Shown here: piece after piece, positions 1 to 43,040 of the stretch
Numbering within the stretch: position 1 is the stretch's first letter
How the letters are laid out: the number at the start of each line of letters is the position of its first letter
Assembly (NCBI GenBank): GCA_030524475.1
Contig: JAUNGO010000014.1
Location: 1-43,040, forward strand
Direction: 5' to 3'
DNA from: Eggerthellaceae bacterium
GTDB lineage: Bacteria > Actinomycetota > Coriobacteriia > Coriobacteriales > Eggerthellaceae
DNA length: 43,040 nt
The notes under the pieces: generated by a model
What the model was told of the DNA's origin: nothing
The model's database searches: none
The model's input: only the letters and a program-made list of their open reading frames with translations
Made by a program: the position numbers and the translations under genes

Positions 1-32
1 GACGCCGTACGAGGTCCACTACTCCGAGGTGT

Positions 33-59
33 TGCATTTGATTTGAAGATTCAAGTGCA
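33..59. promoter_or_regulatory. Imperfect palindrome upstream of the LytTR regulator operon
   Basis: The arms TGCATTTGA (33-41) and TCAAGTGCA (51-59) are inverted repeats matching at 8 of 9 positions around a 9-nt spacer. The site ends about 20 nt before a TACAAT -10-like box, which suits an operator or activator site for the downstream two-component operon. The binding protein is not known. LytTR proteins usually bind direct repeats, so self-binding is only one option. Confidence 0.4.
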
Positions 60-79
60 TAAACAAGGCGTTGATGCGT

Positions 80-85
80 TACAAT
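80..85 (+). promoter_or_regulatory. Candidate -10 box for the two-component operon
   Basis: TACAAT followed by AAAAT is a good -10 box in this GC-rich sequence. No clear -35 lies 17 nt upstream, which would fit an activator-dependent promoter using the palindrome at 33-59. A very similar box (TACAATAAA) stands before the gene at 3015. Confidence 0.4.
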
Positions 86-133
86 AAAATGTCGGAACTC
101 CTTCCGCCGTCCGTTCCTTCGACCTGAAGTTGC

Positions 134-144
134 GGGGGGGGGGG
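134..144 (+). repeat. Homopolymeric tract of 11 G in the regulator leader
   Basis: Eleven consecutive G lie between the -10 box and the ATG at 202. An in-frame TTG at 130 just before the tract keeps the reading frame open into the regulator gene. If translation began there, changes in tract length would shift the frame; if it begins at 202, the tract could alter spacing or mRNA folding. Long G runs are classical slippage sites. Confidence 0.6.
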
Positions 145-201
145 CTTCCTTACGATACTTCTCCGCGAGGGGGATGTTTGAAGCCGAAACGAAGGTGGGC
201 C

Positions 202-918
202 ATGTTGAACGTTGTGATAGTCGAAAACGAGAGGGAACAGGCGCTCGCGCTGGAACGCATGATAGGCGAGCACCCGCAGGCAGGCGTGTTTTCGGTGTCT
301 CACCTCGACGGCGCGGAGGCGTTGCGCAGCCGCGTGGCGCGCGGGTTGTCCGAGCCGCGCATCGACATGCTGTTCATGGACATCTGCCTCGACGACGCCG
401 ACGGGGTTGAGCTGGTTAAGGAACTCTTTCCCACGTCGGGCCTGACGCAGGTGATATACGTGACGGGCCACCCCGAGTATTGCACGCGCGTCTACCAGTC
501 GAGTCACGTGTATTTTTTGCTGAAGCCCGTGGCGCAGGCCGACCTCTTCGACGCCATCGACAAGGCCCTGGCCAACCTAGACAACGAGTCGCGCCGCCCG
601 CTCGCGGTGTCGGTTGGCGGCAACGTGATGCGCATCTCTCCTGACGACATCGACTTTGTTGAAAGCGACCGCCGCAAGGTGCGCATTCACATGGCCGACG
701 CGGTGGTCGAAACGTACGGCTCGCTTGCCCGCATGGCAAGCATGCTCCCGCCGGAGTTCATTCAGTGCCACAAAAGTTTCCTCGTGAACATGGATCGCGT
801 GGCGGAACTGCAACCCGAAGACGCCGTGCTGCTTTCGGGCGAGCGCGTGCCGGTGAGCCAAAAGCGCCGCAAGTTCGTCAAGGAATCGCTGCTCGAGCAC
901 CTTCGCGCCGGGTTGTAG
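202..918 (+). CDS. LytTR-family response regulator
   Basis: A 238-residue two-domain response regulator. The N-terminal receiver domain (about 1-125) begins LNVVIVENE, has the phosphoacceptor Asp in LFMDICLDDADG and the conserved Lys in FLLKPV. The C-terminal LytTR DNA-binding domain (about 130-235) carries the typical phrases IDFVESDRRKVRIH and FIQCHKSFLVNMDRV. Such regulators control quorum-sensing, bacteriocin or surface genes. The ATG at 202 is chosen because an AAGGTGG stretch precedes it and the protein then starts directly at the receiver fold; a TTG at 130 would add a poly-glycine leader. It heads an operon with the two kinase genes downstream. Target genes cannot be told from the sequence. 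Confidence 0.93.
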   Translation: MLNVVIVENEREQALALERMIGEHPQAGVFSVSHLDGAEALRSRVARGLSEPRIDMLFMDICLDDADGVELVKELFPTSGLTQVIYVTGHPEYCTRVYQSSHVYFLLKPVAQADLFDAIDKALANLDNESRRPLAVSVGGNVMRISPDDIDFVESDRRKVRIHMADAVVETYGSLARMASMLPPEFIQCHKSFLVNMDRVAELQPEDAVLLSGERVPVSQKRRKFVKESLLEHLRAGL

Positions 919-948
919 GGCGCTGCTTTAACGGGGAAAGGGAACGTT

Positions 949-1863
949 ATGCCGGCGGAAATCGCGGGACTGGTGGTGCTGCTGAGCGCGTTTCCCGCCG
1001 AGATCATCTACATTTACGCCACCACGCGGGTGCTTCGTATGTCCCACGTGGCGGTGTTTTGGGCGCTGCGGCTTTCCTTGATGCTGGCCATCACCTTGAC
1101 GCGCGCGTCGTTTCCCGAGTTGGCGCCTTGGATGAGCCTGTTCGCGGGTGTGGGCATGTACGCGCTGCTGCCGCTTGTCATGTCGAAGGGGCGTCTCACG
1201 TACCGCGTGTTCGTGGTGTTGGCGTTGTTTTTGCTGGTGTCGATCGCCGACATCGTCACGACCGCGTTTTGGTTCTTGATTGCGGGCGTACCTTTGCCTT
1301 CGGGACCTGAGCTGTATGCGGTGTTGCCCGAGTTTTTAGTCTCGCGCCTGGTGCATTTACTTGTGGTCGCGCTGCTCATGGGCGTGTTTTGCGTTGGCAT
1401 GCGTCGCCTTTCGGGCGGGGAGCGCCACCATGGCGTGCGCGCCGTCATGCCGCTGCTCGTGGTGCAGGTGGCGCTCATCGCCCTGACGATTTCCACGTGG
1501 CAATACTACGACGGCAACAAAGCGGGCATCGGCGCCGTGGCGCTTGCGCTGGGGCTGGCGTGCCTGGTGGTCGACGCGTACTTGCTCTCGGCGATCGAGC
1601 GCTTCGAGCAGCAGCGGCTGAGCCGCGAGCGCGCGCGTATGCTCGAAGGGCAGCTGGACGACTACCTGGGCCGCTACGCGGCGGTTGCGGAAAGCGTTGG
1701 GCGCGTGGCGCAGCTGCGGCACGACGCGCGCAACCAGCTTCAGGTGGTAAGCGACCTTGCGGCGCGCGGCGAGCGCGACCAGGCGCGCTCGATGCTTGCG
1801 GCCTTGATAGCGCGTTGCGAAGAAGCGGGCGATGATCTGGGGAAAGTCGAGGGAGCGCAATGA
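949..1863 (+). CDS. AgrC-like membrane sensor with His box, no ATPase domain
   Basis: 304 residues. About six or seven hydrophobic segments fill residues 5-215. A short helical linker follows, then a dimerisation/phosphoacceptor helix pair with QLRHDARNQLQ, where His258 matches the phospho-His of AgrC/BlpH-type kinases (consensus LRHDxxNHL). The protein ends about 45 residues after this His, so it has no N, G1 or G2 boxes and cannot bind ATP itself. It starts at an ATG with GGGGAAAGGG upstream and overlaps the next gene by 4 nt, so the two are likely translationally coupled. I infer that it is the phosphoacceptor half of a kinase whose catalytic half is the next gene. Confidence 0.8.
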   Translation: MPAEIAGLVVLLSAFPAEIIYIYATTRVLRMSHVAVFWALRLSLMLAITLTRASFPELAPWMSLFAGVGMYALLPLVMSKGRLTYRVFVVLALFLLVSIADIVTTAFWFLIAGVPLPSGPELYAVLPEFLVSRLVHLLVVALLMGVFCVGMRRLSGGERHHGVRAVMPLLVVQVALIALTISTWQYYDGNKAGIGAVALALGLACLVVDAYLLSAIERFEQQRLSRERARMLEGQLDDYLGRYAAVAESVGRVAQLRHDARNQLQVVSDLAARGERDQARSMLAALIARCEEAGDDLGKVEGAQ

Positions 1864-2816
1864 TCGTTCGCTACGTGGCGGCGGGTGTGGTAATCGCGGC
1901 GCTTGCGGCGGTAACGGTGTTGTTCGCGCGGCGCCTTCCGCGTTACTCGCGGTTTCGCTGGTGGGCGAACGTCTTGGTTCCCGCCATGCAAGTGGTCATC
2001 ATGGCTTTTATGCTGGCAAGCTACATCGTGTCGAGCGCCCCGACGTTTTTGTATGCCATTGCGGTTGGGGCGGGCGCGGTGTGCGTGGCTGCCGACCTTG
2101 TTCTGCTGCGCGCGCTTCGGGCGGGCGAAGAGAAGGAAATCGCCGAGGAACACGAGCGCGTGCTGCGCGAGCAAGTCGAGGTGCAAGTCGAGCACTTGGC
2201 GCGCTTAGAGGCGGACGCCGGTCAAGCGCGCGAGGCGCAGCGCTTGATAACCGATCAGCTGAGGGAGGCTGAGCGGTTGCTGGACGAAGCCGGCTCGGAC
2301 GGCGAAGCGGGGGCGGCTGCGGTGACCGAGGCGGCGCGGGCGCTGGTGCCGCGTATGCATCTGTGCGAGCACCCGGTGGTCGACGCGCTTCTTGAGGCGA
2401 AGCTGCGCCTGTGCGAGGAGCGCGGCGTTCGCGTCGATTGCGTCGCGTGCGTTCCGCGCGATTTGGGCGTGTCGAACGTGGACGTGTGCGCGTTGTTCTC
2501 AAACGTGCTCGACAATGCGCTTGCGGGGTGCGAGCGCGTCGAGCCGCCCGAGGAGCGTTTCGTCAAGCTGCGCGCGAACGTGACGGGAGGATATTTGCTG
2601 CTCGAGGCGTCTAACAGCTGCGCGGCAGATGGCGCGTCGACCGGAGAGCGCACGTGGAAGGGCGCGGCACCCGGGGCCGAGGCCGACCCCTTCCGCGAGC
2701 ACGGGTGGGGAACGGTCATCCTCAAGACCATCGCCGACCGCCACGACGGCATGTACGAGTCCGAGAAGCGCGGAGGCGTGTTTCGCACCACGGTGGCGTT
2801 GAAGGTGGGCGCGTAG
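1860..2816 (+). CDS. GHKL ATPase-type sensor kinase subunit lacking the His box
   Basis: 318 residues. Three hydrophobic segments (about 4-24, 38-58, 62-88) precede a charged helical, probably coiled-coil, stretch (about 90-145) and a C-terminal HATPase_c_5 domain. That domain has HPVVDALLEAKLRL, the N box LFSNVLDNALAGC (about residue 213) and the late glycine motif HGWGTVILKTIADRHDG. Where AgrC-like kinases have the LRHDxxN phosphoacceptor, this protein reads LARLEADAGQAREAQ, with no HD pair. It therefore looks like a catalytic subunit that would phosphorylate the His258 of the preceding protein. The separate N-terminal membrane domain argues against a simple frameshift split of one kinase gene. 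Confidence 0.8.
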   Translation: MIVRYVAAGVVIAALAAVTVLFARRLPRYSRFRWWANVLVPAMQVVIMAFMLASYIVSSAPTFLYAIAVGAGAVCVAADLVLLRALRAGEEKEIAEEHERVLREQVEVQVEHLARLEADAGQAREAQRLITDQLREAERLLDEAGSDGEAGAAAVTEAARALVPRMHLCEHPVVDALLEAKLRLCEERGVRVDCVACVPRDLGVSNVDVCALFSNVLDNALAGCERVEPPEERFVKLRANVTGGYLLLEASNSCAADGASTGERTWKGAAPGAEADPFREHGWGTVILKTIADRHDGMYESEKRGGVFRTTVALKVGA

Positions 2817-2880
2817 GCGAACGAGGGTTGCGGCGGGCGAGCGTGAGCGTTCGCTTTGCCCCCTCCCGTTTTCGCCTACG
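2812..2880 (+). terminator. Long inverted repeat at the end of the kinase operon
   Basis: CGTAGGCGAA (2812-2821) overlaps the TAG stop and pairs perfectly with TTCGCCTACG (2871-2880). Inside, CGAGGG and CCCTCCCG can extend the stem. There is no T tract, so it may be an RNA-stabilising or Rho-type 3' structure and not an intrinsic terminator. Confidence 0.4.
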
Positions 2881-2963
2881 TCCCCGTGAATCGCCCCCAC
2901 GTTCGCTTTGCGCATTAGAACCCTCTTCCAATTTTCATTTTTGCAAACAAACGTTCCCTCTGT

Positions 2964-2973
2964 GTGATACAAT
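2964..2973 (+). promoter_or_regulatory. Candidate extended -10 promoter of the gene at 3015
   Basis: GTGATACAAT lies in an AT-rich pocket about 40 nt before the start codon. The hexamer TACAAT (2968-2973) matches the box at 80-85, suggesting that this gene and the two-component operon use similar promoters. TTGCAA at 2941 is a possible but too distant -35. Confidence 0.4.
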
Positions 2974-3014
2974 AAACACGTACATAAGTTTGTAGCATAT
3001 AAGGGGTGGTTGAA

Positions 3015-3929
3015 ATGGGGGAGCATTCTCGCAATCGATTTCGCCAGTTTTGCTTGAGCGAATTGGAGGTTGATCGAAGCGACGTTACCACGGTGAGCGA
3101 GGCGTTGCGCGCGTGCGAGGCGCGCCTGTTGCTTCCCCTTGTCATGCGTGCCGAGGCGGGGTGGCGCGTGTCCCCAGACGCGCTCGACGGCGCTTGCAGG
3201 AAAACCCTTTTGCGAAAGATCGAGGCCGCGCTCAGCCTCATGGGCTCACTTTCTCCGTCGGGCGGTGCTCACGCAGAAGACGTTATTGTTCCCTGGGAGC
3301 GTTTCGAGGTTTGCGACGCGAACGGCGTGCTGCTGCGCCGCGTGGGCGCCGCGGTGCTTGACGAGGGCGACGCGGCGTCGATGCGCCTGTTGCTGCACGG
3401 GGGTGCTCGTCGCGTTGCCGACCTGGCGTGCCTCGACGTTGCCGCGAAGCGCTTTGCGCCTGCGGGCGAAGGCGACGCGTGGCGGTGGCGCAACCTTGCG
3501 CAGTCCCTTGTGCCGCTTGCGTTCGAGCCGTGGGAGGAAACGCTTGCCCGCCGCATCTGGCTTCCGCGGTCGCTGTGCGAGAAGGAGCGCTATTACGTGC
3601 TGGGCAGCGTGTTTTGGGCCATGACGTATCTGGGGTTTAACGCCGCTTCCCGCGTGCGCGTGAAAGAAGGTTCGCACGCTGGGCGCTTTTCCGAGCGCTT
3701 CGTTGAGCGCAGCGCGGAAGGTTTCGCCTCGCCATGCGGCGGGAAAGGGGCATACGCCTTTTCGCCCGAAGCGCCGCTCGGTAGCGCGTTGCCGTCCGAC
3801 GCGGGCGCGCGCTTCGATGCCGACTATCTGCATCGCTTGATGCGCGCGGCGCAGCTTCTAAACTACAACAGCTGGATCGACTTGCTGGAGGCATTCACGG
3901 CGCTCGTGCCGCTTGACCAGGCGGCGTAG
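3015..3929 (+). CDS. Hypothetical protein, family not recognised
   Basis: 304 residues, no signal peptide and no clear membrane segments. I do not recognise the family. The ATG at 3015 is preferred because AAGGGG lies 8 nt upstream; a GTG at 3006 would overlap that ribosome binding site. The protein is mixed helical, rich in Arg and Ala, with an aromatic patch (ERYYVLGSVFWAMTYLGF) near residues 195-215 and a C-terminal helix around LLNYNSWIDLLEAFTALV. It has its own promoter-like sequence and follows the LytTR operon in the same direction, so it might be a target of that system, but nothing in the sequence proves it. Confidence 0.7.
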   Translation: MGEHSRNRFRQFCLSELEVDRSDVTTVSEALRACEARLLLPLVMRAEAGWRVSPDALDGACRKTLLRKIEAALSLMGSLSPSGGAHAEDVIVPWERFEVCDANGVLLRRVGAAVLDEGDAASMRLLLHGGARRVADLACLDVAAKRFAPAGEGDAWRWRNLAQSLVPLAFEPWEETLARRIWLPRSLCEKERYYVLGSVFWAMTYLGFNAASRVRVKEGSHAGRFSERFVERSAEGFASPCGGKGAYAFSPEAPLGSALPSDAGARFDADYLHRLMRAAQLLNYNSWIDLLEAFTALVPLDQAA

Positions 3930-4294
3930 GAGCGCAAGGAGTTGCGGCGAACACGGGGCGGTGAATACGAGGGTGTTCGCCTGTCGCGCTCCGCGCCCCG
4001 TTGCGCTCCCGTCCTCCCCCCGCGCTCTCGCGTGCGCCATGCGTGTGAAACACGATGGAAACAAGGAACATACGAGCATGAAACAAAGACTGCGTATGCT
4101 GATACGACCACAGAAAGTGGGCGTCCTGCGCCCTCGCTAACTGCCCGAACACAACCGCGCGCATCAGCGCGAAACGCGCGCCGCATCGGCGTCGAGCGCG
4201 GCGTCGGGCCACGCGACGCGACCGAGCGTTGCAGCAACGAGAACGCAAAGCCCGCATTCGAAGGCACGAGTTAAATGAGACGAGGAGCATACCC
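3930..4294 (+). other. Gene-free leader before the glutamate synthase operon
   Basis: 365 nt without a convincing gene; the open frames here read as low-complexity Arg/Ala/Pro sequence. It holds three small perfect hairpins: CGTAT/ATACG (4093-4106), GGGCG/CGCCC (4119-4133) and CGTTG/CAACG (4227-4239). No known riboswitch consensus was recognised. It probably contains the operon promoter and a structured 5' leader. Confidence 0.45.
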
Positions 4295-5491
4295 ATGCAA
4301 AACAGGGAAAGCCTCAGAGAAGGAAACGTCAGGATACCTTCCGGCTGCGCCATTGCGGGCATCATGGACCGCAGCGGCGGGCGGCACGACGGAAGCGACG
4401 TCTTGAAGTCGATCGCGCTCATGCACGACCGCGGCAACGGCCTCGGCGGCGGTTTCGCGGCATACGGAATTTACCCCGAGTACAAAGACCTGTACGCGTT
4501 CCACATCATGTACGAGAACCGCGACGCCCGCACCGAGACGGAGGCGTATCTCGACAAGTACTTCATGAGCGAAAAGCAGGAGCGCATCCCCACCGAGAAG
4601 GTTGCCTCCATCAAGAATCCGCCCGACATCTGGCGCTACTTCGTCGCGCCGCACCCCATGCGCCTTAACATGAGCGGCTTGGACGAGGCGGAGTACACCA
4701 TGCAGCACGTGTTCTACATCAACGGCCAGATCGACGGCGCGTTCGTGGCGTCGTCGGGCAAGAACATGGGCGCGTTCAAGGGCGTCGGCTACCCCGAGGA
4801 TATCGGCGAGTTCTACCGCATCCAAGACTACAAGGCCTGGGGCTGGACGGCGCACGGCCGCTTTCCCACCAACACGCCGGGCTGGTGGGGCGGCGCTCAC
4901 CCGTTCACGCTTCTGAACTGGTCGGTTGTGCACAACGGTGAAATCTCGAGCTACGACACCAACCGCCGCTACGTCGAGCAGTTCGGCTACGACTGCGAGC
5001 TTCAAACCGACACCGAGGTCATCACGTACCTGTTCGACCTCCTTTCGCGCCGCCACGGTTTCTCCCAGGAAATGGCCGCCCACATCATGACGGCCACCTC
5101 GTGGGACGACATCGACCGCATGGACCCTGAGCGCGCGAAGTTCGAAACGGCGCTGCGCACCACGTACTCAAGCGCGCTTGTGAACGGTCCGTTCTCGGTG
5201 ATTCTCGGCTCCGACGAGGGACTTCTCGCCATCAACGACCGCCTGAAGCTGCGTGCTCTCATGGTGGCGGAGAAGGGCTCGATGGTCTACCTCGCCAGCG
5301 AGCAGGCGGCCATCGAGGTGGTGTGCCCCGACGCCGAGAACGTGCGCTCCATCGACGGCGGCGTGCCGTTCGTGGTGCAGCTCGACGAGGTGGCGCGCCG
5401 CAAGCGCGGCGAGTCGGCGGAGAACATGCCCTCCGAGAAGCCGTTTAAACACGAGGTAGGCGTTTTGCCGCGTAAAAGGAAGGAGGCGTAA
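4295..5491 (+). CDS. Glutamate synthase, glutamine amidotransferase subunit
   Basis: 398 residues, class II (Ntn-type) glutamine amidotransferase. It should hydrolyse glutamine and pass ammonia to the FMN synthase subunit encoded next. The catalytic nucleophile would be Cys18 in PSGCAIAGIMDRSG, exposed after removal of a 17-residue propeptide as in GltB. WTAHGRFPTNTPGWWGGAHPF and LNWSVVHNGEISSYDTN are the glutamine-binding signatures of this family. In E. coli this domain is the N-terminus of GltB; here it is a separate gene, as in archaeal-type glutamate synthases. The ATG at 4295 has GAGGAGC upstream. It is first in an operon and ends 6 nt before the next gene. Confidence 0.92.
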   Translation: MQNRESLREGNVRIPSGCAIAGIMDRSGGRHDGSDVLKSIALMHDRGNGLGGGFAAYGIYPEYKDLYAFHIMYENRDARTETEAYLDKYFMSEKQERIPTEKVASIKNPPDIWRYFVAPHPMRLNMSGLDEAEYTMQHVFYINGQIDGAFVASSGKNMGAFKGVGYPEDIGEFYRIQDYKAWGWTAHGRFPTNTPGWWGGAHPFTLLNWSVVHNGEISSYDTNRRYVEQFGYDCELQTDTEVITYLFDLLSRRHGFSQEMAAHIMTATSWDDIDRMDPERAKFETALRTTYSSALVNGPFSVILGSDEGLLAINDRLKLRALMVAEKGSMVYLASEQAAIEVVCPDAENVRSIDGGVPFVVQLDEVARRKRGESAENMPSEKPFKHEVGVLPRKRKEA

Positions 5492-5497
5492 AGACCT

Positions 5498-7003
5498 ATG
5501 CTTGACTACCTGCTTCCCCGTTACAAGGTTGTGCGCGACCGTGAGATGTGCGTTGAATGCGGCGTGTGCGAGCGTTCGTGCGCCAACGAGGTGCATCACG
5601 TCGACGAAGAGCTTGGGCGCGTAGTGGCAGACCACGCGAAGTGCGTGAACTGCCAGCGATGCGTGGTCATGTGTCCCACGAAGGCCATCGCCATCACGAA
5701 ATGGCCCCAGGTCGACAGCGGCTCGAAGAACTGGACGCTCGGCTATATGCAAGACATCGCCAAGCAGGCGCAAACGGGCGCGGTGCTCCTGGCGTCCATG
5801 GGCAACCCCGAGCCGTACCCCATCTACTGGGATCACCTGCTCCTGAACGCCAGCCAGGTGACGAACCCCTCCATCGACCCTCTGCGCGAGCCGATGGAAA
5901 CGCGCGTGCTTTTGGGCAGCCGCCCCGGCATGCTCAAGATCAACGAGCGCGAGCACAAGTTGGTAAGCCCCATGCCTCCGCAGATCAAGCTCGACGTGCC
6001 CATCATGTTCTCCGCTATGAGCTTCGGCTCCATTTCGCTCAACGCGCAAAAGTCGCTCGCCATGGCGGCGAAGGAGCTGGGAACGTACTTCAACACGGGC
6101 GAAGGCGGCTTGCACCGCGACCTTGAGCCCTACGCCGACCGCGCCATCGTGCAGGTGGCGTCGGGCCGCTTCGGCGTCGACCCGCACTACTTGCGTGCGG
6201 GTGCCGCCATCGAGATCAAGATCGGCCAGGGCGCCAAGCCCGGCATCGGCGGGCATCTTCCCGGCGAGAAGATCAACGCCGAGGTTTCCCGCACGCGCAT
6301 GATTCCGCAGGGCACCGACGCTATTTCTCCCGCCCCGCACCACGACATCTACTCCATTGAGGACTTGCGCCAGCTCATCTTCTCGCTGAAGGAGGCCACG
6401 CGCTACACCAAGCCCATCTCGGTGAAGATCGCGGCTGTGCACAACGCGGCGGCCATCGCGTCGGGCATGGCGCGCGCCGGCGCCGACATCATCGTGGTCG
6501 ACGGCTTCCGCGGCGGCACGGGCGCTGCCCCCAAGCGCATTCGCGACAACGTGGGCATTCCCATCGAGCTTGCGCTTGCCTCGGTTGACCAGCGCTTGCG
6601 CGACGAGGGCATCCGCTCCACGGTCAGCTTGGTGGCGGCGGGCTCCATGCGCAGCTCGGCCGACGTGGTGCGCGCCATCGCGCTGGGCGCCGACGCGGTC
6701 TACAGCGCCTCGGCGGCGCTTATCGCGCTTGGCTGTCACCAGTGCGGCGACTGCTCGAGCGGCAAGTGCAACTGGGGCATTGCCACCCAGCGCCCCGAGC
6801 TCACCAAGCGCCTCAACCCCGAGATCGCGGCCGAGCGCGTGGTGAACTTGATTCGCGGCTGGAACCACGAGATCCAAGAGATGATGGGCGGCATGGGCAT
6901 CAACGCCATCGACAGCCTGCGCGGAAACCGCCTCATGCTGCGCGGCGTGGGCCTCAACGAGAAGGAACTTGAGATCCTCGGCGTGAAGTACGCGGGAGAG
7001 TGA
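5498..7003 (+). CDS. gltB: Glutamate synthase, ferredoxin-FMN catalytic subunit
   Basis: 501 residues. An N-terminal two-cluster ferredoxin domain (CVECGVCERSC from residue 18, then CVNCQRCVVMCP) is fused to the FMN-binding TIM barrel that reduces the 2-iminoglutarate formed from 2-oxoglutarate and ammonia. Barrel signatures are GEGGLHRDL, GQGAKPGIGGHLPGEK and VVDGFRGGTGAAPKRIRDN. CHQCGDCSSGKCNWG near residue 413 supplies the cysteines of the family's Fe-S cluster. This layout is that of archaeal-type GltB, about a third of the bacterial large subunit. The next gene begins 4 nt after the stop. Confidence 0.95.
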   Translation: MLDYLLPRYKVVRDREMCVECGVCERSCANEVHHVDEELGRVVADHAKCVNCQRCVVMCPTKAIAITKWPQVDSGSKNWTLGYMQDIAKQAQTGAVLLASMGNPEPYPIYWDHLLLNASQVTNPSIDPLREPMETRVLLGSRPGMLKINEREHKLVSPMPPQIKLDVPIMFSAMSFGSISLNAQKSLAMAAKELGTYFNTGEGGLHRDLEPYADRAIVQVASGRFGVDPHYLRAGAAIEIKIGQGAKPGIGGHLPGEKINAEVSRTRMIPQGTDAISPAPHHDIYSIEDLRQLIFSLKEATRYTKPISVKIAAVHNAAAIASGMARAGADIIVVDGFRGGTGAAPKRIRDNVGIPIELALASVDQRLRDEGIRSTVSLVAAGSMRSSADVVRAIALGADAVYSASAALIALGCHQCGDCSSGKCNWGIATQRPELTKRLNPEIAAERVVNLIRGWNHEIQEMMGGMGINAIDSLRGNRLMLRGVGLNEKELEILGVKYAGE

Positions 7004-7007
7004 TGAT

Positions 7008-7472
7008 ATGAAGCGAATTTATGCCATCGAGTCGTGGTGCATCGACTGCAAGCGATGCGAAGTGGCGTGCAAAACGTTCCACTCCAAGAGCAAAGACACC
7101 GTGAAGGCGTTCACGCTGGAGTTCCCCACGCCGCAAAACCGCGTGCGTGTTGAGGGAACGCGCACGCTCTCGATTGCCGTGAACTGCCGCCACTGCGAGC
7201 ACCCCAAGTGCGTCGAGGGCTGCATTTCGGGCGCCATGACGAAAAACCCCAAGACGGGCGTGGTCACGTCCGACCCCGAGAAATGCGTCGGATGCCGCAC
7301 GTGCGTGTCGATGTGCCCCTTCGGCGCGGTGCGCATCGAGGACGTGGCGGAAAAGGGCATCGCCTACAAGTGCGACCTGTGCGGAGACGTGCTCGGGGAG
7401 CCGGGCGAGCCGAGCTGCGTGGCGGCATGCCCCAACCGCGCGCTCATCTACGTGGAAAGCGAGGGATGTTAA
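7008..7472 (+). CDS. Four-cluster ferredoxin-type Fe-S electron carrier
   Basis: 154 residues with four cysteine groups typical of HycB/NarH-like electron-transfer subunits: CIDCKRCEVAC (from residue 11), CRHCEHPKCVEGC, CVGCRTCVSMCP and CDLCGDVLGEPGEPSCVAACP. It should bind up to four 4Fe-4S clusters. Placed between the FMN subunit and the FAD oxidoreductase, it probably carries electrons from the flavoprotein to the synthase. It is soluble; there is no Tat or Sec signal. Confidence 0.9.
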   Translation: MKRIYAIESWCIDCKRCEVACKTFHSKSKDTVKAFTLEFPTPQNRVRVEGTRTLSIAVNCRHCEHPKCVEGCISGAMTKNPKTGVVTSDPEKCVGCRTCVSMCPFGAVRIEDVAEKGIAYKCDLCGDVLGEPGEPSCVAACPNRALIYVESEGC

Positions 7473-7473
7473 C

Positions 7474-8832
7474 ATGGCCGACCTCAAAACCGATTACCTC
7501 ATCATCGGAAACTCGGCGGCGGGCGTGACGGCCGCCGAGCATATACGAGCCAACGACGAAGCGGCGCGCGTGACCATCGTGAGCCGCGAGCCGTACCCGG
7601 CGTACGGGCGCCCGCTCATCTCGTACATGATCGAGGGTAAAACAACCGAGGAGAAAATCTGGTTCAAAGCCCCCGACTTCTACGAAACGCACCGCTTCGA
7701 CACGCTGTTCGGTCCTGAATACGAAGTGGTTGAGCTGAGCCCTGAGGCGCACGAGGCGCGCATGGCGAACGGGCAGGGTGTTGCCTACGGCAAGTGCCTT
7801 CTGGCGACGGGCTCCGTTCCCTTCACGCCGCCGATTAAGGGGCTTGAGGGCAAGGCGAACGTGAGCACCTTCATCACGCTCGACGACGCGAAGACGGCGT
7901 GGAACATGGCGAAGCAAGCAACGGAAGCGGCGCACGCGCAGGGGCGCGAAAGCCGCACTGTGGTCATCGGCGCGGGACTTATCGGGTTGAAGGCGGCCGA
8001 GGCGCTGTCTTACCACGCCGACGAGATTCTTGTGCTGGAGCTGGCCCCGCGCATTTTGCCGGCGGTGCTCGACGCGCAAGGCGCCGCCGTGCTGCAGAAG
8101 CTGGTCGCGGAACACGGCATCGAGTGCAAGCCGGGCGTTTCCGCCGCCGAGCTTGTGGGCGAGGGCGACCAGATTACCTCCGCCGTGCTCACCAACGGCG
8201 GGGAAGTGGCGTGCGACATGGTGGTGGCGGCCGTGGGCGTGCGTCCGAACTCGAGCTTGGCGGTGAACGCTGGTGCCGAGCAGGGACGCGGGCTCATCTG
8301 CGACGAAACGCTGCAAACGAGTTTGCCCGACGTGTACGCGGCGGGCGATCTTGTGCAGGTGACCGACGTGCTCGACGGCGCGCAGCGGCCGCTGGCGCTG
8401 TGGCCCAACGCCATGCGCCAGGGCAAGCTTGCCGGGTTGCACATGGCGGGCGTGCCGGGCGCCGAGCCGTACCGAGGGAGCTTCGCCGTCAACGCGGTTG
8501 ATTTCTTCGAGGCGTCGCTTCTCACGGCGGGCATCATCAACCCGGCGGACGACTCGGGGTGTGCCACGCGTATCATCGCCGAGGGCGAGCGCTATGCCAA
8601 GTTTGTCACGCGCGAGGGCAAGCTGGTGGGCTACATTCTGCTGAACCGACCCCAGAACGCGGGCATCTACACGTCTTTGATCGAAAACGACGTGCCGCTC
8701 GACACGCTTGACGCGGACATTTTCGAAGAAGCGCCCGTGAACCTCGATTTCTCGGAGCAGGTGAGGTGGGAGCGCTTGCACAAGTGCTACCCCGCCGACC
8801 GCGACAAGCGCGGCTGGAAGGAGCGTGCGTAA
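7474..8832 (+). CDS. FAD/NAD(P)H-dependent oxidoreductase of the glutamate synthase operon
   Basis: 452 residues, pyridine nucleotide-disulphide reductase fold of the NirB/rubredoxin reductase branch. The N-terminal FAD site reads DYLIIGNSAAGVTAAEHI, the NAD(P) site near residue 165 reads TVVIGAGLIGLKAAEAL, and the second FAD motif is VYAAGDLVQVTD. No redox-active CxxxxC pair is visible. It starts one base after the preceding stop. In this operon it most likely replaces the GltD small subunit, delivering NAD(P)H electrons through the Fe-S protein; the true electron donor is not shown by the sequence. Confidence 0.88.
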   Translation: MADLKTDYLIIGNSAAGVTAAEHIRANDEAARVTIVSREPYPAYGRPLISYMIEGKTTEEKIWFKAPDFYETHRFDTLFGPEYEVVELSPEAHEARMANGQGVAYGKCLLATGSVPFTPPIKGLEGKANVSTFITLDDAKTAWNMAKQATEAAHAQGRESRTVVIGAGLIGLKAAEALSYHADEILVLELAPRILPAVLDAQGAAVLQKLVAEHGIECKPGVSAAELVGEGDQITSAVLTNGGEVACDMVVAAVGVRPNSSLAVNAGAEQGRGLICDETLQTSLPDVYAAGDLVQVTDVLDGAQRPLALWPNAMRQGKLAGLHMAGVPGAEPYRGSFAVNAVDFFEASLLTAGIINPADDSGCATRIIAEGERYAKFVTREGKLVGYILLNRPQNAGIYTSLIENDVPLDTLDADIFEEAPVNLDFSEQVRWERLHKCYPADRDKRGWKERA

Positions 8833-8834
8833 AG

Positions 8835-9572
8835 ATGGCAGAGGCGCAAACGAACAAGGTTGTCGTCGAGCTGGGCACGGCCCATTTCCAAGAGGCGAAC
8901 GTGGAGGTGCGCGCGGCGCTTGAACAGGCCGACGTGGTGGAGCTGCGCCACGTGTACGCGCAGCGCTACCTGGGGTGCACCATGCCCGAGGGCAAGCGCC
9001 TGGAAATCCACGGCACGCCCGGCAACGACATGGCATGCTACATGGACGGCGGAAGCATCGAGGTGTTCGGCAACGCGCAGGACCAGATTGGCAACACCAT
9101 GAACGCGGGCGAGATCGTCATTCACGGGCGTTGCGGCGACGCGGCGGGATACGCCATGCGCGGGGGAGAGGTGTTCGTGCGCGACGACTGCGGTTGGCGC
9201 GTGGGCATCCACATGAAACAGTACGAGCAGAAGTGCCCCACCGTGGTTATCGGCGGTAACGCGGGCAGCTTCCTCGGCGAGTACATGGCGGGCGGCATCA
9301 TCGTGCTGTTGGGGCATCCGGGCGAGTATTTGGCCACGGGCATGCACGGCGGCGTCATATACCTGAAAAACAAGTTGCCCGAAGAGGACGTTCCGCAGGG
9401 CCTGGTGCTTGAGGAAGTCGACGCGGGCGACAAAAAGACGCTTGCGTGCCTGCTGGGGAAGTACAACGAGTACTTCGCCGACGACTTGGGAAAGCCCATC
9501 GAGGCAACGGGAGAGGGTTTTTGGCGCCTACGCCCCGAAAGCTCCCGCCCCTACGCAAGCATGTACGCGTAG
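8835..9572 (+). CDS. Glutamate synthase GXGXG-domain subunit
   Basis: 245 residues forming the right-handed beta-helix that is the C-terminal domain of GltB (also in formylmethanofuran dehydrogenase subunit C). Repeated turns carry the glycine pattern: GSIEVFGNAQDQIGNTMNAG, GEIVIHGRCGDAAGYAMRGG, TVVIGGNAGSFLGEYMAGG and GEYLATGMHGGVIY. It has no catalytic residues; in GltB it holds the amidotransferase and synthase domains in register around the ammonia tunnel. The ATG at 8835 follows the previous stop by 2 nt. Last gene of the operon, followed by a hairpin. Confidence 0.92.
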   Translation: MAEAQTNKVVVELGTAHFQEANVEVRAALEQADVVELRHVYAQRYLGCTMPEGKRLEIHGTPGNDMACYMDGGSIEVFGNAQDQIGNTMNAGEIVIHGRCGDAAGYAMRGGEVFVRDDCGWRVGIHMKQYEQKCPTVVIGGNAGSFLGEYMAGGIIVLLGHPGEYLATGMHGGVIYLKNKLPEEDVPQGLVLEEVDAGDKKTLACLLGKYNEYFADDLGKPIEATGEGFWRLRPESSRPYASMYA

Positions 9573-9577
9573 TTTTC

Positions 9578-9608
9578 GTTCCGCTTGCCCTAACGGGGCA
9601 AGCGGAAC
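9578..9608 (+). terminator. 13-bp perfect hairpin after the glutamate synthase operon
   Basis: GTTCCGCTTGCCC (9578-9590) pairs perfectly with GGGCAAGCGGAAC (9596-9608) around a 5-nt loop, 5 nt after the stop codon. No T run follows directly. It looks like the 3' end structure of the operon mRNA. Confidence 0.55.
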
Positions 9609-9632
9609 CGCTCGATGCTGCGAAGCTGTTTT

Positions 9633-9663
9633 GTTCCGTTCGTGCTGACGCAGCGAACGGAAC
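9633..9663 (+). repeat. Second hairpin, diverged tandem copy of the first
   Basis: GTTCCGTTCG (9633-9642) pairs with CGAACGGAAC (9654-9663). After both this hairpin and the one at 9578-9608 comes a related tail (CTCGATGCTGCGAAG, CTCGACGCTGCGAAG). The two units are therefore a tandem duplication whose stems changed while keeping base pairing. Confidence 0.6.
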
Positions 9664-9677
9664 GGCTCGACGCTGCG

Positions 9678-9777
9678 AAGCCCTGAGGTACTCCGCCTAG
9701 CCCCTTGTGCGCTTTCCTTCGCGTACCTAAAGTACGCTCAGCCGCGCGGCGGGGCTATGCGAATCACCTCAGGGCTT
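9678..9777 (+). repeat. 100-nt nested inverted-repeat element
   Basis: AAGCCCTGAGGT (9678-9689) pairs perfectly with ACCTCAGGGCTT (9766-9777). Nested within are TAGCCCC/GGGGCTA and the tight hairpin GCGTAC-CTAAA-GTACGC. It has no coding potential. It could be a mobile palindromic element (MITE- or REP-like) or a structured RNA. Confidence 0.5.
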
Positions 9778-9840
9778 CTCGCTGGCTCTACGAACGACCT
9801 GTGGGTCTTCGGGCGATCGGTTAAGCCTTGCTTGCTGCAC

Positions 9841-9867
9841 CGTAGGGCAAGGGCCATGCCCTTGCCG
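9841..9867. repeat. Dispersed 27-nt palindromic repeat, copy 1
   Basis: The arms GGCAAGGGC and GCCCTTGCC form a hairpin with a tiny loop. The same 27 nt occurs with one change at 12365-12391, there inside a coding sequence. This marks it as a dispersed REP-like element and not a gene-specific terminator. Confidence 0.6.
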
Positions 9868-9892
9868 TCCAATCGAAGAATACTTACCGACG

Positions 9893-9917
9893 AAACGGGG
9901 GGCGTAGCCCCCCGTTT
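9893..9917. terminator. Bidirectional intrinsic terminator between glutamate synthase operon and slyD
   Basis: AAACGGGGGGC (9893-9903), loop GTA, GCCCCCCGTTT (9907-9917), then a further T on the plus strand. The A/T flanks on both sides let it act on transcripts from either direction, as expected between convergent units. It ends 9 nt from the slyD stop codon. Confidence 0.85.
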
Positions 9918-9925
9918 TCTGCGTT

Positions 9926-10351
9926 CTACAAAACCTCAACCAACTCGATCTCGAAGTTGAGCGCTTTGCCCGCCATCGGGTGGTTCATGTCGAACGTCAC
10001 CACGCCGTCTTCAATTTTGACCACCTGAACGGGCATGGGCTGTCCGTCGGGACCGTACATATAGATGGTTTCCCCCACGGGAAGCTGGTCGCCGTTGGGA
10101 ACCTGGACGAGCGGCACCTCTTGGATAAGCTCAGGCCTCGCCTCGCCGTAAGCCTCGGCGGGCTCGAGGCGCACCTTCTTCTTCTCGCTGACGGTCATGT
10201 CGACCACCGCCTTGTCGAACCCGGCGATCATCTGCCCCGCCATGCACGTGAACTCCAGCGGCTCCCCGCGATCGTACGACGAGTCGAACTTTTCCCCGTT
10301 GTCGAGCGTTCCCACGTAATGGGCGCGCACCTTCTTACCCTCGTTGCTCAT
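9926..10351 (-). CDS. SlyD-like FKBP-type peptidyl-prolyl isomerase
   Basis: 141 residues. It catalyses cis-trans isomerisation at prolines and acts as a cytosolic folding chaperone. FKBP signatures are VRAHYVGTLDNGEKFDSS, a short form of the active-site strand and PLEFTCMAGQMIAGFDKAVVDM; the insert-in-flap domain spans about residues 65-120 (EAYGEARPELIQEVPLVQV). MNHPMAGKALNFEIELVEV closes the FKBP fold. The metal-binding His-rich tail of E. coli SlyD is absent. The ATG at 10351 is chosen over an upstream one because AAAGGA lies just before it. A TATAGT box at 10398-10393 may be its promoter. It is transcribed alone, convergent with the glutamate synthase operon. Confidence 0.92.
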   Translation of the reverse strand: MSNEGKKVRAHYVGTLDNGEKFDSSYDRGEPLEFTCMAGQMIAGFDKAVVDMTVSEKKKVRLEPAEAYGEARPELIQEVPLVQVPNGDQLPVGETIYMYGPDGQPMPVQVVKIEDGVVTFDMNHPMAGKALNFEIELVEVL

Positions 10352-10616
10352 CAAGCGTCCTTTCCGCGTAGTCGGCAAAAATGGTTCTCCAAACTATAAC
10401 ACTGCTTGCGTTTTTCTCCGTGCTGCGGGTTTTATTTCGGGGGAGGGTCACGCCGCGACGCACGTCGGCGACCAGGCTTCGGCATTTTGTGGCGATGACC
10501 TGTGGTTTTGCCGCTCGATCACCGAAACCTCACAAACGCCTTAAACGAGGGAAATAGCAAGGCAGAGAAACTGATCGAAAGAAGTTTCCCCAGATCAAAC
10601 GCAGAATCAGCGAGGT
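10352..10616. other. Gene-free region upstream of slyD
   Basis: 265 nt without a gene. It contains the likely slyD promoter (minus strand, TATAGT at 10398-10393) and a GC-rich near-hairpin around 10453-10472. The rest (10520-10616) is unusually A-rich for this genome. I saw no RNA gene. Confidence 0.4.
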
Positions 10617-10637
10617 CAAAAAGGTACACTTTTTTGA
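10617..10637 (+). repeat. Left inverted repeat flanking the polysaccharide promoter
   Basis: A 21-nt site with arms CAAAAAGGT and ACTTTTTTG around a central AC. Read on the opposite strand, the site at 10744-10764 matches it at 20 of 21 positions, with the central dinucleotide inverted (AC against GT). The promoter at 10699-10727 lies between the two. This is the layout of an invertible promoter, though a pair of operators is also possible. Confidence 0.6.
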
Positions 10638-10698
10638 TTCGGACGAAAAAGAGGAAACGAGCGACTGATTCCGCGTAACGAAAGACAGACGATCAGGG

Positions 10699-10727
10699 TT
10701 TTTGCAAATTCGGAGAAGCGTTATAAT
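10699..10727 (+). promoter_or_regulatory. Promoter of the NusG-like/polysaccharide operon
   Basis: A perfect TATAAT at 10722-10727 with a weak -35 (TTTTTG at 10699-10704, 17-nt spacing; TTGCAA at 10702 would be too close). It points towards the NusG-like gene and lies between the inverted repeats at 10617 and 10744. In the sequenced orientation the promoter is therefore in the ON position if the segment inverts. Confidence 0.65.
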
Positions 10728-10743
10728 GCTTCAGGTTCAGAGG

Positions 10744-10764
10744 TCAAAAAAGTGTACTTTTTTG
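10744..10764 (-). repeat. Right inverted repeat flanking the polysaccharide promoter
   Basis: The arms CAAAAAAGT and ACTTTTTTG surround a central GT and are perfectly complementary. It is the inverted partner of the site at 10617-10637 (20 of 21 nt on the minus strand). It lies about 10-30 nt downstream of the expected transcription start, so a protein bound here could also block transcription. Confidence 0.6.
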
Positions 10765-10790
10765 CACCCTCGAACGCCGGGAAAGGTCAG

Positions 10791-10814
10791 GCGGCGTTTC
10801 GCGCCGCGCTTTTT
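10791..10814 (+). terminator. Intrinsic terminator in the leader of the NusG-like gene
   Basis: GCGGCG (10791-10796) pairs with CGCCGC (10802-10807), followed within 2 nt by five T. It lies after the promoter and about 95 nt before the first gene, so it would end transcription early unless overridden. A processive antiterminator encoded just downstream makes read-through control plausible. Confidence 0.65.
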
Positions 10815-10909
10815 CGCGGGTGTGCGGGGGTTGCAAACTTGAGGAGAAGCGTGTTGCGCGGGCTTGCATCGACAATTGAATGCGCGCTGCCGGGGAGGGC
10901 TCTCTAACG

Positions 10910-11452
10910 GTGTGGTTCTCGATCAACGTCAACCCTGGCTGCGAGGTCGAGGCGGCGTCGGCGTTGCTCGCCGACGCGCGTAACTTGGGTATCGACGACG
11001 CTTTTGCCCCCATGTCCGAGGTGCGCGGCGCCCAGGAAAACGCCGTTGTGCCGATGATCCCTGGTTGCGTGGTGCTGGTTTCCCCCGGCGTGCGCGAGGC
11101 GCGCGCCGCCGTGCGTCGTGCGCGCGGGCTGGGGAGCTTTCTGCCGCGCGAAGGCGCGGGCGTCGCCGCCCTAACCGAGCGCGAGGCGCAGGTCATCGAG
11201 GGACTCGTCGGGGGAGGCGGGCGGCGCGTGGCCGCGTTTTCCGAGGGCCGTATGCTCGAGGGCGGCGGCGTGGCGGTCGACAGCGGGGCGCTGCGCGGGC
11301 GGGAAGACCTGATCGGCCACGTGAGCTGCCGCAGGAAGCGCGCTTTTGTTCCCGTTACCCTTGCGGGTCGCGAGGCGTGCGCCGAGTTGGGTCTGCGCGT
11401 GACCCGAAACGCACGAGGGACGAACACGGCGGTGGCGAACATGGGGACGTAG
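10910..11452 (+). CDS. NusG-family specialised antiterminator (first copy)
   Basis: 180 residues. The N-terminal NGN-like domain (VWFSINVNPGCEVEAAS onward, about 1-105) and a C-terminal KOW-like part (GGVAVDSGALRGREDLIGHV) match specialised NusG paralogues such as LoaP, UpxY and RfaH. These bind RNA polymerase and promote elongation through long surface-polysaccharide or antibiotic operons. The GTG at 10910 is chosen because GGGGAGGG lies about 10 nt upstream and the start then aligns with the second paralogue (MWYAIQVETG). It is far shorter than a housekeeping NusG with its N-terminal extensions. It is separated from its promoter by a terminator, which suggests self-control. Confidence 0.82.
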   Translation: MWFSINVNPGCEVEAASALLADARNLGIDDAFAPMSEVRGAQENAVVPMIPGCVVLVSPGVREARAAVRRARGLGSFLPREGAGVAALTEREAQVIEGLVGGGGRRVAAFSEGRMLEGGGVAVDSGALRGREDLIGHVSCRRKRAFVPVTLAGREACAELGLRVTRNARGTNTAVANMGT

Positions 11453-11515
11453 CCCCTTCGCTAGGTCAGTGAACAAGGGCGTGCCCCGCGTTCACCCCAT
11501 TAGCCCAGCTTCTTT

Positions 11516-11609
11516 CGGAAGGCTCGCCGACGAATGCTCGTCGGGCCTTCCGCAGGAAACTGCGAGATTGAACATACTGCGTTGCCTAGGACAGCACCCC
11601 GCAGGGTGC
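11516..11609 (+). ncRNA. Three-hairpin leader between the two NusG-like genes
   Basis: Hairpin 1: CGGAAGGC + CCGACGA (11516-11533) with TCGTCGG + GCCTTCCG (11538-11552), a 15-bp stem with a 3-nt bulge (TCG) and an ATGC loop. Hairpin 2: CGCAG-GAAA-CTGCG (11551-11564), a GNRA tetraloop sharing 2 nt with hairpin 1. Hairpin 3: GCACCC-CGCA-GGGTGC (11594-11609). None has a following T tract. Such compact RNA stems resemble the kind of leader hairpin that LoaP-type NusG paralogues bind; the specific role is inferred. Confidence 0.5.
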
Positions 11610-11694
11610 GCGTCGGCGGCGCGGGGAGCGAATGCGTTTTTGCCGTGCCGCGTGGCGGGATGGCGAAGCCGTGCCAGAAAGGGGCTTGGGGCTC

Positions 11695-12255
11695 ATGTGG
11701 TACGCCATCCAAGTTGAGACGGGCCGCGAGGACGCGGCCTGCGAAGACGTGCGTTATGCGGCGGGCGACCTGATCGAGGAGTGCTTCGTGCCGAAGTACC
11801 GCGCCGGCGCGCGCCTGCCCGACGGGAGTTGGGGCGCGCGCGACGAGCGGCTGCTGCCGGGGTACCTCGTGTGCGACACCCGGCGCGTGGACGACGTGGC
11901 GGCGCGGTTGCGTCGCGCGCGGAGCTTCGCGCGCGTGCTGGGCAGCGGGGACGCGTTCGTTCCGTTGAGCGAGGAAGAGTGCGCGTGGCTGCGCCGCAGC
12001 ACCAGTTGCGGCCAGCGCACGGTGGGCGAGTCGGTGGGCTACATGGACGACGGGCGCCTGGTGGTGCTCGACGGCCCGCTCGCGGGCCGCGAGGACTGGG
12101 TGCGCAAGATCGACTACCACCGGCGCGTCGCGTATCTGGACATGCCCATGGGCGGCCGCAAAGTGGCCGGTCAAGCGGGTTTACGCATGGTAAGCAAGGC
12201 AAAAGGCCGCCTGCTAGCAAAAGAGCTGACAAAGGCCCCAACAAACAAAGAGTGA
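11695..12255 (+). CDS. NusG-family specialised antiterminator (second copy)
   Basis: 186 residues. The NGN domain (MWYAIQVETGREDAACEDV to about residue 100) contains LLPGYLVCDT, the strand found in LoaP/UpxY proteins as LFPGYVF. A KOW-type segment follows (VGYMDDGRLVVLDGPLAGREDWVRKIDYHRRVAYLDM divides over about 125-160). It ends with a basic tail. The ATG at 11695 has GAAAGGGG upstream. Its stop overlaps the start of the sugar-phosphate transferase gene (GTGA), linking it directly to the polysaccharide genes it probably serves. It is related to, but clearly diverged from, the gene at 10910. Confidence 0.88.
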   Translation: MWYAIQVETGREDAACEDVRYAAGDLIEECFVPKYRAGARLPDGSWGARDERLLPGYLVCDTRRVDDVAARLRRARSFARVLGSGDAFVPLSEEECAWLRRSTSCGQRTVGESVGYMDDGRLVVLDGPLAGREDWVRKIDYHRRVAYLDMPMGGRKVAGQAGLRMVSKAKGRLLAKELTKAPTNKE

Positions 12256-13136
12256 CAAAAGAACCAAAAGACAATCGAATAGAAAACGAAGACGACCCGC
12301 AAAACGGTGCAGGGACGACGTGTGCCGTGGCAAGCGAGGTCGCCTCGGGGGCATCCAACGTCCCCGTAGGGCAAGGGCCACGCCCTTGCCGCGAGGACGG
12401 CGCGGGCTTCCGCGGCGATGCCGACGGGTGGATCGAGACCAGCCTCACGAACGACGAGGCCGCCGCAATCTTGCGCGGCGCGGACTCGGGCATCGCGCCC
12501 GACCTGTCGCGGCGCGGCTATCGGTTCGCGAAGCGCGCGTTCGACGTCGTGGCCTCGGGCGCGGCGATCGCGGTCCTTTTGGTTCCGGGCGCCGTCCTGT
12601 CCGCCGTCATCTGCGCCAAGTCGCCCGGGGCCGGCCCTCTGTACTCCCAGCTGCGCGTGGGCCGCCTGGGGAGGGACGGCACGTACAGGCTGTTCCGCAT
12701 GTGGAAGTTCCGCAGCATGGTGCCCCATGCCGACGAGATGCTTAAGGACCTCATCGACAAAAACGAGGCCGACGGCCCGCTCTTCAAAATCAAAGACGAC
12801 CCGCGCATCATCCCTGGCATTGGGAAGTTTATACGCAAGCACTCCATAGACGAACTGCCTCAGCTCATAAACGTGTTCGCGGGTGACATGAGCCTCGTCG
12901 GCCCCCGGCCCGCGCTGCCCCGCGAGGTGGCCGCCTACGACGAGCGCGCCAAGCGGACCTTGTGCGCCAAGCCCGGCTGCGGCGGCGTTTGGCAGGCGTC
13001 CACAAGATCCGACTCGCTCTTCGACGAGAAGGTGGCCATGGACCTGGAGTACATCGAGAAGAGCTCGGTCGGCTACGACCTGGGCCTGATATTCGGCACC
13101 GTCCGCACGATGGTCAGGGGGGACGGCGCGTACTGA
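12252..13136 (+). CDS. Undecaprenyl-phosphate sugar phosphotransferase (initiating enzyme)
   Basis: 294 residues, bacterial sugar transferase (WbaP/PglC superfamily). It moves a sugar-1-phosphate from a nucleotide sugar to undecaprenyl phosphate, the first step of repeat-unit assembly. A poorly conserved N-terminal 90 residues precede one membrane/re-entrant helix (KRAFDVVASGAAIAVLL, about 94-120). The catalytic domain follows: LFRMWKFRSMV, GPLFKIKDDPRI, RKHSIDELPQLINV and SLVGPRPALP. The GTG at 12252 overlaps the previous stop, indicating coupling; no good ribosome binding site is seen. The N-terminal region includes ten residues encoded by a dispersed 27-nt palindromic repeat (12365-12391), a recent insertion tolerated in a linker. 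Confidence 0.9.
   Translation: MTKEPKDNRIENEDDPQNGAGTTCAVASEVASGASNVPVGQGPRPCREDGAGFRGDADGWIETSLTNDEAAAILRGADSGIAPDLSRRGYRFAKRAFDVVASGAAIAVLLVPGAVLSAVICAKSPGAGPLYSQLRVGRLGRDGTYRLFRMWKFRSMVPHADEMLKDLIDKNEADGPLFKIKDDPRIIPGIGKFIRKHSIDELPQLINVFAGDMSLVGPRPALPREVAAYDERAKRTLCAKPGCGGVWQASTRSDSLFDEKVAMDLEYIEKSSVGYDLGLIFGTVRTMVRGDGAY
12365..12391. repeat. Dispersed 27-nt palindromic repeat, copy 2, inside a gene
   Basis: It matches the intergenic copy at 9841-9867 at 26 of 27 positions. Here it is read in frame as part of the sugar transferase's variable N-terminus (around VGQGPRPCRE). Confidence 0.6.
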
Positions 13137-14305
13137 TGAGGCACGTGTTCATCGTCGGCTCCAAGGGCATACCCGCCGGCTACGGCGGCTACGAGACGTT
13201 CGTGGAGAAGCTCACCGAGAACCGGGCCTCGCCCGACGTCAGGTACCACGTGGCGTGCGCCGTGGACTCGCCCGAGGAGGTCGGCGAGTTCGAGCACAAC
13301 GGGGCGCACTGCTTCAAGGTGATGCGCAGGCCCGTCGGCGCGGCCAAGGCCGTCCTCTACGACGTCGACGCGTTGAGGTGGTGCGTCGCCTACATCGAGG
13401 AGAACCATATAGAGCGCCCCGTCGTGTACGTGCTGGCGTGCCGCATAGGGCCGTTCTTCGGGAGGTACGTCGGGAAGATCCACTCCCTGGGCGGCAGGGT
13501 GCTCGTGAACCCCGACGGCCACGAGTGGAGGCGCGCCAAGTGGAGCGCGCCCGTGCGGAGGTACTGGAAGGTCTCGGAGCGCGGGATGGTCAAGCGCGCC
13601 GACCTGACGGTGTGCGACTCCAAGAACATAGAGCGCTACATCCAGAGCGAGTACGCGCGCTTCGAGCCCGCCACGACGTACATCGCCTACGGGGCCGACG
13701 TCGGGCGCTCGGCCCTCGCCGACGACGACCCGAGGTTCGCGGGGTGGCTGGCCGAGAGGGGCCTTTCGCCCTTCGGGTACTACCTGGCGGTGGGGCGCTT
13801 CGTGCCGGAGAACAACTACGAGGCCATGATCCGCGAGTTCATGGCGTCGGGCAGCAAGCGCGACTTCGCGCTCGTGACGGGCGCGGACGACGCCTTTTTG
13901 GCCGAGCTGGAGCGCAAGACGCGCTTCAAAAGCGACCCGCGCATCAAGTTCGCGGGCACGGTCTACGACCAGGAACTGCTCAAGAAGATCCGCGAGCAGG
14001 CCTACGGCTACTTCCACGGCCACGAGGTGGGCGGCACCAACCCGAGCCTGCTCGAGGCGCTGGCGTCGACCCGCCTGAGCCTGCTTCTGGACGTGGGCTT
14101 CAACCGCGAGGTGGCCGAGGGCTCGGCCCTGTACTGGACCAAGGAGCCGGGCGACCTGGCGGCCCTAATCGAGAGGGCCGACGCCATGGGGGAGGGCGAG
14201 GTCGCGGCCTTGGACGAGGCCTCGACGGCCGTCATCCGCGACCGCTACTCGTGGCGATACATAGTCGATAGGTACGAGGACTTGTTTCTTGACGGCATTC
14301 GCTAA
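13136..14305 (+). CDS. GT4-type glycosyltransferase with DUF1972, rhamnosyltransferase-like
   Basis: 389 residues. The N-terminal DUF1972 domain opens with FIVGSKGIPAGYGGYETFVE, the hallmark of Cps2T/RgpA-like beta-1,4-rhamnosyltransferases. The C-terminal half is a GT-B nucleotide-sugar site with YYLAVGRFVPENNYEAMI and the glycine/Glu motif GHEVGGTNPSLLEALAS. It would add the second sugar on the inner membrane's cytoplasmic face. The ATG overlaps the preceding stop by 1 nt. The gene uses many AGG and GGG triplets and is very GC-rich compared with the following genes. If it really uses dTDP-rhamnose, its donor pathway is broken in this locus. Confidence 0.88.
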   Translation: MRHVFIVGSKGIPAGYGGYETFVEKLTENRASPDVRYHVACAVDSPEEVGEFEHNGAHCFKVMRRPVGAAKAVLYDVDALRWCVAYIEENHIERPVVYVLACRIGPFFGRYVGKIHSLGGRVLVNPDGHEWRRAKWSAPVRRYWKVSERGMVKRADLTVCDSKNIERYIQSEYARFEPATTYIAYGADVGRSALADDDPRFAGWLAERGLSPFGYYLAVGRFVPENNYEAMIREFMASGSKRDFALVTGADDAFLAELERKTRFKSDPRIKFAGTVYDQELLKKIREQAYGYFHGHEVGGTNPSLLEALASTRLSLLLDVGFNREVAEGSALYWTKEPGDLAALIERADAMGEGEVAALDEASTAVIRDRYSWRYIVDRYEDLFLDGIR

Positions 14306-14322
14306 CCAATAGGAGGAAATGA

Positions 14323-15636
14323 ATGAGCATTTGCCAGGATCTTCTCGATGGGAACACCAAGCTTTCCCTTGTTGGTTTGGGCTACGTGGGCATGCCCCTT
14401 GCCATCGAGTTCGCCAAGTACGTCAAGGTTGTTGGCTTCGATATCAATGAATGCAAGATCGCTCAGTACAAAGCGGGTATCGACCCGACTAAGGAAGTGG
14501 GCGACGCGGCCGTGGCCAAGACGAGCGTGGAGTTCACGTGCAATTCAGCGGCGCTGGAGGATGCCCTCTTTCACATTGTGGCTGTGCCCACGCCCGTGAA
14601 CCAGGACAAGACTCCCGACTTGACGCCGGTCATTGGAGCCTCGAGGACTCTGGGTACCCATTTGAGACCTGGCTCCATCGTAGTGTACGAGTCCACCGTG
14701 TATCCTGGCGTGACCGAGGATGTGTGCGTGCCCATCCTCGAGCGCGAGAGCGGCCTGAAGTGTGGCGTGGACTTCAAGGTGGGCTACTCGCCCGAGCGCA
14801 TCAATCCTGGTGACAAGGTGCACACTCTGACGACTATTCGCAAGATCGTCTCGGGCCAAGACGCAGAGTCGCTCGAGGAGATCAAGAACGTCTATGACAT
14901 CGTGATTGCCGCAGGCACCTACCCCGTATCTACTATCAAGACCGCTGAAGCTGTGAAAGTCGTGGAGAACTCCCAGCGCGATATCAACATAGCCTTCATG
15001 AATGAGTTGGCCATGGTGTTCGACCGCATGGGCATTGACACCTCCGAGGTCGTTGCTGGCATGAACACTAAATGGAACGCTTTGGGCTTTATGCCCGGCT
15101 TGGTGGGCGGGCACTGCATCGGCGTGGATCCGTATTACTTCACCTATGAAGCCGAGAAGCTGGGCTACCACAGCCAGATCATCTTGGCCGGCCGCAAGGT
15201 CAACGACGGCATGGGCGAGTTCGTGGCTGATGCCGCTATTCGCGAGATGGTGCAGGCGGGTTTAGCCCCCGCGAAAGCTAAGGTGGGAGTTTTGGGCATC
15301 ACCTTCAAGGAAAACTGCCCCGATGTGCGCAATTCCAAGGTGAATGACATTCTGAGGCACTTCAGACAGTACTGCATCGAGCCTTTGGTGTGTGACCCCT
15401 GGGCAGACTCTGCCGATGCCAAGCTTGCTTACGGTGTGGACCTAGTGGACATGGACGAGATGAGGGACTTGGATGTTCTGGTGATCGCCGTGGCACACGA
15501 CAGGTTCGTTGCTATGGATAGCGGCGACTACAAGGCGCTGTTCGCCGACAAGTCCGACGCCGAGAAGGTGCTTGTGGACGTGAAAAGCATCCTGAACAAG
15601 GCCGATTTCGCGGGCTTCCACTACTGGAGGCTATAA
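14323..15636 (+). CDS. Nucleotide-sugar 6-dehydrogenase (WbpA/TviB type)
   Basis: 437 residues, UDP-glucose/UDP-HexNAc dehydrogenase family, oxidising C6 of a UDP-sugar to a uronic acid with 2 NAD+. The Rossmann motif is LVGLGYVGMPLAIEFAK; the catalytic Cys is Cys265 in GGHCIGVDPYYFTYEAEKLG; NINIAFMNELA-type helices match the dimer core (here DINIAFMNELAMV). GGHCIGVDPYY with a following Tyr/Phe is the form seen in UDP-N-acetylhexosamine dehydrogenases. It has a strong ribosome binding site (AGGAGG) and a base composition closer to the genes downstream than to the glycosyltransferase before it. Confidence 0.92.
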   Translation: MSICQDLLDGNTKLSLVGLGYVGMPLAIEFAKYVKVVGFDINECKIAQYKAGIDPTKEVGDAAVAKTSVEFTCNSAALEDALFHIVAVPTPVNQDKTPDLTPVIGASRTLGTHLRPGSIVVYESTVYPGVTEDVCVPILERESGLKCGVDFKVGYSPERINPGDKVHTLTTIRKIVSGQDAESLEEIKNVYDIVIAAGTYPVSTIKTAEAVKVVENSQRDINIAFMNELAMVFDRMGIDTSEVVAGMNTKWNALGFMPGLVGGHCIGVDPYYFTYEAEKLGYHSQIILAGRKVNDGMGEFVADAAIREMVQAGLAPAKAKVGVLGITFKENCPDVRNSKVNDILRHFRQYCIEPLVCDPWADSADAKLAYGVDLVDMDEMRDLDVLVIAVAHDRFVAMDSGDYKALFADKSDAEKVLVDVKSILNKADFAGFHYWRL

Positions 15637-15646
15637 CGCGAGAATC

Positions 15647-16017
15647 ATGAGGTGGCTCGGCATGACGCGCGCAGAGGTGACCGTGGTCGACGATCAACTA
15701 GGCAACTCGGCCTCGGCTAACGACCTCGTCCACGAGATCCTCAGATAGCCTCACCGAGGAATACGGCGTGTATCGCGCCGCGAATAACGAACGTGCTCTT
15801 GGCCTGGACTCGTCCAAACAGTTATGGACGGCTCTGGTCTTGATTGCCGCGTTATACTCGTGGTGGGCGAGCAGTGCAAGGCGGCGAACCCCGGTAGCGC
15901 CGACCGCTTGTATTATTCAAACTTGCGCAACCTACGTCTGGAAGATGGTGGTTGACGGGATGTACTCCTGGGAAGATGTGCTCTTCGAGTATCTGAGGCG
16001 GCTATCCGAGTTGGAAG
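15647..16017 (+). pseudogene. rmlD: Degenerate 3' half of rmlD (dTDP-4-dehydrorhamnose reductase)
   Basis: Pieces of the RmlD C-terminal half appear in order but in alternating frames. EVTVVDDQLGNSASANDLVHEILR (quoted in part; 15674-15745) is in one frame and ends at TAG 15746. LTEEYGVYRAANN (from 15750) is in a second frame. ADRLYYSNLRNLRLEDGG (15899-15952) is back in the first. GMYSWEDVLFEYLRRL (from 15957) is in the second again. These match family phrases VVDDQIGNPTSANDLAH, EYGVYHCTGNG, RPAYSSLDN and WEDALAEYL. At least three frameshifts and a stop make a working protein impossible. The N-terminal half, including the NAD site and catalytic Tyr/Lys, is missing. Confidence 0.8.
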
Positions 16018-16020
16018 GAC

Positions 16021-16455
16021 ATGTCAATACAAACGTATAAAAACATTATCGTCGCAGGCAGCTACGGCTTCGTTGGCTTCAACTTCGTGCGCTATGTAGT
16101 CGACAACTATCCCGAGGCCCATGTGATCATGCTGGACAAACTGACCTATGCGGATAACCTGAAGAACATCGCAGGACAGCACCACATACGGCAAATGGGG
16201 GGTGTCGTGCTTTCGGCTGAGAACAGACGGCAGTTCTTCACCCCTCGTGGCTTCGCGCACGACTTCCTGGTGCTGAGCGGCACGGCTGAGTTTTGCTGCA
16301 TGTGCGATGATGTATATTGTCCTGGTGATGAAGGTGGAATCGCTTGGGATGACACCAACATTGCTGTGAAGTGGCCTGCTGTCGACGTTCCTATCATTCT
16401 TAACGAGAAGTCTAGGGCTCAGCTAGCCTTCAATTTGCTGGGTGGTGCGTATTAG
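16021..16455 (+). pseudogene. rmlB-rmlC chimera: remnant dTDP-rhamnose genes fused in one frame
   Basis: A 144-residue open frame. Residues 1 to about 55 (NIIVAGSYGFVGFNFVRYVV, LDKLTYADN) are the N-terminus of RmlB, dTDP-glucose 4,6-dehydratase. From about residue 60 (LSAENRRQFFTPRGFAHDF, FCCMCDD, GDEGGIAW) it is the C-terminal half of RmlC, the 3,5-epimerase. The dehydratase loses its YxxxK catalytic site and the epimerase loses its N-terminal catalytic His, so neither activity can survive. The fusion implies a deletion between adjacent rmlB and rmlC. A ribosome binding site (GGAAGGAC) and ATG remain, so a peptide may still be made. Confidence 0.8.
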
Positions 16456-17625
16456 GTGGAACTGATATTCATCCCCTTTCAGGACGAGTATTGCTTCGAG
16501 AACGACGGGATACTCACAAGAGAATATGCGATGCTCAACCTCCTTCTGAGCGCGGGCTGCGAGTTGGGTATGGTCGTCAACAAGCCCAGGACCGTGCTGG
16601 ATGCGAAGGTCATCAAACGCGACATGCGCAATTTTCCGGACGGCAGCGTCGAGGCCGAAGTGCTCGCTGCCCTTGACGGCGTCGTCCCCGTCAATCCCAA
16701 GAGGCTGTTCAGCCTTAGGCAGGTAACCAGCAAGCGTGCATGGTGGGTGGATGCCTACTTGGACGCGCTCGATGATATGCCACGCGATTTGGGTGACCAC
16801 GTTGTCTACACGAATACCCCCTTTTCGTGGAAGCTCGTAAAGGTGCTTAAGGCCCGTGGGGTAAGGGTCGTTTTCGACTCGATGGACAACATGATGACCT
16901 ATCCTCATTTCTGGGATTGCGAGCGCGCTGCAGCCAAGGAGGGCTACGACGAGCTTCTGAGCCTTGCCGACTATTCTTGCGCCAACTCGCAGAGGACGGT
17001 CGACTGCTTCGAGGAAGTCTTTGGCAAGAAGGTCGACCTAGTGAAGAACGGCGTCTTCGCTCCGCGAAAGGTGGACGCTTGTGAAGTCGAGCAGGTTAAA
17101 GAGATCGCAGAGGCCAAGAAGGGCTATTCCAAATGCGCTGGTTTTGTTGGCAAGTTCGGGCTGCGGATTGACCATGATTTCATTGGCAAGTTGGCCAAGG
17201 CCAACCCCGGCAGTCTCTTCGTCTTCGTGGGTCCCGAGCTTGACGGGCAGTGCGACGCGTTTAACAAAGTTGTTGCCAGTAACGCCAACGTGCTGAAGCT
17301 TCCAGCGCTGCCATCAGCCTATCTCTATGCTGTGCTCGACTTATTTGACATGCTTATGATCCCATACTCTGTCGGGGAAAACGAGAATTCTGGCGACCCG
17401 CTGAAGCTGTACCAATATTTCATGACCGACAAACCCATAGCCTGCACGCCTATTCGCGAGGTTGGAGAGTACTCCGACCTCATCCTCGTTTCCAACGATG
17501 TTGACGATTGGACGAGGCTGCTTCGCTGCGGCAGCTCTGGAGCGAGGGACTATTCGAGCGTCTCTGGTTCGATTATGTGGGACGAGAGGGCGTTAGCGCT
17601 CTTGAGCTTTATCGCGGATAAGTGA
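16456..17625 (+). CDS. Putative GT-B glycosyltransferase
   Basis: 389 residues, no membrane segment. It starts at a GTG right after the stop of the rml chimera, with only a weak ribosome binding site. The fold resembles GT4-like or TuaH-like transferases: an N-terminal half with VVYTNTPFSWKLVKVLKARG and VVFDSMDNMM, and a C-terminal half with KCAGFVGKFGLRIDHDFIGKL divided over about 220-245, FVFVGPELDG, and DMLMIPYSVGENENSGDPLK, where the late Pro/Glu patch would hold the nucleotide. The sugar and linkage cannot be predicted. It overlaps the polymerase gene downstream. Confidence 0.78.
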   Translation: MELIFIPFQDEYCFENDGILTREYAMLNLLLSAGCELGMVVNKPRTVLDAKVIKRDMRNFPDGSVEAEVLAALDGVVPVNPKRLFSLRQVTSKRAWWVDAYLDALDDMPRDLGDHVVYTNTPFSWKLVKVLKARGVRVVFDSMDNMMTYPHFWDCERAAAKEGYDELLSLADYSCANSQRTVDCFEEVFGKKVDLVKNGVFAPRKVDACEVEQVKEIAEAKKGYSKCAGFVGKFGLRIDHDFIGKLAKANPGSLFVFVGPELDGQCDAFNKVVASNANVLKLPALPSAYLYAVLDLFDMLMIPYSVGENENSGDPLKLYQYFMTDKPIACTPIREVGEYSDLILVSNDVDDWTRLLRCGSSGARDYSSVSGSIMWDERALALLSFIADK

Positions 17626-18953
17626 TGACTGTGCGCGCTAACGGACTGTCTAAATCCACACAAAAGGACACGAGCTTGTGCGTATTGTGCGGCCTGGTCT
17701 TGATAGCGTTGTATTCAAACGTTTTAAAGATTTGGTTTGGGTCATGGGCGACCTTGGTTTCCGATGTAGCGCTCGTCGTCGCGCTAGCATCGCTAATCAA
17801 CTACAGATGGAACCCCAGGCATTTAAGAGGACTCGCTGCCGTCTTCATTAGCGCGTTGCTGCTTATACTGCTGTCCGTTTTTGAACTCTTAAATGAAAAC
17901 ATCACGAATCATCTTTATTCGCTGGTTGAATTCCGAAAAACTTTCTTCCAGTTGCTCATGCTCTTTGTCGCTTATGCCTTCTTTAATGCGAAGAGTGGCT
18001 CCGACGAGAAGGTCAAGTTAATCAAATTCGTCGTCTGGGCGTCAATCCCCCTGATCCTCTATGGGATCAAGCAATTCTTTGCGTTCGATTCTTTTGATTC
18101 AAGGTTGTATTCGCTCATGGATTCCGCATCGGACACAAACAGGTACGGAAGCACCATAAGGGCGATTTCATTCTTCTCGGGCCCGTTTCATTATGGGATG
18201 TTCTGTGCGCTTGTATTCGCGCTGTGCCTTTATCTAAAGCGAAAGACTTCCGACAAGAAGTTCTATCTGCTTGCCGCAATCAGCCTCGTCGGCGTTTTTT
18301 GTTCTTACACGAGGACAAATATGGTATGCGTCTTGATCGTCATGGTTGTGTTCCTTGTGCTTTCGGGCGCGGAGAGAGGCTCATTTGCAAAGTTGTCGGG
18401 CGTCCGAGTCGTCCTCTCATGTCTTGGTATCGCCGTTGCGGGACTGCTGTTTTTTGCCTCTCCTGGTTATATCGATTTAGGCAATGACCAGTTAAATTCG
18501 CTCATCAACAGCATTTTGAATGCGAGTGAGGACTCTCGTCTAAACAATAGGTTTACAACTTGGGATGAGGCGATAGCCCTCATTGAGATGCATCCCCTGT
18601 TAGGTAACGGCATCGGAGCCGCAGGGGATACCCTTTCGGCTCACAGCGTTGCCATCAACTGGGTAACCCCACACAATGCGTTTCTCAAAGTGACCGTTGA
18701 AATGGGAGTTTTTGGGGCTCTTCTTTTCGTGATTTTCCTAATCGCAACTCTCGTTCTCTGCCTGAAGAACACAAAGCGTGATTCTGCCGCTTTGCCGCTC
18801 GTCATCTCTGTGACCGTAATTGCCTTGATCAATATGATGCTTGGCAGCACCTTGGGTACTTTTCCCGTCATGACGCTCGTCTACCTTCTTATCGGGATGG
18901 CATGCAAATCTGCTGAGAGCGCCCTTCCAGTTAAGGAGGGATTAAATGGCTGA
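17625..18953 (+). CDS. Wzy-like O-antigen/polysaccharide polymerase
   Basis: About 442 residues, integral membrane, with some ten to twelve hydrophobic segments. The large periplasmic loop and the motif NRFTTWDEAIALIEMHPLLG then GNGIGAAGDT and TPHNAFLKVTVEMGVFG are those of the O-antigen ligase/Wzy_C family. It would join lipid-linked repeat units outside the membrane. ATG 17625 overlaps the previous stop by 1 nt; a GTG at 17622 is a possible alternative. This gene and the next are visibly less GC-rich than the genome backbone, as is usual for Wzy and its neighbours, and this suggests transfer. Confidence 0.87.
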   Translation: MTVRANGLSKSTQKDTSLCVLCGLVLIALYSNVLKIWFGSWATLVSDVALVVALASLINYRWNPRHLRGLAAVFISALLLILLSVFELLNENITNHLYSLVEFRKTFFQLLMLFVAYAFFNAKSGSDEKVKLIKFVVWASIPLILYGIKQFFAFDSFDSRLYSLMDSASDTNRYGSTIRAISFFSGPFHYGMFCALVFALCLYLKRKTSDKKFYLLAAISLVGVFCSYTRTNMVCVLIVMVVFLVLSGAERGSFAKLSGVRVVLSCLGIAVAGLLFFASPGYIDLGNDQLNSLINSILNASEDSRLNNRFTTWDEAIALIEMHPLLGNGIGAAGDTLSAHSVAINWVTPHNAFLKVTVEMGVFGALLFVIFLIATLVLCLKNTKRDSAALPLVISVTVIALINMMLGSTLGTFPVMTLVYLLIGMACKSAESALPVKEGLNG

Positions 18954-20046
18954 TTTAAAGCGGTCCATGTTCCTCCATGTAATGCCGAAGGAAAAGTTTA
19001 CTTATGGGTTCGTTGAATTCACCTTCGCGACCGTCCCCGATGTCGATGTCAGATTTGTTGTTTACGGAGACGACGGTGCCCAAGGATATGAGCCTTATGT
19101 GGACGAGCGTGTGGTCCCCGTTCCGTCTGCGAAGGCGGTTTTCAGGAGCGAAGAATCGCTGAAGTTGCTTCATGAATCTGATGTGGTGATTTTCAATTGG
19201 GTGAACATGAGCATGTTGCCTAGCATGTGGCGTTATCTCCCTAAGACGCATCTTCTCTTTTGGGGAGGCGATTTCTCGCCATATGTTGCCGGAAAACGGC
19301 AAGGGCTGGCATATCGACTTAAAAGGTTGCTTCTTGCGGCGAGCATCAGACGGGCGAGAGGGGTTATAGGGATTGTTCAGAGCGATTTGGAGAAAATCGC
19401 CTCTATCGGTGGGCAGGTTGGAACGCAAAGCGTATGCGAGATTGCTTACCTCCCCTCCCGCAATGCTGGGTTTGTTCCTGCGGTCAAGCACCGCTCTTTG
19501 TCCGTAAATGTGCTTCTAGGAAACAGCGCCACGCCGACCAACCGCCACCGTAGCGCAATCGACGCGCTCGCTCGTTTCGCAGCCGAGGATATACGAGTGT
19601 ATGCGCCGCTTTCATACGGGGACGACGATTATCGTGCAGAAGTAATAGAGCATGGATGCGAGGTACTTGGGGACAAGTTTATCCCTGTCACGGACTTCAT
19701 GGAAAGGGCGGAGTATATCGCCTTTCTCAACAAGATGGACATTGGCGTGTTCAACTGCGATCGGCAGCAAGGCCTCGGCAACATTCAACTCCTTTTGCAT
19801 ATGGGGGCGAAGGTCTATTTGTCGCGCGATGGTGGTATGCTCGCTGACCTCAGGGCCGATGGTGCCGTCGTGGATTGCTTCGAGGATATTGGGCATGGGT
19901 CTTTCAAGGCATTTTGTGCGCCGCTTGACGATGCGAGTATCGCAAGAAACAAAGCCCTTTTTTCCTTTGAGGGAATATACGAACGGGCAAAAGGCCACTG
20001 GGGTGCCTTTTATCGCTCCTTTGGCGTAGGCGGCGGCGCTGAATGA
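18946..20046 (+). CDS. WecF-like (GT56) 4-acetamido-fucosyltransferase family protein
   Basis: 366 residues, soluble. The phrase VNVLLGNSATPTNRHRSAID near residue 190 corresponds to the VGNSGDxSNxH signature of GT56 enzymes (WecF/TDP-Fuc4NAc:lipid II transferase), and MDIGVFNCDRQQGLGNIQLL to the acceptor-side helix. It probably adds a 4-amino-6-deoxy sugar to the lipid-linked repeat. Such donors derive from dTDP-4-keto-6-deoxyglucose, made by RmlA and RmlB, which are broken here. The start ATG lies within the polymerase gene's end (8-nt overlap). Confidence 0.8.
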   Translation: MADLKRSMFLHVMPKEKFTYGFVEFTFATVPDVDVRFVVYGDDGAQGYEPYVDERVVPVPSAKAVFRSEESLKLLHESDVVIFNWVNMSMLPSMWRYLPKTHLLFWGGDFSPYVAGKRQGLAYRLKRLLLAASIRRARGVIGIVQSDLEKIASIGGQVGTQSVCEIAYLPSRNAGFVPAVKHRSLSVNVLLGNSATPTNRHRSAIDALARFAAEDIRVYAPLSYGDDDYRAEVIEHGCEVLGDKFIPVTDFMERAEYIAFLNKMDIGVFNCDRQQGLGNIQLLLHMGAKVYLSRDGGMLADLRADGAVVDCFEDIGHGSFKAFCAPLDDASIARNKALFSFEGIYERAKGHWGAFYRSFGVGGGAE

Positions 20047-21512
20047 GCGAGAGCGCCCTTAGGTCGCAGACTATCTCGTCTTTTGTTTGGAAGTTTCTCG
20101 AGCGCGGAGGCAGCCAGGTTGTCCAGCTCGTTGTTCAGATCATATTGGCACGTATCCTTGCTCCTGAGGATTTCGGGGCGCTCGCCATCATGTTGGTCTT
20201 CGTCAATATCGGCAACGCTATCGTGCAGTCAGGTCTTAACACGGCCATAGTCCAGTCTCCTGATGCTGATGAGAATGATTGCTCGACGGTTTTCTGGATG
20301 AGCTTTGTGGTCTCCGTCGTTCTGTATTGCGTCATTTTCTTCCTTGCTCCGACTGTGGCGGCATTCTATTCCATGTCGGCGATTGTGTGGCCGCTACGCA
20401 TCCTCTGTCTGATTCTGCCTTTCGGTGCGCTCAATTCCGTGCAGGTTGCTATCGTTCAGCGACGGCTGCAGTTCCAGAAGGTGTTCGTTGCCACAATGGT
20501 CGCCGTCATCGTCTCGGCGCTCTTCGGTATCGGCCTTGCTTTTATTGGGGCCGGCATCTGGGCATTGGTGGCTCAGCAACTCGTTTATCAGATCGTGAAT
20601 AGTCTTGTGATGGCGGTTCAGGTGAGATGGCGCCCGCGTCTTGTGTTCGTTGCGGGGCGGGCTAGCAGGCTGTTCTCCTTCGGCTGGAAGCTGCTTGCGT
20701 CCGGACTTCTCGAACAGGTCTATCAATCTCTTTCGGATTTGATTATCGGGAAGCAGTTCAACGCTTCGAACCTCGGTTTGGTATCGCAGGGCAAGAAGTA
20801 CCCGCAAGCGCTCGGCAGTATGCTCGACGGGGCCATCCAGCCGGTGATGCTGTCGGCGGTGTCGCGCGTGCAATCCGACGTTGCCTACGTGAAACGCCTG
20901 GTGCGCCGCGCGCTCAAGACCTCGACGTTTCTCATCGTGCCTTCCATGACGCTGTTCGCCGTGGCGGCCGAGCCCATTGTTGGGCTGCTGCTGGGGGAGA
21001 AATGGCTTCCTTGCGTGCCGTTTCTACAGATGTACTGTTTCATCTACGCGCTGCTGCCCATACACACAACGAACCTACAGACGCTCAACGGGATGGGGCG
21101 CAGTGACCTGTTCCTGAAGCTCGAACTGGTCAAGAAGGCCTATGGCATTTGCCTTATTCTGCTCGCCGCGTTCGCGCTCAGGGACGTTTACTTGATGGTC
21201 GCCATGTACATGGTGACCGGCGTTATCTCCACCTTTGTGAACGCTTGGCCCAACAAACGGGTCATCGGCTACTCGTACGGTGAGCAGCTGCGTGATATCG
21301 CGCCCGCCTTCGCTCTCTCCGCCGTGGCCGGCGGGTTGGCGCTCTTGTGTGGCTTCCTCGTCGACAACGGCATGCTGCAAATTCTGGTTGAGGTTGCCGT
21401 GATGGCTGCCGTCTACCTAGGGCTGGCAAGGCTGCTTCATGTGGAGTCGCTTGAGTATCTGCTGGTGACGTTCAGGGAAATGTTGGGCTATCACAGGGGG
21501 AGCAAGGCATAG
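20043..21512 (+). CDS. Wzx-like oligosaccharide flippase (MOP superfamily)
   Basis: 489 residues with about 12 to 14 membrane segments. The start (SSFVWKFLERGGSQVVQLVV, ILARILAPEDFGALAIM) is typical of the WzxC/TuaB/polysaccharide transport branch of the MOP/MATE superfamily. It would flip the undecaprenyl-linked repeat unit to the outer face for the Wzy-like polymerase two genes upstream. ATG 20043 overlaps the preceding stop (ATGA), so the gene is translationally coupled. Composition rises towards normal GC in its second half. Confidence 0.9.
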   Translation: MSESALRSQTISSFVWKFLERGGSQVVQLVVQIILARILAPEDFGALAIMLVFVNIGNAIVQSGLNTAIVQSPDADENDCSTVFWMSFVVSVVLYCVIFFLAPTVAAFYSMSAIVWPLRILCLILPFGALNSVQVAIVQRRLQFQKVFVATMVAVIVSALFGIGLAFIGAGIWALVAQQLVYQIVNSLVMAVQVRWRPRLVFVAGRASRLFSFGWKLLASGLLEQVYQSLSDLIIGKQFNASNLGLVSQGKKYPQALGSMLDGAIQPVMLSAVSRVQSDVAYVKRLVRRALKTSTFLIVPSMTLFAVAAEPIVGLLLGEKWLPCVPFLQMYCFIYALLPIHTTNLQTLNGMGRSDLFLKLELVKKAYGICLILLAAFALRDVYLMVAMYMVTGVISTFVNAWPNKRVIGYSYGEQLRDIAPAFALSAVAGGLALLCGFLVDNGMLQILVEVAVMAAVYLGLARLLHVESLEYLLVTFREMLGYHRGSKA

Positions 21513-21574
21513 GGATTTCGCTTTGAACTTTTCGCACTTTGGCAACTGAAGACTTTGATAAAAGGGGAAGCAAC

Positions 21575-22711
21575 ATGTCCGACCGCATACTCGTGACTCG
21601 CTCCTCCATGCCTGCGCTGGAGGAGTACGTCGAAGAGATAGCGCCTTTATGGGAGAGCCACTGGCTCACCAATATGGGTGTGGAACACAAGAAGCTGGAG
21701 ATGGCTCTGAAGGAGAGACTCGGTGTGGGCAACCTCGCGCTGTTCACCAACGGACACAACGCGTTGGAGTGCATCTTGGAGGCGATGGCGCTTCCTATGG
21801 GCGGCGAGGTCATTACCACGCCATTCACCTTTGCCTCCACCACCCACGCCATTGCGCGCAAGGGGCTGACGCCCGTGTTTGCCGATGTGACGCCCGGTAA
21901 CCTCACGCTCGACCCAGAGTCGGTCGAGCGCATGGTAACTCCGCGTACCTGCGCCATCGTGCCCGTGCACGTATACGGCAACCTGTGCGACGTCGACGCC
22001 ATCCAGCAGATCGCCGACCGTCACGGTCTGAAGGTCATCTACGACGCAGCCCACGCGTTCGGCGTTGAGCGCCGTATGCCCGATGGCTCGTGGCGTTCCG
22101 CTGCCTCATTCGGCGACGCCTCGATGTTCAGTTTCCACGCCACCAAAGTATTCAACACAATCGAGGGCGGCTGCGTGTGTTTCAAGGACGAGACCTTGTA
22201 CCCGCTTCTCAACCAGTGGAAGAACTTCGGCATAACGGGTCCGGAGGATGTTGAGTACGTCGGCGGCAACGCCAAGATGAACGAGTTCTGCGCCGCTATG
22301 GGCGTGTGCAACCTGCGTCACCTCGACGAGGAGATTAAAAAGCGCTGCGCCGTGGCGAAGCGCTACTGGGAATGGCTCGAGGGCGTGCCAGGCGTGACGG
22401 TGTTCCGCCCAGGTGAGGATGTTAGGTGCAACTACGCCTACCTGCCAGTGCTGTTTGACCCTGAGGTGTTTGGGGCGACCCGCGACGATGTGTTCGCGGC
22501 GCTCGACGCCGTTGGTGTGGGGGCGCGCAAGTACTTCTATCCGCTGGTGAGCGACTACGCGTGCTACCGCAGCGTGTACTCTAGCGACCGCACGCCCGTG
22601 GCGAAGAAGGCGGCCTCGCAGGTTCTCACTCTTCCCGTGTACGCCGACCTTGCGCTGGTCGACGTCGATCGCATTTGCGACGCTGTGCTTTCGACAGGTA
22701 AAATAGATTAG
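21575..22711 (+). CDS. DegT/DnrJ/EryC1/StrS-family sugar aminotransferase
   Basis: 378 residues, PLP-dependent. The PLP lysine is Lys191 in FSFHATKVFNTIEGG; supporting motifs are LALFTNGHNALECIL, EVITTPFTFASTTHAI, VIYDAAHAFGVE and VEYVGGNAKMNEF. The family transfers an amino group (usually from glutamate) to a keto-sugar nucleotide. ATG 21575 is used since AAAGGGGAAG precedes it; the 36-nt upstream extension lacks one. The product could be the amino sugar moved by the WecF-like transferase. Its substrate pathway is uncertain because the rml genes nearby are remnants. Confidence 0.9.
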   Translation: MSDRILVTRSSMPALEEYVEEIAPLWESHWLTNMGVEHKKLEMALKERLGVGNLALFTNGHNALECILEAMALPMGGEVITTPFTFASTTHAIARKGLTPVFADVTPGNLTLDPESVERMVTPRTCAIVPVHVYGNLCDVDAIQQIADRHGLKVIYDAAHAFGVERRMPDGSWRSAASFGDASMFSFHATKVFNTIEGGCVCFKDETLYPLLNQWKNFGITGPEDVEYVGGNAKMNEFCAAMGVCNLRHLDEEIKKRCAVAKRYWEWLEGVPGVTVFRPGEDVRCNYAYLPVLFDPEVFGATRDDVFAALDAVGVGARKYFYPLVSDYACYRSVYSSDRTPVAKKAASQVLTLPVYADLALVDVDRICDAVLSTGKID

Positions 22712-22720
22712 GAGATTCGT

Positions 22721-23698
22721 ATGAGCAACGTGCTCGTCACATCGATCGGTTCTGTTGCAGCCGATATAACCATCAAATCACTTAAGCGCTTAGGTCATAG
22801 GGTCGTGGGCGCTGATATCTATCCGCGTGAGTGGGTGGTGGACGCGTACAACGTCGATGCCTTCTATAAAGTGCCGCTGGTGAGCGACGCCGAAACCTAC
22901 CTGTCTGCCGTTCACAGTGTTTGCGAACAAGAGTCGATTGACTATTTCATACCGCTGATCGATCCCGAGGTCGACCTACTCAATGCGAGTCGAGGGTGGT
23001 TTGAGGAACACGGGGTGACTCTGTGCATATCCACTAAGCGCTCGCTAGACATTATCCGCAACAAGAAGAGTCTGCAGGACTTCATTGAGGACGAGGTGCC
23101 CGAGATAAACGGAATACCAACGTTGATGGTTGGCGGTGCGGAGAAGCTGCCCTGGGGCTATCCTGTGGTGGTGAAGCCCTACGACGGTCGCTCGAGCCAA
23201 GGTAGGGAATACATTAGCTCTGACGAGGAGTGGGAGACCTACAAGGAGAAGCGCGCCGACTCCAAGAGCATCGTGGAGCCCTTCGTGAGCGGCCCGCTCG
23301 TCATGGTTGAGGTTGTGCGCCAGGGGTCAACAGGCAAGTGCGTTTGCATCACGCGTCAAGAGCTTTTGAGCACGCCTCACGGCTGCGCGACGACGGTGCG
23401 AGTCTACTCAGATCCCGATCTGGAGGCTGCCAGCAAGGTTCTCGCCGAAAAGCTTAACGTGAACGGCTGTGTAAACTTCGAGTTCATCAAGCACGAAGAC
23501 GGCAGGCACTTTCTAGTGGAATGCAATCCGCGTTATTCGGCGGGGCTCGAATTTTCGTGTCTAGCCGGCTACGACTGTGTGGCCAACCACCTCGACTGTT
23601 TTGGCGATCATCCGATTGACGAATTCGAGATGGGCGCTCCAACAATTGTCGCTCGCAAGTACGAGGAGTACGTAACCTCGGTGGAGAGGGGTTCGTAG
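22721..23698 (+). CDS. ATP-grasp ligase of the carbamoyl-phosphate synthase-like type
   Basis: 325 residues. An N-terminal pre-ATP-grasp Rossmann part (NVLVTSIGSVAADITIKSLK) is followed by the ATP-grasp core: YPVVVKPYDGRSSQGREYI, SIVEPFVSGPLVMVEVV and the Mg-binding strand FEFIKHEDGRHFLVECNPR. Enzymes like this make an acyl phosphate and couple it to an amine. In polysaccharide loci, beside DegT aminotransferases, they are thought to attach amino acids or other acids to amino sugars. It follows the aminotransferase by 9 nt and overlaps the permease gene by 1 nt, so the three form one unit. Confidence 0.85.
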   Translation: MSNVLVTSIGSVAADITIKSLKRLGHRVVGADIYPREWVVDAYNVDAFYKVPLVSDAETYLSAVHSVCEQESIDYFIPLIDPEVDLLNASRGWFEEHGVTLCISTKRSLDIIRNKKSLQDFIEDEVPEINGIPTLMVGGAEKLPWGYPVVVKPYDGRSSQGREYISSDEEWETYKEKRADSKSIVEPFVSGPLVMVEVVRQGSTGKCVCITRQELLSTPHGCATTVRVYSDPDLEAASKVLAEKLNVNGCVNFEFIKHEDGRHFLVECNPRYSAGLEFSCLAGYDCVANHLDCFGDHPIDEFEMGAPTIVARKYEEYVTSVERGS

Positions 23699-25053
23699 TG
23701 GAATTGCATGCGGTTAATCTGCTCTACGATTTCGCCATTGCGGCGGCATTACTGTTCGTCGCTAAGATCCTGAGATGCAAGCTTAAGTTTATCCAGCGCG
23801 CCTACATTCCAGCTGCTTTGTTGGCTGGGTTTCTCGGCCTTTTCCTTGGGCCGCAATTTCTCGATGTGCTGCCCTTTAGCCAGGAGATCGGCAACTACCC
23901 GTCGATACTGATCTCGGTACTGTTTGGCTCCATGTTCGTGGGAACCAAAGACAGGGTGTCGGTCAAGTCCGTCCTCAACGGAGCGGGAGACACCCTACTC
24001 GTGAACGGCGCCTCTGAGATGATGCAGTTCGCCTTGTTCACCCTGATTGGGGTGACCGTGCTGCCGATGGTGTTCGGAGGCATTAACGAGGCGTTCGGCC
24101 TCATGTTGCCCGCTGGTTTTGTGGGAGGTCACGGCACGGCTGCGGCTATTGGCGGCGTGCTCGCCGAGTCCGGCTGGGCGGACGCCTCGACTATAGGTCA
24201 GACGTTCGCGACCGTCGGTTTGCTCGGGGGCATATTACTCGGTGTTGCGCTCATCAACCTCGGCGCTCGTAGGGGTTGGACCAAGGTCATTAAGGGCGTC
24301 GACGAGCTTCCCGAAGAGATGCTGACAGGGCTTGTCCCCGGCGACAAGGCGGCCTCGCTTGGCAAAAGCACTACGAACGGTGTTAGCATCGACTCGCTCA
24401 CGTGGCACGCGTGCCTAGTTTTGGTCTCGGTGGGCATGGCGTACCTTGTTAACGAGGGGCTTAAGGTTATCCTGCCGAGCGTGTCGTTCCCGACCTACGG
24501 TTTGGCTCTCCTTTGCGGCATCGTCGTGCAGTTTGCGTTGAAGGCGACTAAGCTCGACGCCAACGTCGACAGGGACGTGATCACCCACATCGGCAGCTCA
24601 GCGACGGATTTTCTGGTGGTGTTCGGTATCGCGTCGATCAAGGTGAGCGTTGTCGTGCGGTACTGGGTTCCGATTATCGTCCTCGCTGCGCTGGGTTTCC
24701 TGTTCGTGATCGCCTGGTTGCTGCTCGTCTCTCGCCGCTTCTTCCGTAGGTACTGGTTCGAGCACGGCATCTACATCTTCGGTATGTCCACGGGCGTGCT
24801 GGCGACAGGCGTTATCTTGCTGCGCATTACCGACCCGGAGTTCCGCACGGGCGTGTTGGAGGACTTCGGCTTGGCGTGGATTGTGCTGTCGGTGATGGAC
24901 GCTCTGTTGGTAGCTTTTGCACCGGTGTTTGTCGTGGCCGGGCAGGGCGTTGCTTTTGCCCTGGCGCTCGTTGCAGCGTCCGTGGTGGCTCTCGCTCTTT
25001 GCAGGTTTGTGTTCGGGCGCAAGAAGCACGAGCAAGAAGGGGAGCAACTATGA
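23698..25053 (+). CDS. GltS-type sodium/glutamate symporter family permease
   Basis: 451 residues, two halves of about five hydrophobic segments each, joined by a charged linker near residues 200-225. PAGFVGGHGTAAAIGG is the pore-loop signature of the ESS (GltS) family, normally importing glutamate with sodium; IGSSATDFLVVFGIASI is the matching re-entrant loop of the second half. The GTG start overlaps the ATP-grasp stop by 1 nt. A glutamate permease is unusual in a polysaccharide operon. Import of glutamate for the aminotransferase or the ligase is an inference. Confidence 0.88.
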   Translation: MELHAVNLLYDFAIAAALLFVAKILRCKLKFIQRAYIPAALLAGFLGLFLGPQFLDVLPFSQEIGNYPSILISVLFGSMFVGTKDRVSVKSVLNGAGDTLLVNGASEMMQFALFTLIGVTVLPMVFGGINEAFGLMLPAGFVGGHGTAAAIGGVLAESGWADASTIGQTFATVGLLGGILLGVALINLGARRGWTKVIKGVDELPEEMLTGLVPGDKAASLGKSTTNGVSIDSLTWHACLVLVSVGMAYLVNEGLKVILPSVSFPTYGLALLCGIVVQFALKATKLDANVDRDVITHIGSSATDFLVVFGIASIKVSVVVRYWVPIIVLAALGFLFVIAWLLLVSRRFFRRYWFEHGIYIFGMSTGVLATGVILLRITDPEFRTGVLEDFGLAWIVLSVMDALLVAFAPVFVVAGQGVAFALALVAASVVALALCRFVFGRKKHEQEGEQL

Positions 25054-25214
25054 AAGGCATAGTTCTCGCGGGCGGGTCCGGGATCCGGCTGCATCCCATA
25101 ACGAAATCGGTATATCTTTACACCGTCCTACCGAACTCTGTGGCTTTCCTTGTCGGTGCCTCTTCTCGGGCGTCTCAGTTTCTCCTGTCGGTTTGGTGCA
25201 TAGTTCCGAATTAG
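25050..25214 (+). pseudogene. rmlA: rmlA stub (first about 22 codons of glucose-1-P thymidylyltransferase)
   Basis: MKGIVLAGGSGIRLHPITKS is the unmistakable start of RmlA, including the nucleotide-binding GGSGxRL loop (the usual Thr is Ile here). It starts in an ATGA overlap with the permease gene, so it was once the next gene of the operon. After about 22 residues the sequence no longer resembles RmlA and the frame ends at 25214. The break marks the edge of the intact polysaccharide operon and of the adjoining accessory block. Confidence 0.75.
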
Positions 25215-25343
25215 TCGGCGCTGATCCTCGGTTCTGGAACTCTCGTCATGTTGTCGTCCCAAGGGCGCTTCCTTGTAAAGCGTTTTACTTTGGAAGCGAT
25301 GCTTGGGAACGCGGGTAACCCTTGAACCAATTTCGAAAGACTT
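25215..25343. other. Junction sequence without a gene
   Basis: A 129-nt non-coding scar between the rmlA stub and the end of the minus-strand gene block. No inverted repeats, tRNA or integrase site were seen. Confidence 0.35.
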
Positions 25344-25544
25344 CTAGTCCTTATACCGCGAATACCTCCCTAGCGTCTCTCTGAAGGCAATCAATATCCG
25401 CTCGTCTTCCTTGTCGATGGTCATAATTGTGGTGAAGGGGTCGACGACGCCGTTCTCGGCAAAGGGGGCAGGGGAGCTCCAAGCAACCGCAAGAACGCCT
25501 ACTTCGGCTTCACGGACGAGCCTGCGCGCGAACTGCGCTCTTTC
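25344..25544 (-). pseudogene. Out-of-frame C-terminal continuation of the small minus-strand gene
   Basis: A coding-like frame without its own start, reading ERAQFARRLVREAEVGVLAV, then AWSSPAPFAENGVVDPF, ending GRYSRYKD at a TAG (25344-25346). It lies in the -1 frame relative to the gene at 25499-25984 and joins it smoothly at about 25540 (ALEKE-RAQFARRL). It most likely encodes the original C-terminus of that protein, cut off by a one-base change. Confidence 0.5.
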
Positions 25545-25984
25545 TCAAGAGCGCGCTGGTGCAATTCGCTCAGGTGCTCCAAAAAGCTGCTCCAGTCGGT
25601 GTATTCCGCGCACTGACGTTGTTCGCTCTCGAGAAGCGCATCTCGATCGTGCTCATCGAGATCATTCGGATCCTTACCGCGATTTTCGCAGTATACCCCG
25701 TAGAAACCCTCTCCGGGCCTCCCGGTCGCCTTCGTAACCACCAGGGCGGGCAAACACGGAGCGCTATCATCCGGCTCACCGAAGTGCCTGCACTCATCCT
25801 GAATGCGACCAAGCGAGCACCTGAACCCGAGCGGGTGGATCGGGTCCTCTCCGAAAATGGAGGCCATCTTTTGCGCCAGAACGCCGTAGGTGATCGGCTC
25901 GTATGGGTGCTCGCCGAGCCAGCAAACTATCGTTGTTGCGGTGCGGTAGTCGAGCCAGCGTTTGCTAGATGTGATATGTTCCAT
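25499..25984 (-). CDS. Small protein with restriction-associated PGxGF motif, probably frameshifted
   Basis: 161 residues. The ATG at 25984 has a strong AAAGGAG ribosome binding site. The segment LPALVVTKATGRPGEGFYG resembles the lPsLVVnKkTGkPGeGF motif I associate with the N-terminal parts of HNH-type restriction-related proteins; no HNH is present. The preceding YGVLAQKMASIFGEDP segment may be a small helical domain. The last 11 residues (from SSRAGSSVKPK) are poor in character, while the -1 frame continues plausibly for 66 codons, so the gene may be frameshifted. It lies about 50 nt behind the HsdM/S-like gene, in the same direction. Confidence 0.6.
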   Translation of the reverse strand: MEHITSSKRWLDYRTATTIVCWLGEHPYEPITYGVLAQKMASIFGEDPIHPLGFRCSLGRIQDECRHFGEPDDSAPCLPALVVTKATGRPGEGFYGVYCENRGKDPNDLDEHDRDALLESEQRQCAEYTDWSSFLEHLSELHQRALEKERSSRAGSSVKPK

Positions 25985-26034
25985 TTTGTGATCTCCTTTG
26001 GGTTGGATGTAGCTACGTCTACAGTAAAGGTTGC

Positions 26035-27237
26035 TCACTCGCTCAGGGCACGCTCGATGCTGTCGACGTTGCGTTGCGCCTTCTCCAGCTCAACAAGAGC
26101 TTCGCGGTACTCTCGGCCTACCTTGGACTGTATCTCGCTCCAGTTGTCGGGCAGGAACAGGTCGTGTATCGCTTGAACGCTGACGTGTTTTGTCCCGCCC
26201 CCGCTTCGCGCGACGGCAAGGCCGCTGGGCCCGTTGAGGAAGGCTGCGACGAAGTGCGGATCGACGCCCTCTGCGGGAGAGACGACAATGAGCGTTTCGT
26301 GCGGGTAGAGCTGGGTAACGCTGCCTCGGAACACCTGCGCGCGAGCTTGAGCGCCCGCTCGTGCCACGATTATGTCTCCCGGCTTGAGCGGTTGGGCCGA
26401 GGTTGTCCTCGCGGCAACCTGAGTGCTCGGGTCCATCGGGATGCCTACGCCCTTGCGCCAGCGTCCTCCGTTGAAGTCGCCGGGGCCGACAAGGTACGCC
26501 TCGGCGTCGGGCTTTTGTGCGTTTCTCATCCCGCATCGACGCGGGTTCAGCCCCATGCGGGCGCGGGCGACGTTGAAGAGCCGGGTTCTGCTTCTATGGC
26601 TGGCGAGATGCGGCGCGTCAGCTTGCAGCATAAGGAAATCCCAGTCGATTCGCACCTTTCCTTCGAGTAGCGACCCAGTTGGACGCGAGAAATGTTCAGA
26701 CGTCTTCGCGAGGTCGGGGCTTCCGAAAATCGTCGCGCGGCAGAATTCCACCTCATCATTGCTCCTCGACAAGAGGAGGACCGCGCCCTGTCTGCCCGAT
26801 CCTTCGAAGCATGAGGCGGGCAGACTCACGACGCGCTCAAGGCATCCGCTCTCGAGAAGCGCCGCGCGTCCTTCGCCGAGCTCGGCAGATGATAGCGCGC
26901 CTCCGGGGAAGACGATTGCAACCCGCCCACCCGCAAGGCAGTGTTCGCGGATCTCCCTTGCCACGGCAAGAGGCAAGGGGTCGTCGTCGCATTGCGCGGC
27001 GCCGCTCTGAAACCCCTTGAGAAACAGAAGGGTTGCGCGGTCGACGCGCGTGCCGTGTCGCGCGAACACGGCGCTGTAAACGGTATCTTGCACAGGCTGA
27101 AGACGGACGTCGCGAATGGAAAGCTCTCGCTCTGCCGGTTCGGCCATGCCCAGTTCCTCGCAAGCCAGAGCCAAAAAGCCGCGTTTCAGGCGCAGCGGCT
27201 CACCCTCCCAGTAAACATCGGATTTGCGCGCACCCAT
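26035..27237 (-). CDS. HsdM/HsdS-like DNA-recognition protein without SAM-binding motif
   Basis: 400 residues. Residues 85-160 resemble the segment after the catalytic motif of type I N6-adenine methylases (GGRVAIVFPGGALSS, LERVVSLPASCFEGSG, AVLLLSRSNDEV). Residues 245-365 resemble an HsdS-type target recognition domain (LKPGDIIVARAGAQARAQVF, YPHETLIVVSP, VDPHFVAAFLNGPSG, GTKHVSVQAIHDLFLP), followed by a helical C-terminus (370-398). Upstream of residue 85 there is neither the SAM-binding FxGxG motif nor NPPY, so methylation is not expected. The ATG at 27237 has GGGAGG before it. It is divergent from the AAA+ gene with a 98-nt shared promoter region. Confidence 0.7.
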   Translation of the reverse strand: MGARKSDVYWEGEPLRLKRGFLALACEELGMAEPAERELSIRDVRLQPVQDTVYSAVFARHGTRVDRATLLFLKGFQSGAAQCDDDPLPLAVAREIREHCLAGGRVAIVFPGGALSSAELGEGRAALLESGCLERVVSLPASCFEGSGRQGAVLLLSRSNDEVEFCRATIFGSPDLAKTSEHFSRPTGSLLEGKVRIDWDFLMLQADAPHLASHRSRTRLFNVARARMGLNPRRCGMRNAQKPDAEAYLVGPGDFNGGRWRKGVGIPMDPSTQVAARTTSAQPLKPGDIIVARAGAQARAQVFRGSVTQLYPHETLIVVSPAEGVDPHFVAAFLNGPSGLAVARSGGGTKHVSVQAIHDLFLPDNWSEIQSKVGREYREALVELEKAQRNVDSIERALSE

Positions 27238-27253
27238 TGTTCCTCCCAAAAAA

Positions 27254-27319
27254 GTTGCCCGCACCCCTTGCATTGAATCGCAGTAAGAGCGTTACTGTAA
27301 TTATAGCAAGTCGGGCAAC
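27254..27319. promoter_or_regulatory. Nested dyad symmetry in the divergent promoter region
   Basis: Three inverted repeats share nearly the same centre: GTTGCCCG/CGGGCAAC (27254-27261, 27312-27319), CTTGC/GCAAG (27267-27271, 27306-27310) and CAGTAA/TTACTG (27281-27286, 27292-27297). TAATTATAG (27298-27306) may be a -10 towards the AAA+ gene. The layout fits a shared operator that controls both the HsdM/S-like and the AAA+/helicase genes. Confidence 0.55.
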
Positions 27320-27335
27320 CGAAAGAAGGGATCAG

Positions 27336-28988
27336 ATGGATCTGAAGCCGAGCGAGGTTTTGAGCAATCTCAAACATGAGATTGTCGGCCAAGACGAGGG
27401 GTGCCGTGCCATCGTCAGGGCGCTGTTGCTCTCCCTCAGCGTGGCGAACGCAAGAATCGACGGAGGGGTCGCTGGGTCTCCGCCCATCATCGCCACGCTT
27501 GTCATCGGGTCAACGGCGTCGGGCAAGACCTTCATCGTAAGGAAGGCGGTGCACGCCCTGGGCATTCAGGCGGTTTATATCGACTGCTCGGCTCTCACGG
27601 GGGCGGGATGGAGCGGAAGAAGTCTGTCCGACGCGCTTCATCCAGTGGCTCAGCTCCAACAGGAGAATCCCGACCAACCCGTCGCCGTTGTATTCGATGA
27701 GTTCGACAAGATTGTCCGCGGCACAGGGGATGGCGCGAATCGGGGATTCGAGATTGGCCCTGAGCTGCTCGCGCTGTTCAACGGAGGGACGATTACCTTG
27801 GAAACGGAGCGACACAACGGGTTCGATCTCGATACCGACAGGCTTGTGATCGTCTTTCTGGGAGCGTTCACGGGGATTGAGGACTACGTAAAGGACAGGC
27901 GCTGCTCGGCAAGGAGGGAGGTTGCATTGGGCTTTGCCTCGCCGTCTGCCGCAAAGGATGACGGGGGCGCCACGTACTTCGACGTAAAGCCGGAGGACCT
28001 CGAAGCGTGGGGCATCATGCGCGAGCTTGTCGGTCGCATTTGGCCGGCGATTGCGCTTCCGCCGCTTCCTCTGCAAGACCTCGTTGCTATTGCCCGCGAT
28101 TGTGCGGCGTCATCCTATGCTCGAGCGCTGCCTGGCGGAGCTTCGCTTACGGTGTCTGAGAGTGCGGCGCTTGAGATTGGCCGCGAAGCGATGGAAAGTG
28201 GCCTTGGGGCGCGGGCGGTGAACAACCGGGTACGTGAGCTTGCCGCACAGGCGAACGCCGACATGCTTGAGGACGACACAATCGTCTCTGCCACGATTGC
28301 CTGTTCAGATGGTAAGTTGCAGCTCGAGTACGTCCACGGTACCCGACAAACGGCCGCGCCGGCAATTGACTCGGGGCTTGCGGCTAGGCAAAAGCGCCTC
28401 AATGCACTCGTCTCCAGCCTCATGGCCCCCGATTCGAGGGGCGACGACGGCAATTCCAGCGAAAACGCTTCTGATATGCCTGGCCTCATGGATTGCCTTG
28501 TTCCGCCGGAGCGGTTTGTCGCCTTGGCAAATCTTAAGCATGTGGATGCCCTGTGCGACGCGCTCCTGCGCTACGGCCTGTCGGACGAAGACGCCCATCG
28601 CCTCCTCAAAGCCTTGGTTCTGTATGTCGGTGAGTGGTACAGGGCGCAGCCCGACTGTCGCCGCATGGGGGAAGTGCTCAAGCTGGTTGCCCTTGCGCGG
28701 AGGGGGGATCCCGAATGCGCTCTTTCTCCGCTTGATGTGATGATCGAGGGATGCCACAAGGGCGATGAGGCGTTTTATGGTTTTGCCGACTGGCTTGCGG
28801 AGCCTTCGCGCACGCGTGATGAAGTCTCAACTGGGGCGGTCTGTCTGAGCGAGTACCGTCGCTTTGCGCGTCTCGACGCAATGGGGCAGAATGCCGTAGC
28901 ACTCAATGTGGCGAGATCCGCTGCTCGGGCGATTCTGGAAGAGGAGAATAGGGGAGGCTTGCTCGCTGGTGTCGACAAGGGGTGCTAG
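27336..28988 (+). CDS. ClpX-like AAA+ ATPase with unknown C-terminal domain
   Basis: 550 residues. It opens with VLSNLKHEIVGQDEGCRAIV, the ClpX/HslU-type leader helix. Walker A is GSTASGKT (58-65), Walker B VVFDEFDK (118-125), sensor 1 in VIVFLGAF, and the sensor 2 Arg in GLGARAVNNRVREL (about 290). There is no zinc-binding domain and no IGF loop for ClpP, so it is not the housekeeping ClpX. The last 200 residues or so are helical and not recognised. The ATG at 27336 follows GAAGGG. It is the first gene of the strand that carries the helicase-nuclease and PIWI-like genes and might remodel or load those proteins. The role is inferred. Confidence 0.8.
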   Translation: MDLKPSEVLSNLKHEIVGQDEGCRAIVRALLLSLSVANARIDGGVAGSPPIIATLVIGSTASGKTFIVRKAVHALGIQAVYIDCSALTGAGWSGRSLSDALHPVAQLQQENPDQPVAVVFDEFDKIVRGTGDGANRGFEIGPELLALFNGGTITLETERHNGFDLDTDRLVIVFLGAFTGIEDYVKDRRCSARREVALGFASPSAAKDDGGATYFDVKPEDLEAWGIMRELVGRIWPAIALPPLPLQDLVAIARDCAASSYARALPGGASLTVSESAALEIGREAMESGLGARAVNNRVRELAAQANADMLEDDTIVSATIACSDGKLQLEYVHGTRQTAAPAIDSGLAARQKRLNALVSSLMAPDSRGDDGNSSENASDMPGLMDCLVPPERFVALANLKHVDALCDALLRYGLSDEDAHRLLKALVLYVGEWYRAQPDCRRMGEVLKLVALARRGDPECALSPLDVMIEGCHKGDEAFYGFADWLAEPSRTRDEVSTGAVCLSEYRRFARLDAMGQNAVALNVARSAARAILEEENRGGLLAGVDKGC

Positions 28989-29166
28989 CGTATGGAGCGG
29001 GCGTAGAGTGCTTCCGCCAAAGAACGCCATGCTATAGCCATGCAAATTGAAAGAGCGCTAGTTTATCAGCAGTCAAAACATGCGTTAGTGTCCCAAAATT
29101 ATCCCACCTACGTCTTAGATATCTGGTAGAAACTATCGCATCTGCAAACGACGGATTGGTGCAAAG
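28989..29166 (+). other. Spacer before the helicase-nuclease gene
   Basis: 178 nt without a gene, AT-richer than the flanks. It includes the 8-nt palindrome AGATATCT (near 29118) and may hold a separate promoter for the helicase operon. The ribosome binding site before the ATG at 29167 is weak. Confidence 0.35.
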
Positions 29167-32100
29167 ATGAAAAAAGACGATGCCGCGGATGCTGCCCGCC
29201 TCTCCGACGCAGTGCTCGAGGTGCTCCACGACGAGACTGCGGAAAACAGAGACGGCCTTCTGCTCATAGACATGCCCACGGGGTACGGGAAGTCCTATGC
29301 GGCGCAGCAGTTCCTCCCTCGGTTTGTGCTCGACGAGGCAAATCGAGGAAGAAACATCTTTTACATCACAAACCAGAAGAAAAACCTCCCGAAGCGCGAG
29401 GACATGATAAGGGCGTTCGCCGCGTGCGGCGTCGCCGATTCCGCGCGGATGGTCGACGAGCAAACCATGTGGGTGCAGTCCGTTGTCGACATGATGGAGG
29501 AGAACGCGACCGAGGAGCTCGACAGAGAAATCCCACTCGAGTTTAAAGGGGACAAATGGAAAAGTCTTCTGCAAGCTGCCGTCAACTACCGCGAGATGAA
29601 GGGGAATCCGTCTGTGCCCAACGGATACAGGACGATAGCCGAGGAGAGCCTCAGGATTGCGGAGAGGGCGTTTCGGGCCTACGTGTCCAAATTACTTTCA
29701 GAGCCGGATAGCCCCGAGGGCGAGAAAAAGGGAAAGAAGGCAAAACCGCTTACCTTGAAGAAGAGGATACGTAGGGTTGAGCTGGATCCTCGATGGCAGT
29801 GGCTTGGGAGGCTCTACCCTACGGTCTTCACGAGGCGGCGGCGGATTTTCCTGATGAGCGTGAACAAGTTCCTCGTGTCCAACATATCGGTGGTCGAGGG
29901 TGGCTATCGGTTTATCGACGACGACAAGCTGATGAAAGACGCTGTTGTGATCATCGACGAGTTTGACGGCAGCAAAGCGGTTCTCCAGCAGGACATCATC
30001 AAGAACTCAGTACGCGGGAAGGCCGAGCCGATCGCGCTGCTCAAGCAGATACACAAGGCGTTCGAGGACGACGGCTTCCCATCCGAGATGACTCGCGTGC
30101 CTAAGGATCGCAACCTGCCAAGCGACCGCATAAAGAGCACCCTGGAGCGAATGAAGGACGTCGTGTCTGGGACGTATGACGACTGCAGGCTTCGATACAA
30201 CTTTAAAAGCGACGACGAGCCCGGATGGCAGGATTTCATTTTTCACGACCACGAGTACCGCTGTGCGAGCGACAAGCGCTACTACGTCACGTTCGATCCC
30301 GCGGAAAGGCACAATCGCCTCGTGTCGAGCAAAAAAGAGGCTGACGGCGAGCCTCTAACTCATATTCTCGGCCGGGTAAGAGGCGCCCTGCAGTACTCCC
30401 AGAACGGGATAAGCCTCATAGCCGAGAACTACCAGAAACTCGAGAACGCCAGGAGAGGGCCCGACGAGGCAGAGTTCTCCTACGAAAACGCTCTCTACTC
30501 GATACTCGACCAGTTCGGAATCGTCGGCGACAGCGCCAAGGAGTTCATGGCGAGCGGCGCTTCGTCGCCTTTCAGGCGAGGGGGAAAGAAGAAGCTTGAG
30601 ACGGCCGATTTGAGGGGAGACTACTCGGTGTACGAGCGCGGCATTCACTTCGTCCATCTCGAGAACAGCGAGGAGCACAAGGAGCGCACGCGGGTCAGCA
30701 TGTATGCCATGCAGGACACCCCCGAGAAGACGATTCTCAGGCTTTGCGAGAAGAACTTCATCGTAGGTCTGTCCGCCACGGGAACCATTGACTCGGTGCT
30801 TTGCAACTACGACCTGCGCTATTTCAAGGATTCTCTCGGCGAACGATTCAGGACGTTGTCGGCTCGGCGCATGGAGACGATGAGGAAGGCATTCGAGGGA
30901 CAAAACGCCGGCTACGAGAATGTGAGTATCGAGACAACGCTAATAGACGACGCGGATGACGGGTGGCGCGGGGCATTCGGCGACGCGGAACTTGCCGTTA
31001 GGATGCGTCGGCTTGCGGCCAGCAGGAAAGGCGGCGGCAAAGACGACGACTACGGTGTGAGCCGCTATTTGCGCCTGTGCATAGCTTTCAGGTCGTTTCT
31101 CGAGCACGACGACATAAAATCTATGCTCTGTCTGACTATGGCGGCACCTAGGCCGGGCGGCGCCATAGACTCCGAGACTCTGACTGCGCTCTTCGACGCC
31201 CTTGTGTCGGCCTGTAACGCTTCGTTGCCCCAGCAGGAGGGAAAGGCTTACGCCTTCATATCGGGATCGAGGAACTTCGATGCTGAGTACGCTGGGCTCA
31301 AGTCCCGCCTCGAGGCGGGAGAAAAGCTGTTCATCGTGGCCGCCTACGACACGGTGGGAACTGGCGTGAACCTGCAGTACAGGATTCCGAAGGGAGTGGA
31401 GACCTGCAAGATATACGAGTTCGACAACGGCTGTAACGAGAAGGACTTTGACGCAATCTACCTCGACCGCCCGACGAACACCGCGCCATGGCTCAGTCCC
31501 GCCCAGAACAACGAGGCGGGCCTTCTGGACAACCTCTATCGCATGTGCGAGCTGCGCGAGCGAGCCGAGGTAGACGAGAGCGAGTACGTGCAGGCCTACA
31601 CGGCGCTTCTGAGCTACTTTGCCACGCAGAAGCAGAAGAAGGGCCGTTTCATGCCAAAGGGCCTCAAGGAACGCCCGTCGGCGAAGGCGTTCGCAACAAA
31701 GACGGTCAACCAGGCGGTCGGCAGGATATGCAGGACGCCGAACAAGAACAAGACCGTCTACCTGTTCGCGGATGCGGGGTTAGCCGATACGATGGATCTC
31801 GACTTTGGTGCCGACGGCCTTATCAACAACGAGTACGCCGCACTCGTCGGCGCGCTGAAGGAACGTCGGGTTGAGGGATCGAAGCCTTTCAAGTATAGGC
31901 TCGAATCACGTGCGGCCCTGCAGTCCGACAAGCTCAACCAGCAGATCTTGAGCACGGTGAGGTATAAATCCTGGAATGCCGAGAAAGTGCAGTGGTGGCG
32001 CAGGCTGAGGGACGCCTCATTGCGCCACCCCACGCTTGCCGACCCGGATGCGGACAGGTTTGCGAAGAGGGTGTATGCCGAAGCGGGCATGCCGATTGCG

Positions 32101-32724
32101 GGCTACTCTTACGATGAGGTGGGAGATTACGGATCGATCCAAGGAATCTCCTTCGAGAGCGTCGACGCGTTGTCGAAGGCCGTCAGCGAGGAGGCGGCGG
32201 CCCTGCCGACCATCTTGGAGATACCGGGCGTCCGCGGGTTGTTCGAGGGGATGGGGTGGGCGACCGGCTTTGCCCCTGCACGCCACATCATGACCCCCGT
32301 GATTTTCAACAACATATACAAAGGCGCGCTTGGGGAGGCCGTCGGAAAGTTCATTCTGGAGCAGAGGCTCCCGGAAATCGCGCTCTCCGAAATAGACGAT
32401 GCGGGCAAGTTCGAGCGATTCGACTATGTGGTCAAGGGAACCGATGTCTATGTCGACTTTAAGCACTGGCAGGGGTTCTGCGGTGATAGCGAGACTGCCG
32501 AGTTCGAAAGGGTAAGGGAGAAGATGCACGAGGTGGGCGCGAAGCAAGCCTTGGTCGTCAACCTGCTGGGTTGTGCCGAAGACGGTTACGAGTACGCGTT
32601 GTCGAGCGATCACGCCATCATGACGGTTCCCTACCTCTACGACGTGTCGGCCCGAGAACTGAGCGACGAGAACCTCACCCGTATCTGCATGTTTCTGAAA
32701 ATGGGAGGCTTGAATGAGGATTAG
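29167..32724 (+). CDS. SF2 helicase with C-terminal PD-(D/E)XK nuclease, DdmD-like
   Basis: 1185 residues. Helicase motifs: I LIDMPTGYGKSYAAQQ (about 34-49), II VVIIDEFDG (about 259-267), III VGLSATGTID (about 532-541), V AAYDTVGTGVNLQYRIP (about 724-740), VI NQAVGRICRTPNKNKT (about 847-862). The C-terminal domain holds a PD-(D/E)XK core: GALGEAVGKFILEQ (about 1051-1064), then FDYVV and VYVDFKHWQ with Asp1097 and Lys1099. Length, order and the fusion match DdmD, which with DdmE eliminates plasmids in Vibrio cholerae by guide-directed unwinding and DNA degradation. It overlaps the next gene by 11 nt. All motor and nuclease residues look intact. Confidence 0.85.
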   Translation: MKKDDAADAARLSDAVLEVLHDETAENRDGLLLIDMPTGYGKSYAAQQFLPRFVLDEANRGRNIFYITNQKKNLPKREDMIRAFAACGVADSARMVDEQTMWVQSVVDMMEENATEELDREIPLEFKGDKWKSLLQAAVNYREMKGNPSVPNGYRTIAEESLRIAERAFRAYVSKLLSEPDSPEGEKKGKKAKPLTLKKRIRRVELDPRWQWLGRLYPTVFTRRRRIFLMSVNKFLVSNISVVEGGYRFIDDDKLMKDAVVIIDEFDGSKAVLQQDIIKNSVRGKAEPIALLKQIHKAFEDDGFPSEMTRVPKDRNLPSDRIKSTLERMKDVVSGTYDDCRLRYNFKSDDEPGWQDFIFHDHEYRCASDKRYYVTFDPAERHNRLVSSKKEADGEPLTHILGRVRGALQYSQNGISLIAENYQKLENARRGPDEAEFSYENALYSILDQFGIVGDSAKEFMASGASSPFRRGGKKKLETADLRGDYSVYERGIHFVHLENSEEHKERTRVSMYAMQDTPEKTILRLCEKNFIVGLSATGTIDSVLCNYDLRYFKDSLGERFRTLSARRMETMRKAFEGQNAGYENVSIETTLIDDADDGWRGAFGDAELAVRMRRLAASRKGGGKDDDYGVSRYLRLCIAFRSFLEHDDIKSMLCLTMAAPRPGGAIDSETLTALFDALVSACNASLPQQEGKAYAFISGSRNFDAEYAGLKSRLEAGEKLFIVAAYDTVGTGVNLQYRIPKGVETCKIYEFDNGCNEKDFDAIYLDRPTNTAPWLSPAQNNEAGLLDNLYRMCELRERAEVDESEYVQAYTALLSYFATQKQKKGRFMPKGLKERPSAKAFATKTVNQAVGRICRTPNKNKTVYLFADAGLADTMDLDFGADGLINNEYAALVGALKERRVEGSKPFKYRLESRAALQSDKLNQQILSTVRYKSWNAEKVQWWRRLRDASLRHPTLADPDADRFAKRVYAEAGMPIAGYSYDEVGDYGSIQGISFESVDALSKAVSEEAAALPTILEIPGVRGLFEGMGWATGFAPARHIMTPVIFNNIYKGALGEAVGKFILEQRLPEIALSEIDDAGKFERFDYVVKGTDVYVDFKHWQGFCGDSETAEFERVREKMHEVGAKQALVVNLLGCAEDGYEYALSSDHAIMTVPYLYDVSARELSDENLTRICMFLKMGGLNED

Positions 32725-34540
32725 TAGGATTTCTCCGGCTTTTGACTATGCGAGGCTTTCCGAGTTGGTGCAGGTGTGGAGGCTCGCGACAAGCGACGAT
32801 CGCGTCAGGCGGGGTGCCCGCGCCCTCGACGTTCAATGCGACGAAGGCGAAGTCCTGAGCGTGTTTTTCTCCTCGGGTCGGGAGATTTTTCTGATGGTTG
32901 ACGCGCATGTCGATGGCCTCGCCTTGTCAAAACGCATCGTGCAGGCTTCGCCCGACGATCATCTGAGCGCGGCAAGGGTGGGGCTGGATTCGCTCAATCC
33001 CTGCACCCTCTTGCAGCTGCTGATCAACTCCCTTGCTGCTCCGAAGGGCTGCGGCTTGAGCTTCAACAACGTCTCAGGCCACCTTTTTGTGGTACCCGCC
33101 GGCGGAATCAAGAGGCGCGCCGGTCTTGTAGAGCAGGTTCATGCTCTCGAGGTCAGGGTTGCCCAGGACGGTGCCCTCGGCCTTCATGTTCGTACCTTCT
33201 CGTCGCTGAGGTTGAAGAGGTACATGCGCAAGAGTCGAATTGACCCAGAGCGGATGCCCAGATACGCCATCACCCCGATGGGTGACCTGCGAAGGTCTTT
33301 TGACGGCGGCGAGGACGAACTGGTAATGAGGCAGCTGGGCGGGAAGAAACATCGCATGCCCTTCTTGGACGCCTCGACGCTGGAAGGATACGAGACGTGC
33401 AAGCTCGGGATTCTCGACGAGACGCTGAGACTGCTTGAGTTGAGATACGGGGGTTGCTGTTCCGTCGAGTTCGAGGAATTCGACGACTCGGCGCGGGTCT
33501 CGGATACGCGCTACGTGAGCGCCAGGTGGCGGGAAGAAATCAGGGCGATGTTCGGCGACGAGCGGATTGTCGTTTCGAACGAGACCGGGAGCGACGAGTA
33601 TGGCGACGTCTGCGAGGAGCTTGCCGAGGCGTTGGCCGACCTCACTGGCCTAGAAGCGCTTGTGGGCGAAGCTGCTGACGACGAAGGCAAGATGCTCGTG
33701 CGGGTGATACACGAAAAAGGGTACTTTGCCGACGGTGGGGAGGACAGCTACACCGAGCAGCATCCGCATTCGGTCGTGCAGCACGTGACGGTGGAAACCC
33801 TGTGCGCTCAATTCAGTATCCCTTCCGCTGTGGTCGACTCGCTCGCAAAGGAGCTCGCCATAAAGAGGGACGTCGTCTCCGGCTCGATCCGCGTGTTCGA
33901 TTGGAAAGGCTCGGGACTCGGGGGTCTTTGGACCTTCGGCTTGGTAATTGACGACGACGGTGATAACGGCGATAACGGCGGTGACCGATACGCCTTTGTG
34001 AAGGTCGGGAGCGAGGGCGAGCTCGATTTCGCGTTCGAGGGGTGGGACCCGACGGGGGAGTCTGCTTATTCCGACCTCATAGACGACCTCTCGCTCGAAA
34101 GAGGGGCCTGCGCGATTGTCAGGTCGCCAGAAGGAGACGTCGACGTCATCTTCGACACCGTGCTGTTCGCGGTTCCCGACTTCGCGGAGATAAGAAAATG
34201 CCTCGTCGGTGAGCAGGGGCGCATATCGAGGAGCCGAGAGGCGATTGACGGATACCTCAGGGAGTCGACGGACGTGTCGTACGCACCTATAGACGAGCGC
34301 TCGGGGTATTACTATGCAGGTGTTGTGGGAGGAGGCATGCAGACAAAGGTCCCGACCGCGGCCGTCATCAGGAGGACAGAGACGTTGCGCGGCTCCGGCC
34401 CGGTGCTCCCGAGGATACTTCCTCTCATGGACGTCGACTTTGTGAAGACCAAAGCCTTGACGGTTGTGCCCTTTCCGCTGAAGCACCTTCGCGAATGGCT
34501 CGCGATGAACGGCCTGGCTTTCGTTTGCGCGGAGAAATGA
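32714..34540 (+). CDS. Putative DdmE-like (short prokaryotic Argonaute-like) protein
   Basis: 608 residues, soluble, no recognised N-terminal domain. Two parts recall MID/PIWI proteins: LVRVIHEKGYFADGGEDSY then VVQHVTVETLCA (about 329-360), and the end, GYYYAGVVGGGMQTKVPT, LPRILPLMDVDFVKTKALTV then PFPLKHLREWL (about 534-597), like the C-terminus of PIWI domains. No DEDX catalytic set is apparent, as in the guide-only Ago DdmE. It overlaps the helicase-nuclease gene by 11 nt, which ties the two together. A short DNG repeat (9-nt units near 33958-33984) sits in an acidic loop. Assignment rests on partner, size and these weak motifs. Confidence 0.55.
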   Translation: MRISRISPAFDYARLSELVQVWRLATSDDRVRRGARALDVQCDEGEVLSVFFSSGREIFLMVDAHVDGLALSKRIVQASPDDHLSAARVGLDSLNPCTLLQLLINSLAAPKGCGLSFNNVSGHLFVVPAGGIKRRAGLVEQVHALEVRVAQDGALGLHVRTFSSLRLKRYMRKSRIDPERMPRYAITPMGDLRRSFDGGEDELVMRQLGGKKHRMPFLDASTLEGYETCKLGILDETLRLLELRYGGCCSVEFEEFDDSARVSDTRYVSARWREEIRAMFGDERIVVSNETGSDEYGDVCEELAEALADLTGLEALVGEAADDEGKMLVRVIHEKGYFADGGEDSYTEQHPHSVVQHVTVETLCAQFSIPSAVVDSLAKELAIKRDVVSGSIRVFDWKGSGLGGLWTFGLVIDDDGDNGDNGGDRYAFVKVGSEGELDFAFEGWDPTGESAYSDLIDDLSLERGACAIVRSPEGDVDVIFDTVLFAVPDFAEIRKCLVGEQGRISRSREAIDGYLRESTDVSYAPIDERSGYYYAGVVGGGMQTKVPTAAVIRRTETLRGSGPVLPRILPLMDVDFVKTKALTVVPFPLKHLREWLAMNGLAFVCAEK

Positions 34541-34555
34541 CAGGGGTGACTCTGC

Positions 34556-35008
34556 CTATAAAATCGACCCTACGCGCAGCTTGAACACGGCTTTCTTTTC
34601 GGGGGCGGGGGTGTTGAGGGCGAGGGTGGGCATGTGCGCGTCTTGCGGGCCGAGCACCAGAAAGCGCCCCGGGGTAAGCTCGAAGCGCTCGCCGCGCGTC
34701 TCGCCCGATTGAAGGGCGTAGTCGTCCTGCTTGTTGTAGGGCTGCGTCTCCACGGTGTCAGCCAGAGGCGCAACCTCGCACGCCTCGCCTTCGCCCGCAA
34801 GCACAACCTGCACGTCGTGGTAGTCGCGATGCGACTCGTACTGCGCGCCCTCGCGCGTGCGCGTGGTGCACTCGATTACGTTTACGTAGTCGCCGTCGCC
34901 AAGCTCGTGACGGCCGGCCTCAAGCGTCGCCGCGTCGTTTTCCTGCAGAAACCGATACGCCTGAGGCGCGATGGCCGCCAGATCGGCAAGGTTGTTTCCG
35001 TAAATCAT
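34556..35008 (-). CDS. YhcH/YjgK/YiaL family protein
   Basis: 150 residues, cupin-type double-stranded beta-helix. MIYGNNL at the start, SHRDYHDVQVVLAGEG in the centre and FLVLGPQDAHMPTLALN (about 115-131), with His, Asp/Glu and His at metal positions, define the family, whose members occur with sialic acid, ulosonate or beta-galactoside genes. The exact reaction is not established. It has a strong ribosome binding site (AGGAGG) and follows the glutamate-cysteine ligase gene by 30 nt. Its 3' end faces that of the DdmE-like gene 15 nt away, at the island's right edge. Confidence 0.9.
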   Translation of the reverse strand: MIYGNNLADLAAIAPQAYRFLQENDAATLEAGRHELGDGDYVNVIECTTRTREGAQYESHRDYHDVQVVLAGEGEACEVAPLADTVETQPYNKQDDYALQSGETRGERFELTPGRFLVLGPQDAHMPTLALNTPAPEKKAVFKLRVGSIL

Positions 35009-35038
35009 TCTGATGCCCCTCCTCGTTTTTGCGAATTG

Positions 35039-36391
35039 CTACTGCTCTCCATGTTTCGGCGTCGATGTGGCGTGCCCGCCGCTTTCCACCCTCCGCGCCA
35101 GCGTGGTGCGTGCTTGCGCCAGTTTCTCCAGCGGCGCCAGCCACTTGCGGTCGTTTTCGCACAGCCCTGCGCGCGCGATGCCCATCACATCGTCCATCAC
35201 TTCGCCGACGGGGCTGCCATACGCCTCGCCCTCGTAGCCGCGCGCCATGAGCGACTCCTTCGCCGCCGCCACGTCGGCCTCGCTTGCGCCGGCGAACAGC
35301 GCGTCGAGTGCGTCCAAACTGCCCTCGCCGTAGAACAGGCCCTTGATCAGCGCAGCGTAGGCGATCACGTAGGGCACGGGCATGGCGTCGGCGGGGCGAA
35401 TCTCGATGTAGGTTTTCAGGCGCACGTCGGTGAAGAACATCGACAGCGCGTGCTCCACGTCGGCGCGCTGCATGGGTTGCTCGGCGTAAATCTCGCCGAA
35501 CGTGCGCGCGTCTTCGCGCCAGCCTTCCTCCGCCTGTGCGTCGGGCGCCAGAATAGCGGGCGCGTCGAGCACGTATTCCGCGTAGTCGCGCAGCGTGAAG
35601 CCCGGTTGCATGGCGCCCGGTACCACGCCGCAGCGGTCGGGGTCGCAATACTTCCAAATCGCGGTGCGCACCAGCTCGTGCGTGCGCGGCGCGCCCTCGA
35701 ACGCGGGCGCGTTGTCGCACAGAAGTGCCAGCAGCGGAACGAGCGCGAATGCCAGCCGCAGCTTGCGCAGGCAGTCTTCAACCGACGTGTAGTCGATCGA
35801 CACCTGCGTCGAGGCGCTCCCGCGCATCATGCACACCCCGAACGGCGAGATGCCGCCCAGGTAGCGGTTCATCAACTCGTAGCGCCGCTTGGGGATAAGC
35901 TCCAGATCGGCGGCGCGCGAGGTGGGGTGGTAGCCCAGCGTGAGCACGCGCACGTCGGTGGGGGAAAGCGCGCGGTCGAGTTGCGCCTCGAAGTCCTCGA
36001 AGCAGCGCGCGGCGTCGGTTAGCTCTACGAACGGGCCGGCGGAAAGCTCCACCTGCGCGGCGGGCTCGATGGTGACGGCCTGCGCGAACGCGACGCTCGG
36101 CGCTTCCGCCCCCGGCGTTCCCGGCGCCCCCGCGCCGCCGCGCATCGCCACGCCCAACAGGTCGCCTTCCGCGTCGCGCGTCTCTTCCGCATACCCCGCG
36201 TCGCGCAACCGCTCGAGCAGCCAAGCGGTGCCGTGCGGCTCGCTATACGACACAGCGCGCCCGTCGGCGTGCAGAAGCGTGTGCTCAAGCTCGATTCCCA
36301 GCCGCTTGGCGTGCGTCTCGATGCCGCTTTCGAAGAACGAGACGATGGCGTCAATGTTCTTTTCGCGTGCCGGCTGGTTGTTTTTCGGCAT
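35039..36391 (-). CDS. gshA: Glutamate-cysteine ligase (GCS2 family)
   Basis: 450 residues, joining L-glutamate and L-cysteine with ATP to gamma-glutamylcysteine. GCS2-family motifs: KRLGIELEHTLLHADG (ATP/Mg-binding Glu pair), EPAAQVELSAGPF, LGYHPTSRAADLELIPKRRY, MRGSASTQVSIDYTS (substrate loop) and FFTDVRLKTYIEIRPADAMP. AGGAGAC before ATG 36391 sets the start. A low-complexity Gly/Ala/Pro loop (residues about 88-100) is an unusual insertion. No glutathione synthetase gene is near, so the end product could be gamma-glutamylcysteine or a precursor of ergothioneine (EgtA-like activity). Confidence 0.9.
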   Translation of the reverse strand: MPKNNQPAREKNIDAIVSFFESGIETHAKRLGIELEHTLLHADGRAVSYSEPHGTAWLLERLRDAGYAEETRDAEGDLLGVAMRGGAGAPGTPGAEAPSVAFAQAVTIEPAAQVELSAGPFVELTDAARCFEDFEAQLDRALSPTDVRVLTLGYHPTSRAADLELIPKRRYELMNRYLGGISPFGVCMMRGSASTQVSIDYTSVEDCLRKLRLAFALVPLLALLCDNAPAFEGAPRTHELVRTAIWKYCDPDRCGVVPGAMQPGFTLRDYAEYVLDAPAILAPDAQAEEGWREDARTFGEIYAEQPMQRADVEHALSMFFTDVRLKTYIEIRPADAMPVPYVIAYAALIKGLFYGEGSLDALDALFAGASEADVAAAKESLMARGYEGEAYGSPVGEVMDDVMGIARAGLCENDRKWLAPLEKLAQARTTLARRVESGGHATSTPKHGEQ

Positions 36392-36793
36392 TATTTGTCT
36401 CCTGAACTCTAAATTTAAGCGCCTTGTAACAGAACTTGTGTAAAATGGCTCACGTTAGGCGCTCATATTAACACTGACGATTGCGGTGAGCGCTTATGGC
36501 ATCGAAAACGAGGATAGATAGTGGATTTCTACATGGCAGGCAAATTTTCGCTCGACGTGCGCGACGCGCGCTCGGCGCGTGCGGTCTGCGTCCCTCATCC
36601 TCGACGACGTCCTTGGCGCAGCGGCCATTATCGACGATAACCGCCCAGCGGGGTGTCGAGCGTCCGTTTTCGCAACGGCTCTGTTCGCATCTGGTTGCCT
36701 GCGCGTTTTCAAACGAGCGAATTCAGCGCGCTGCGCTTGCGGGGAACGTGCCTGCGTGCGCAGCGGCCCTTCTCACGAATCGAGGACAACAAC
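36392..36793 (+). other. Gene-free leader between gshA and argC
   Basis: About 400 nt between divergent genes. It has a TAAAAT box near 36441, an inverted repeat GCGCTCA/TGAGCGC (36459-36465, 36487-36493), and a long GC-rich rest. Small open frames on both strands look non-coding. No ARG-box or T-box consensus was recognised. It must hold the promoters of the gshA and arg operons. Confidence 0.45.
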
Positions 36794-37864
36794 ATGACAT
36801 ATAAAGCGGGAATTGTCGGCGCGGCGGGCTTTGCCGGCATTGAGCTGGCGCGGCTTATTGCGGGCCACCCCCACTTCGAGCTTGCGGCGGCCACCTCGGA
36901 CGCGCTGGCGGGCACGCCTTTGGCAAGCGCCTACCCGGCGTTTGCGGGCGTGACTGATCTTGCGTTTTCAACCCATGCGGAAGCGAACCTTGCCGCGTGC
37001 GACGTGGTGTTTCTGGCCGTGCCGCACACGGCGGCGCTTGCTGTGGCACCCGGGCTCATCGAGCAGGGCGCGACCGTCGTCGACCTGTCGGCCGACTTCC
37101 GCCTGAAAGACCCGAGCGTGTACGAGCAGTGGTATAAAACGCCTCATACGGCTCCTGACCTGCTGAAACAGGTGGCATTCGGCTTGCCGGAGGTAACGGG
37201 CGCGGAACTGGCGCAGGCGGCGGCGCGCCACGCGGCGGGCGAGGCGGTGCTCGTGGGATGCGCGGGCTGCTACCCGACGGCAACCTCGCTGGCGGCGGCG
37301 CCCGCCATTCGCGCGGGGCTGGTCGACGCGAGCGCCACGGTGGTGGTCGACGCCGTGTCGGGCGTGACGGGCGCGGGCAAGAAGGCCACCGAGCGCACGC
37401 ACTTCTGCTTCGCCAACGAGAACGTGGAGGCGTACGGCGTGGGCACGCATCGCCACACGCCCGAGATCGAGCAAATCCTGGGGCTGCGCACGGGAAGCCT
37501 CGTGTTCACGCCTCATTTAGCGCCGCTCAACCGCGGGCTGCTTTCCACGGTGAACCTGCCGCTGGCGCCCGACGCGCCGCTGCCGAGCGTCGCCGAGCTC
37601 AACGAAATCTACCAACGCTTCTACGAGAACGCGCCGCTCGTGACGGTGCTGCCGACGGGCACGCTGCCGAAAACCGCGTCGGTTGCGGGCACGGCGCGCG
37701 CGCACGTGGGCGTGGCCGTGCACGAGGCGGCGCGCATGATCATCGCCATCGGCGCCATCGACAACATCGGCAAGGGCGCGGCGGGCCAGGCGGTCCAATG
37801 CGCCAACATCGTGTTCGGCTTGCCCGAGGAAGCCGGCCTCAACGCGGTTTCCACGCCGGTGTAG
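36794..37864 (+). CDS. argC: N-acetyl-gamma-glutamyl-phosphate reductase
   Basis: 356 residues, third step of arginine synthesis: NADPH reduction of N-acetylglutamyl phosphate to the semialdehyde. The NADP site is GIVGAAGFAGIELARL; the catalytic Cys is Cys159 in VGCAGCYPTATSL; HRHTPEIEQIL carries the conserved His. The ATG at 36794 is chosen because the ArgC fold starts there (TYKAGIVGAAG); upstream codons have no family match. It is first in the argCJBD order. Confidence 0.95.
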   Translation: MTYKAGIVGAAGFAGIELARLIAGHPHFELAAATSDALAGTPLASAYPAFAGVTDLAFSTHAEANLAACDVVFLAVPHTAALAVAPGLIEQGATVVDLSADFRLKDPSVYEQWYKTPHTAPDLLKQVAFGLPEVTGAELAQAAARHAAGEAVLVGCAGCYPTATSLAAAPAIRAGLVDASATVVVDAVSGVTGAGKKATERTHFCFANENVEAYGVGTHRHTPEIEQILGLRTGSLVFTPHLAPLNRGLLSTVNLPLAPDAPLPSVAELNEIYQRFYENAPLVTVLPTGTLPKTASVAGTARAHVGVAVHEAARMIIAIGAIDNIGKGAAGQAVQCANIVFGLPEEAGLNAVSTPV

Positions 37865-37891
37865 GGCACGCGGAAGGGGAAGGTAGCGAAC

Positions 37892-39268
37892 ATGAGCATT
37901 ACGCAAGACCCATACGCGCAGCGGTTCGGCTGCACGTTTATCGAGGGCGGCGGCGTCACGAGCGCGCGCGGCTTTACGGCTGCGGGCGTGCACGCGGGGT
38001 TCAAGGCCGACCCCGCCAAGCTCGACTTGGCGCTGGTGGTGGCCGACGAGCCGTGCGCGGCGGCGGGCGTGTTCACGCGCAACGTGTTCTGCGCGGCGCC
38101 CGTGCAGGTGTGCCGCGAGCGCTTGAACGAGAGCGGCGACGCAAGTGCGTCGTACGGCACGGCGCGCGCCGTCGTGGTGAACTCGGGCGGCGCGAACGCG
38201 GCCACGGGCGAGCCGGGGCGCGCGGCGGCTCGCGAGGAGGCGCGCATCGTGGGCGCGGCGGTGGGCTGCCCCGAAGACGAGGTACTGATGGCCTCGACGG
38301 GCGTCATCGGCGTGCACCTGCCGCTCGACCCTTTCCGCACGGGCGTCCCGGCGGCGCTTGAGGCGGCCCGCACGCTTTCTGCGGCAGAAGGCGGCGCCAG
38401 CGCGGCGCGCGCCATCATGACCACCGACACGCACCCGAAGGAGTGCGCGGTTACGTTCACCGGCGACGGCGTCGGCTACGACGGCGTCACGTTCACGGTG
38501 GGCGGCATGGCGAAGGGCTCGGGCATGATCATGCCGAACATGGCCACCATGATCGCGGTTATCACCACCGACGCGCCGGTTGCCGCGCCGCATCTGCACG
38601 CGGCGCTCAAGCGCGCGGTCGACGTGAGTTTCAACAAGATAACGGTCGACTCCGACACGTCCACGAACGACTCGTGCTTCTGCCTGGCCAGCGGCGCGGC
38701 GGCGCGCACGGAAGCGGCAGCAGACGCCAGCGCGGAAGCGGCGTGCGGCAGCGCCTCGCCCGTATCGCCCGCATCGCCCGCGCTCCAGCCCTTCGATCCC
38801 GAAAGCCCCGCGTTTGCGCGCTTCCAAGACGCGCTCATGCAGGTGTGCACGGCGCTTGCCCGCGCGATGGCGACCGACGGCGAGGGCGCCACGCGCCTGG
38901 TCACGGTGAACGTGCGCGGCGCCGCTAGCGGCGCCGACGCCGACGCCGCTGCGCGCACGGTGGCGAATTCCCCGCTCGTGAAAACGGCCATCTACGGGCA
39001 CGACGCCAACTGGGGCCGCGTGGCCGCCGCGCTCGGCCGCAGCGGCGCGCGCTTCGCCCAGGAAGACGCCGACATCGACATTCTGGGCCTGCCCGTGTGC
39101 CGGGCGGGCTTAACCGTGCCCTTCGACGAGGACGAGGCGCTCGCGCGCTTCGAGGCGCCCGAGGTGGTCATCGACGCCGATCTTCACGCGGGCAGCGCCG
39201 CCGCCACGGTGTGGACCTGCGACTTCAGCCATGAATACGTTTCGATCAACGGAGATTACCGGTCATGA
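37892..39268 (+). CDS. argJ: Bifunctional glutamate N-acetyltransferase/ornithine acetyltransferase
   Basis: 458 residues. It transfers acetyl from N-acetylornithine to glutamate, recycling the acetyl group; some members also use acetyl-CoA. Family motifs are VVNSGGANAATGEPG, STGVIGVHLP and ARAIMTTDTHPKE, in which Thr177 is the nucleophile generated by self-cleavage into alpha and beta chains. TVDSDTSTNDSC and the end CDFSHEYVSINGDYRS are typical. Residues about 268-310 are an Ala/Ser/Pro-rich insertion absent from most ArgJ, making it longer than the usual 390-410. It overlaps argB by 4 nt. Confidence 0.95.
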   Translation: MSITQDPYAQRFGCTFIEGGGVTSARGFTAAGVHAGFKADPAKLDLALVVADEPCAAAGVFTRNVFCAAPVQVCRERLNESGDASASYGTARAVVVNSGGANAATGEPGRAAAREEARIVGAAVGCPEDEVLMASTGVIGVHLPLDPFRTGVPAALEAARTLSAAEGGASAARAIMTTDTHPKECAVTFTGDGVGYDGVTFTVGGMAKGSGMIMPNMATMIAVITTDAPVAAPHLHAALKRAVDVSFNKITVDSDTSTNDSCFCLASGAAARTEAAADASAEAACGSASPVSPASPALQPFDPESPAFARFQDALMQVCTALARAMATDGEGATRLVTVNVRGAASGADADAAARTVANSPLVKTAIYGHDANWGRVAAALGRSGARFAQEDADIDILGLPVCRAGLTVPFDEDEALARFEAPEVVIDADLHAGSAAATVWTCDFSHEYVSINGDYRS

Positions 39269-40218
39269 ACTACGACACCCAAACGCGCCCGAACGGCGTA
39301 TCGAGCATAACGGGCGAGGTCCTCACCGAGGCGATGCCCTGGATCAAAAACGTCACGGGCAAAACCGTGGTCATCAAGTACGGCGGCTCGGCGATGGAAA
39401 ACGCCGAGCTGCGCGCCGAGGTCATGGCTGACATCGTGCTGTTGAAGATCATCGGCGTGAACCCGGTCATCGTGCACGGCGGCGGCAAGGCCATCACGCA
39501 TGCGATGGAGCGTTTCCAAATGCCGGTCGAGTTCGTCGACGGGCAGCGCGTCACCACGCCCGAAGCCATGTCGCTGGTGCGCATGGTGCTCACCGGCGAG
39601 GTGAACCAGGAGCTCGTGGAGGCCATGAACCAGCACGGCAACATGGCGGTGGGCATCAGCGGAACCGACGCGGGCACCATCGTGGCGGAGCAGGCCGAGG
39701 AGCGCCTGGGCCGCGTGGGCCGCATCACGCACATCAACAGCGCGCTGGTGGAAGATTTGGTGGCGGCCGACTACATTCCTGTCATCGCGTCGGTCGCCAT
39801 CGGCGAAGACGGCGGCTGCTACAACGTGAACGCCGACGTCGCCGCAGGTCACATCGCCGCGGCCATCGGCGCGCACAAGGTGGTGTTCCTCACCGACGTC
39901 GACGGGCTCTACGAGAACTACCCCGACCGCGGCTCGCTCATCTCGAACATGACGCTCGACGAGGCGCGCACCATGATCGCATCGGGCGGCATCTCGACGG
40001 GCATGATCCCGAAGCTGCGCTCGTGCGTGACGGCGCTGGCCGCCGGCGTGTGGCGCGCGCACATCTTAAACGGCACCGTTCCGCACGCGCTGTTGCTGGA
40101 GTTGCTCACCGACAAGGGCATCGGCACTATGATCACGCGCCCCGCCACGCCCGACGTCGACGCCGCCATGACGCCGCTGACGAACTTCGCCGCAAAACTC
40201 ATCGAAAGCAGGGAGTAG
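39265..40218 (+). CDS. argB: Acetylglutamate kinase
   Basis: 317 residues, amino acid kinase family. It phosphorylates N-acetylglutamate, the usual control point of arginine synthesis. KTVVIKYGGSAMEN (Lys for ATP), VIVHGGGKAI and the late NVNADVAAGHIAAAIGAHKV then VVFLTDVDGLYEN are the family motifs; GGISTGMIPKLRSC follows in the C-terminal lobe. An N-terminal extension of about 25 residues before the core is typical of arginine-sensitive hexameric forms, so feedback inhibition is likely. Confidence 0.95.
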   Translation: MNYDTQTRPNGVSSITGEVLTEAMPWIKNVTGKTVVIKYGGSAMENAELRAEVMADIVLLKIIGVNPVIVHGGGKAITHAMERFQMPVEFVDGQRVTTPEAMSLVRMVLTGEVNQELVEAMNQHGNMAVGISGTDAGTIVAEQAEERLGRVGRITHINSALVEDLVAADYIPVIASVAIGEDGGCYNVNADVAAGHIAAAIGAHKVVFLTDVDGLYENYPDRGSLISNMTLDEARTMIASGGISTGMIPKLRSCVTALAAGVWRAHILNGTVPHALLLELLTDKGIGTMITRPATPDVDAAMTPLTNFAAKLIESRE

Positions 40219-40220
40219 CT

Positions 40221-41468
40221 ATGACCTACGAACAAGAAGTCGCCCTTGAGCAGGAATACGTCATGCCCACGTTCGGCCGCAAGCCGGTCGAGTTCGTGGA
40301 GGGCTCCGGCATGGAGCTCGTCGACGCCGAGGGCAACCGCTACCTCGACTTCCTGTCGGGCATCGGCGTGTGCAGCCTGGGGCATTGCCACCCGGCGCTC
40401 GTGCAAGCTGTCACCGAGCAGGCGTCCAAGCTCATCCATGCGAGCAACTACTACTACATCGAGAAGCGCGGCGAAGTGGCGAAGATGCTCTCCGACCTGC
40501 TGAACGCCGAAGCTGCGGAAGGCGAGCGCGCGCCGTGGAAGACGTTTTTCGCGAACTCGGGCGCCGAGGCCAACGAGTGCGCCATCAAGCTGGCGCGCCT
40601 GCACGCGCGCAACCGCGCCGAGGCCGCCGGCGCGCCCGCCGACCAGGCGCCGCGCCTCGTGGTAACGCTCAAGCAGAGCTTCCACGGCCGCACGTTGGCA
40701 ACGCTGGCCGCCACGGCGCAGCCCGCCAAGCAGGAGGCGTTCCAGCCGCTGCCGCAAGGCTTCATCGCTACGCCGCTGAACGACGTCGAGGCGCTAGAAC
40801 AGCTGTTCGCCGAGCGCGGCGGCGAAATCTGCGCCGTCATGGTGGAGTGCATCCAGGGCGAGGCCGGCGTGTTCCCCTGCACGCCTGAGTTCTTGCAGGC
40901 TACCCGCCGCCTCACCGCCGAGCGCGGCGCGCTGCTCATTTGCGACGAGGTGCAGTGCGGCATCTTTCGCGCGGGCAAGCCGTTCGGCTTCCAGCTGTTC
41001 GGCGTGGTGCCCGACGTGGTCACCATGGCGAAAGGCATCGCCTCGGGCATGCCGATGGGCGCCTGCGCCGCGCGCGGTGCAATAGGCGAGACGTTCGCGC
41101 CGGGCGACCACGGCTCAACCTTCGGCGGCAGCAACCTGGCAATAGCCGCGGCCTTTGCCACGCTGACCGAGCTCGGCCGCCCCGGTTTCGCCGCGCACGT
41201 GGAAGAGGTGGGCGCCTACCTGCGCGAGCGTTTGGCGGCGTTGCCGCAGGTAACCGAGGTGCGCGGGTACGGCCTCATGGTGGGCATCGACCTGACCGAT
41301 AACGCGCCTGCCGCCAACGACGTGGTGCTCGCGGGGCTTAAATCGGGTCTCGTGCTCAACGCGCCGCGCGCTCACACGCTGCGCTTCCTCCCCCCGCTGA
41401 TCTGCGAGAAGGAGCACGTCGATGAACTGGTTGTAAAACTTGCCGCGTTGCTTGATCCGCTGTTGTAA
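40221..41468 (+). CDS. argD: Acetylornithine aminotransferase
   Basis: 415 residues, class III PLP aminotransferase. It converts N-acetylglutamate semialdehyde to N-acetylornithine with glutamate. LDFLSGIGVCSLGHCHPALV, FFANSGAEANECAIKLAR, SFHGRTLATLAATAQ and ICDEVQCGIFRAGK lead to the PLP lysine Lys271 in VTMAKGIASGMPMGA. GDHGSTFGGSNLAIAAA completes the family set. Only 2 nt separate it from argB. Confidence 0.95.
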   Translation: MTYEQEVALEQEYVMPTFGRKPVEFVEGSGMELVDAEGNRYLDFLSGIGVCSLGHCHPALVQAVTEQASKLIHASNYYYIEKRGEVAKMLSDLLNAEAAEGERAPWKTFFANSGAEANECAIKLARLHARNRAEAAGAPADQAPRLVVTLKQSFHGRTLATLAATAQPAKQEAFQPLPQGFIATPLNDVEALEQLFAERGGEICAVMVECIQGEAGVFPCTPEFLQATRRLTAERGALLICDEVQCGIFRAGKPFGFQLFGVVPDVVTMAKGIASGMPMGACAARGAIGETFAPGDHGSTFGGSNLAIAAAFATLTELGRPGFAAHVEEVGAYLRERLAALPQVTEVRGYGLMVGIDLTDNAPAANDVVLAGLKSGLVLNAPRAHTLRFLPPLICEKEHVDELVVKLAALLDPLL

Positions 41469-41579
41469 TATGGCGAAGGCGTTTTTCGACGCGTTTTCGC
41501 GCTTCAGGTAATCGTGCTCGATGGGCAACCGCGCCCGCCGAGCTTGGCATTTGTCGGAAAAGAGAGAAAGGCTTAAAAC

Positions 41580-42863
41580 ATGACTCAGCAAACAACTGAC
41601 GGCCAAAAGGATAGGGTCGTCCTCGCATACTCGGGCGGCTTGGACACGTCGGTGTGCATCAAGTGGCTGCAAGAGCAGCACAACCTTGACGTCATCGCCG
41701 TGGTGGGCGACGTGGGGCAGGAGCACGACGGCCTTGAGGAAGTGAAGGCGAAGGCGCTGCGCACGGGCGCGATCGAGTGCCTCGTGGTTGACATGCGCGA
41801 GGCGTTCGCCGAGGAGTACCTCACGCGCGCCATGGCGGCGAACTCGCTGTACGAGAACAAGTATCCGCTGGTGTCGGCGCTTTCGCGCCCGCTCATCACC
41901 AAGCACCTCGTGGACGCGGCGCACGCGTACGGCGCGAAGTACGTGGCGCACGGCTGCACGGGCAAGGGCAACGACCAGGTGCGTTTCGAGACGTCCATCA
42001 TGGCGCTCGACCCCGACCTCGAGATCATCGCGCCGGTGCGCGAGTGGGACTTCAACACCCGTCCGCAGGAGATGGAGTGGGCGGCGAAGCACGGCATCGA
42101 GGTGCCCACCACCAACAAGAAGCCGTACTCCATCGACGACAACCTGTGGGGTCGCGCCATCGAGTGTGGCGTGCTGGAGGATCCGTGGAACGAGCCGCCC
42201 GACGACATCTACACCATGACTATCGACCCGGCCGACGCGCCCGATGAGCCCACCGTGGTCGAGGTGTCGTTCGAGCAGGGCGTTCCGTGCGCGCTCGACG
42301 GCAAGAAGATGAGCTATCTCGATATCATCCTGGAGATGAACAAGATCGCCGGCGGCAACGGCTACGGCCGCCTCGACCTCATCGAGAACCGCCTGGTGGG
42401 CGTGAAGAGCCGCGAGTGCTACGAGGTGCCCGGCGCGCTGGCGCTCATCGAGGCGCACAAGGCGCTCGAGGATTTGTGCCTGGAGCGCAACGTGCTGCAC
42501 TACAAGCTCGGCATCGAGCAGGAGTGGGCGCGCCTGGTGTACAACGGCCTGTGGTTCTCGCCGCTCAAAGAGGCCCTCGACGCGTTCCTCGCGCACACCC
42601 AGCAGTGCGTCACCGGCACGGTTCGTTTGCGCTTCTACAAGGGCAACCTCGCCGTCACCGGCCGCAAGAGCGACTTCTCGCTGTACAACTACGAGTTGGC
42701 AACCTACGACGAGGCCGACGCGTTCGACCACGCCGCCGCCAAGGGCTTCATCGACCTGCACGCGCTGACCACCAAGGTGTGGTCGCAGAACCGCCGCGCG
42801 CAGGGTGCCCAAAGCGCCCAGTTCGCAGCCGTGGAAGGCACCGCCGACGAGTTCACGGCGTAA
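41580..42863 (+). CDS. argG: Argininosuccinate synthase
   Basis: 427 residues. It condenses citrulline and aspartate with ATP. The N-type ATP loop is VVLAYSGGLDTSVCIKWL; KYVAHGCTGKGNDQVRFE binds the nucleotide and aspartate; TTNKKPYSIDDNLWGRAIECG is the citrulline/aspartate site. It lies 111 nt after argD with its own ribosome binding site, so it may be partly independent. argF (ornithine carbamoyltransferase) is not in the window between argD and argG; argH may follow beyond the edge. Confidence 0.96.
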   Translation: MTQQTTDGQKDRVVLAYSGGLDTSVCIKWLQEQHNLDVIAVVGDVGQEHDGLEEVKAKALRTGAIECLVVDMREAFAEEYLTRAMAANSLYENKYPLVSALSRPLITKHLVDAAHAYGAKYVAHGCTGKGNDQVRFETSIMALDPDLEIIAPVREWDFNTRPQEMEWAAKHGIEVPTTNKKPYSIDDNLWGRAIECGVLEDPWNEPPDDIYTMTIDPADAPDEPTVVEVSFEQGVPCALDGKKMSYLDIILEMNKIAGGNGYGRLDLIENRLVGVKSRECYEVPGALALIEAHKALEDLCLERNVLHYKLGIEQEWARLVYNGLWFSPLKEALDAFLAHTQQCVTGTVRLRFYKGNLAVTGRKSDFSLYNYELATYDEADAFDHAAAKGFIDLHALTTKVWSQNRRAQGAQSAQFAAVEGTADEFTA

Positions 42864-42879
42864 GAGAGCACGCACAATC

Positions 42880-42949
42880 GCCGCAAGGTCGCGGAGGACT
42901 CCGTTCAGAAGCTTCGCAGCCCTCACTTCGCCCTCCGCGACCTTGCGGC
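42880..42949 (+). terminator. 18-bp perfect inverted repeat after argG
   Basis: GCCGCAAGGTCGCGGAGG (42880-42897) and CCTCCGCGACCTTGCGGC (42932-42949) are exactly complementary, with a 34-nt loop. No T run follows. It is either the 3' stem of the arg transcript or a palindromic element. Confidence 0.55.
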
Positions 42950-42982
42950 TTGTTGCGGGTTGAAAAACGTAGTTCGAGAATA

Positions 42983-43037
42983 GCGGGGGGGTTTAAGCGA
43001 GGGCTGCGCTGCTTCTGCCCTAATCCCCCGCGCTTTT
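42983..43037 (+). terminator. Possible terminator at the window's end
   Basis: GCGGGGG (42983-42989) pairs with CCCCCGC (43025-43031), with an inner GGGC/GCCC pair and TTTT at 43034-43037. The loop is long for an intrinsic terminator. Confidence 0.45.
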
Positions 43038-43040
43038 CTC

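Follow-up and report, generated by a model that had tools for sequence, protein, structure and literature searches.

The window (the whole 43,040-nucleotide stretch analysed here, contig JAUNGO010000014.1 of assembly GCA_030524475.1, from an Eggerthellaceae bacterium) carries a gene for a LytTR-type response regulator followed by genes for two membrane proteins, termed A and B, which divide between them the parts of an AgrC-like histidine kinase. The features are:

202-918, forward strand: LytTR-type response regulator with a receiver and a LytTR DNA-binding domain (Pfam LytTR, E 9.9e-21; Response_reg, E 2.3e-12)
949-1863, forward strand: protein A, putative sensor and phosphoacceptor subunit without an ATPase, 304 residues
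961-1584, forward strand: seven predicted membrane segments of A, residues 5-212 (hydropathy)
1717-1740, forward strand: H-box RHDARNQL of A, residues 257-264 (from the sequence), with His258 at 1720-1722
1860-1863, forward strand: ATGA overlap of the A stop and B start codons
1860-2816, forward strand: protein B, putative ATPase subunit with a His-less DHp, 318 residues
1872-2105, forward strand: three predicted membrane segments of B, residues 5-82 (hydropathy)
2142-2348, forward strand: coiled coil and DHp-like helices of B without a phospho-His (profile alignment to A, column counts and model helices)
2355-2804, forward strand: GHKL ATPase domain of B (Pfam HATPase_c_5, structural match to 4bxi and invariant ATP-site residues)

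The ATG of the regulator, read from the sequence, is at 202. A run of about 11 G residues lies just upstream (about 134-145); G tracts can change length between cells, and this run might affect expression of the operon. The A and B reading frames share the nucleotides ATGA, which is the four-nucleotide overlap recorded in an earlier sequence-only reading of this DNA.

The same reading had A ending after an AgrC-like His box with no ATPase domain, and this is upheld. The sole Pfam match of A is to the SPOB_a phosphoacceptor helix domain (residues 255-292, E 5e-4, below the cut-off), and the chain stops 46 residues past His258, which leaves no room for an ATPase. A HATPase fold hidden in A, named in that reading as one thing that would refute a divided kinase, was looked for and is ruled out by the short tail together with the absence of any Pfam ATPase match. 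Within the H-box, R257, H258, D259 and N262 are invariant among 29 aligned A proteins, and the phospho-position is His in all 72 A sequences (the 72 A and 59 B sequences count both halves of six fusions).

Protein B matches HATPase_c_5 above the curated cut-off (residues 206-314, E 2.5e-10), with an N-box (NVLDNA) at residue 215 and a G-box (HGWG) at 281. Residues N215, N219, N252, G282 and G284 are invariant in 59 of 59 B sequences; this invariance, together with that of the A H-box, excludes chance. The earlier description of B as a protein with its own membrane segments and a GHKL ATPase domain thus stands, but not as a protein composed of these alone, because a dimerisation domain (DHp) lacking its His had been overlooked. 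Residues ~95-163 of B form a DHp-like helical pair homologous to the DHp of A. Compared pairwise, the two proteins show only weak similarity, at 23% identity (E 4e-4 to 6e-4), but their family profiles align over A residues 142-297 and B residues 11-164 (Prob 98.8, E 5e-17). Judged by these alignments, the region of paralogy comprises the DHp and the membrane segments just before it, the last ones of each protein.

The phospho-His column of the B DHp is occupied by Arg128 (2241-2243). His is absent from this column in 55 of the 57 alignable B homologues, which instead carry Glu (17), Arg (12), Ala (10), Asp (6), Thr (4), Gln (3), Gly (2) or Val (1), with gaps in two further sequences; the two B proteins that do have His there lack the Asp and Asn that should follow it. 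At the same column all 57 single-chain control kinases have His, the controls being mostly Firmicutes proteins retrieved by similarity to B, plus the source genome's own ordinary kinase (contig C64). Ordinary kinases of the order Coriobacteriales mostly place an H-box ~87 residues before the N-box. In a quick tree the B proteins form one clade separate from the single-chain kinases (SH-aLRT 97). By their sequences, then, each protein appears to have retained what the other lost: A has the His without an ATPase, and B has the ATP site without the His.

The predicted structure of the source-locus B protein (pLDDT 86, pTM 0.52) has helices at residues 62-143 and 148-161 that cover the DHp-like region, and its best high-quality structural match is the AgrC ATP-binding domain (4bxi; Z 16.5, RMSD of 2.3 over 130 residues). 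The AgrC cytoplasmic kinase (6e95_A) scores similarly (Z 16.6 over 225 residues) with an RMSD of 10.2, so that the arrangement of domains is not closely matched. An AlphaFold model of a natural A-B fusion (pLDDT 82, pTM 0.63), which was not used as evidence of A-B contact, has AgrC 6e52_A as its top match (model residues 395-642; Z 17.0, RMSD of 5.8 over 181 residues). Two alignments mixing A, B and fused sequences (A4 and A5) were discarded, since A rows or their DHp part sat on the B half, and the rows of a further alignment (A9) were inspected one by one before folding.

The sequence-only reading had proposed a search for co-occurring pairs, and in the Coriobacteriales A and B are found together in about 60 of 395 genomes, nearly always adjacent. 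With thresholds chosen by eye after inspection of the scores, strong A matches occur in 68 of these genomes, strong B matches in 62 and both in 58, leaving 10 with A only and 4 with B only. Most of these exceptions are explained by contig edges or incomplete genomes, by a fusion, or by B copies too divergent to pass the threshold. The corresponding Fisher p of 7e-54 ignores shared ancestry and is not to be read as a probability. Within the Eggerthellaceae (138 genomes), A matches occur in 39 and B matches in 59; some of the B matches are ordinary kinases that score weakly. The A/B family is spread over tens of genera in three families of the order, with Eggerthella sinensis, Rubneribacter badeniensis, Adlercreutzia species, Senegalimassilia anaerobia, Collinsella tanakaei and Olsenella uli among the named carriers. 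Among 396 genomes drawn from across the phylum, only those of the Coriobacteriales give strong matches to A. An A/B-like pair outside the order, in which A carries NHDIRN, is present in Bifidobacterium phasiani (locus L192, 4298-6732) and was possibly acquired by transfer.

At the loci examined, an A gene lies within 400 nt on the same strand for 45 of 50 unfused B genes. For two of the remainder (L079 and L092) A is adjacent by genome-search coordinates, and at L149 the regulator alone stands between A and B; the B gene of L103 is at a contig edge, and at L166 the only nearby A is a fragment on the opposite strand. The commonest A-B junction in relatives, accounting for 20 of 31, is again a 4-nt overlap. 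A LytTR-type regulator adjoins nearly all of the A/B loci examined in relatives. The other neighbours vary between genera (enolase, CbiQ, ribosomal L17, RpoA, M20 peptidase, DmsC, FtsX) and do not reveal the target of the system. An M20-family peptidase gene adjoins the A/B locus in two genera (L067, 3624-4826; L094, 7266-8522). Directly 3' of B in the window, 3006-3929 encodes a 307-residue protein to which neither Pfam nor NCBIfam gives an assignment above cut-off, and the genus-mates have other genes at this position.

In several relatives A and B are naturally fused, among them Adlercreutzia faecimuris, Enterorhabdus sp. P55, A. equolifaciens DFI.6.87 and Candidatus Gordonibacter avicola, the last with a shortened A part and a stop upstream, as well as a genome of a second family. 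The tree requires at least three changes between the fused and split states, with L103, counted as split, possibly representing half of a fusion. The fusions retain the His of A together with the pseudo-DHp, ATPase and membrane segments of B. Hydropathy places two hydrophobic segments before the ATPase half in most fusions and three in most split B proteins; two are what would be expected if the ATPase must stay cytoplasmic after the cytoplasmic end of A. Single-gene homologues, which the sequence-only reading had offered as a sign that the split is a mutation, thus do exist, but they keep both DHp regions and so are not the ordinary intact kinase from which a pair could have broken. Fusion and co-occurrence show functional linkage between A and B, not their stoichiometry.

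We propose that A and B probably act as an obligate, asymmetric heterodimer in place of the usual AgrC-type homodimer, and that within it the ATPase of B phosphorylates His258 of A, which in turn feeds the LytTR regulator. A would supply the main seven-segment sensor and the only phosphoacceptor His, while B would supply the only ATPase and a His-less DHp that serves as dimerisation partner, the latter explaining how A and B could meet. A signal sensed mainly by the membrane part of A would rearrange the A-B DHp bundle, allowing the B ATPase to phosphorylate His258 across the subunit boundary. The phosphate would then pass to the aspartate of the regulator encoded upstream (202-918), its likely recipient, and change transcription. 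We infer the physical contact between A and B, the direction of phosphoryl flow, the identity of the recipient and the entry of the signal through A. That phosphoacceptor and ATPase reside on two membrane proteins, which would need to meet and phosphorylate in trans, had been proposed in the sequence-only reading, and this gains support here from reciprocal conservation, from near-perfect co-occurrence and adjacency in ~60 genomes, from the fusions, from the paralogous DHp and from published truncations of FasB and FasC.

AgrC is a single polypeptide that acts as a homodimer. As in this HPK10-type kinase, the locus combines a multi-membrane-segment N-terminal sensor (seven predicted segments in A, three in B), an RHDxxN H-box within a SPOB_a-like DHp (in A, not in B), a HATPase_c_5 domain (in B, absent from A) and an adjacent LytTR regulator that is kept in relatives. 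Unlike AgrC, the functions are distributed over two proteins, with the phosphoacceptor and the ATPase each on a chain that lacks the other; H-box and ATPase share a polypeptide only in the A-B fusions of relatives, which have two DHp regions. The nearest likeness is to FasB/FasC/FasA of group A Streptococcus, which comprises two AgrC-like membrane kinases encoded in one operon plus a LytTR/ComE-type regulator (PMC12675982). A FasC truncation comprising the membrane part and DHp (residues 1-286, ending 40 residues after His246) and a FasB truncation comprising the DHp and ATPase (216-448) each complement their mutants, and FasC His246 is required (PMC12675982). By comparison with the published description, the A-B pair looks like an evolved counterpart of the FasBC minimal system: FasB and FasC are each complete, with DHp and HATPase, and were cut down in the laboratory, whereas A and B lost their domains in nature, and B has also lost its phospho-His.

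A rather unlikely alternative makes A a phosphotransfer or phosphatase protein of the HPt or Spo0B kind that dimerises with itself. B would then be a homodimer in its own right that meets A only briefly to phosphorylate it, in the manner of CheA4 acting on CheA3, and the DHp domains would form no stable heterodimer. In CheA3/CheA4 of Rhodobacter sphaeroides the phosphoacceptor and ATPase are likewise on separate proteins, and cross-chain phosphorylation takes place when the ATPase domain transiently touches a phosphoacceptor domain that belongs to another protein (PMC3591291). Archaeal DHp proteins without an ATPase are also on record and have been suggested to act as phosphatases (PMC5847659). 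The two CheA proteins are, however, soluble chemotaxis kinases with HPt (P1) and P5 domains, and have neither membrane parts nor a paralogous DHp pair; no CheA-type HPt (P1), P3/P4 or P5 domain was found in A or B, whose only plausible Pfam domains are SPOB_a and HATPase_c_5, respectively. Independent homodimers also fit poorly with the retention by B of its own DHp, paralogous to that of A, with natural fusions that put exactly one DHp of each type in one chain, and with the closest tested case, FasB and FasC, which in two-hybrid assays interact mutually and not with themselves (PMC12675982).

It is much less probable still that B is phosphorylated on its own His171, just before the ATPase core, with A an accessory sensor only. 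Ahead of the ATPase, no column of B other than residue 171 is rich in His (39 of 59 sequences have it there), and the FasB study left room for phosphorylation at His284 (PMC12675982). However, 18 of 59 B proteins have Asn at residue 171, a position often filled by Asn or Asp in ordinary kinases, and the H-box of A is conserved far better. His171 was on these grounds rejected as a substitute phospho-His. Breakage of an ordinary kinase gene, through a nonsense mutation or a frameshift, would likewise give a decaying locus with neighbouring ORFs that complement each other, but a recent event of this kind is ruled out, with next to no probability left to it, by the second DHp and the separate membrane segments of B, which an ordinary kinase lacks, and by conservation of the split form, active-site residues included, across three families and tens of genera. 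Both genus-mates share the A-B arrangement, and no ordinary one-ORF kinase with one DHp and one ATPase was found at the locus in close relatives. The wide conservation of the pair makes the split look like a working design and not a broken gene.

The asymmetric A-B heterodimer would have arisen when an AgrC-like kinase gene was duplicated in tandem and the two copies then underwent reciprocal loss. In several genera there are loci (L084, L069, L071, L082, L067, L163, L155, L156, L159 and L160) with two to four A genes next to one or two B genes, which suggests that an ATPase subunit may have several sensors. It is conceivable, although we lean against it, that one B ATPase serves several interchangeable A sensors in the same cell. 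If so, a shared kinase engine would be plugged into different receptors in a combinatorial, receptor-like two-component architecture.

Both split kinases and a heterodimeric AgrC-like pair (FasBC) are already known. The HK1/HK2/TcrA locus of Mycobacterium tuberculosis (Rv0600c-Rv0602c) encodes an ATPase protein, a phosphoacceptor protein and a regulator, and its two kinases cooperate with TcrA; kinases and regulator appear to be of a different family from those of the A/B locus. RetS and GacS of Pseudomonas aeruginosa, represented by 7n0e among the structural matches, are two sensor kinases that heterodimerise through their DHp; both are complete proteins, and RetS inhibits GacS instead of sharing the labour of one kinase. 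CheA3/CheA4 aside, a kinase split over two genes whose products interact in two-hybrid assays is found in Hik36/Hik43-Rre6 of Synechocystis (PMC7656254), although that is a CheA-like pilus system (split pilL) and not AgrC-like. In the literature searched, mostly outside subscription journals, we came across no account of the A/B family, nor of any conserved pair of membrane proteins that show reciprocal loss.

Sensor kinases are usually symmetric homodimers, in which a single active site is hard to study. A/B would be a conserved kinase that is asymmetric, having a single phospho-site and a single ATPase, and in which trans-phosphorylation, signal asymmetry and receptor exchange become directly testable. 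A-type proteins occur widely among common gut bacteria (Eggerthella, Adlercreutzia, Gordonibacter, Collinsella and Olsenella); having no kinase domain, and with their only recognisable domain below the Pfam cut-off, they are easily missed as two-component proteins. Elsewhere in the window, ORFs at 4294-9572 resemble, from their translations, the amidotransferase, FMN-binding and GXGXG-type parts of a glutamate synthase on separate proteins, with genes for a ferredoxin-like protein and a flavoprotein in between, and look like another enzyme divided over several genes.

What the first reader, a model, noticed from the sequence alone, without database searches (positions are those of the whole stretch)
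26035..27237. Methylase-like protein without SAM motif fused to a target recognition domain
The protein keeps the post-catalytic segment of an N6-adenine methylase and an HsdS-like recognition domain with helical tail, but the region that should hold FxGxG and NPPY is missing. It begins at a good ribosome binding site, so it is not simply a 5' truncation by a mutation. It could be a sequence reader without methylation.
Basis: partly seen in the sequence, partly recalled or inferred. Interest (0 to 1): 0.7.

Follow-up and report, generated by a model that had tools for sequence, protein, structure and literature searches.

The report
Methylase-dead DNA reader beside plasmid-defence operon
A bacterial protein that looks like half of a DNA-methylating enzyme has lost the parts needed to methylate but kept the part that recognises DNA, and it sits back-to-back with a ClpX-like unfoldase and a DdmD/DdmE-type plasmid-destroying system; a second bacterial lineage has the same arrangement, so it is probably a working accessory rather than debris.

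Summary
The 400-aa ORF (26035-27237, minus strand) matches only the post-catalytic block and the single target-recognition domain (TRD) of methylase-TRD fusions. No SAM (FxGxG) or NPPY motif exists, residues 1-102 match nothing, and it starts at a good ribosome-binding site. Long homologues exist: 580-630-aa fusions, mostly first genes of type I restriction loci, so this protein derives from a methylase by losing its front half. It is probably not debris. It is divergently transcribed from a ClpX-like AAA+ gene, a DdmD helicase-nuclease (E=6e-58 to a solved DdmD) and a DdmE Argonaute-like gene. A second lineage (G306) carries the same set in the same divergent layout; its 534-aa counterpart keeps the fold but has both catalytic motifs eroded (ELCCRDFEF; CRPPE). 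Two other loci lost ClpX-like, membrane-protein and methylase-like genes together while keeping DdmDE. I read it as a methylation-incapable DNA reader in a separable module, most likely regulating or targeting DdmDE; the exact role is inferred. I found no published description of this combination. A no-alignment structure model was uninformative, and a palindrome in the divergent promoter is not significant by shuffling. New variant of a known kind.

The parts
26035..27237 (-). pseudo-methylase/TRD fusion, 400 aa (the finding)
26932..27237 (-). N-terminal residues 1-102: no SAM motif I, no NPPY; matches no family
26731..26931 (-). post-catalytic methylase block, residues 103-169
   Evidence: (domain E 1e-6)
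26047..26406 (-). HsdS-like target recognition domain and tail, residues 278-397
   Evidence: (domain E 2.9e-10)
26041..26142 (-). C-terminal helix (residues 366-399), the only part of the model with high confidence
27238..27335 (.). 98-bp divergent intergenic region; holds RBS GGGAGG and palindrome CAGTAA-N5-TTACTG (27281-27297; shuffle p=0.12, not significant)
27336..28988 (+). ClpX-like AAA+ unfoldase without zinc-binding N-domain, with an extra C-terminal domain (550 aa)
29167..32724 (+). DdmD-like SF2 helicase + PD-(D/E)XK nuclease (1185 aa)
32714..34540 (+). DdmE-like Argonaute-related protein (608 aa)
25499..25984 (-). 161-aa protein of unknown family just downstream of the finding, same strand; possibly co-transcribed
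   Evidence: no Pfam match

Best explanation
The protein is a methylation-incapable descendant of a methylase-TRD fusion family. It has lost the N-terminal helical region, the SAM-binding motif and NPPY, and keeps the C-terminal half of the methylase fold, one TRD and the helical tail. With the ClpX-like ATPase it forms an accessory module of a DdmDE-type plasmid-defence locus. Most likely it binds one DNA sequence (probably as a dimer through its helical tail) and uses that binding to control the system. The divergent layout favours autoregulation of the ClpX-like-DdmD-DdmE operon; marking of DNA for DdmDE or ClpX-like action is the alternative. Shown by sequence: domain make-up, loss of motifs, context, recurrence in a second lineage, joint loss of the module. 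Inferred: DNA binding, dimerisation, regulatory or targeting role, any ClpX-like partnership.
For: Domain boundaries and missing motifs. DdmD identity: E=6e-58 over 25-1163 to solved DdmD 9ix4; DdmE E=9e-8 to 8u0j. Same gene set and divergent layout in G306, where ClpX-like is 30% identical full-length and the divergent 534-aa protein aligns to the methylase-TRD profile at probability 95.6% with ELCCRDFEF for motif I and CRPPE for NPPF. In G229/G329, with 81%-identical DdmD/DdmE, one junction removes ClpX-like (leaving ~140 bp of its 3' end), the membrane gene and the pseudo-methylase, stopping 28 bp past the pseudo-methylase stop codon: the module was lost as a block. Coding signal and RBS.
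Against: Only two intact examples. The two pseudo-methylases do not match each other significantly by BLASTP (E=0.78), so they might be independent recruitments. DdmDE loci in G101, G796 and G797 lack the module, so it is dispensable. The palindrome between the divergent genes is not significant (p=0.12). The structure model was poor, mean pLDDT 36.
Confidence: 0.55

Rival explanations
1. Decayed remnant: a methylase-TRD fusion truncated at its 5' end, now drifting without function.
For: Long homologues of 580-630 aa exist; no homologue of the same length was found; residues 1-102 match nothing.
Against: 400 codons open with even codon-position bias, good RBS, TRD intact to the helical tail; the counterpart in the same context in G306 is also motif-dead but nearly full length, so motif loss does not simply follow from truncation.
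Confidence: 0.22
2. Specificity half-subunit in trans: it supplies a TRD to a standard HsdM encoded elsewhere and so still directs methylation.
For: The genome encodes an HsdM-like protein on contig C21; TRD plus helical tail is the part of HsdS that contacts HsdM (established knowledge).
Against: No hsdM or hsdR next to it; it keeps half a methylase fold, which a pure S subunit does not need; the G306 counterpart keeps nearly the whole dead fold.
Confidence: 0.1
3. Sequence-specific targeting factor: binding of its site recruits ClpX-like and DdmD/DdmE to foreign DNA, or marks self DNA for protection, rather than regulating transcription.
For: How pAgo-type systems acquire guides is still open (PMC12904381, read: guide acquisition 'broadly remains to be understood'); the ClpX-like gene lies in the same operon as DdmDE.
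Against: DdmDE works without such a factor elsewhere; two loci lost the module and kept DdmDE; the divergent layout suits a regulator.
Confidence: 0.13

Closest known systems
Methylase-TRD fusions heading type I restriction loci ('N-6 DNA methylase', e.g. WP_081196204.1 Lactococcus, WP_008591562.1 Salimicrobium, WP_014566283.1 Lactobacillus; also G041, G076)
   Same: Order methylase block - single TRD - helical tail; target aligns over 102-390
   Different: Those are 580-630 aa with a whole Rossmann fold and sit upstream of hsdM-hsdS-hsdR; the target lacks the front half and sits with DdmDE. Several of those also have non-standard motif IV (VPPF, FPPI, NFPF, NYPF)
DdmDE plasmid-elimination system (Vibrio cholerae and others)
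   Same: DdmD helicase-nuclease and DdmE Argonaute-like genes adjacent
   Different: Known DdmDE is a two-gene system; here a ClpX-like gene heads the operon and a pseudo-methylase/TRD gene diverges from it
ClpX
   Same: AAA+ core with Walker A/B; a GF-type loop (VALGFAS) where ClpX has its ClpP-docking IGF loop
   Different: No zinc-binding N-domain, pore motif GWSG instead of GYVG, extra ~220-aa C-terminal domain shared with chromosomal ClpX-like paralogues of the same class
MADS (methylation-associated defence system) MAD2/MAD5
   Same: Weak profile matches to MAD2 (E 9e-4) and MAD5 (E 1.5e-3)
   Different: MAD proteins are separate methylase and S subunits of a larger system; scores lie far below the curated cut-off

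Membership tests
N6-adenine DNA methyltransferase (HsdM type, PF02384) | SAM-binding motif I (FxGxG) | tested here: not met
   Pfam match starts at profile 170/311; family profile match starts at 254/573; absent alignment
N6-adenine DNA methyltransferase (HsdM type, PF02384) | Catalytic motif IV (N/D/S)PP(Y/F) | tested here: not met
   No such tetrad; aligned position reads LKGF
N6-adenine DNA methyltransferase (HsdM type, PF02384) | Post-catalytic strands/helices of the fold | tested here: met
   Residues 97-166, E 7.9e-6; 103-169
Type I specificity subunit (HsdS) | Target recognition domain | tested here: met
   PADLOC Specificity_I ~2e-4; family profile 437-561 matched, domain E 2.9e-10; no match reported to Pfam PF01420
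Type I specificity subunit (HsdS) | Two TRDs with two conserved helical regions | tested here: not met
   Only one TRD block
Methylase-TRD fusion family (type I loci) | Colinear methylase block + single TRD + tail | tested here: met
   hhalign 102-390, 97.8%; front half missing
DdmDE | DdmD: SF2 helicase and PD-(D/E)XK nuclease, full length | tested here: met
   9ix4, E 6e-58, 25-1163; motifs conserved
DdmDE | DdmE: Argonaute-like partner next to DdmD | tested here: met
   8u0j E 9e-8, two stretches; homologous to Nostoc, G101, G306 partners
DdmDE | Guide-directed plasmid elimination | not testable with these tools
   needs experiment
ClpX (27336-28988) | AAA+ core | tested here: met
   E 5e-19 to ClpX 6sfw
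ClpX (27336-28988) | N-terminal zinc-binding domain | tested here: not met
   match starts at residue 63 of ClpX with residue 4 of the query
MADS MAD5 | NCBIfam equivalog cut-off | tested here: not met
   17.4 bits against cut-off 400

The most novel reading that the evidence does not exclude
A DdmDE plasmid-defence variant in which a methylase fold stripped of catalysis serves as a sequence reader and works with a ClpX-like unfoldase to switch or aim an Argonaute-guided helicase-nuclease, giving a guide-based system a second, protein-based sequence input.
Probability: 0.3. Interest if true: 0.8.

Novelty: new variant of a known kind. Interest (0 to 1): 0.55.

Why it matters
How DdmDE chooses plasmids and how it is kept from harming the host are open. 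A co-inherited, methylation-incapable DNA-binding protein plus an unfoldase would be a direct handle on that control, and would add a clear case of a restriction methylase turned into a reader. It also points to a little-noticed family of methylase-TRD fusions at type I restriction loci whose catalytic motifs are often non-standard.

Tried and rejected
Close homologues: none in GTDB contigs, plasmids or viral contigs, and in 138 genomes of the same family only ordinary methylase/specificity proteins plus the G041 fusion. Operator idea: CAGTAA-N5-TTACTG (27281-27297) is unique in the genome within one mismatch, but arms of that size arise in 12% of shuffles; GTTGCCCG/CGGGCAAC at 27254/27312 was not pursued. 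ClpX-like relatives in other genomes of the class are chromosomal paralogues, some beside MutS-like genes, without DdmDE, so the ClpX-like gene alone does not mark the system. Literature: no paper in the held library joins DdmDE with ClpX or DdmD/DdmE with a methyltransferase, nor were descriptions of inactive methylase-TRD fusions found. A remnant in G278 (65 aa, 75% identical to the C-terminus of the G306 protein) had no DdmDE beside it. A first comparison of ClpX-like neighbourhoods used a faulty reference set for the window's proteins; it was redone with the right one for the DdmDE loci.

Full report
What is there. The ORF at 26035-27237 (minus strand) encodes 400 aa and starts at an ATG behind GGGAGGAACA. 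Its codon-position GC (0.70/0.50/0.71) is even along the gene and close to that of the neighbouring ClpX-like gene, while housekeeping arg genes in the same window have GC3 of 0.84-0.92, so finding and neighbours look like one acquired island. Pfam finds only the back part of N6_Mtase (profile 170-237 of 311; residues 97-166; E=7.9e-6). PADLOC adds type I specificity matches over ~272-397. Nothing matches residues 1-102.

Where it comes from. A search of the same bacterial family found a 599-aa protein in genome G041 that aligns with residues 103-385 at 24% identity (E=2e-11). It is a methylase with motif I DFGCGRGNF and motif IV NFPF, fused to a single TRD, and it is the first gene of an hsdM-hsdS-hsdR locus. 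The same kind of protein is the first gene of type I restriction loci on Lactococcus, Salimicrobium and Lactobacillus plasmids and lies upstream of hsdM in G076; a Subdoligranulum plasmid carries one too. A profile of seven of these (none from DdmDE loci) gives the target E=7e-19 in two blocks, 103-169 and 278-397; hhalign agrees (102-390, 97.8%). So the target most likely descends from this family by loss of the front half. Motif IV varies even in the long members: NFPF, NYPF, NFPL, DYPF, VPPF, FPPI. NxPF may still be active, as rRNA adenine methylases use NxPY (established knowledge); VPPF and FPPI probably are not (inference).

Context. Divergently from the target, 98 bp away, runs an operon: ClpX-like AAA+ (27336-28988), DdmD (29167-32724), DdmE (32714-34540). 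DdmD matches solved DdmD 9ix4 over 25-1163 at E=6e-58 and keeps the helicase and nuclease motifs. DdmE matches solved DdmE at E=9e-8 in two stretches. The ClpX-like protein matches ClpX only over the AAA+ core, lacks the zinc-binding domain, keeps a GF-type loop, and has an extra C-terminal domain.

Recurrence. ClpX-like is 30% identical over its length to the window's and is its best match by E-value among the ClpX-like proteins compared; DdmD and DdmE are 24-25% identical. The 534-aa protein aligns to the methylase-TRD profile over 53-524 (95.6%), with motif I read as ELCCRDFEF and NPPF as CRPPE; Pfam sees no methylase in it. So two lineages with the same gene set have methylase-like proteins that by sequence cannot methylate, one by erosion and one by loss of the front half. 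BLASTP between the two is not significant, so common descent of the pair is not shown.

The module can be lost as a unit. G229 and G329 carry DdmDE 81% identical to G306's. Their DNA follows G306 through DdmD into the last ~140 bp of ClpX-like, then jumps to 28 bp past the pseudo-methylase stop (done on G329; G229 has the same gene order). The leftover ClpX-like end shows deletion, not a primitive absence. G101, G796 and G797 have DdmDE without the module, and G794 is cut at its contig end. Of eight DdmDE loci seen in the order, two have the module, two show its loss (probably one event), three lack it, one is unreadable upstream. DdmDE itself is rare: 8 of 395 genomes of the order.

How it most likely works. 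The protein has no recognised motif for binding SAM or methylating adenine, but retains the DNA-reading domain. The simplest role is site-specific DNA binding. The divergent layout in both lineages suits control of the operon it faces. A targeting or licensing role for DdmDE, with the ClpX-like ATPase as remodeller, is possible. Neither is shown. The CAGTAA-N5-TTACTG palindrome in the promoter region is a lead only (p=0.12).

Limits. Two intact examples; no usable structure; the held literature lacks most subscription papers, so 'undescribed' means not found there. Function rests on inference.

Noticed in passing
window 25050-25215: Start of an rmlA-like gene (MKGIVLAGGSGIRLHPITKSV...) breaks off after ~21 codons, just before the defence island: probable insertion or rearrangement point inside a polysaccharide gene cluster.
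   Followed up: partly
L025:9994-9997 / L027:13595-18113: Deletion (G329, same layout in G229) that removes ClpX-like (but its last ~140 bp), a membrane-protein gene and the pseudo-methylase next to an intact DdmDE.
   Followed up: yes
L084, L085 (genomes G076, G125): The methylase-TRD fusion of type I loci is followed by a ~184-222-aa protein of unknown family; with the non-standard motif IV this suggests a conserved accessory pair of unknown function.
   Followed up: no
L060, L062 and G000:C53 (L059): Chromosomal ClpX-like paralogues with extra C-terminal domain; in G220 and G299 they sit beside two further conserved genes, MutS-like by Pfam in G220: an uncharacterised cluster.
   Followed up: partly
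L123:1-1020: Short direct repeats resembling a CRISPR array directly upstream of a DdmDE pair in G797.
   Followed up: no
L077:9212-12784: DdmD homologue on a contig catalogued as viral (IMGVR_UViG_2511231129_000002).
   Followed up: no

What the first reader, a model, noticed from the sequence alone, without database searches (positions are those of the whole stretch)
29167..34540. DdmDE-like plasmid-elimination pair in a GC-rich gut-type actinobacterium
A 1185-residue SF2 helicase with an intact C-terminal PD-(D/E)XK nuclease overlaps a 608-residue gene whose middle and C-terminus recall MID/PIWI proteins. In Vibrio cholerae, DdmD (helicase-nuclease of almost the same length) and DdmE (catalytically dead Argonaute-like, guide-bearing) destroy plasmids. 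Seen: the motifs, the overlap and the sizes. Inferred: that the 608-residue protein is a DdmE relative.
Basis: partly seen in the sequence, partly recalled or inferred. Interest (0 to 1): 0.9.

Follow-up and report, generated by a model that had tools for sequence, protein, structure and literature searches.

The report
DdmDE plasmid-elimination pair, compact DdmE
This actinobacterial genome carries, on an acquired gene island, a distant relative of the cholera bacterium's DdmDE system, in which a DNA-guided protein brings a DNA-cutting motor onto plasmids; the guide protein is a shortened form that turns up repeatedly across bacteria.

Summary
The observation and the interpretation both hold. 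ORF 29167-32724 (1185 aa) is DdmD: PADLOC DdmD E 3.5e-35, solved L. casei DdmD 6e-58, a predicted fold matching DdmD end to end, helicase and PD-(D/E)XK motifs intact. ORF 32714-34540 (608 aa) is DdmE: single-sequence evidence is weak (1e-7), but a family profile finds solved DdmE at 1e-61 and 9e-42, and the AlphaFold model (pLDDT 81) matches DdmE at Z 25.5 against about 10 for other Argonautes. The two genes sit together in all 25 related loci checked, from Bacillota to cyanobacteria and an archaeon; no third gene is conserved. The pair lies on a 24.7-kb lower-GC island absent from two same-genus genomes, and is rare: 5 of 398 class genomes. What is new is modest. The window's DdmE lacks a 64-92-residue PIWI segment present in both characterised DdmE proteins; this compact form recurs in lineages that do not form one clade on the DdmD tree (p-AU 0.0004). 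Plasmid elimination itself is inferred from homology, not shown.

The parts
29167..32724 (+). ddmD: SF2 (DinG/XPD-like) helicase with C-terminal PD-(D/E)XK nuclease, 1185 aa
   Evidence: PADLOC DdmD 3.5e-35; PDB L. casei DdmD 6e-58 and V. cholerae DdmD 2.6e-37; AlphaFold model pLDDT 81.5 matches DdmD at 2e-53; motifs
32714..34540 (+). ddmE: Argonaute-like guide protein, 608 aa, compact form
   Evidence: PADLOC DdmE 2.5e-7; PDB DdmE 9e-8; family profile 1e-61 to LcDdmE; fold Z 25.5 to DdmE
32714..32724 (+). 11-nt overlap of ddmD stop and ddmE start, GGAGG ribosome-binding sequence just upstream
   Evidence: overlapping or abutting genes in most related loci
33680..33874 (+). MID part of ddmE (about residues 323-387) with the family-invariant D344, Q356, T359, K384
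   Evidence: 21 of 21 homologues; secondary structure; the role as guide 5'-end pocket is inferred
34196..34240 (+). place in ddmE (about residues 495-509) where 64-92 residues of a PIWI segment present in V. cholerae, L. casei and most other DdmE proteins are missing
10365..35093 (.). 24.7-kb island that carries ddmDE; absent from two same-genus genomes, where the flanks (to 10364 and from 35094) are joined by about 90 bp
26035..27273 (-). island neighbour: N6-adenine methyltransferase-like protein with a type I specificity-subunit-like C-terminus; not part of the pair
   Evidence: not conserved next to ddmDE elsewhere
27270..28988 (+). island neighbour: ClpX-like AAA ATPase (start uncertain); not part of the pair
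   Evidence: not conserved next to ddmDE elsewhere

Best explanation
The two overlapping genes are a DdmDE plasmid-elimination operon. DdmE, a catalytically dead Argonaute, carries a short single-stranded DNA guide in its MID pocket and pairs with the complementary strand of an invading plasmid. It then recruits DdmD from an autoinhibited dimer onto the displaced strand. DdmD runs along that strand with its helicase and cuts it with its C-terminal PD-(D/E)XK nuclease, so the plasmid is lost. Shown here: the identity of both proteins, intact helicase and nuclease motifs, an Argonaute fold with invariant MID residues and no conserved RNase H acids, coupled genes, and a location on an acquired island. 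Inferred by homology with V. cholerae and L. casei: guide chemistry, recruitment, plasmid specificity and outcome. The DdmE here is compact: it does without a PIWI segment that the characterised proteins have.
For: Sequence. Fold: DdmE; DdmD. Motifs and conservation. Strict pairing of the two genes in 25 loci of many phyla with no third conserved gene. Further divergent pairs in the same family and order. Mechanism of the characterised systems: PMC12409362.
Against: Identity to the characterised proteins is only about 15-22%. The DdmE is 80-110 residues shorter than the solved ones and lacks a PIWI segment whose role is unknown to me. No assay, guide or target has been seen. The genome is an incomplete assembly (85% complete).
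Confidence: 0.82

Rival explanations
1. Same architecture, different target: a guided DdmDE-type system that mainly attacks phage DNA or conjugative elements rather than small plasmids.
For: The pair is highly diverged from V. cholerae DdmDE and sits on an island with a methyltransferase-like gene. Relatives are themselves carried by plasmids, so the target range probably varies.
Against: Published DdmDE targets plasmids, primarily small ones (PMC12409362). No direct evidence for another target was found here.
Confidence: 0.1
2. The DdmE is a decaying, non-functional remnant: the missing PIWI segment is a deletion that has inactivated it.
For: The segment is present in both characterised DdmE proteins and in most relatives.
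Against: The reading frame is intact and the fold confident (pLDDT 81). The invariant MID residues are kept. The same compact form is intact in six other loci or groups next to intact ddmD genes.
Confidence: 0.05
3. A restriction helicase-nuclease next to an unrelated protein; the DdmE likeness is superficial.
For: Pfam finds only a sub-threshold ResIII match in the helicase and nothing in the 608-aa protein.
Against: all single out DdmD and DdmE; the gene pairing is strict.
Confidence: 0.01

Closest known systems
Lactobacillus casei DdmDE (PDB 9ix4, 9iw3, 9ixm)
   Same: Helicase-nuclease of 1192 aa matched over residues 25-1163; DdmE fold over the whole length, Z 25.5; shared C-terminal P-x-P-x-K-x-LRE motif
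   Different: DdmE there has 715 aa and the PIWI segment; about 20% identity; host is in Bacillota
Vibrio cholerae DdmDE (PDB 8u0u, 8u3k, 9ezy, 9bgk)
   Same: Two genes, helicase plus PD-(D/E)XK nuclease, dead Argonaute partner; DdmD 2.6e-37, DdmE 9e-8
   Different: DdmE 687 aa with the PIWI segment; on a pathogenicity island with other defence systems; under 20% identity
Pair in genome G101 (same family) and pairs in G587, G666, G689 (same order)
   Same: Adjacent ddmD and ddmE with the same motifs
   Different: G101 has a long DdmE (732 aa) and a 1325-aa DdmD; the others a 1312-aa DdmD and a compact 631-aa DdmE; 25-26% DdmE identity to the window
Other prokaryotic Argonaute systems with a separate effector (such as SPARTA, SPARDA)
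   Same: A catalytically dead guided Argonaute works with a separate effector (known from the literature)
   Different: Their effectors are not a DdmD helicase-nuclease; fold similarity of this DdmE to other Argonautes is much lower (Z about 10)

Membership tests
DdmDE | DdmD: SF2 helicase with intact NTP-binding and helicase motifs | tested here: met
   PADLOC DdmD, PDB DdmD matches, motif residues invariant in 22 homologues; fold match 2e-53
DdmDE | DdmD: C-terminal PD-(D/E)XK nuclease | tested here: met
   E1057, D1086, D1097-F-K1099 invariant in 25 proteins
DdmDE | DdmE: Argonaute-like protein whose nearest relatives are DdmE | tested here: met
   Profile 1e-61 and 9e-42; Z 25.5 against about 10 for other Argonautes
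DdmDE | DdmE: MID guide pocket | tested here: inconclusive
   Q356 and K384 invariant in 21 of 21 and in the MID part of the model; pocket geometry not inspected, guide binding not testable
DdmDE | DdmE: PIWI without an RNase H catalytic tetrad | tested here: met
   No conserved acid at the ends of the first and fourth PIWI strands; only E594 is invariant in 398-608. Residue-level superposition on an active Argonaute was not possible; hhalign with one Argonaute gave nothing
DdmDE | Two-gene operon, ddmD then ddmE | tested here: met
   11-nt overlap; same order in 25 loci
DdmDE | Guided plasmid elimination in cells | not testable with these tools
   Needs an assay
DdmDE | DdmD held as an autoinhibited dimer, released by DdmE | not testable with these tools
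   Known for V. cholerae DdmD (PMC12409362)
Type III restriction helicase | ResIII-type restriction helicase as nearest relative | tested here: not met
   ResIII match below Pfam cut-off; DdmD first by sequence and fold, DinG/XPD next

The most novel reading that the evidence does not exclude
Compact DdmE proteins, which lack the PIWI segment found in both characterised DdmE proteins and have lost (or never gained) it several times, form a functionally distinct type of DdmDE with a different way of recruiting DdmD or of holding the guide-target duplex.
Probability: 0.2. Interest if true: 0.5.

Novelty: new member of a known kind. Interest (0 to 1): 0.35.

Why it matters
DdmDE has, to my knowledge, been characterised in V. 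cholerae and L. casei only. This pair extends it to high-GC Actinomycetota, at roughly 20% identity, on an acquired island, and shows that a whole PIWI segment can be dispensed with. A natural minimal DdmE is a good subject for asking which parts hold the guide and which call in DdmD. A DNA-guided plasmid remover in such hosts would also be a barrier to their genetic engineering and to plasmid-borne genes.

Tried and rejected
A single-protein scan of genome contigs and a profile scan of viral contigs found no relatives; phage records have none. A conserved third gene beside the pair: none. A correlated indel in DdmD between compact and long DdmE systems: no indel of any size, and only scattered residue preferences that I do not trust with so few independent lineages. 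hhalign of the DdmE family with one actinobacterial Argonaute: no signal. Direct repeats at the island ends, or a tRNA in the window: none found. One clade of compact DdmE on the DdmE tree: not rejected (p-AU 0.07), but rejected on the DdmD tree; window and G101 are both long branches, so their sister position is unsure. Matches of the DdmD profile in G701, G763, G782 and, in the phylum sample, in genomes other than the window's are short hits at the N-terminal (Walker A) end only and were not counted. The primary DdmDE structure papers were not held, so the contacts of the missing segment could not be read up.

Full report
What is there. Two overlapping forward genes fill the stretch: 29167-32724 (1185 aa) and 32714-34540 (608 aa). 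A GGAGG lies just ahead of the second start codon, inside the end of the first gene, as expected of a translationally coupled operon.

DdmD. hmmscan against PADLOC gives DdmD at 3.5e-35. Against solved structures, phmmer gives L. casei DdmD at 6e-58 over residues 25-1163 and V. cholerae DdmD at 2.6e-37. The AlphaFold model made with 21 homologues (pLDDT 81.5) matches DdmD chains at E about 2e-53 and TM 0.74-0.77 over the whole length; the next family, DinG/XPD helicases, comes at 3e-10. Walker A, IDEF, SAT, QAVGRICR and the nuclease motif (E1057, ERFD, DFK) are intact, and their key residues are invariant or nearly so in 22-25 homologues.

DdmE. The single sequence is only weakly recognised: PADLOC 2.5e-7, solved DdmE 9e-8, Pfam nothing. 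A profile of 21 homologues finds L. casei DdmE at 1.2e-61 and V. cholerae DdmE at 9e-42, and nothing else of note. The model (pLDDT 81.4, pTM 0.80) matches DdmE at 3e-31 and other Argonautes only at 9e-10; by VIA-align Z is 25.5 for DdmE and 10.1 at best for other Argonautes. In the MID part D344, Q356, T359 and K384 are invariant in all 21. In the PIWI part (398-608) the only invariant acidic residue is E594, and the ends of the first and fourth strands, where an active Argonaute has aspartates, carry no conserved acid.

Relatives. With a three-sequence profile, 22 loci came from public genomes: Bacillota, Mycoplasmatota, Bacteroidota, Fibrobacterota, an alphaproteobacterium, many cyanobacteria and the archaeon Methanoperedens. 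In the loci checked the ddmE gene directly follows ddmD, mostly with overlapping or abutting ends. Clustering all neighbouring ORFs leaves only these two families conserved. In the window's own group the pair is rare: in the class sample of 398 genomes it occurs in the window, in G101 (same family, 1325 and 732 aa) and in three species of one genus of another family (1312 and 631 aa). A phylum-wide sample of 396 gave only the window.

Compact DdmE. The window's DdmE lacks 64-92 residues, at about residues 495-509, that both characterised DdmE proteins and most relatives have. Five other loci of the first set (L013, L014, L021, L023, L024) share the lack, and so does the G587 group. On the DdmE tree built without the segment, one clade of compact proteins is not rejected (p-AU 0.07). 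On the longer DdmD alignment it is (p-AU 0.0004), with at least three changes. I read this as repeated loss or gain of a dispensable or system-specific module. Long branches are in play, so this is moderate evidence. No matching change in DdmD was seen.

Setting. The contig's two ends are syntenic with two same-genus genomes at 77-87% identity, so the contig is not foreign contamination. In both relatives window position 10364 is followed after about 90 bp by position 35094. The 24.7 kb between has lower GC over most of its length (0.55-0.61 from 14.3 to 34.5 kb) and lower third-position GC (0.59-0.80 in its genes from 14.3 kb on, against 0.84-0.92 in the flanks), and is therefore an island. 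It starts with a NusG-like gene and polysaccharide genes, then a methyltransferase/specificity-like gene, a ClpX-like AAA gene and ddmDE. No direct repeats were found at the ends and no tRNA in the window.

How it works. Following V. cholerae (reviewed in PMC12409362): DdmE with a DNA guide binds plasmid DNA, recruits DdmD from its autoinhibited dimer onto the non-target strand, and DdmD translocates and cuts. All these steps are inferred here. The parts they need are present.

Judgement. The system is known, and its presence in a Gram-positive host was already known from L. casei, so the novelty is that of a divergent new member with a compact DdmE. It does not merit 0.9.

Noticed in passing
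L004:7995-13558 (Nostoc plasmid pn2); L006:4258-10262 (Persicobacter plasmid pPP11): Intact ddmDE-like pairs carried on plasmids, in pPP11 directly behind parA and parB; an anti-plasmid system on plasmids suggests competition between plasmids.
   Followed up: partly
L005:4193-6663 (L. delbrueckii plasmid pLD01): ddmD looks broken into several ORFs at the end of the record; no ddmE seen in the stretch.
   Followed up: no
L064:5530-11347, L065:3911-9728, L066:5517-11334: A third, very divergent ddmDE lineage in the window's order (DdmD 1312 aa, compact DdmE 631 aa), of the same lengths in three species.
   Followed up: partly
window:10365-35093: 24.7-kb island with NusG-like antiterminator, exopolysaccharide genes and ddmDE, absent at the same site in two same-genus genomes.
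   Followed up: partly
window:25499-28988: ClpX-like AAA ATPase (27270-28988, +) without recognised partner, divergent from a methyltransferase/HsdS-like gene (26035-27273, -) followed by a 179-aa gene of no family (25499-26038, -).
   Followed up: no
L009:15233-15862 and 8217-8864: In G101 a 209-aa gene of no Pfam family overlaps the start of ddmD, and a Tpt1/KptA RNA 2'-phosphotransferase gene lies behind ddmE.
   Followed up: no
L027:13646-15223: In Nonlabens tegetincola the ddmE frame starts about 100 bases late (525 aa), although its ddmD is close to Polaribacter's; possible frameshift.
   Followed up: no
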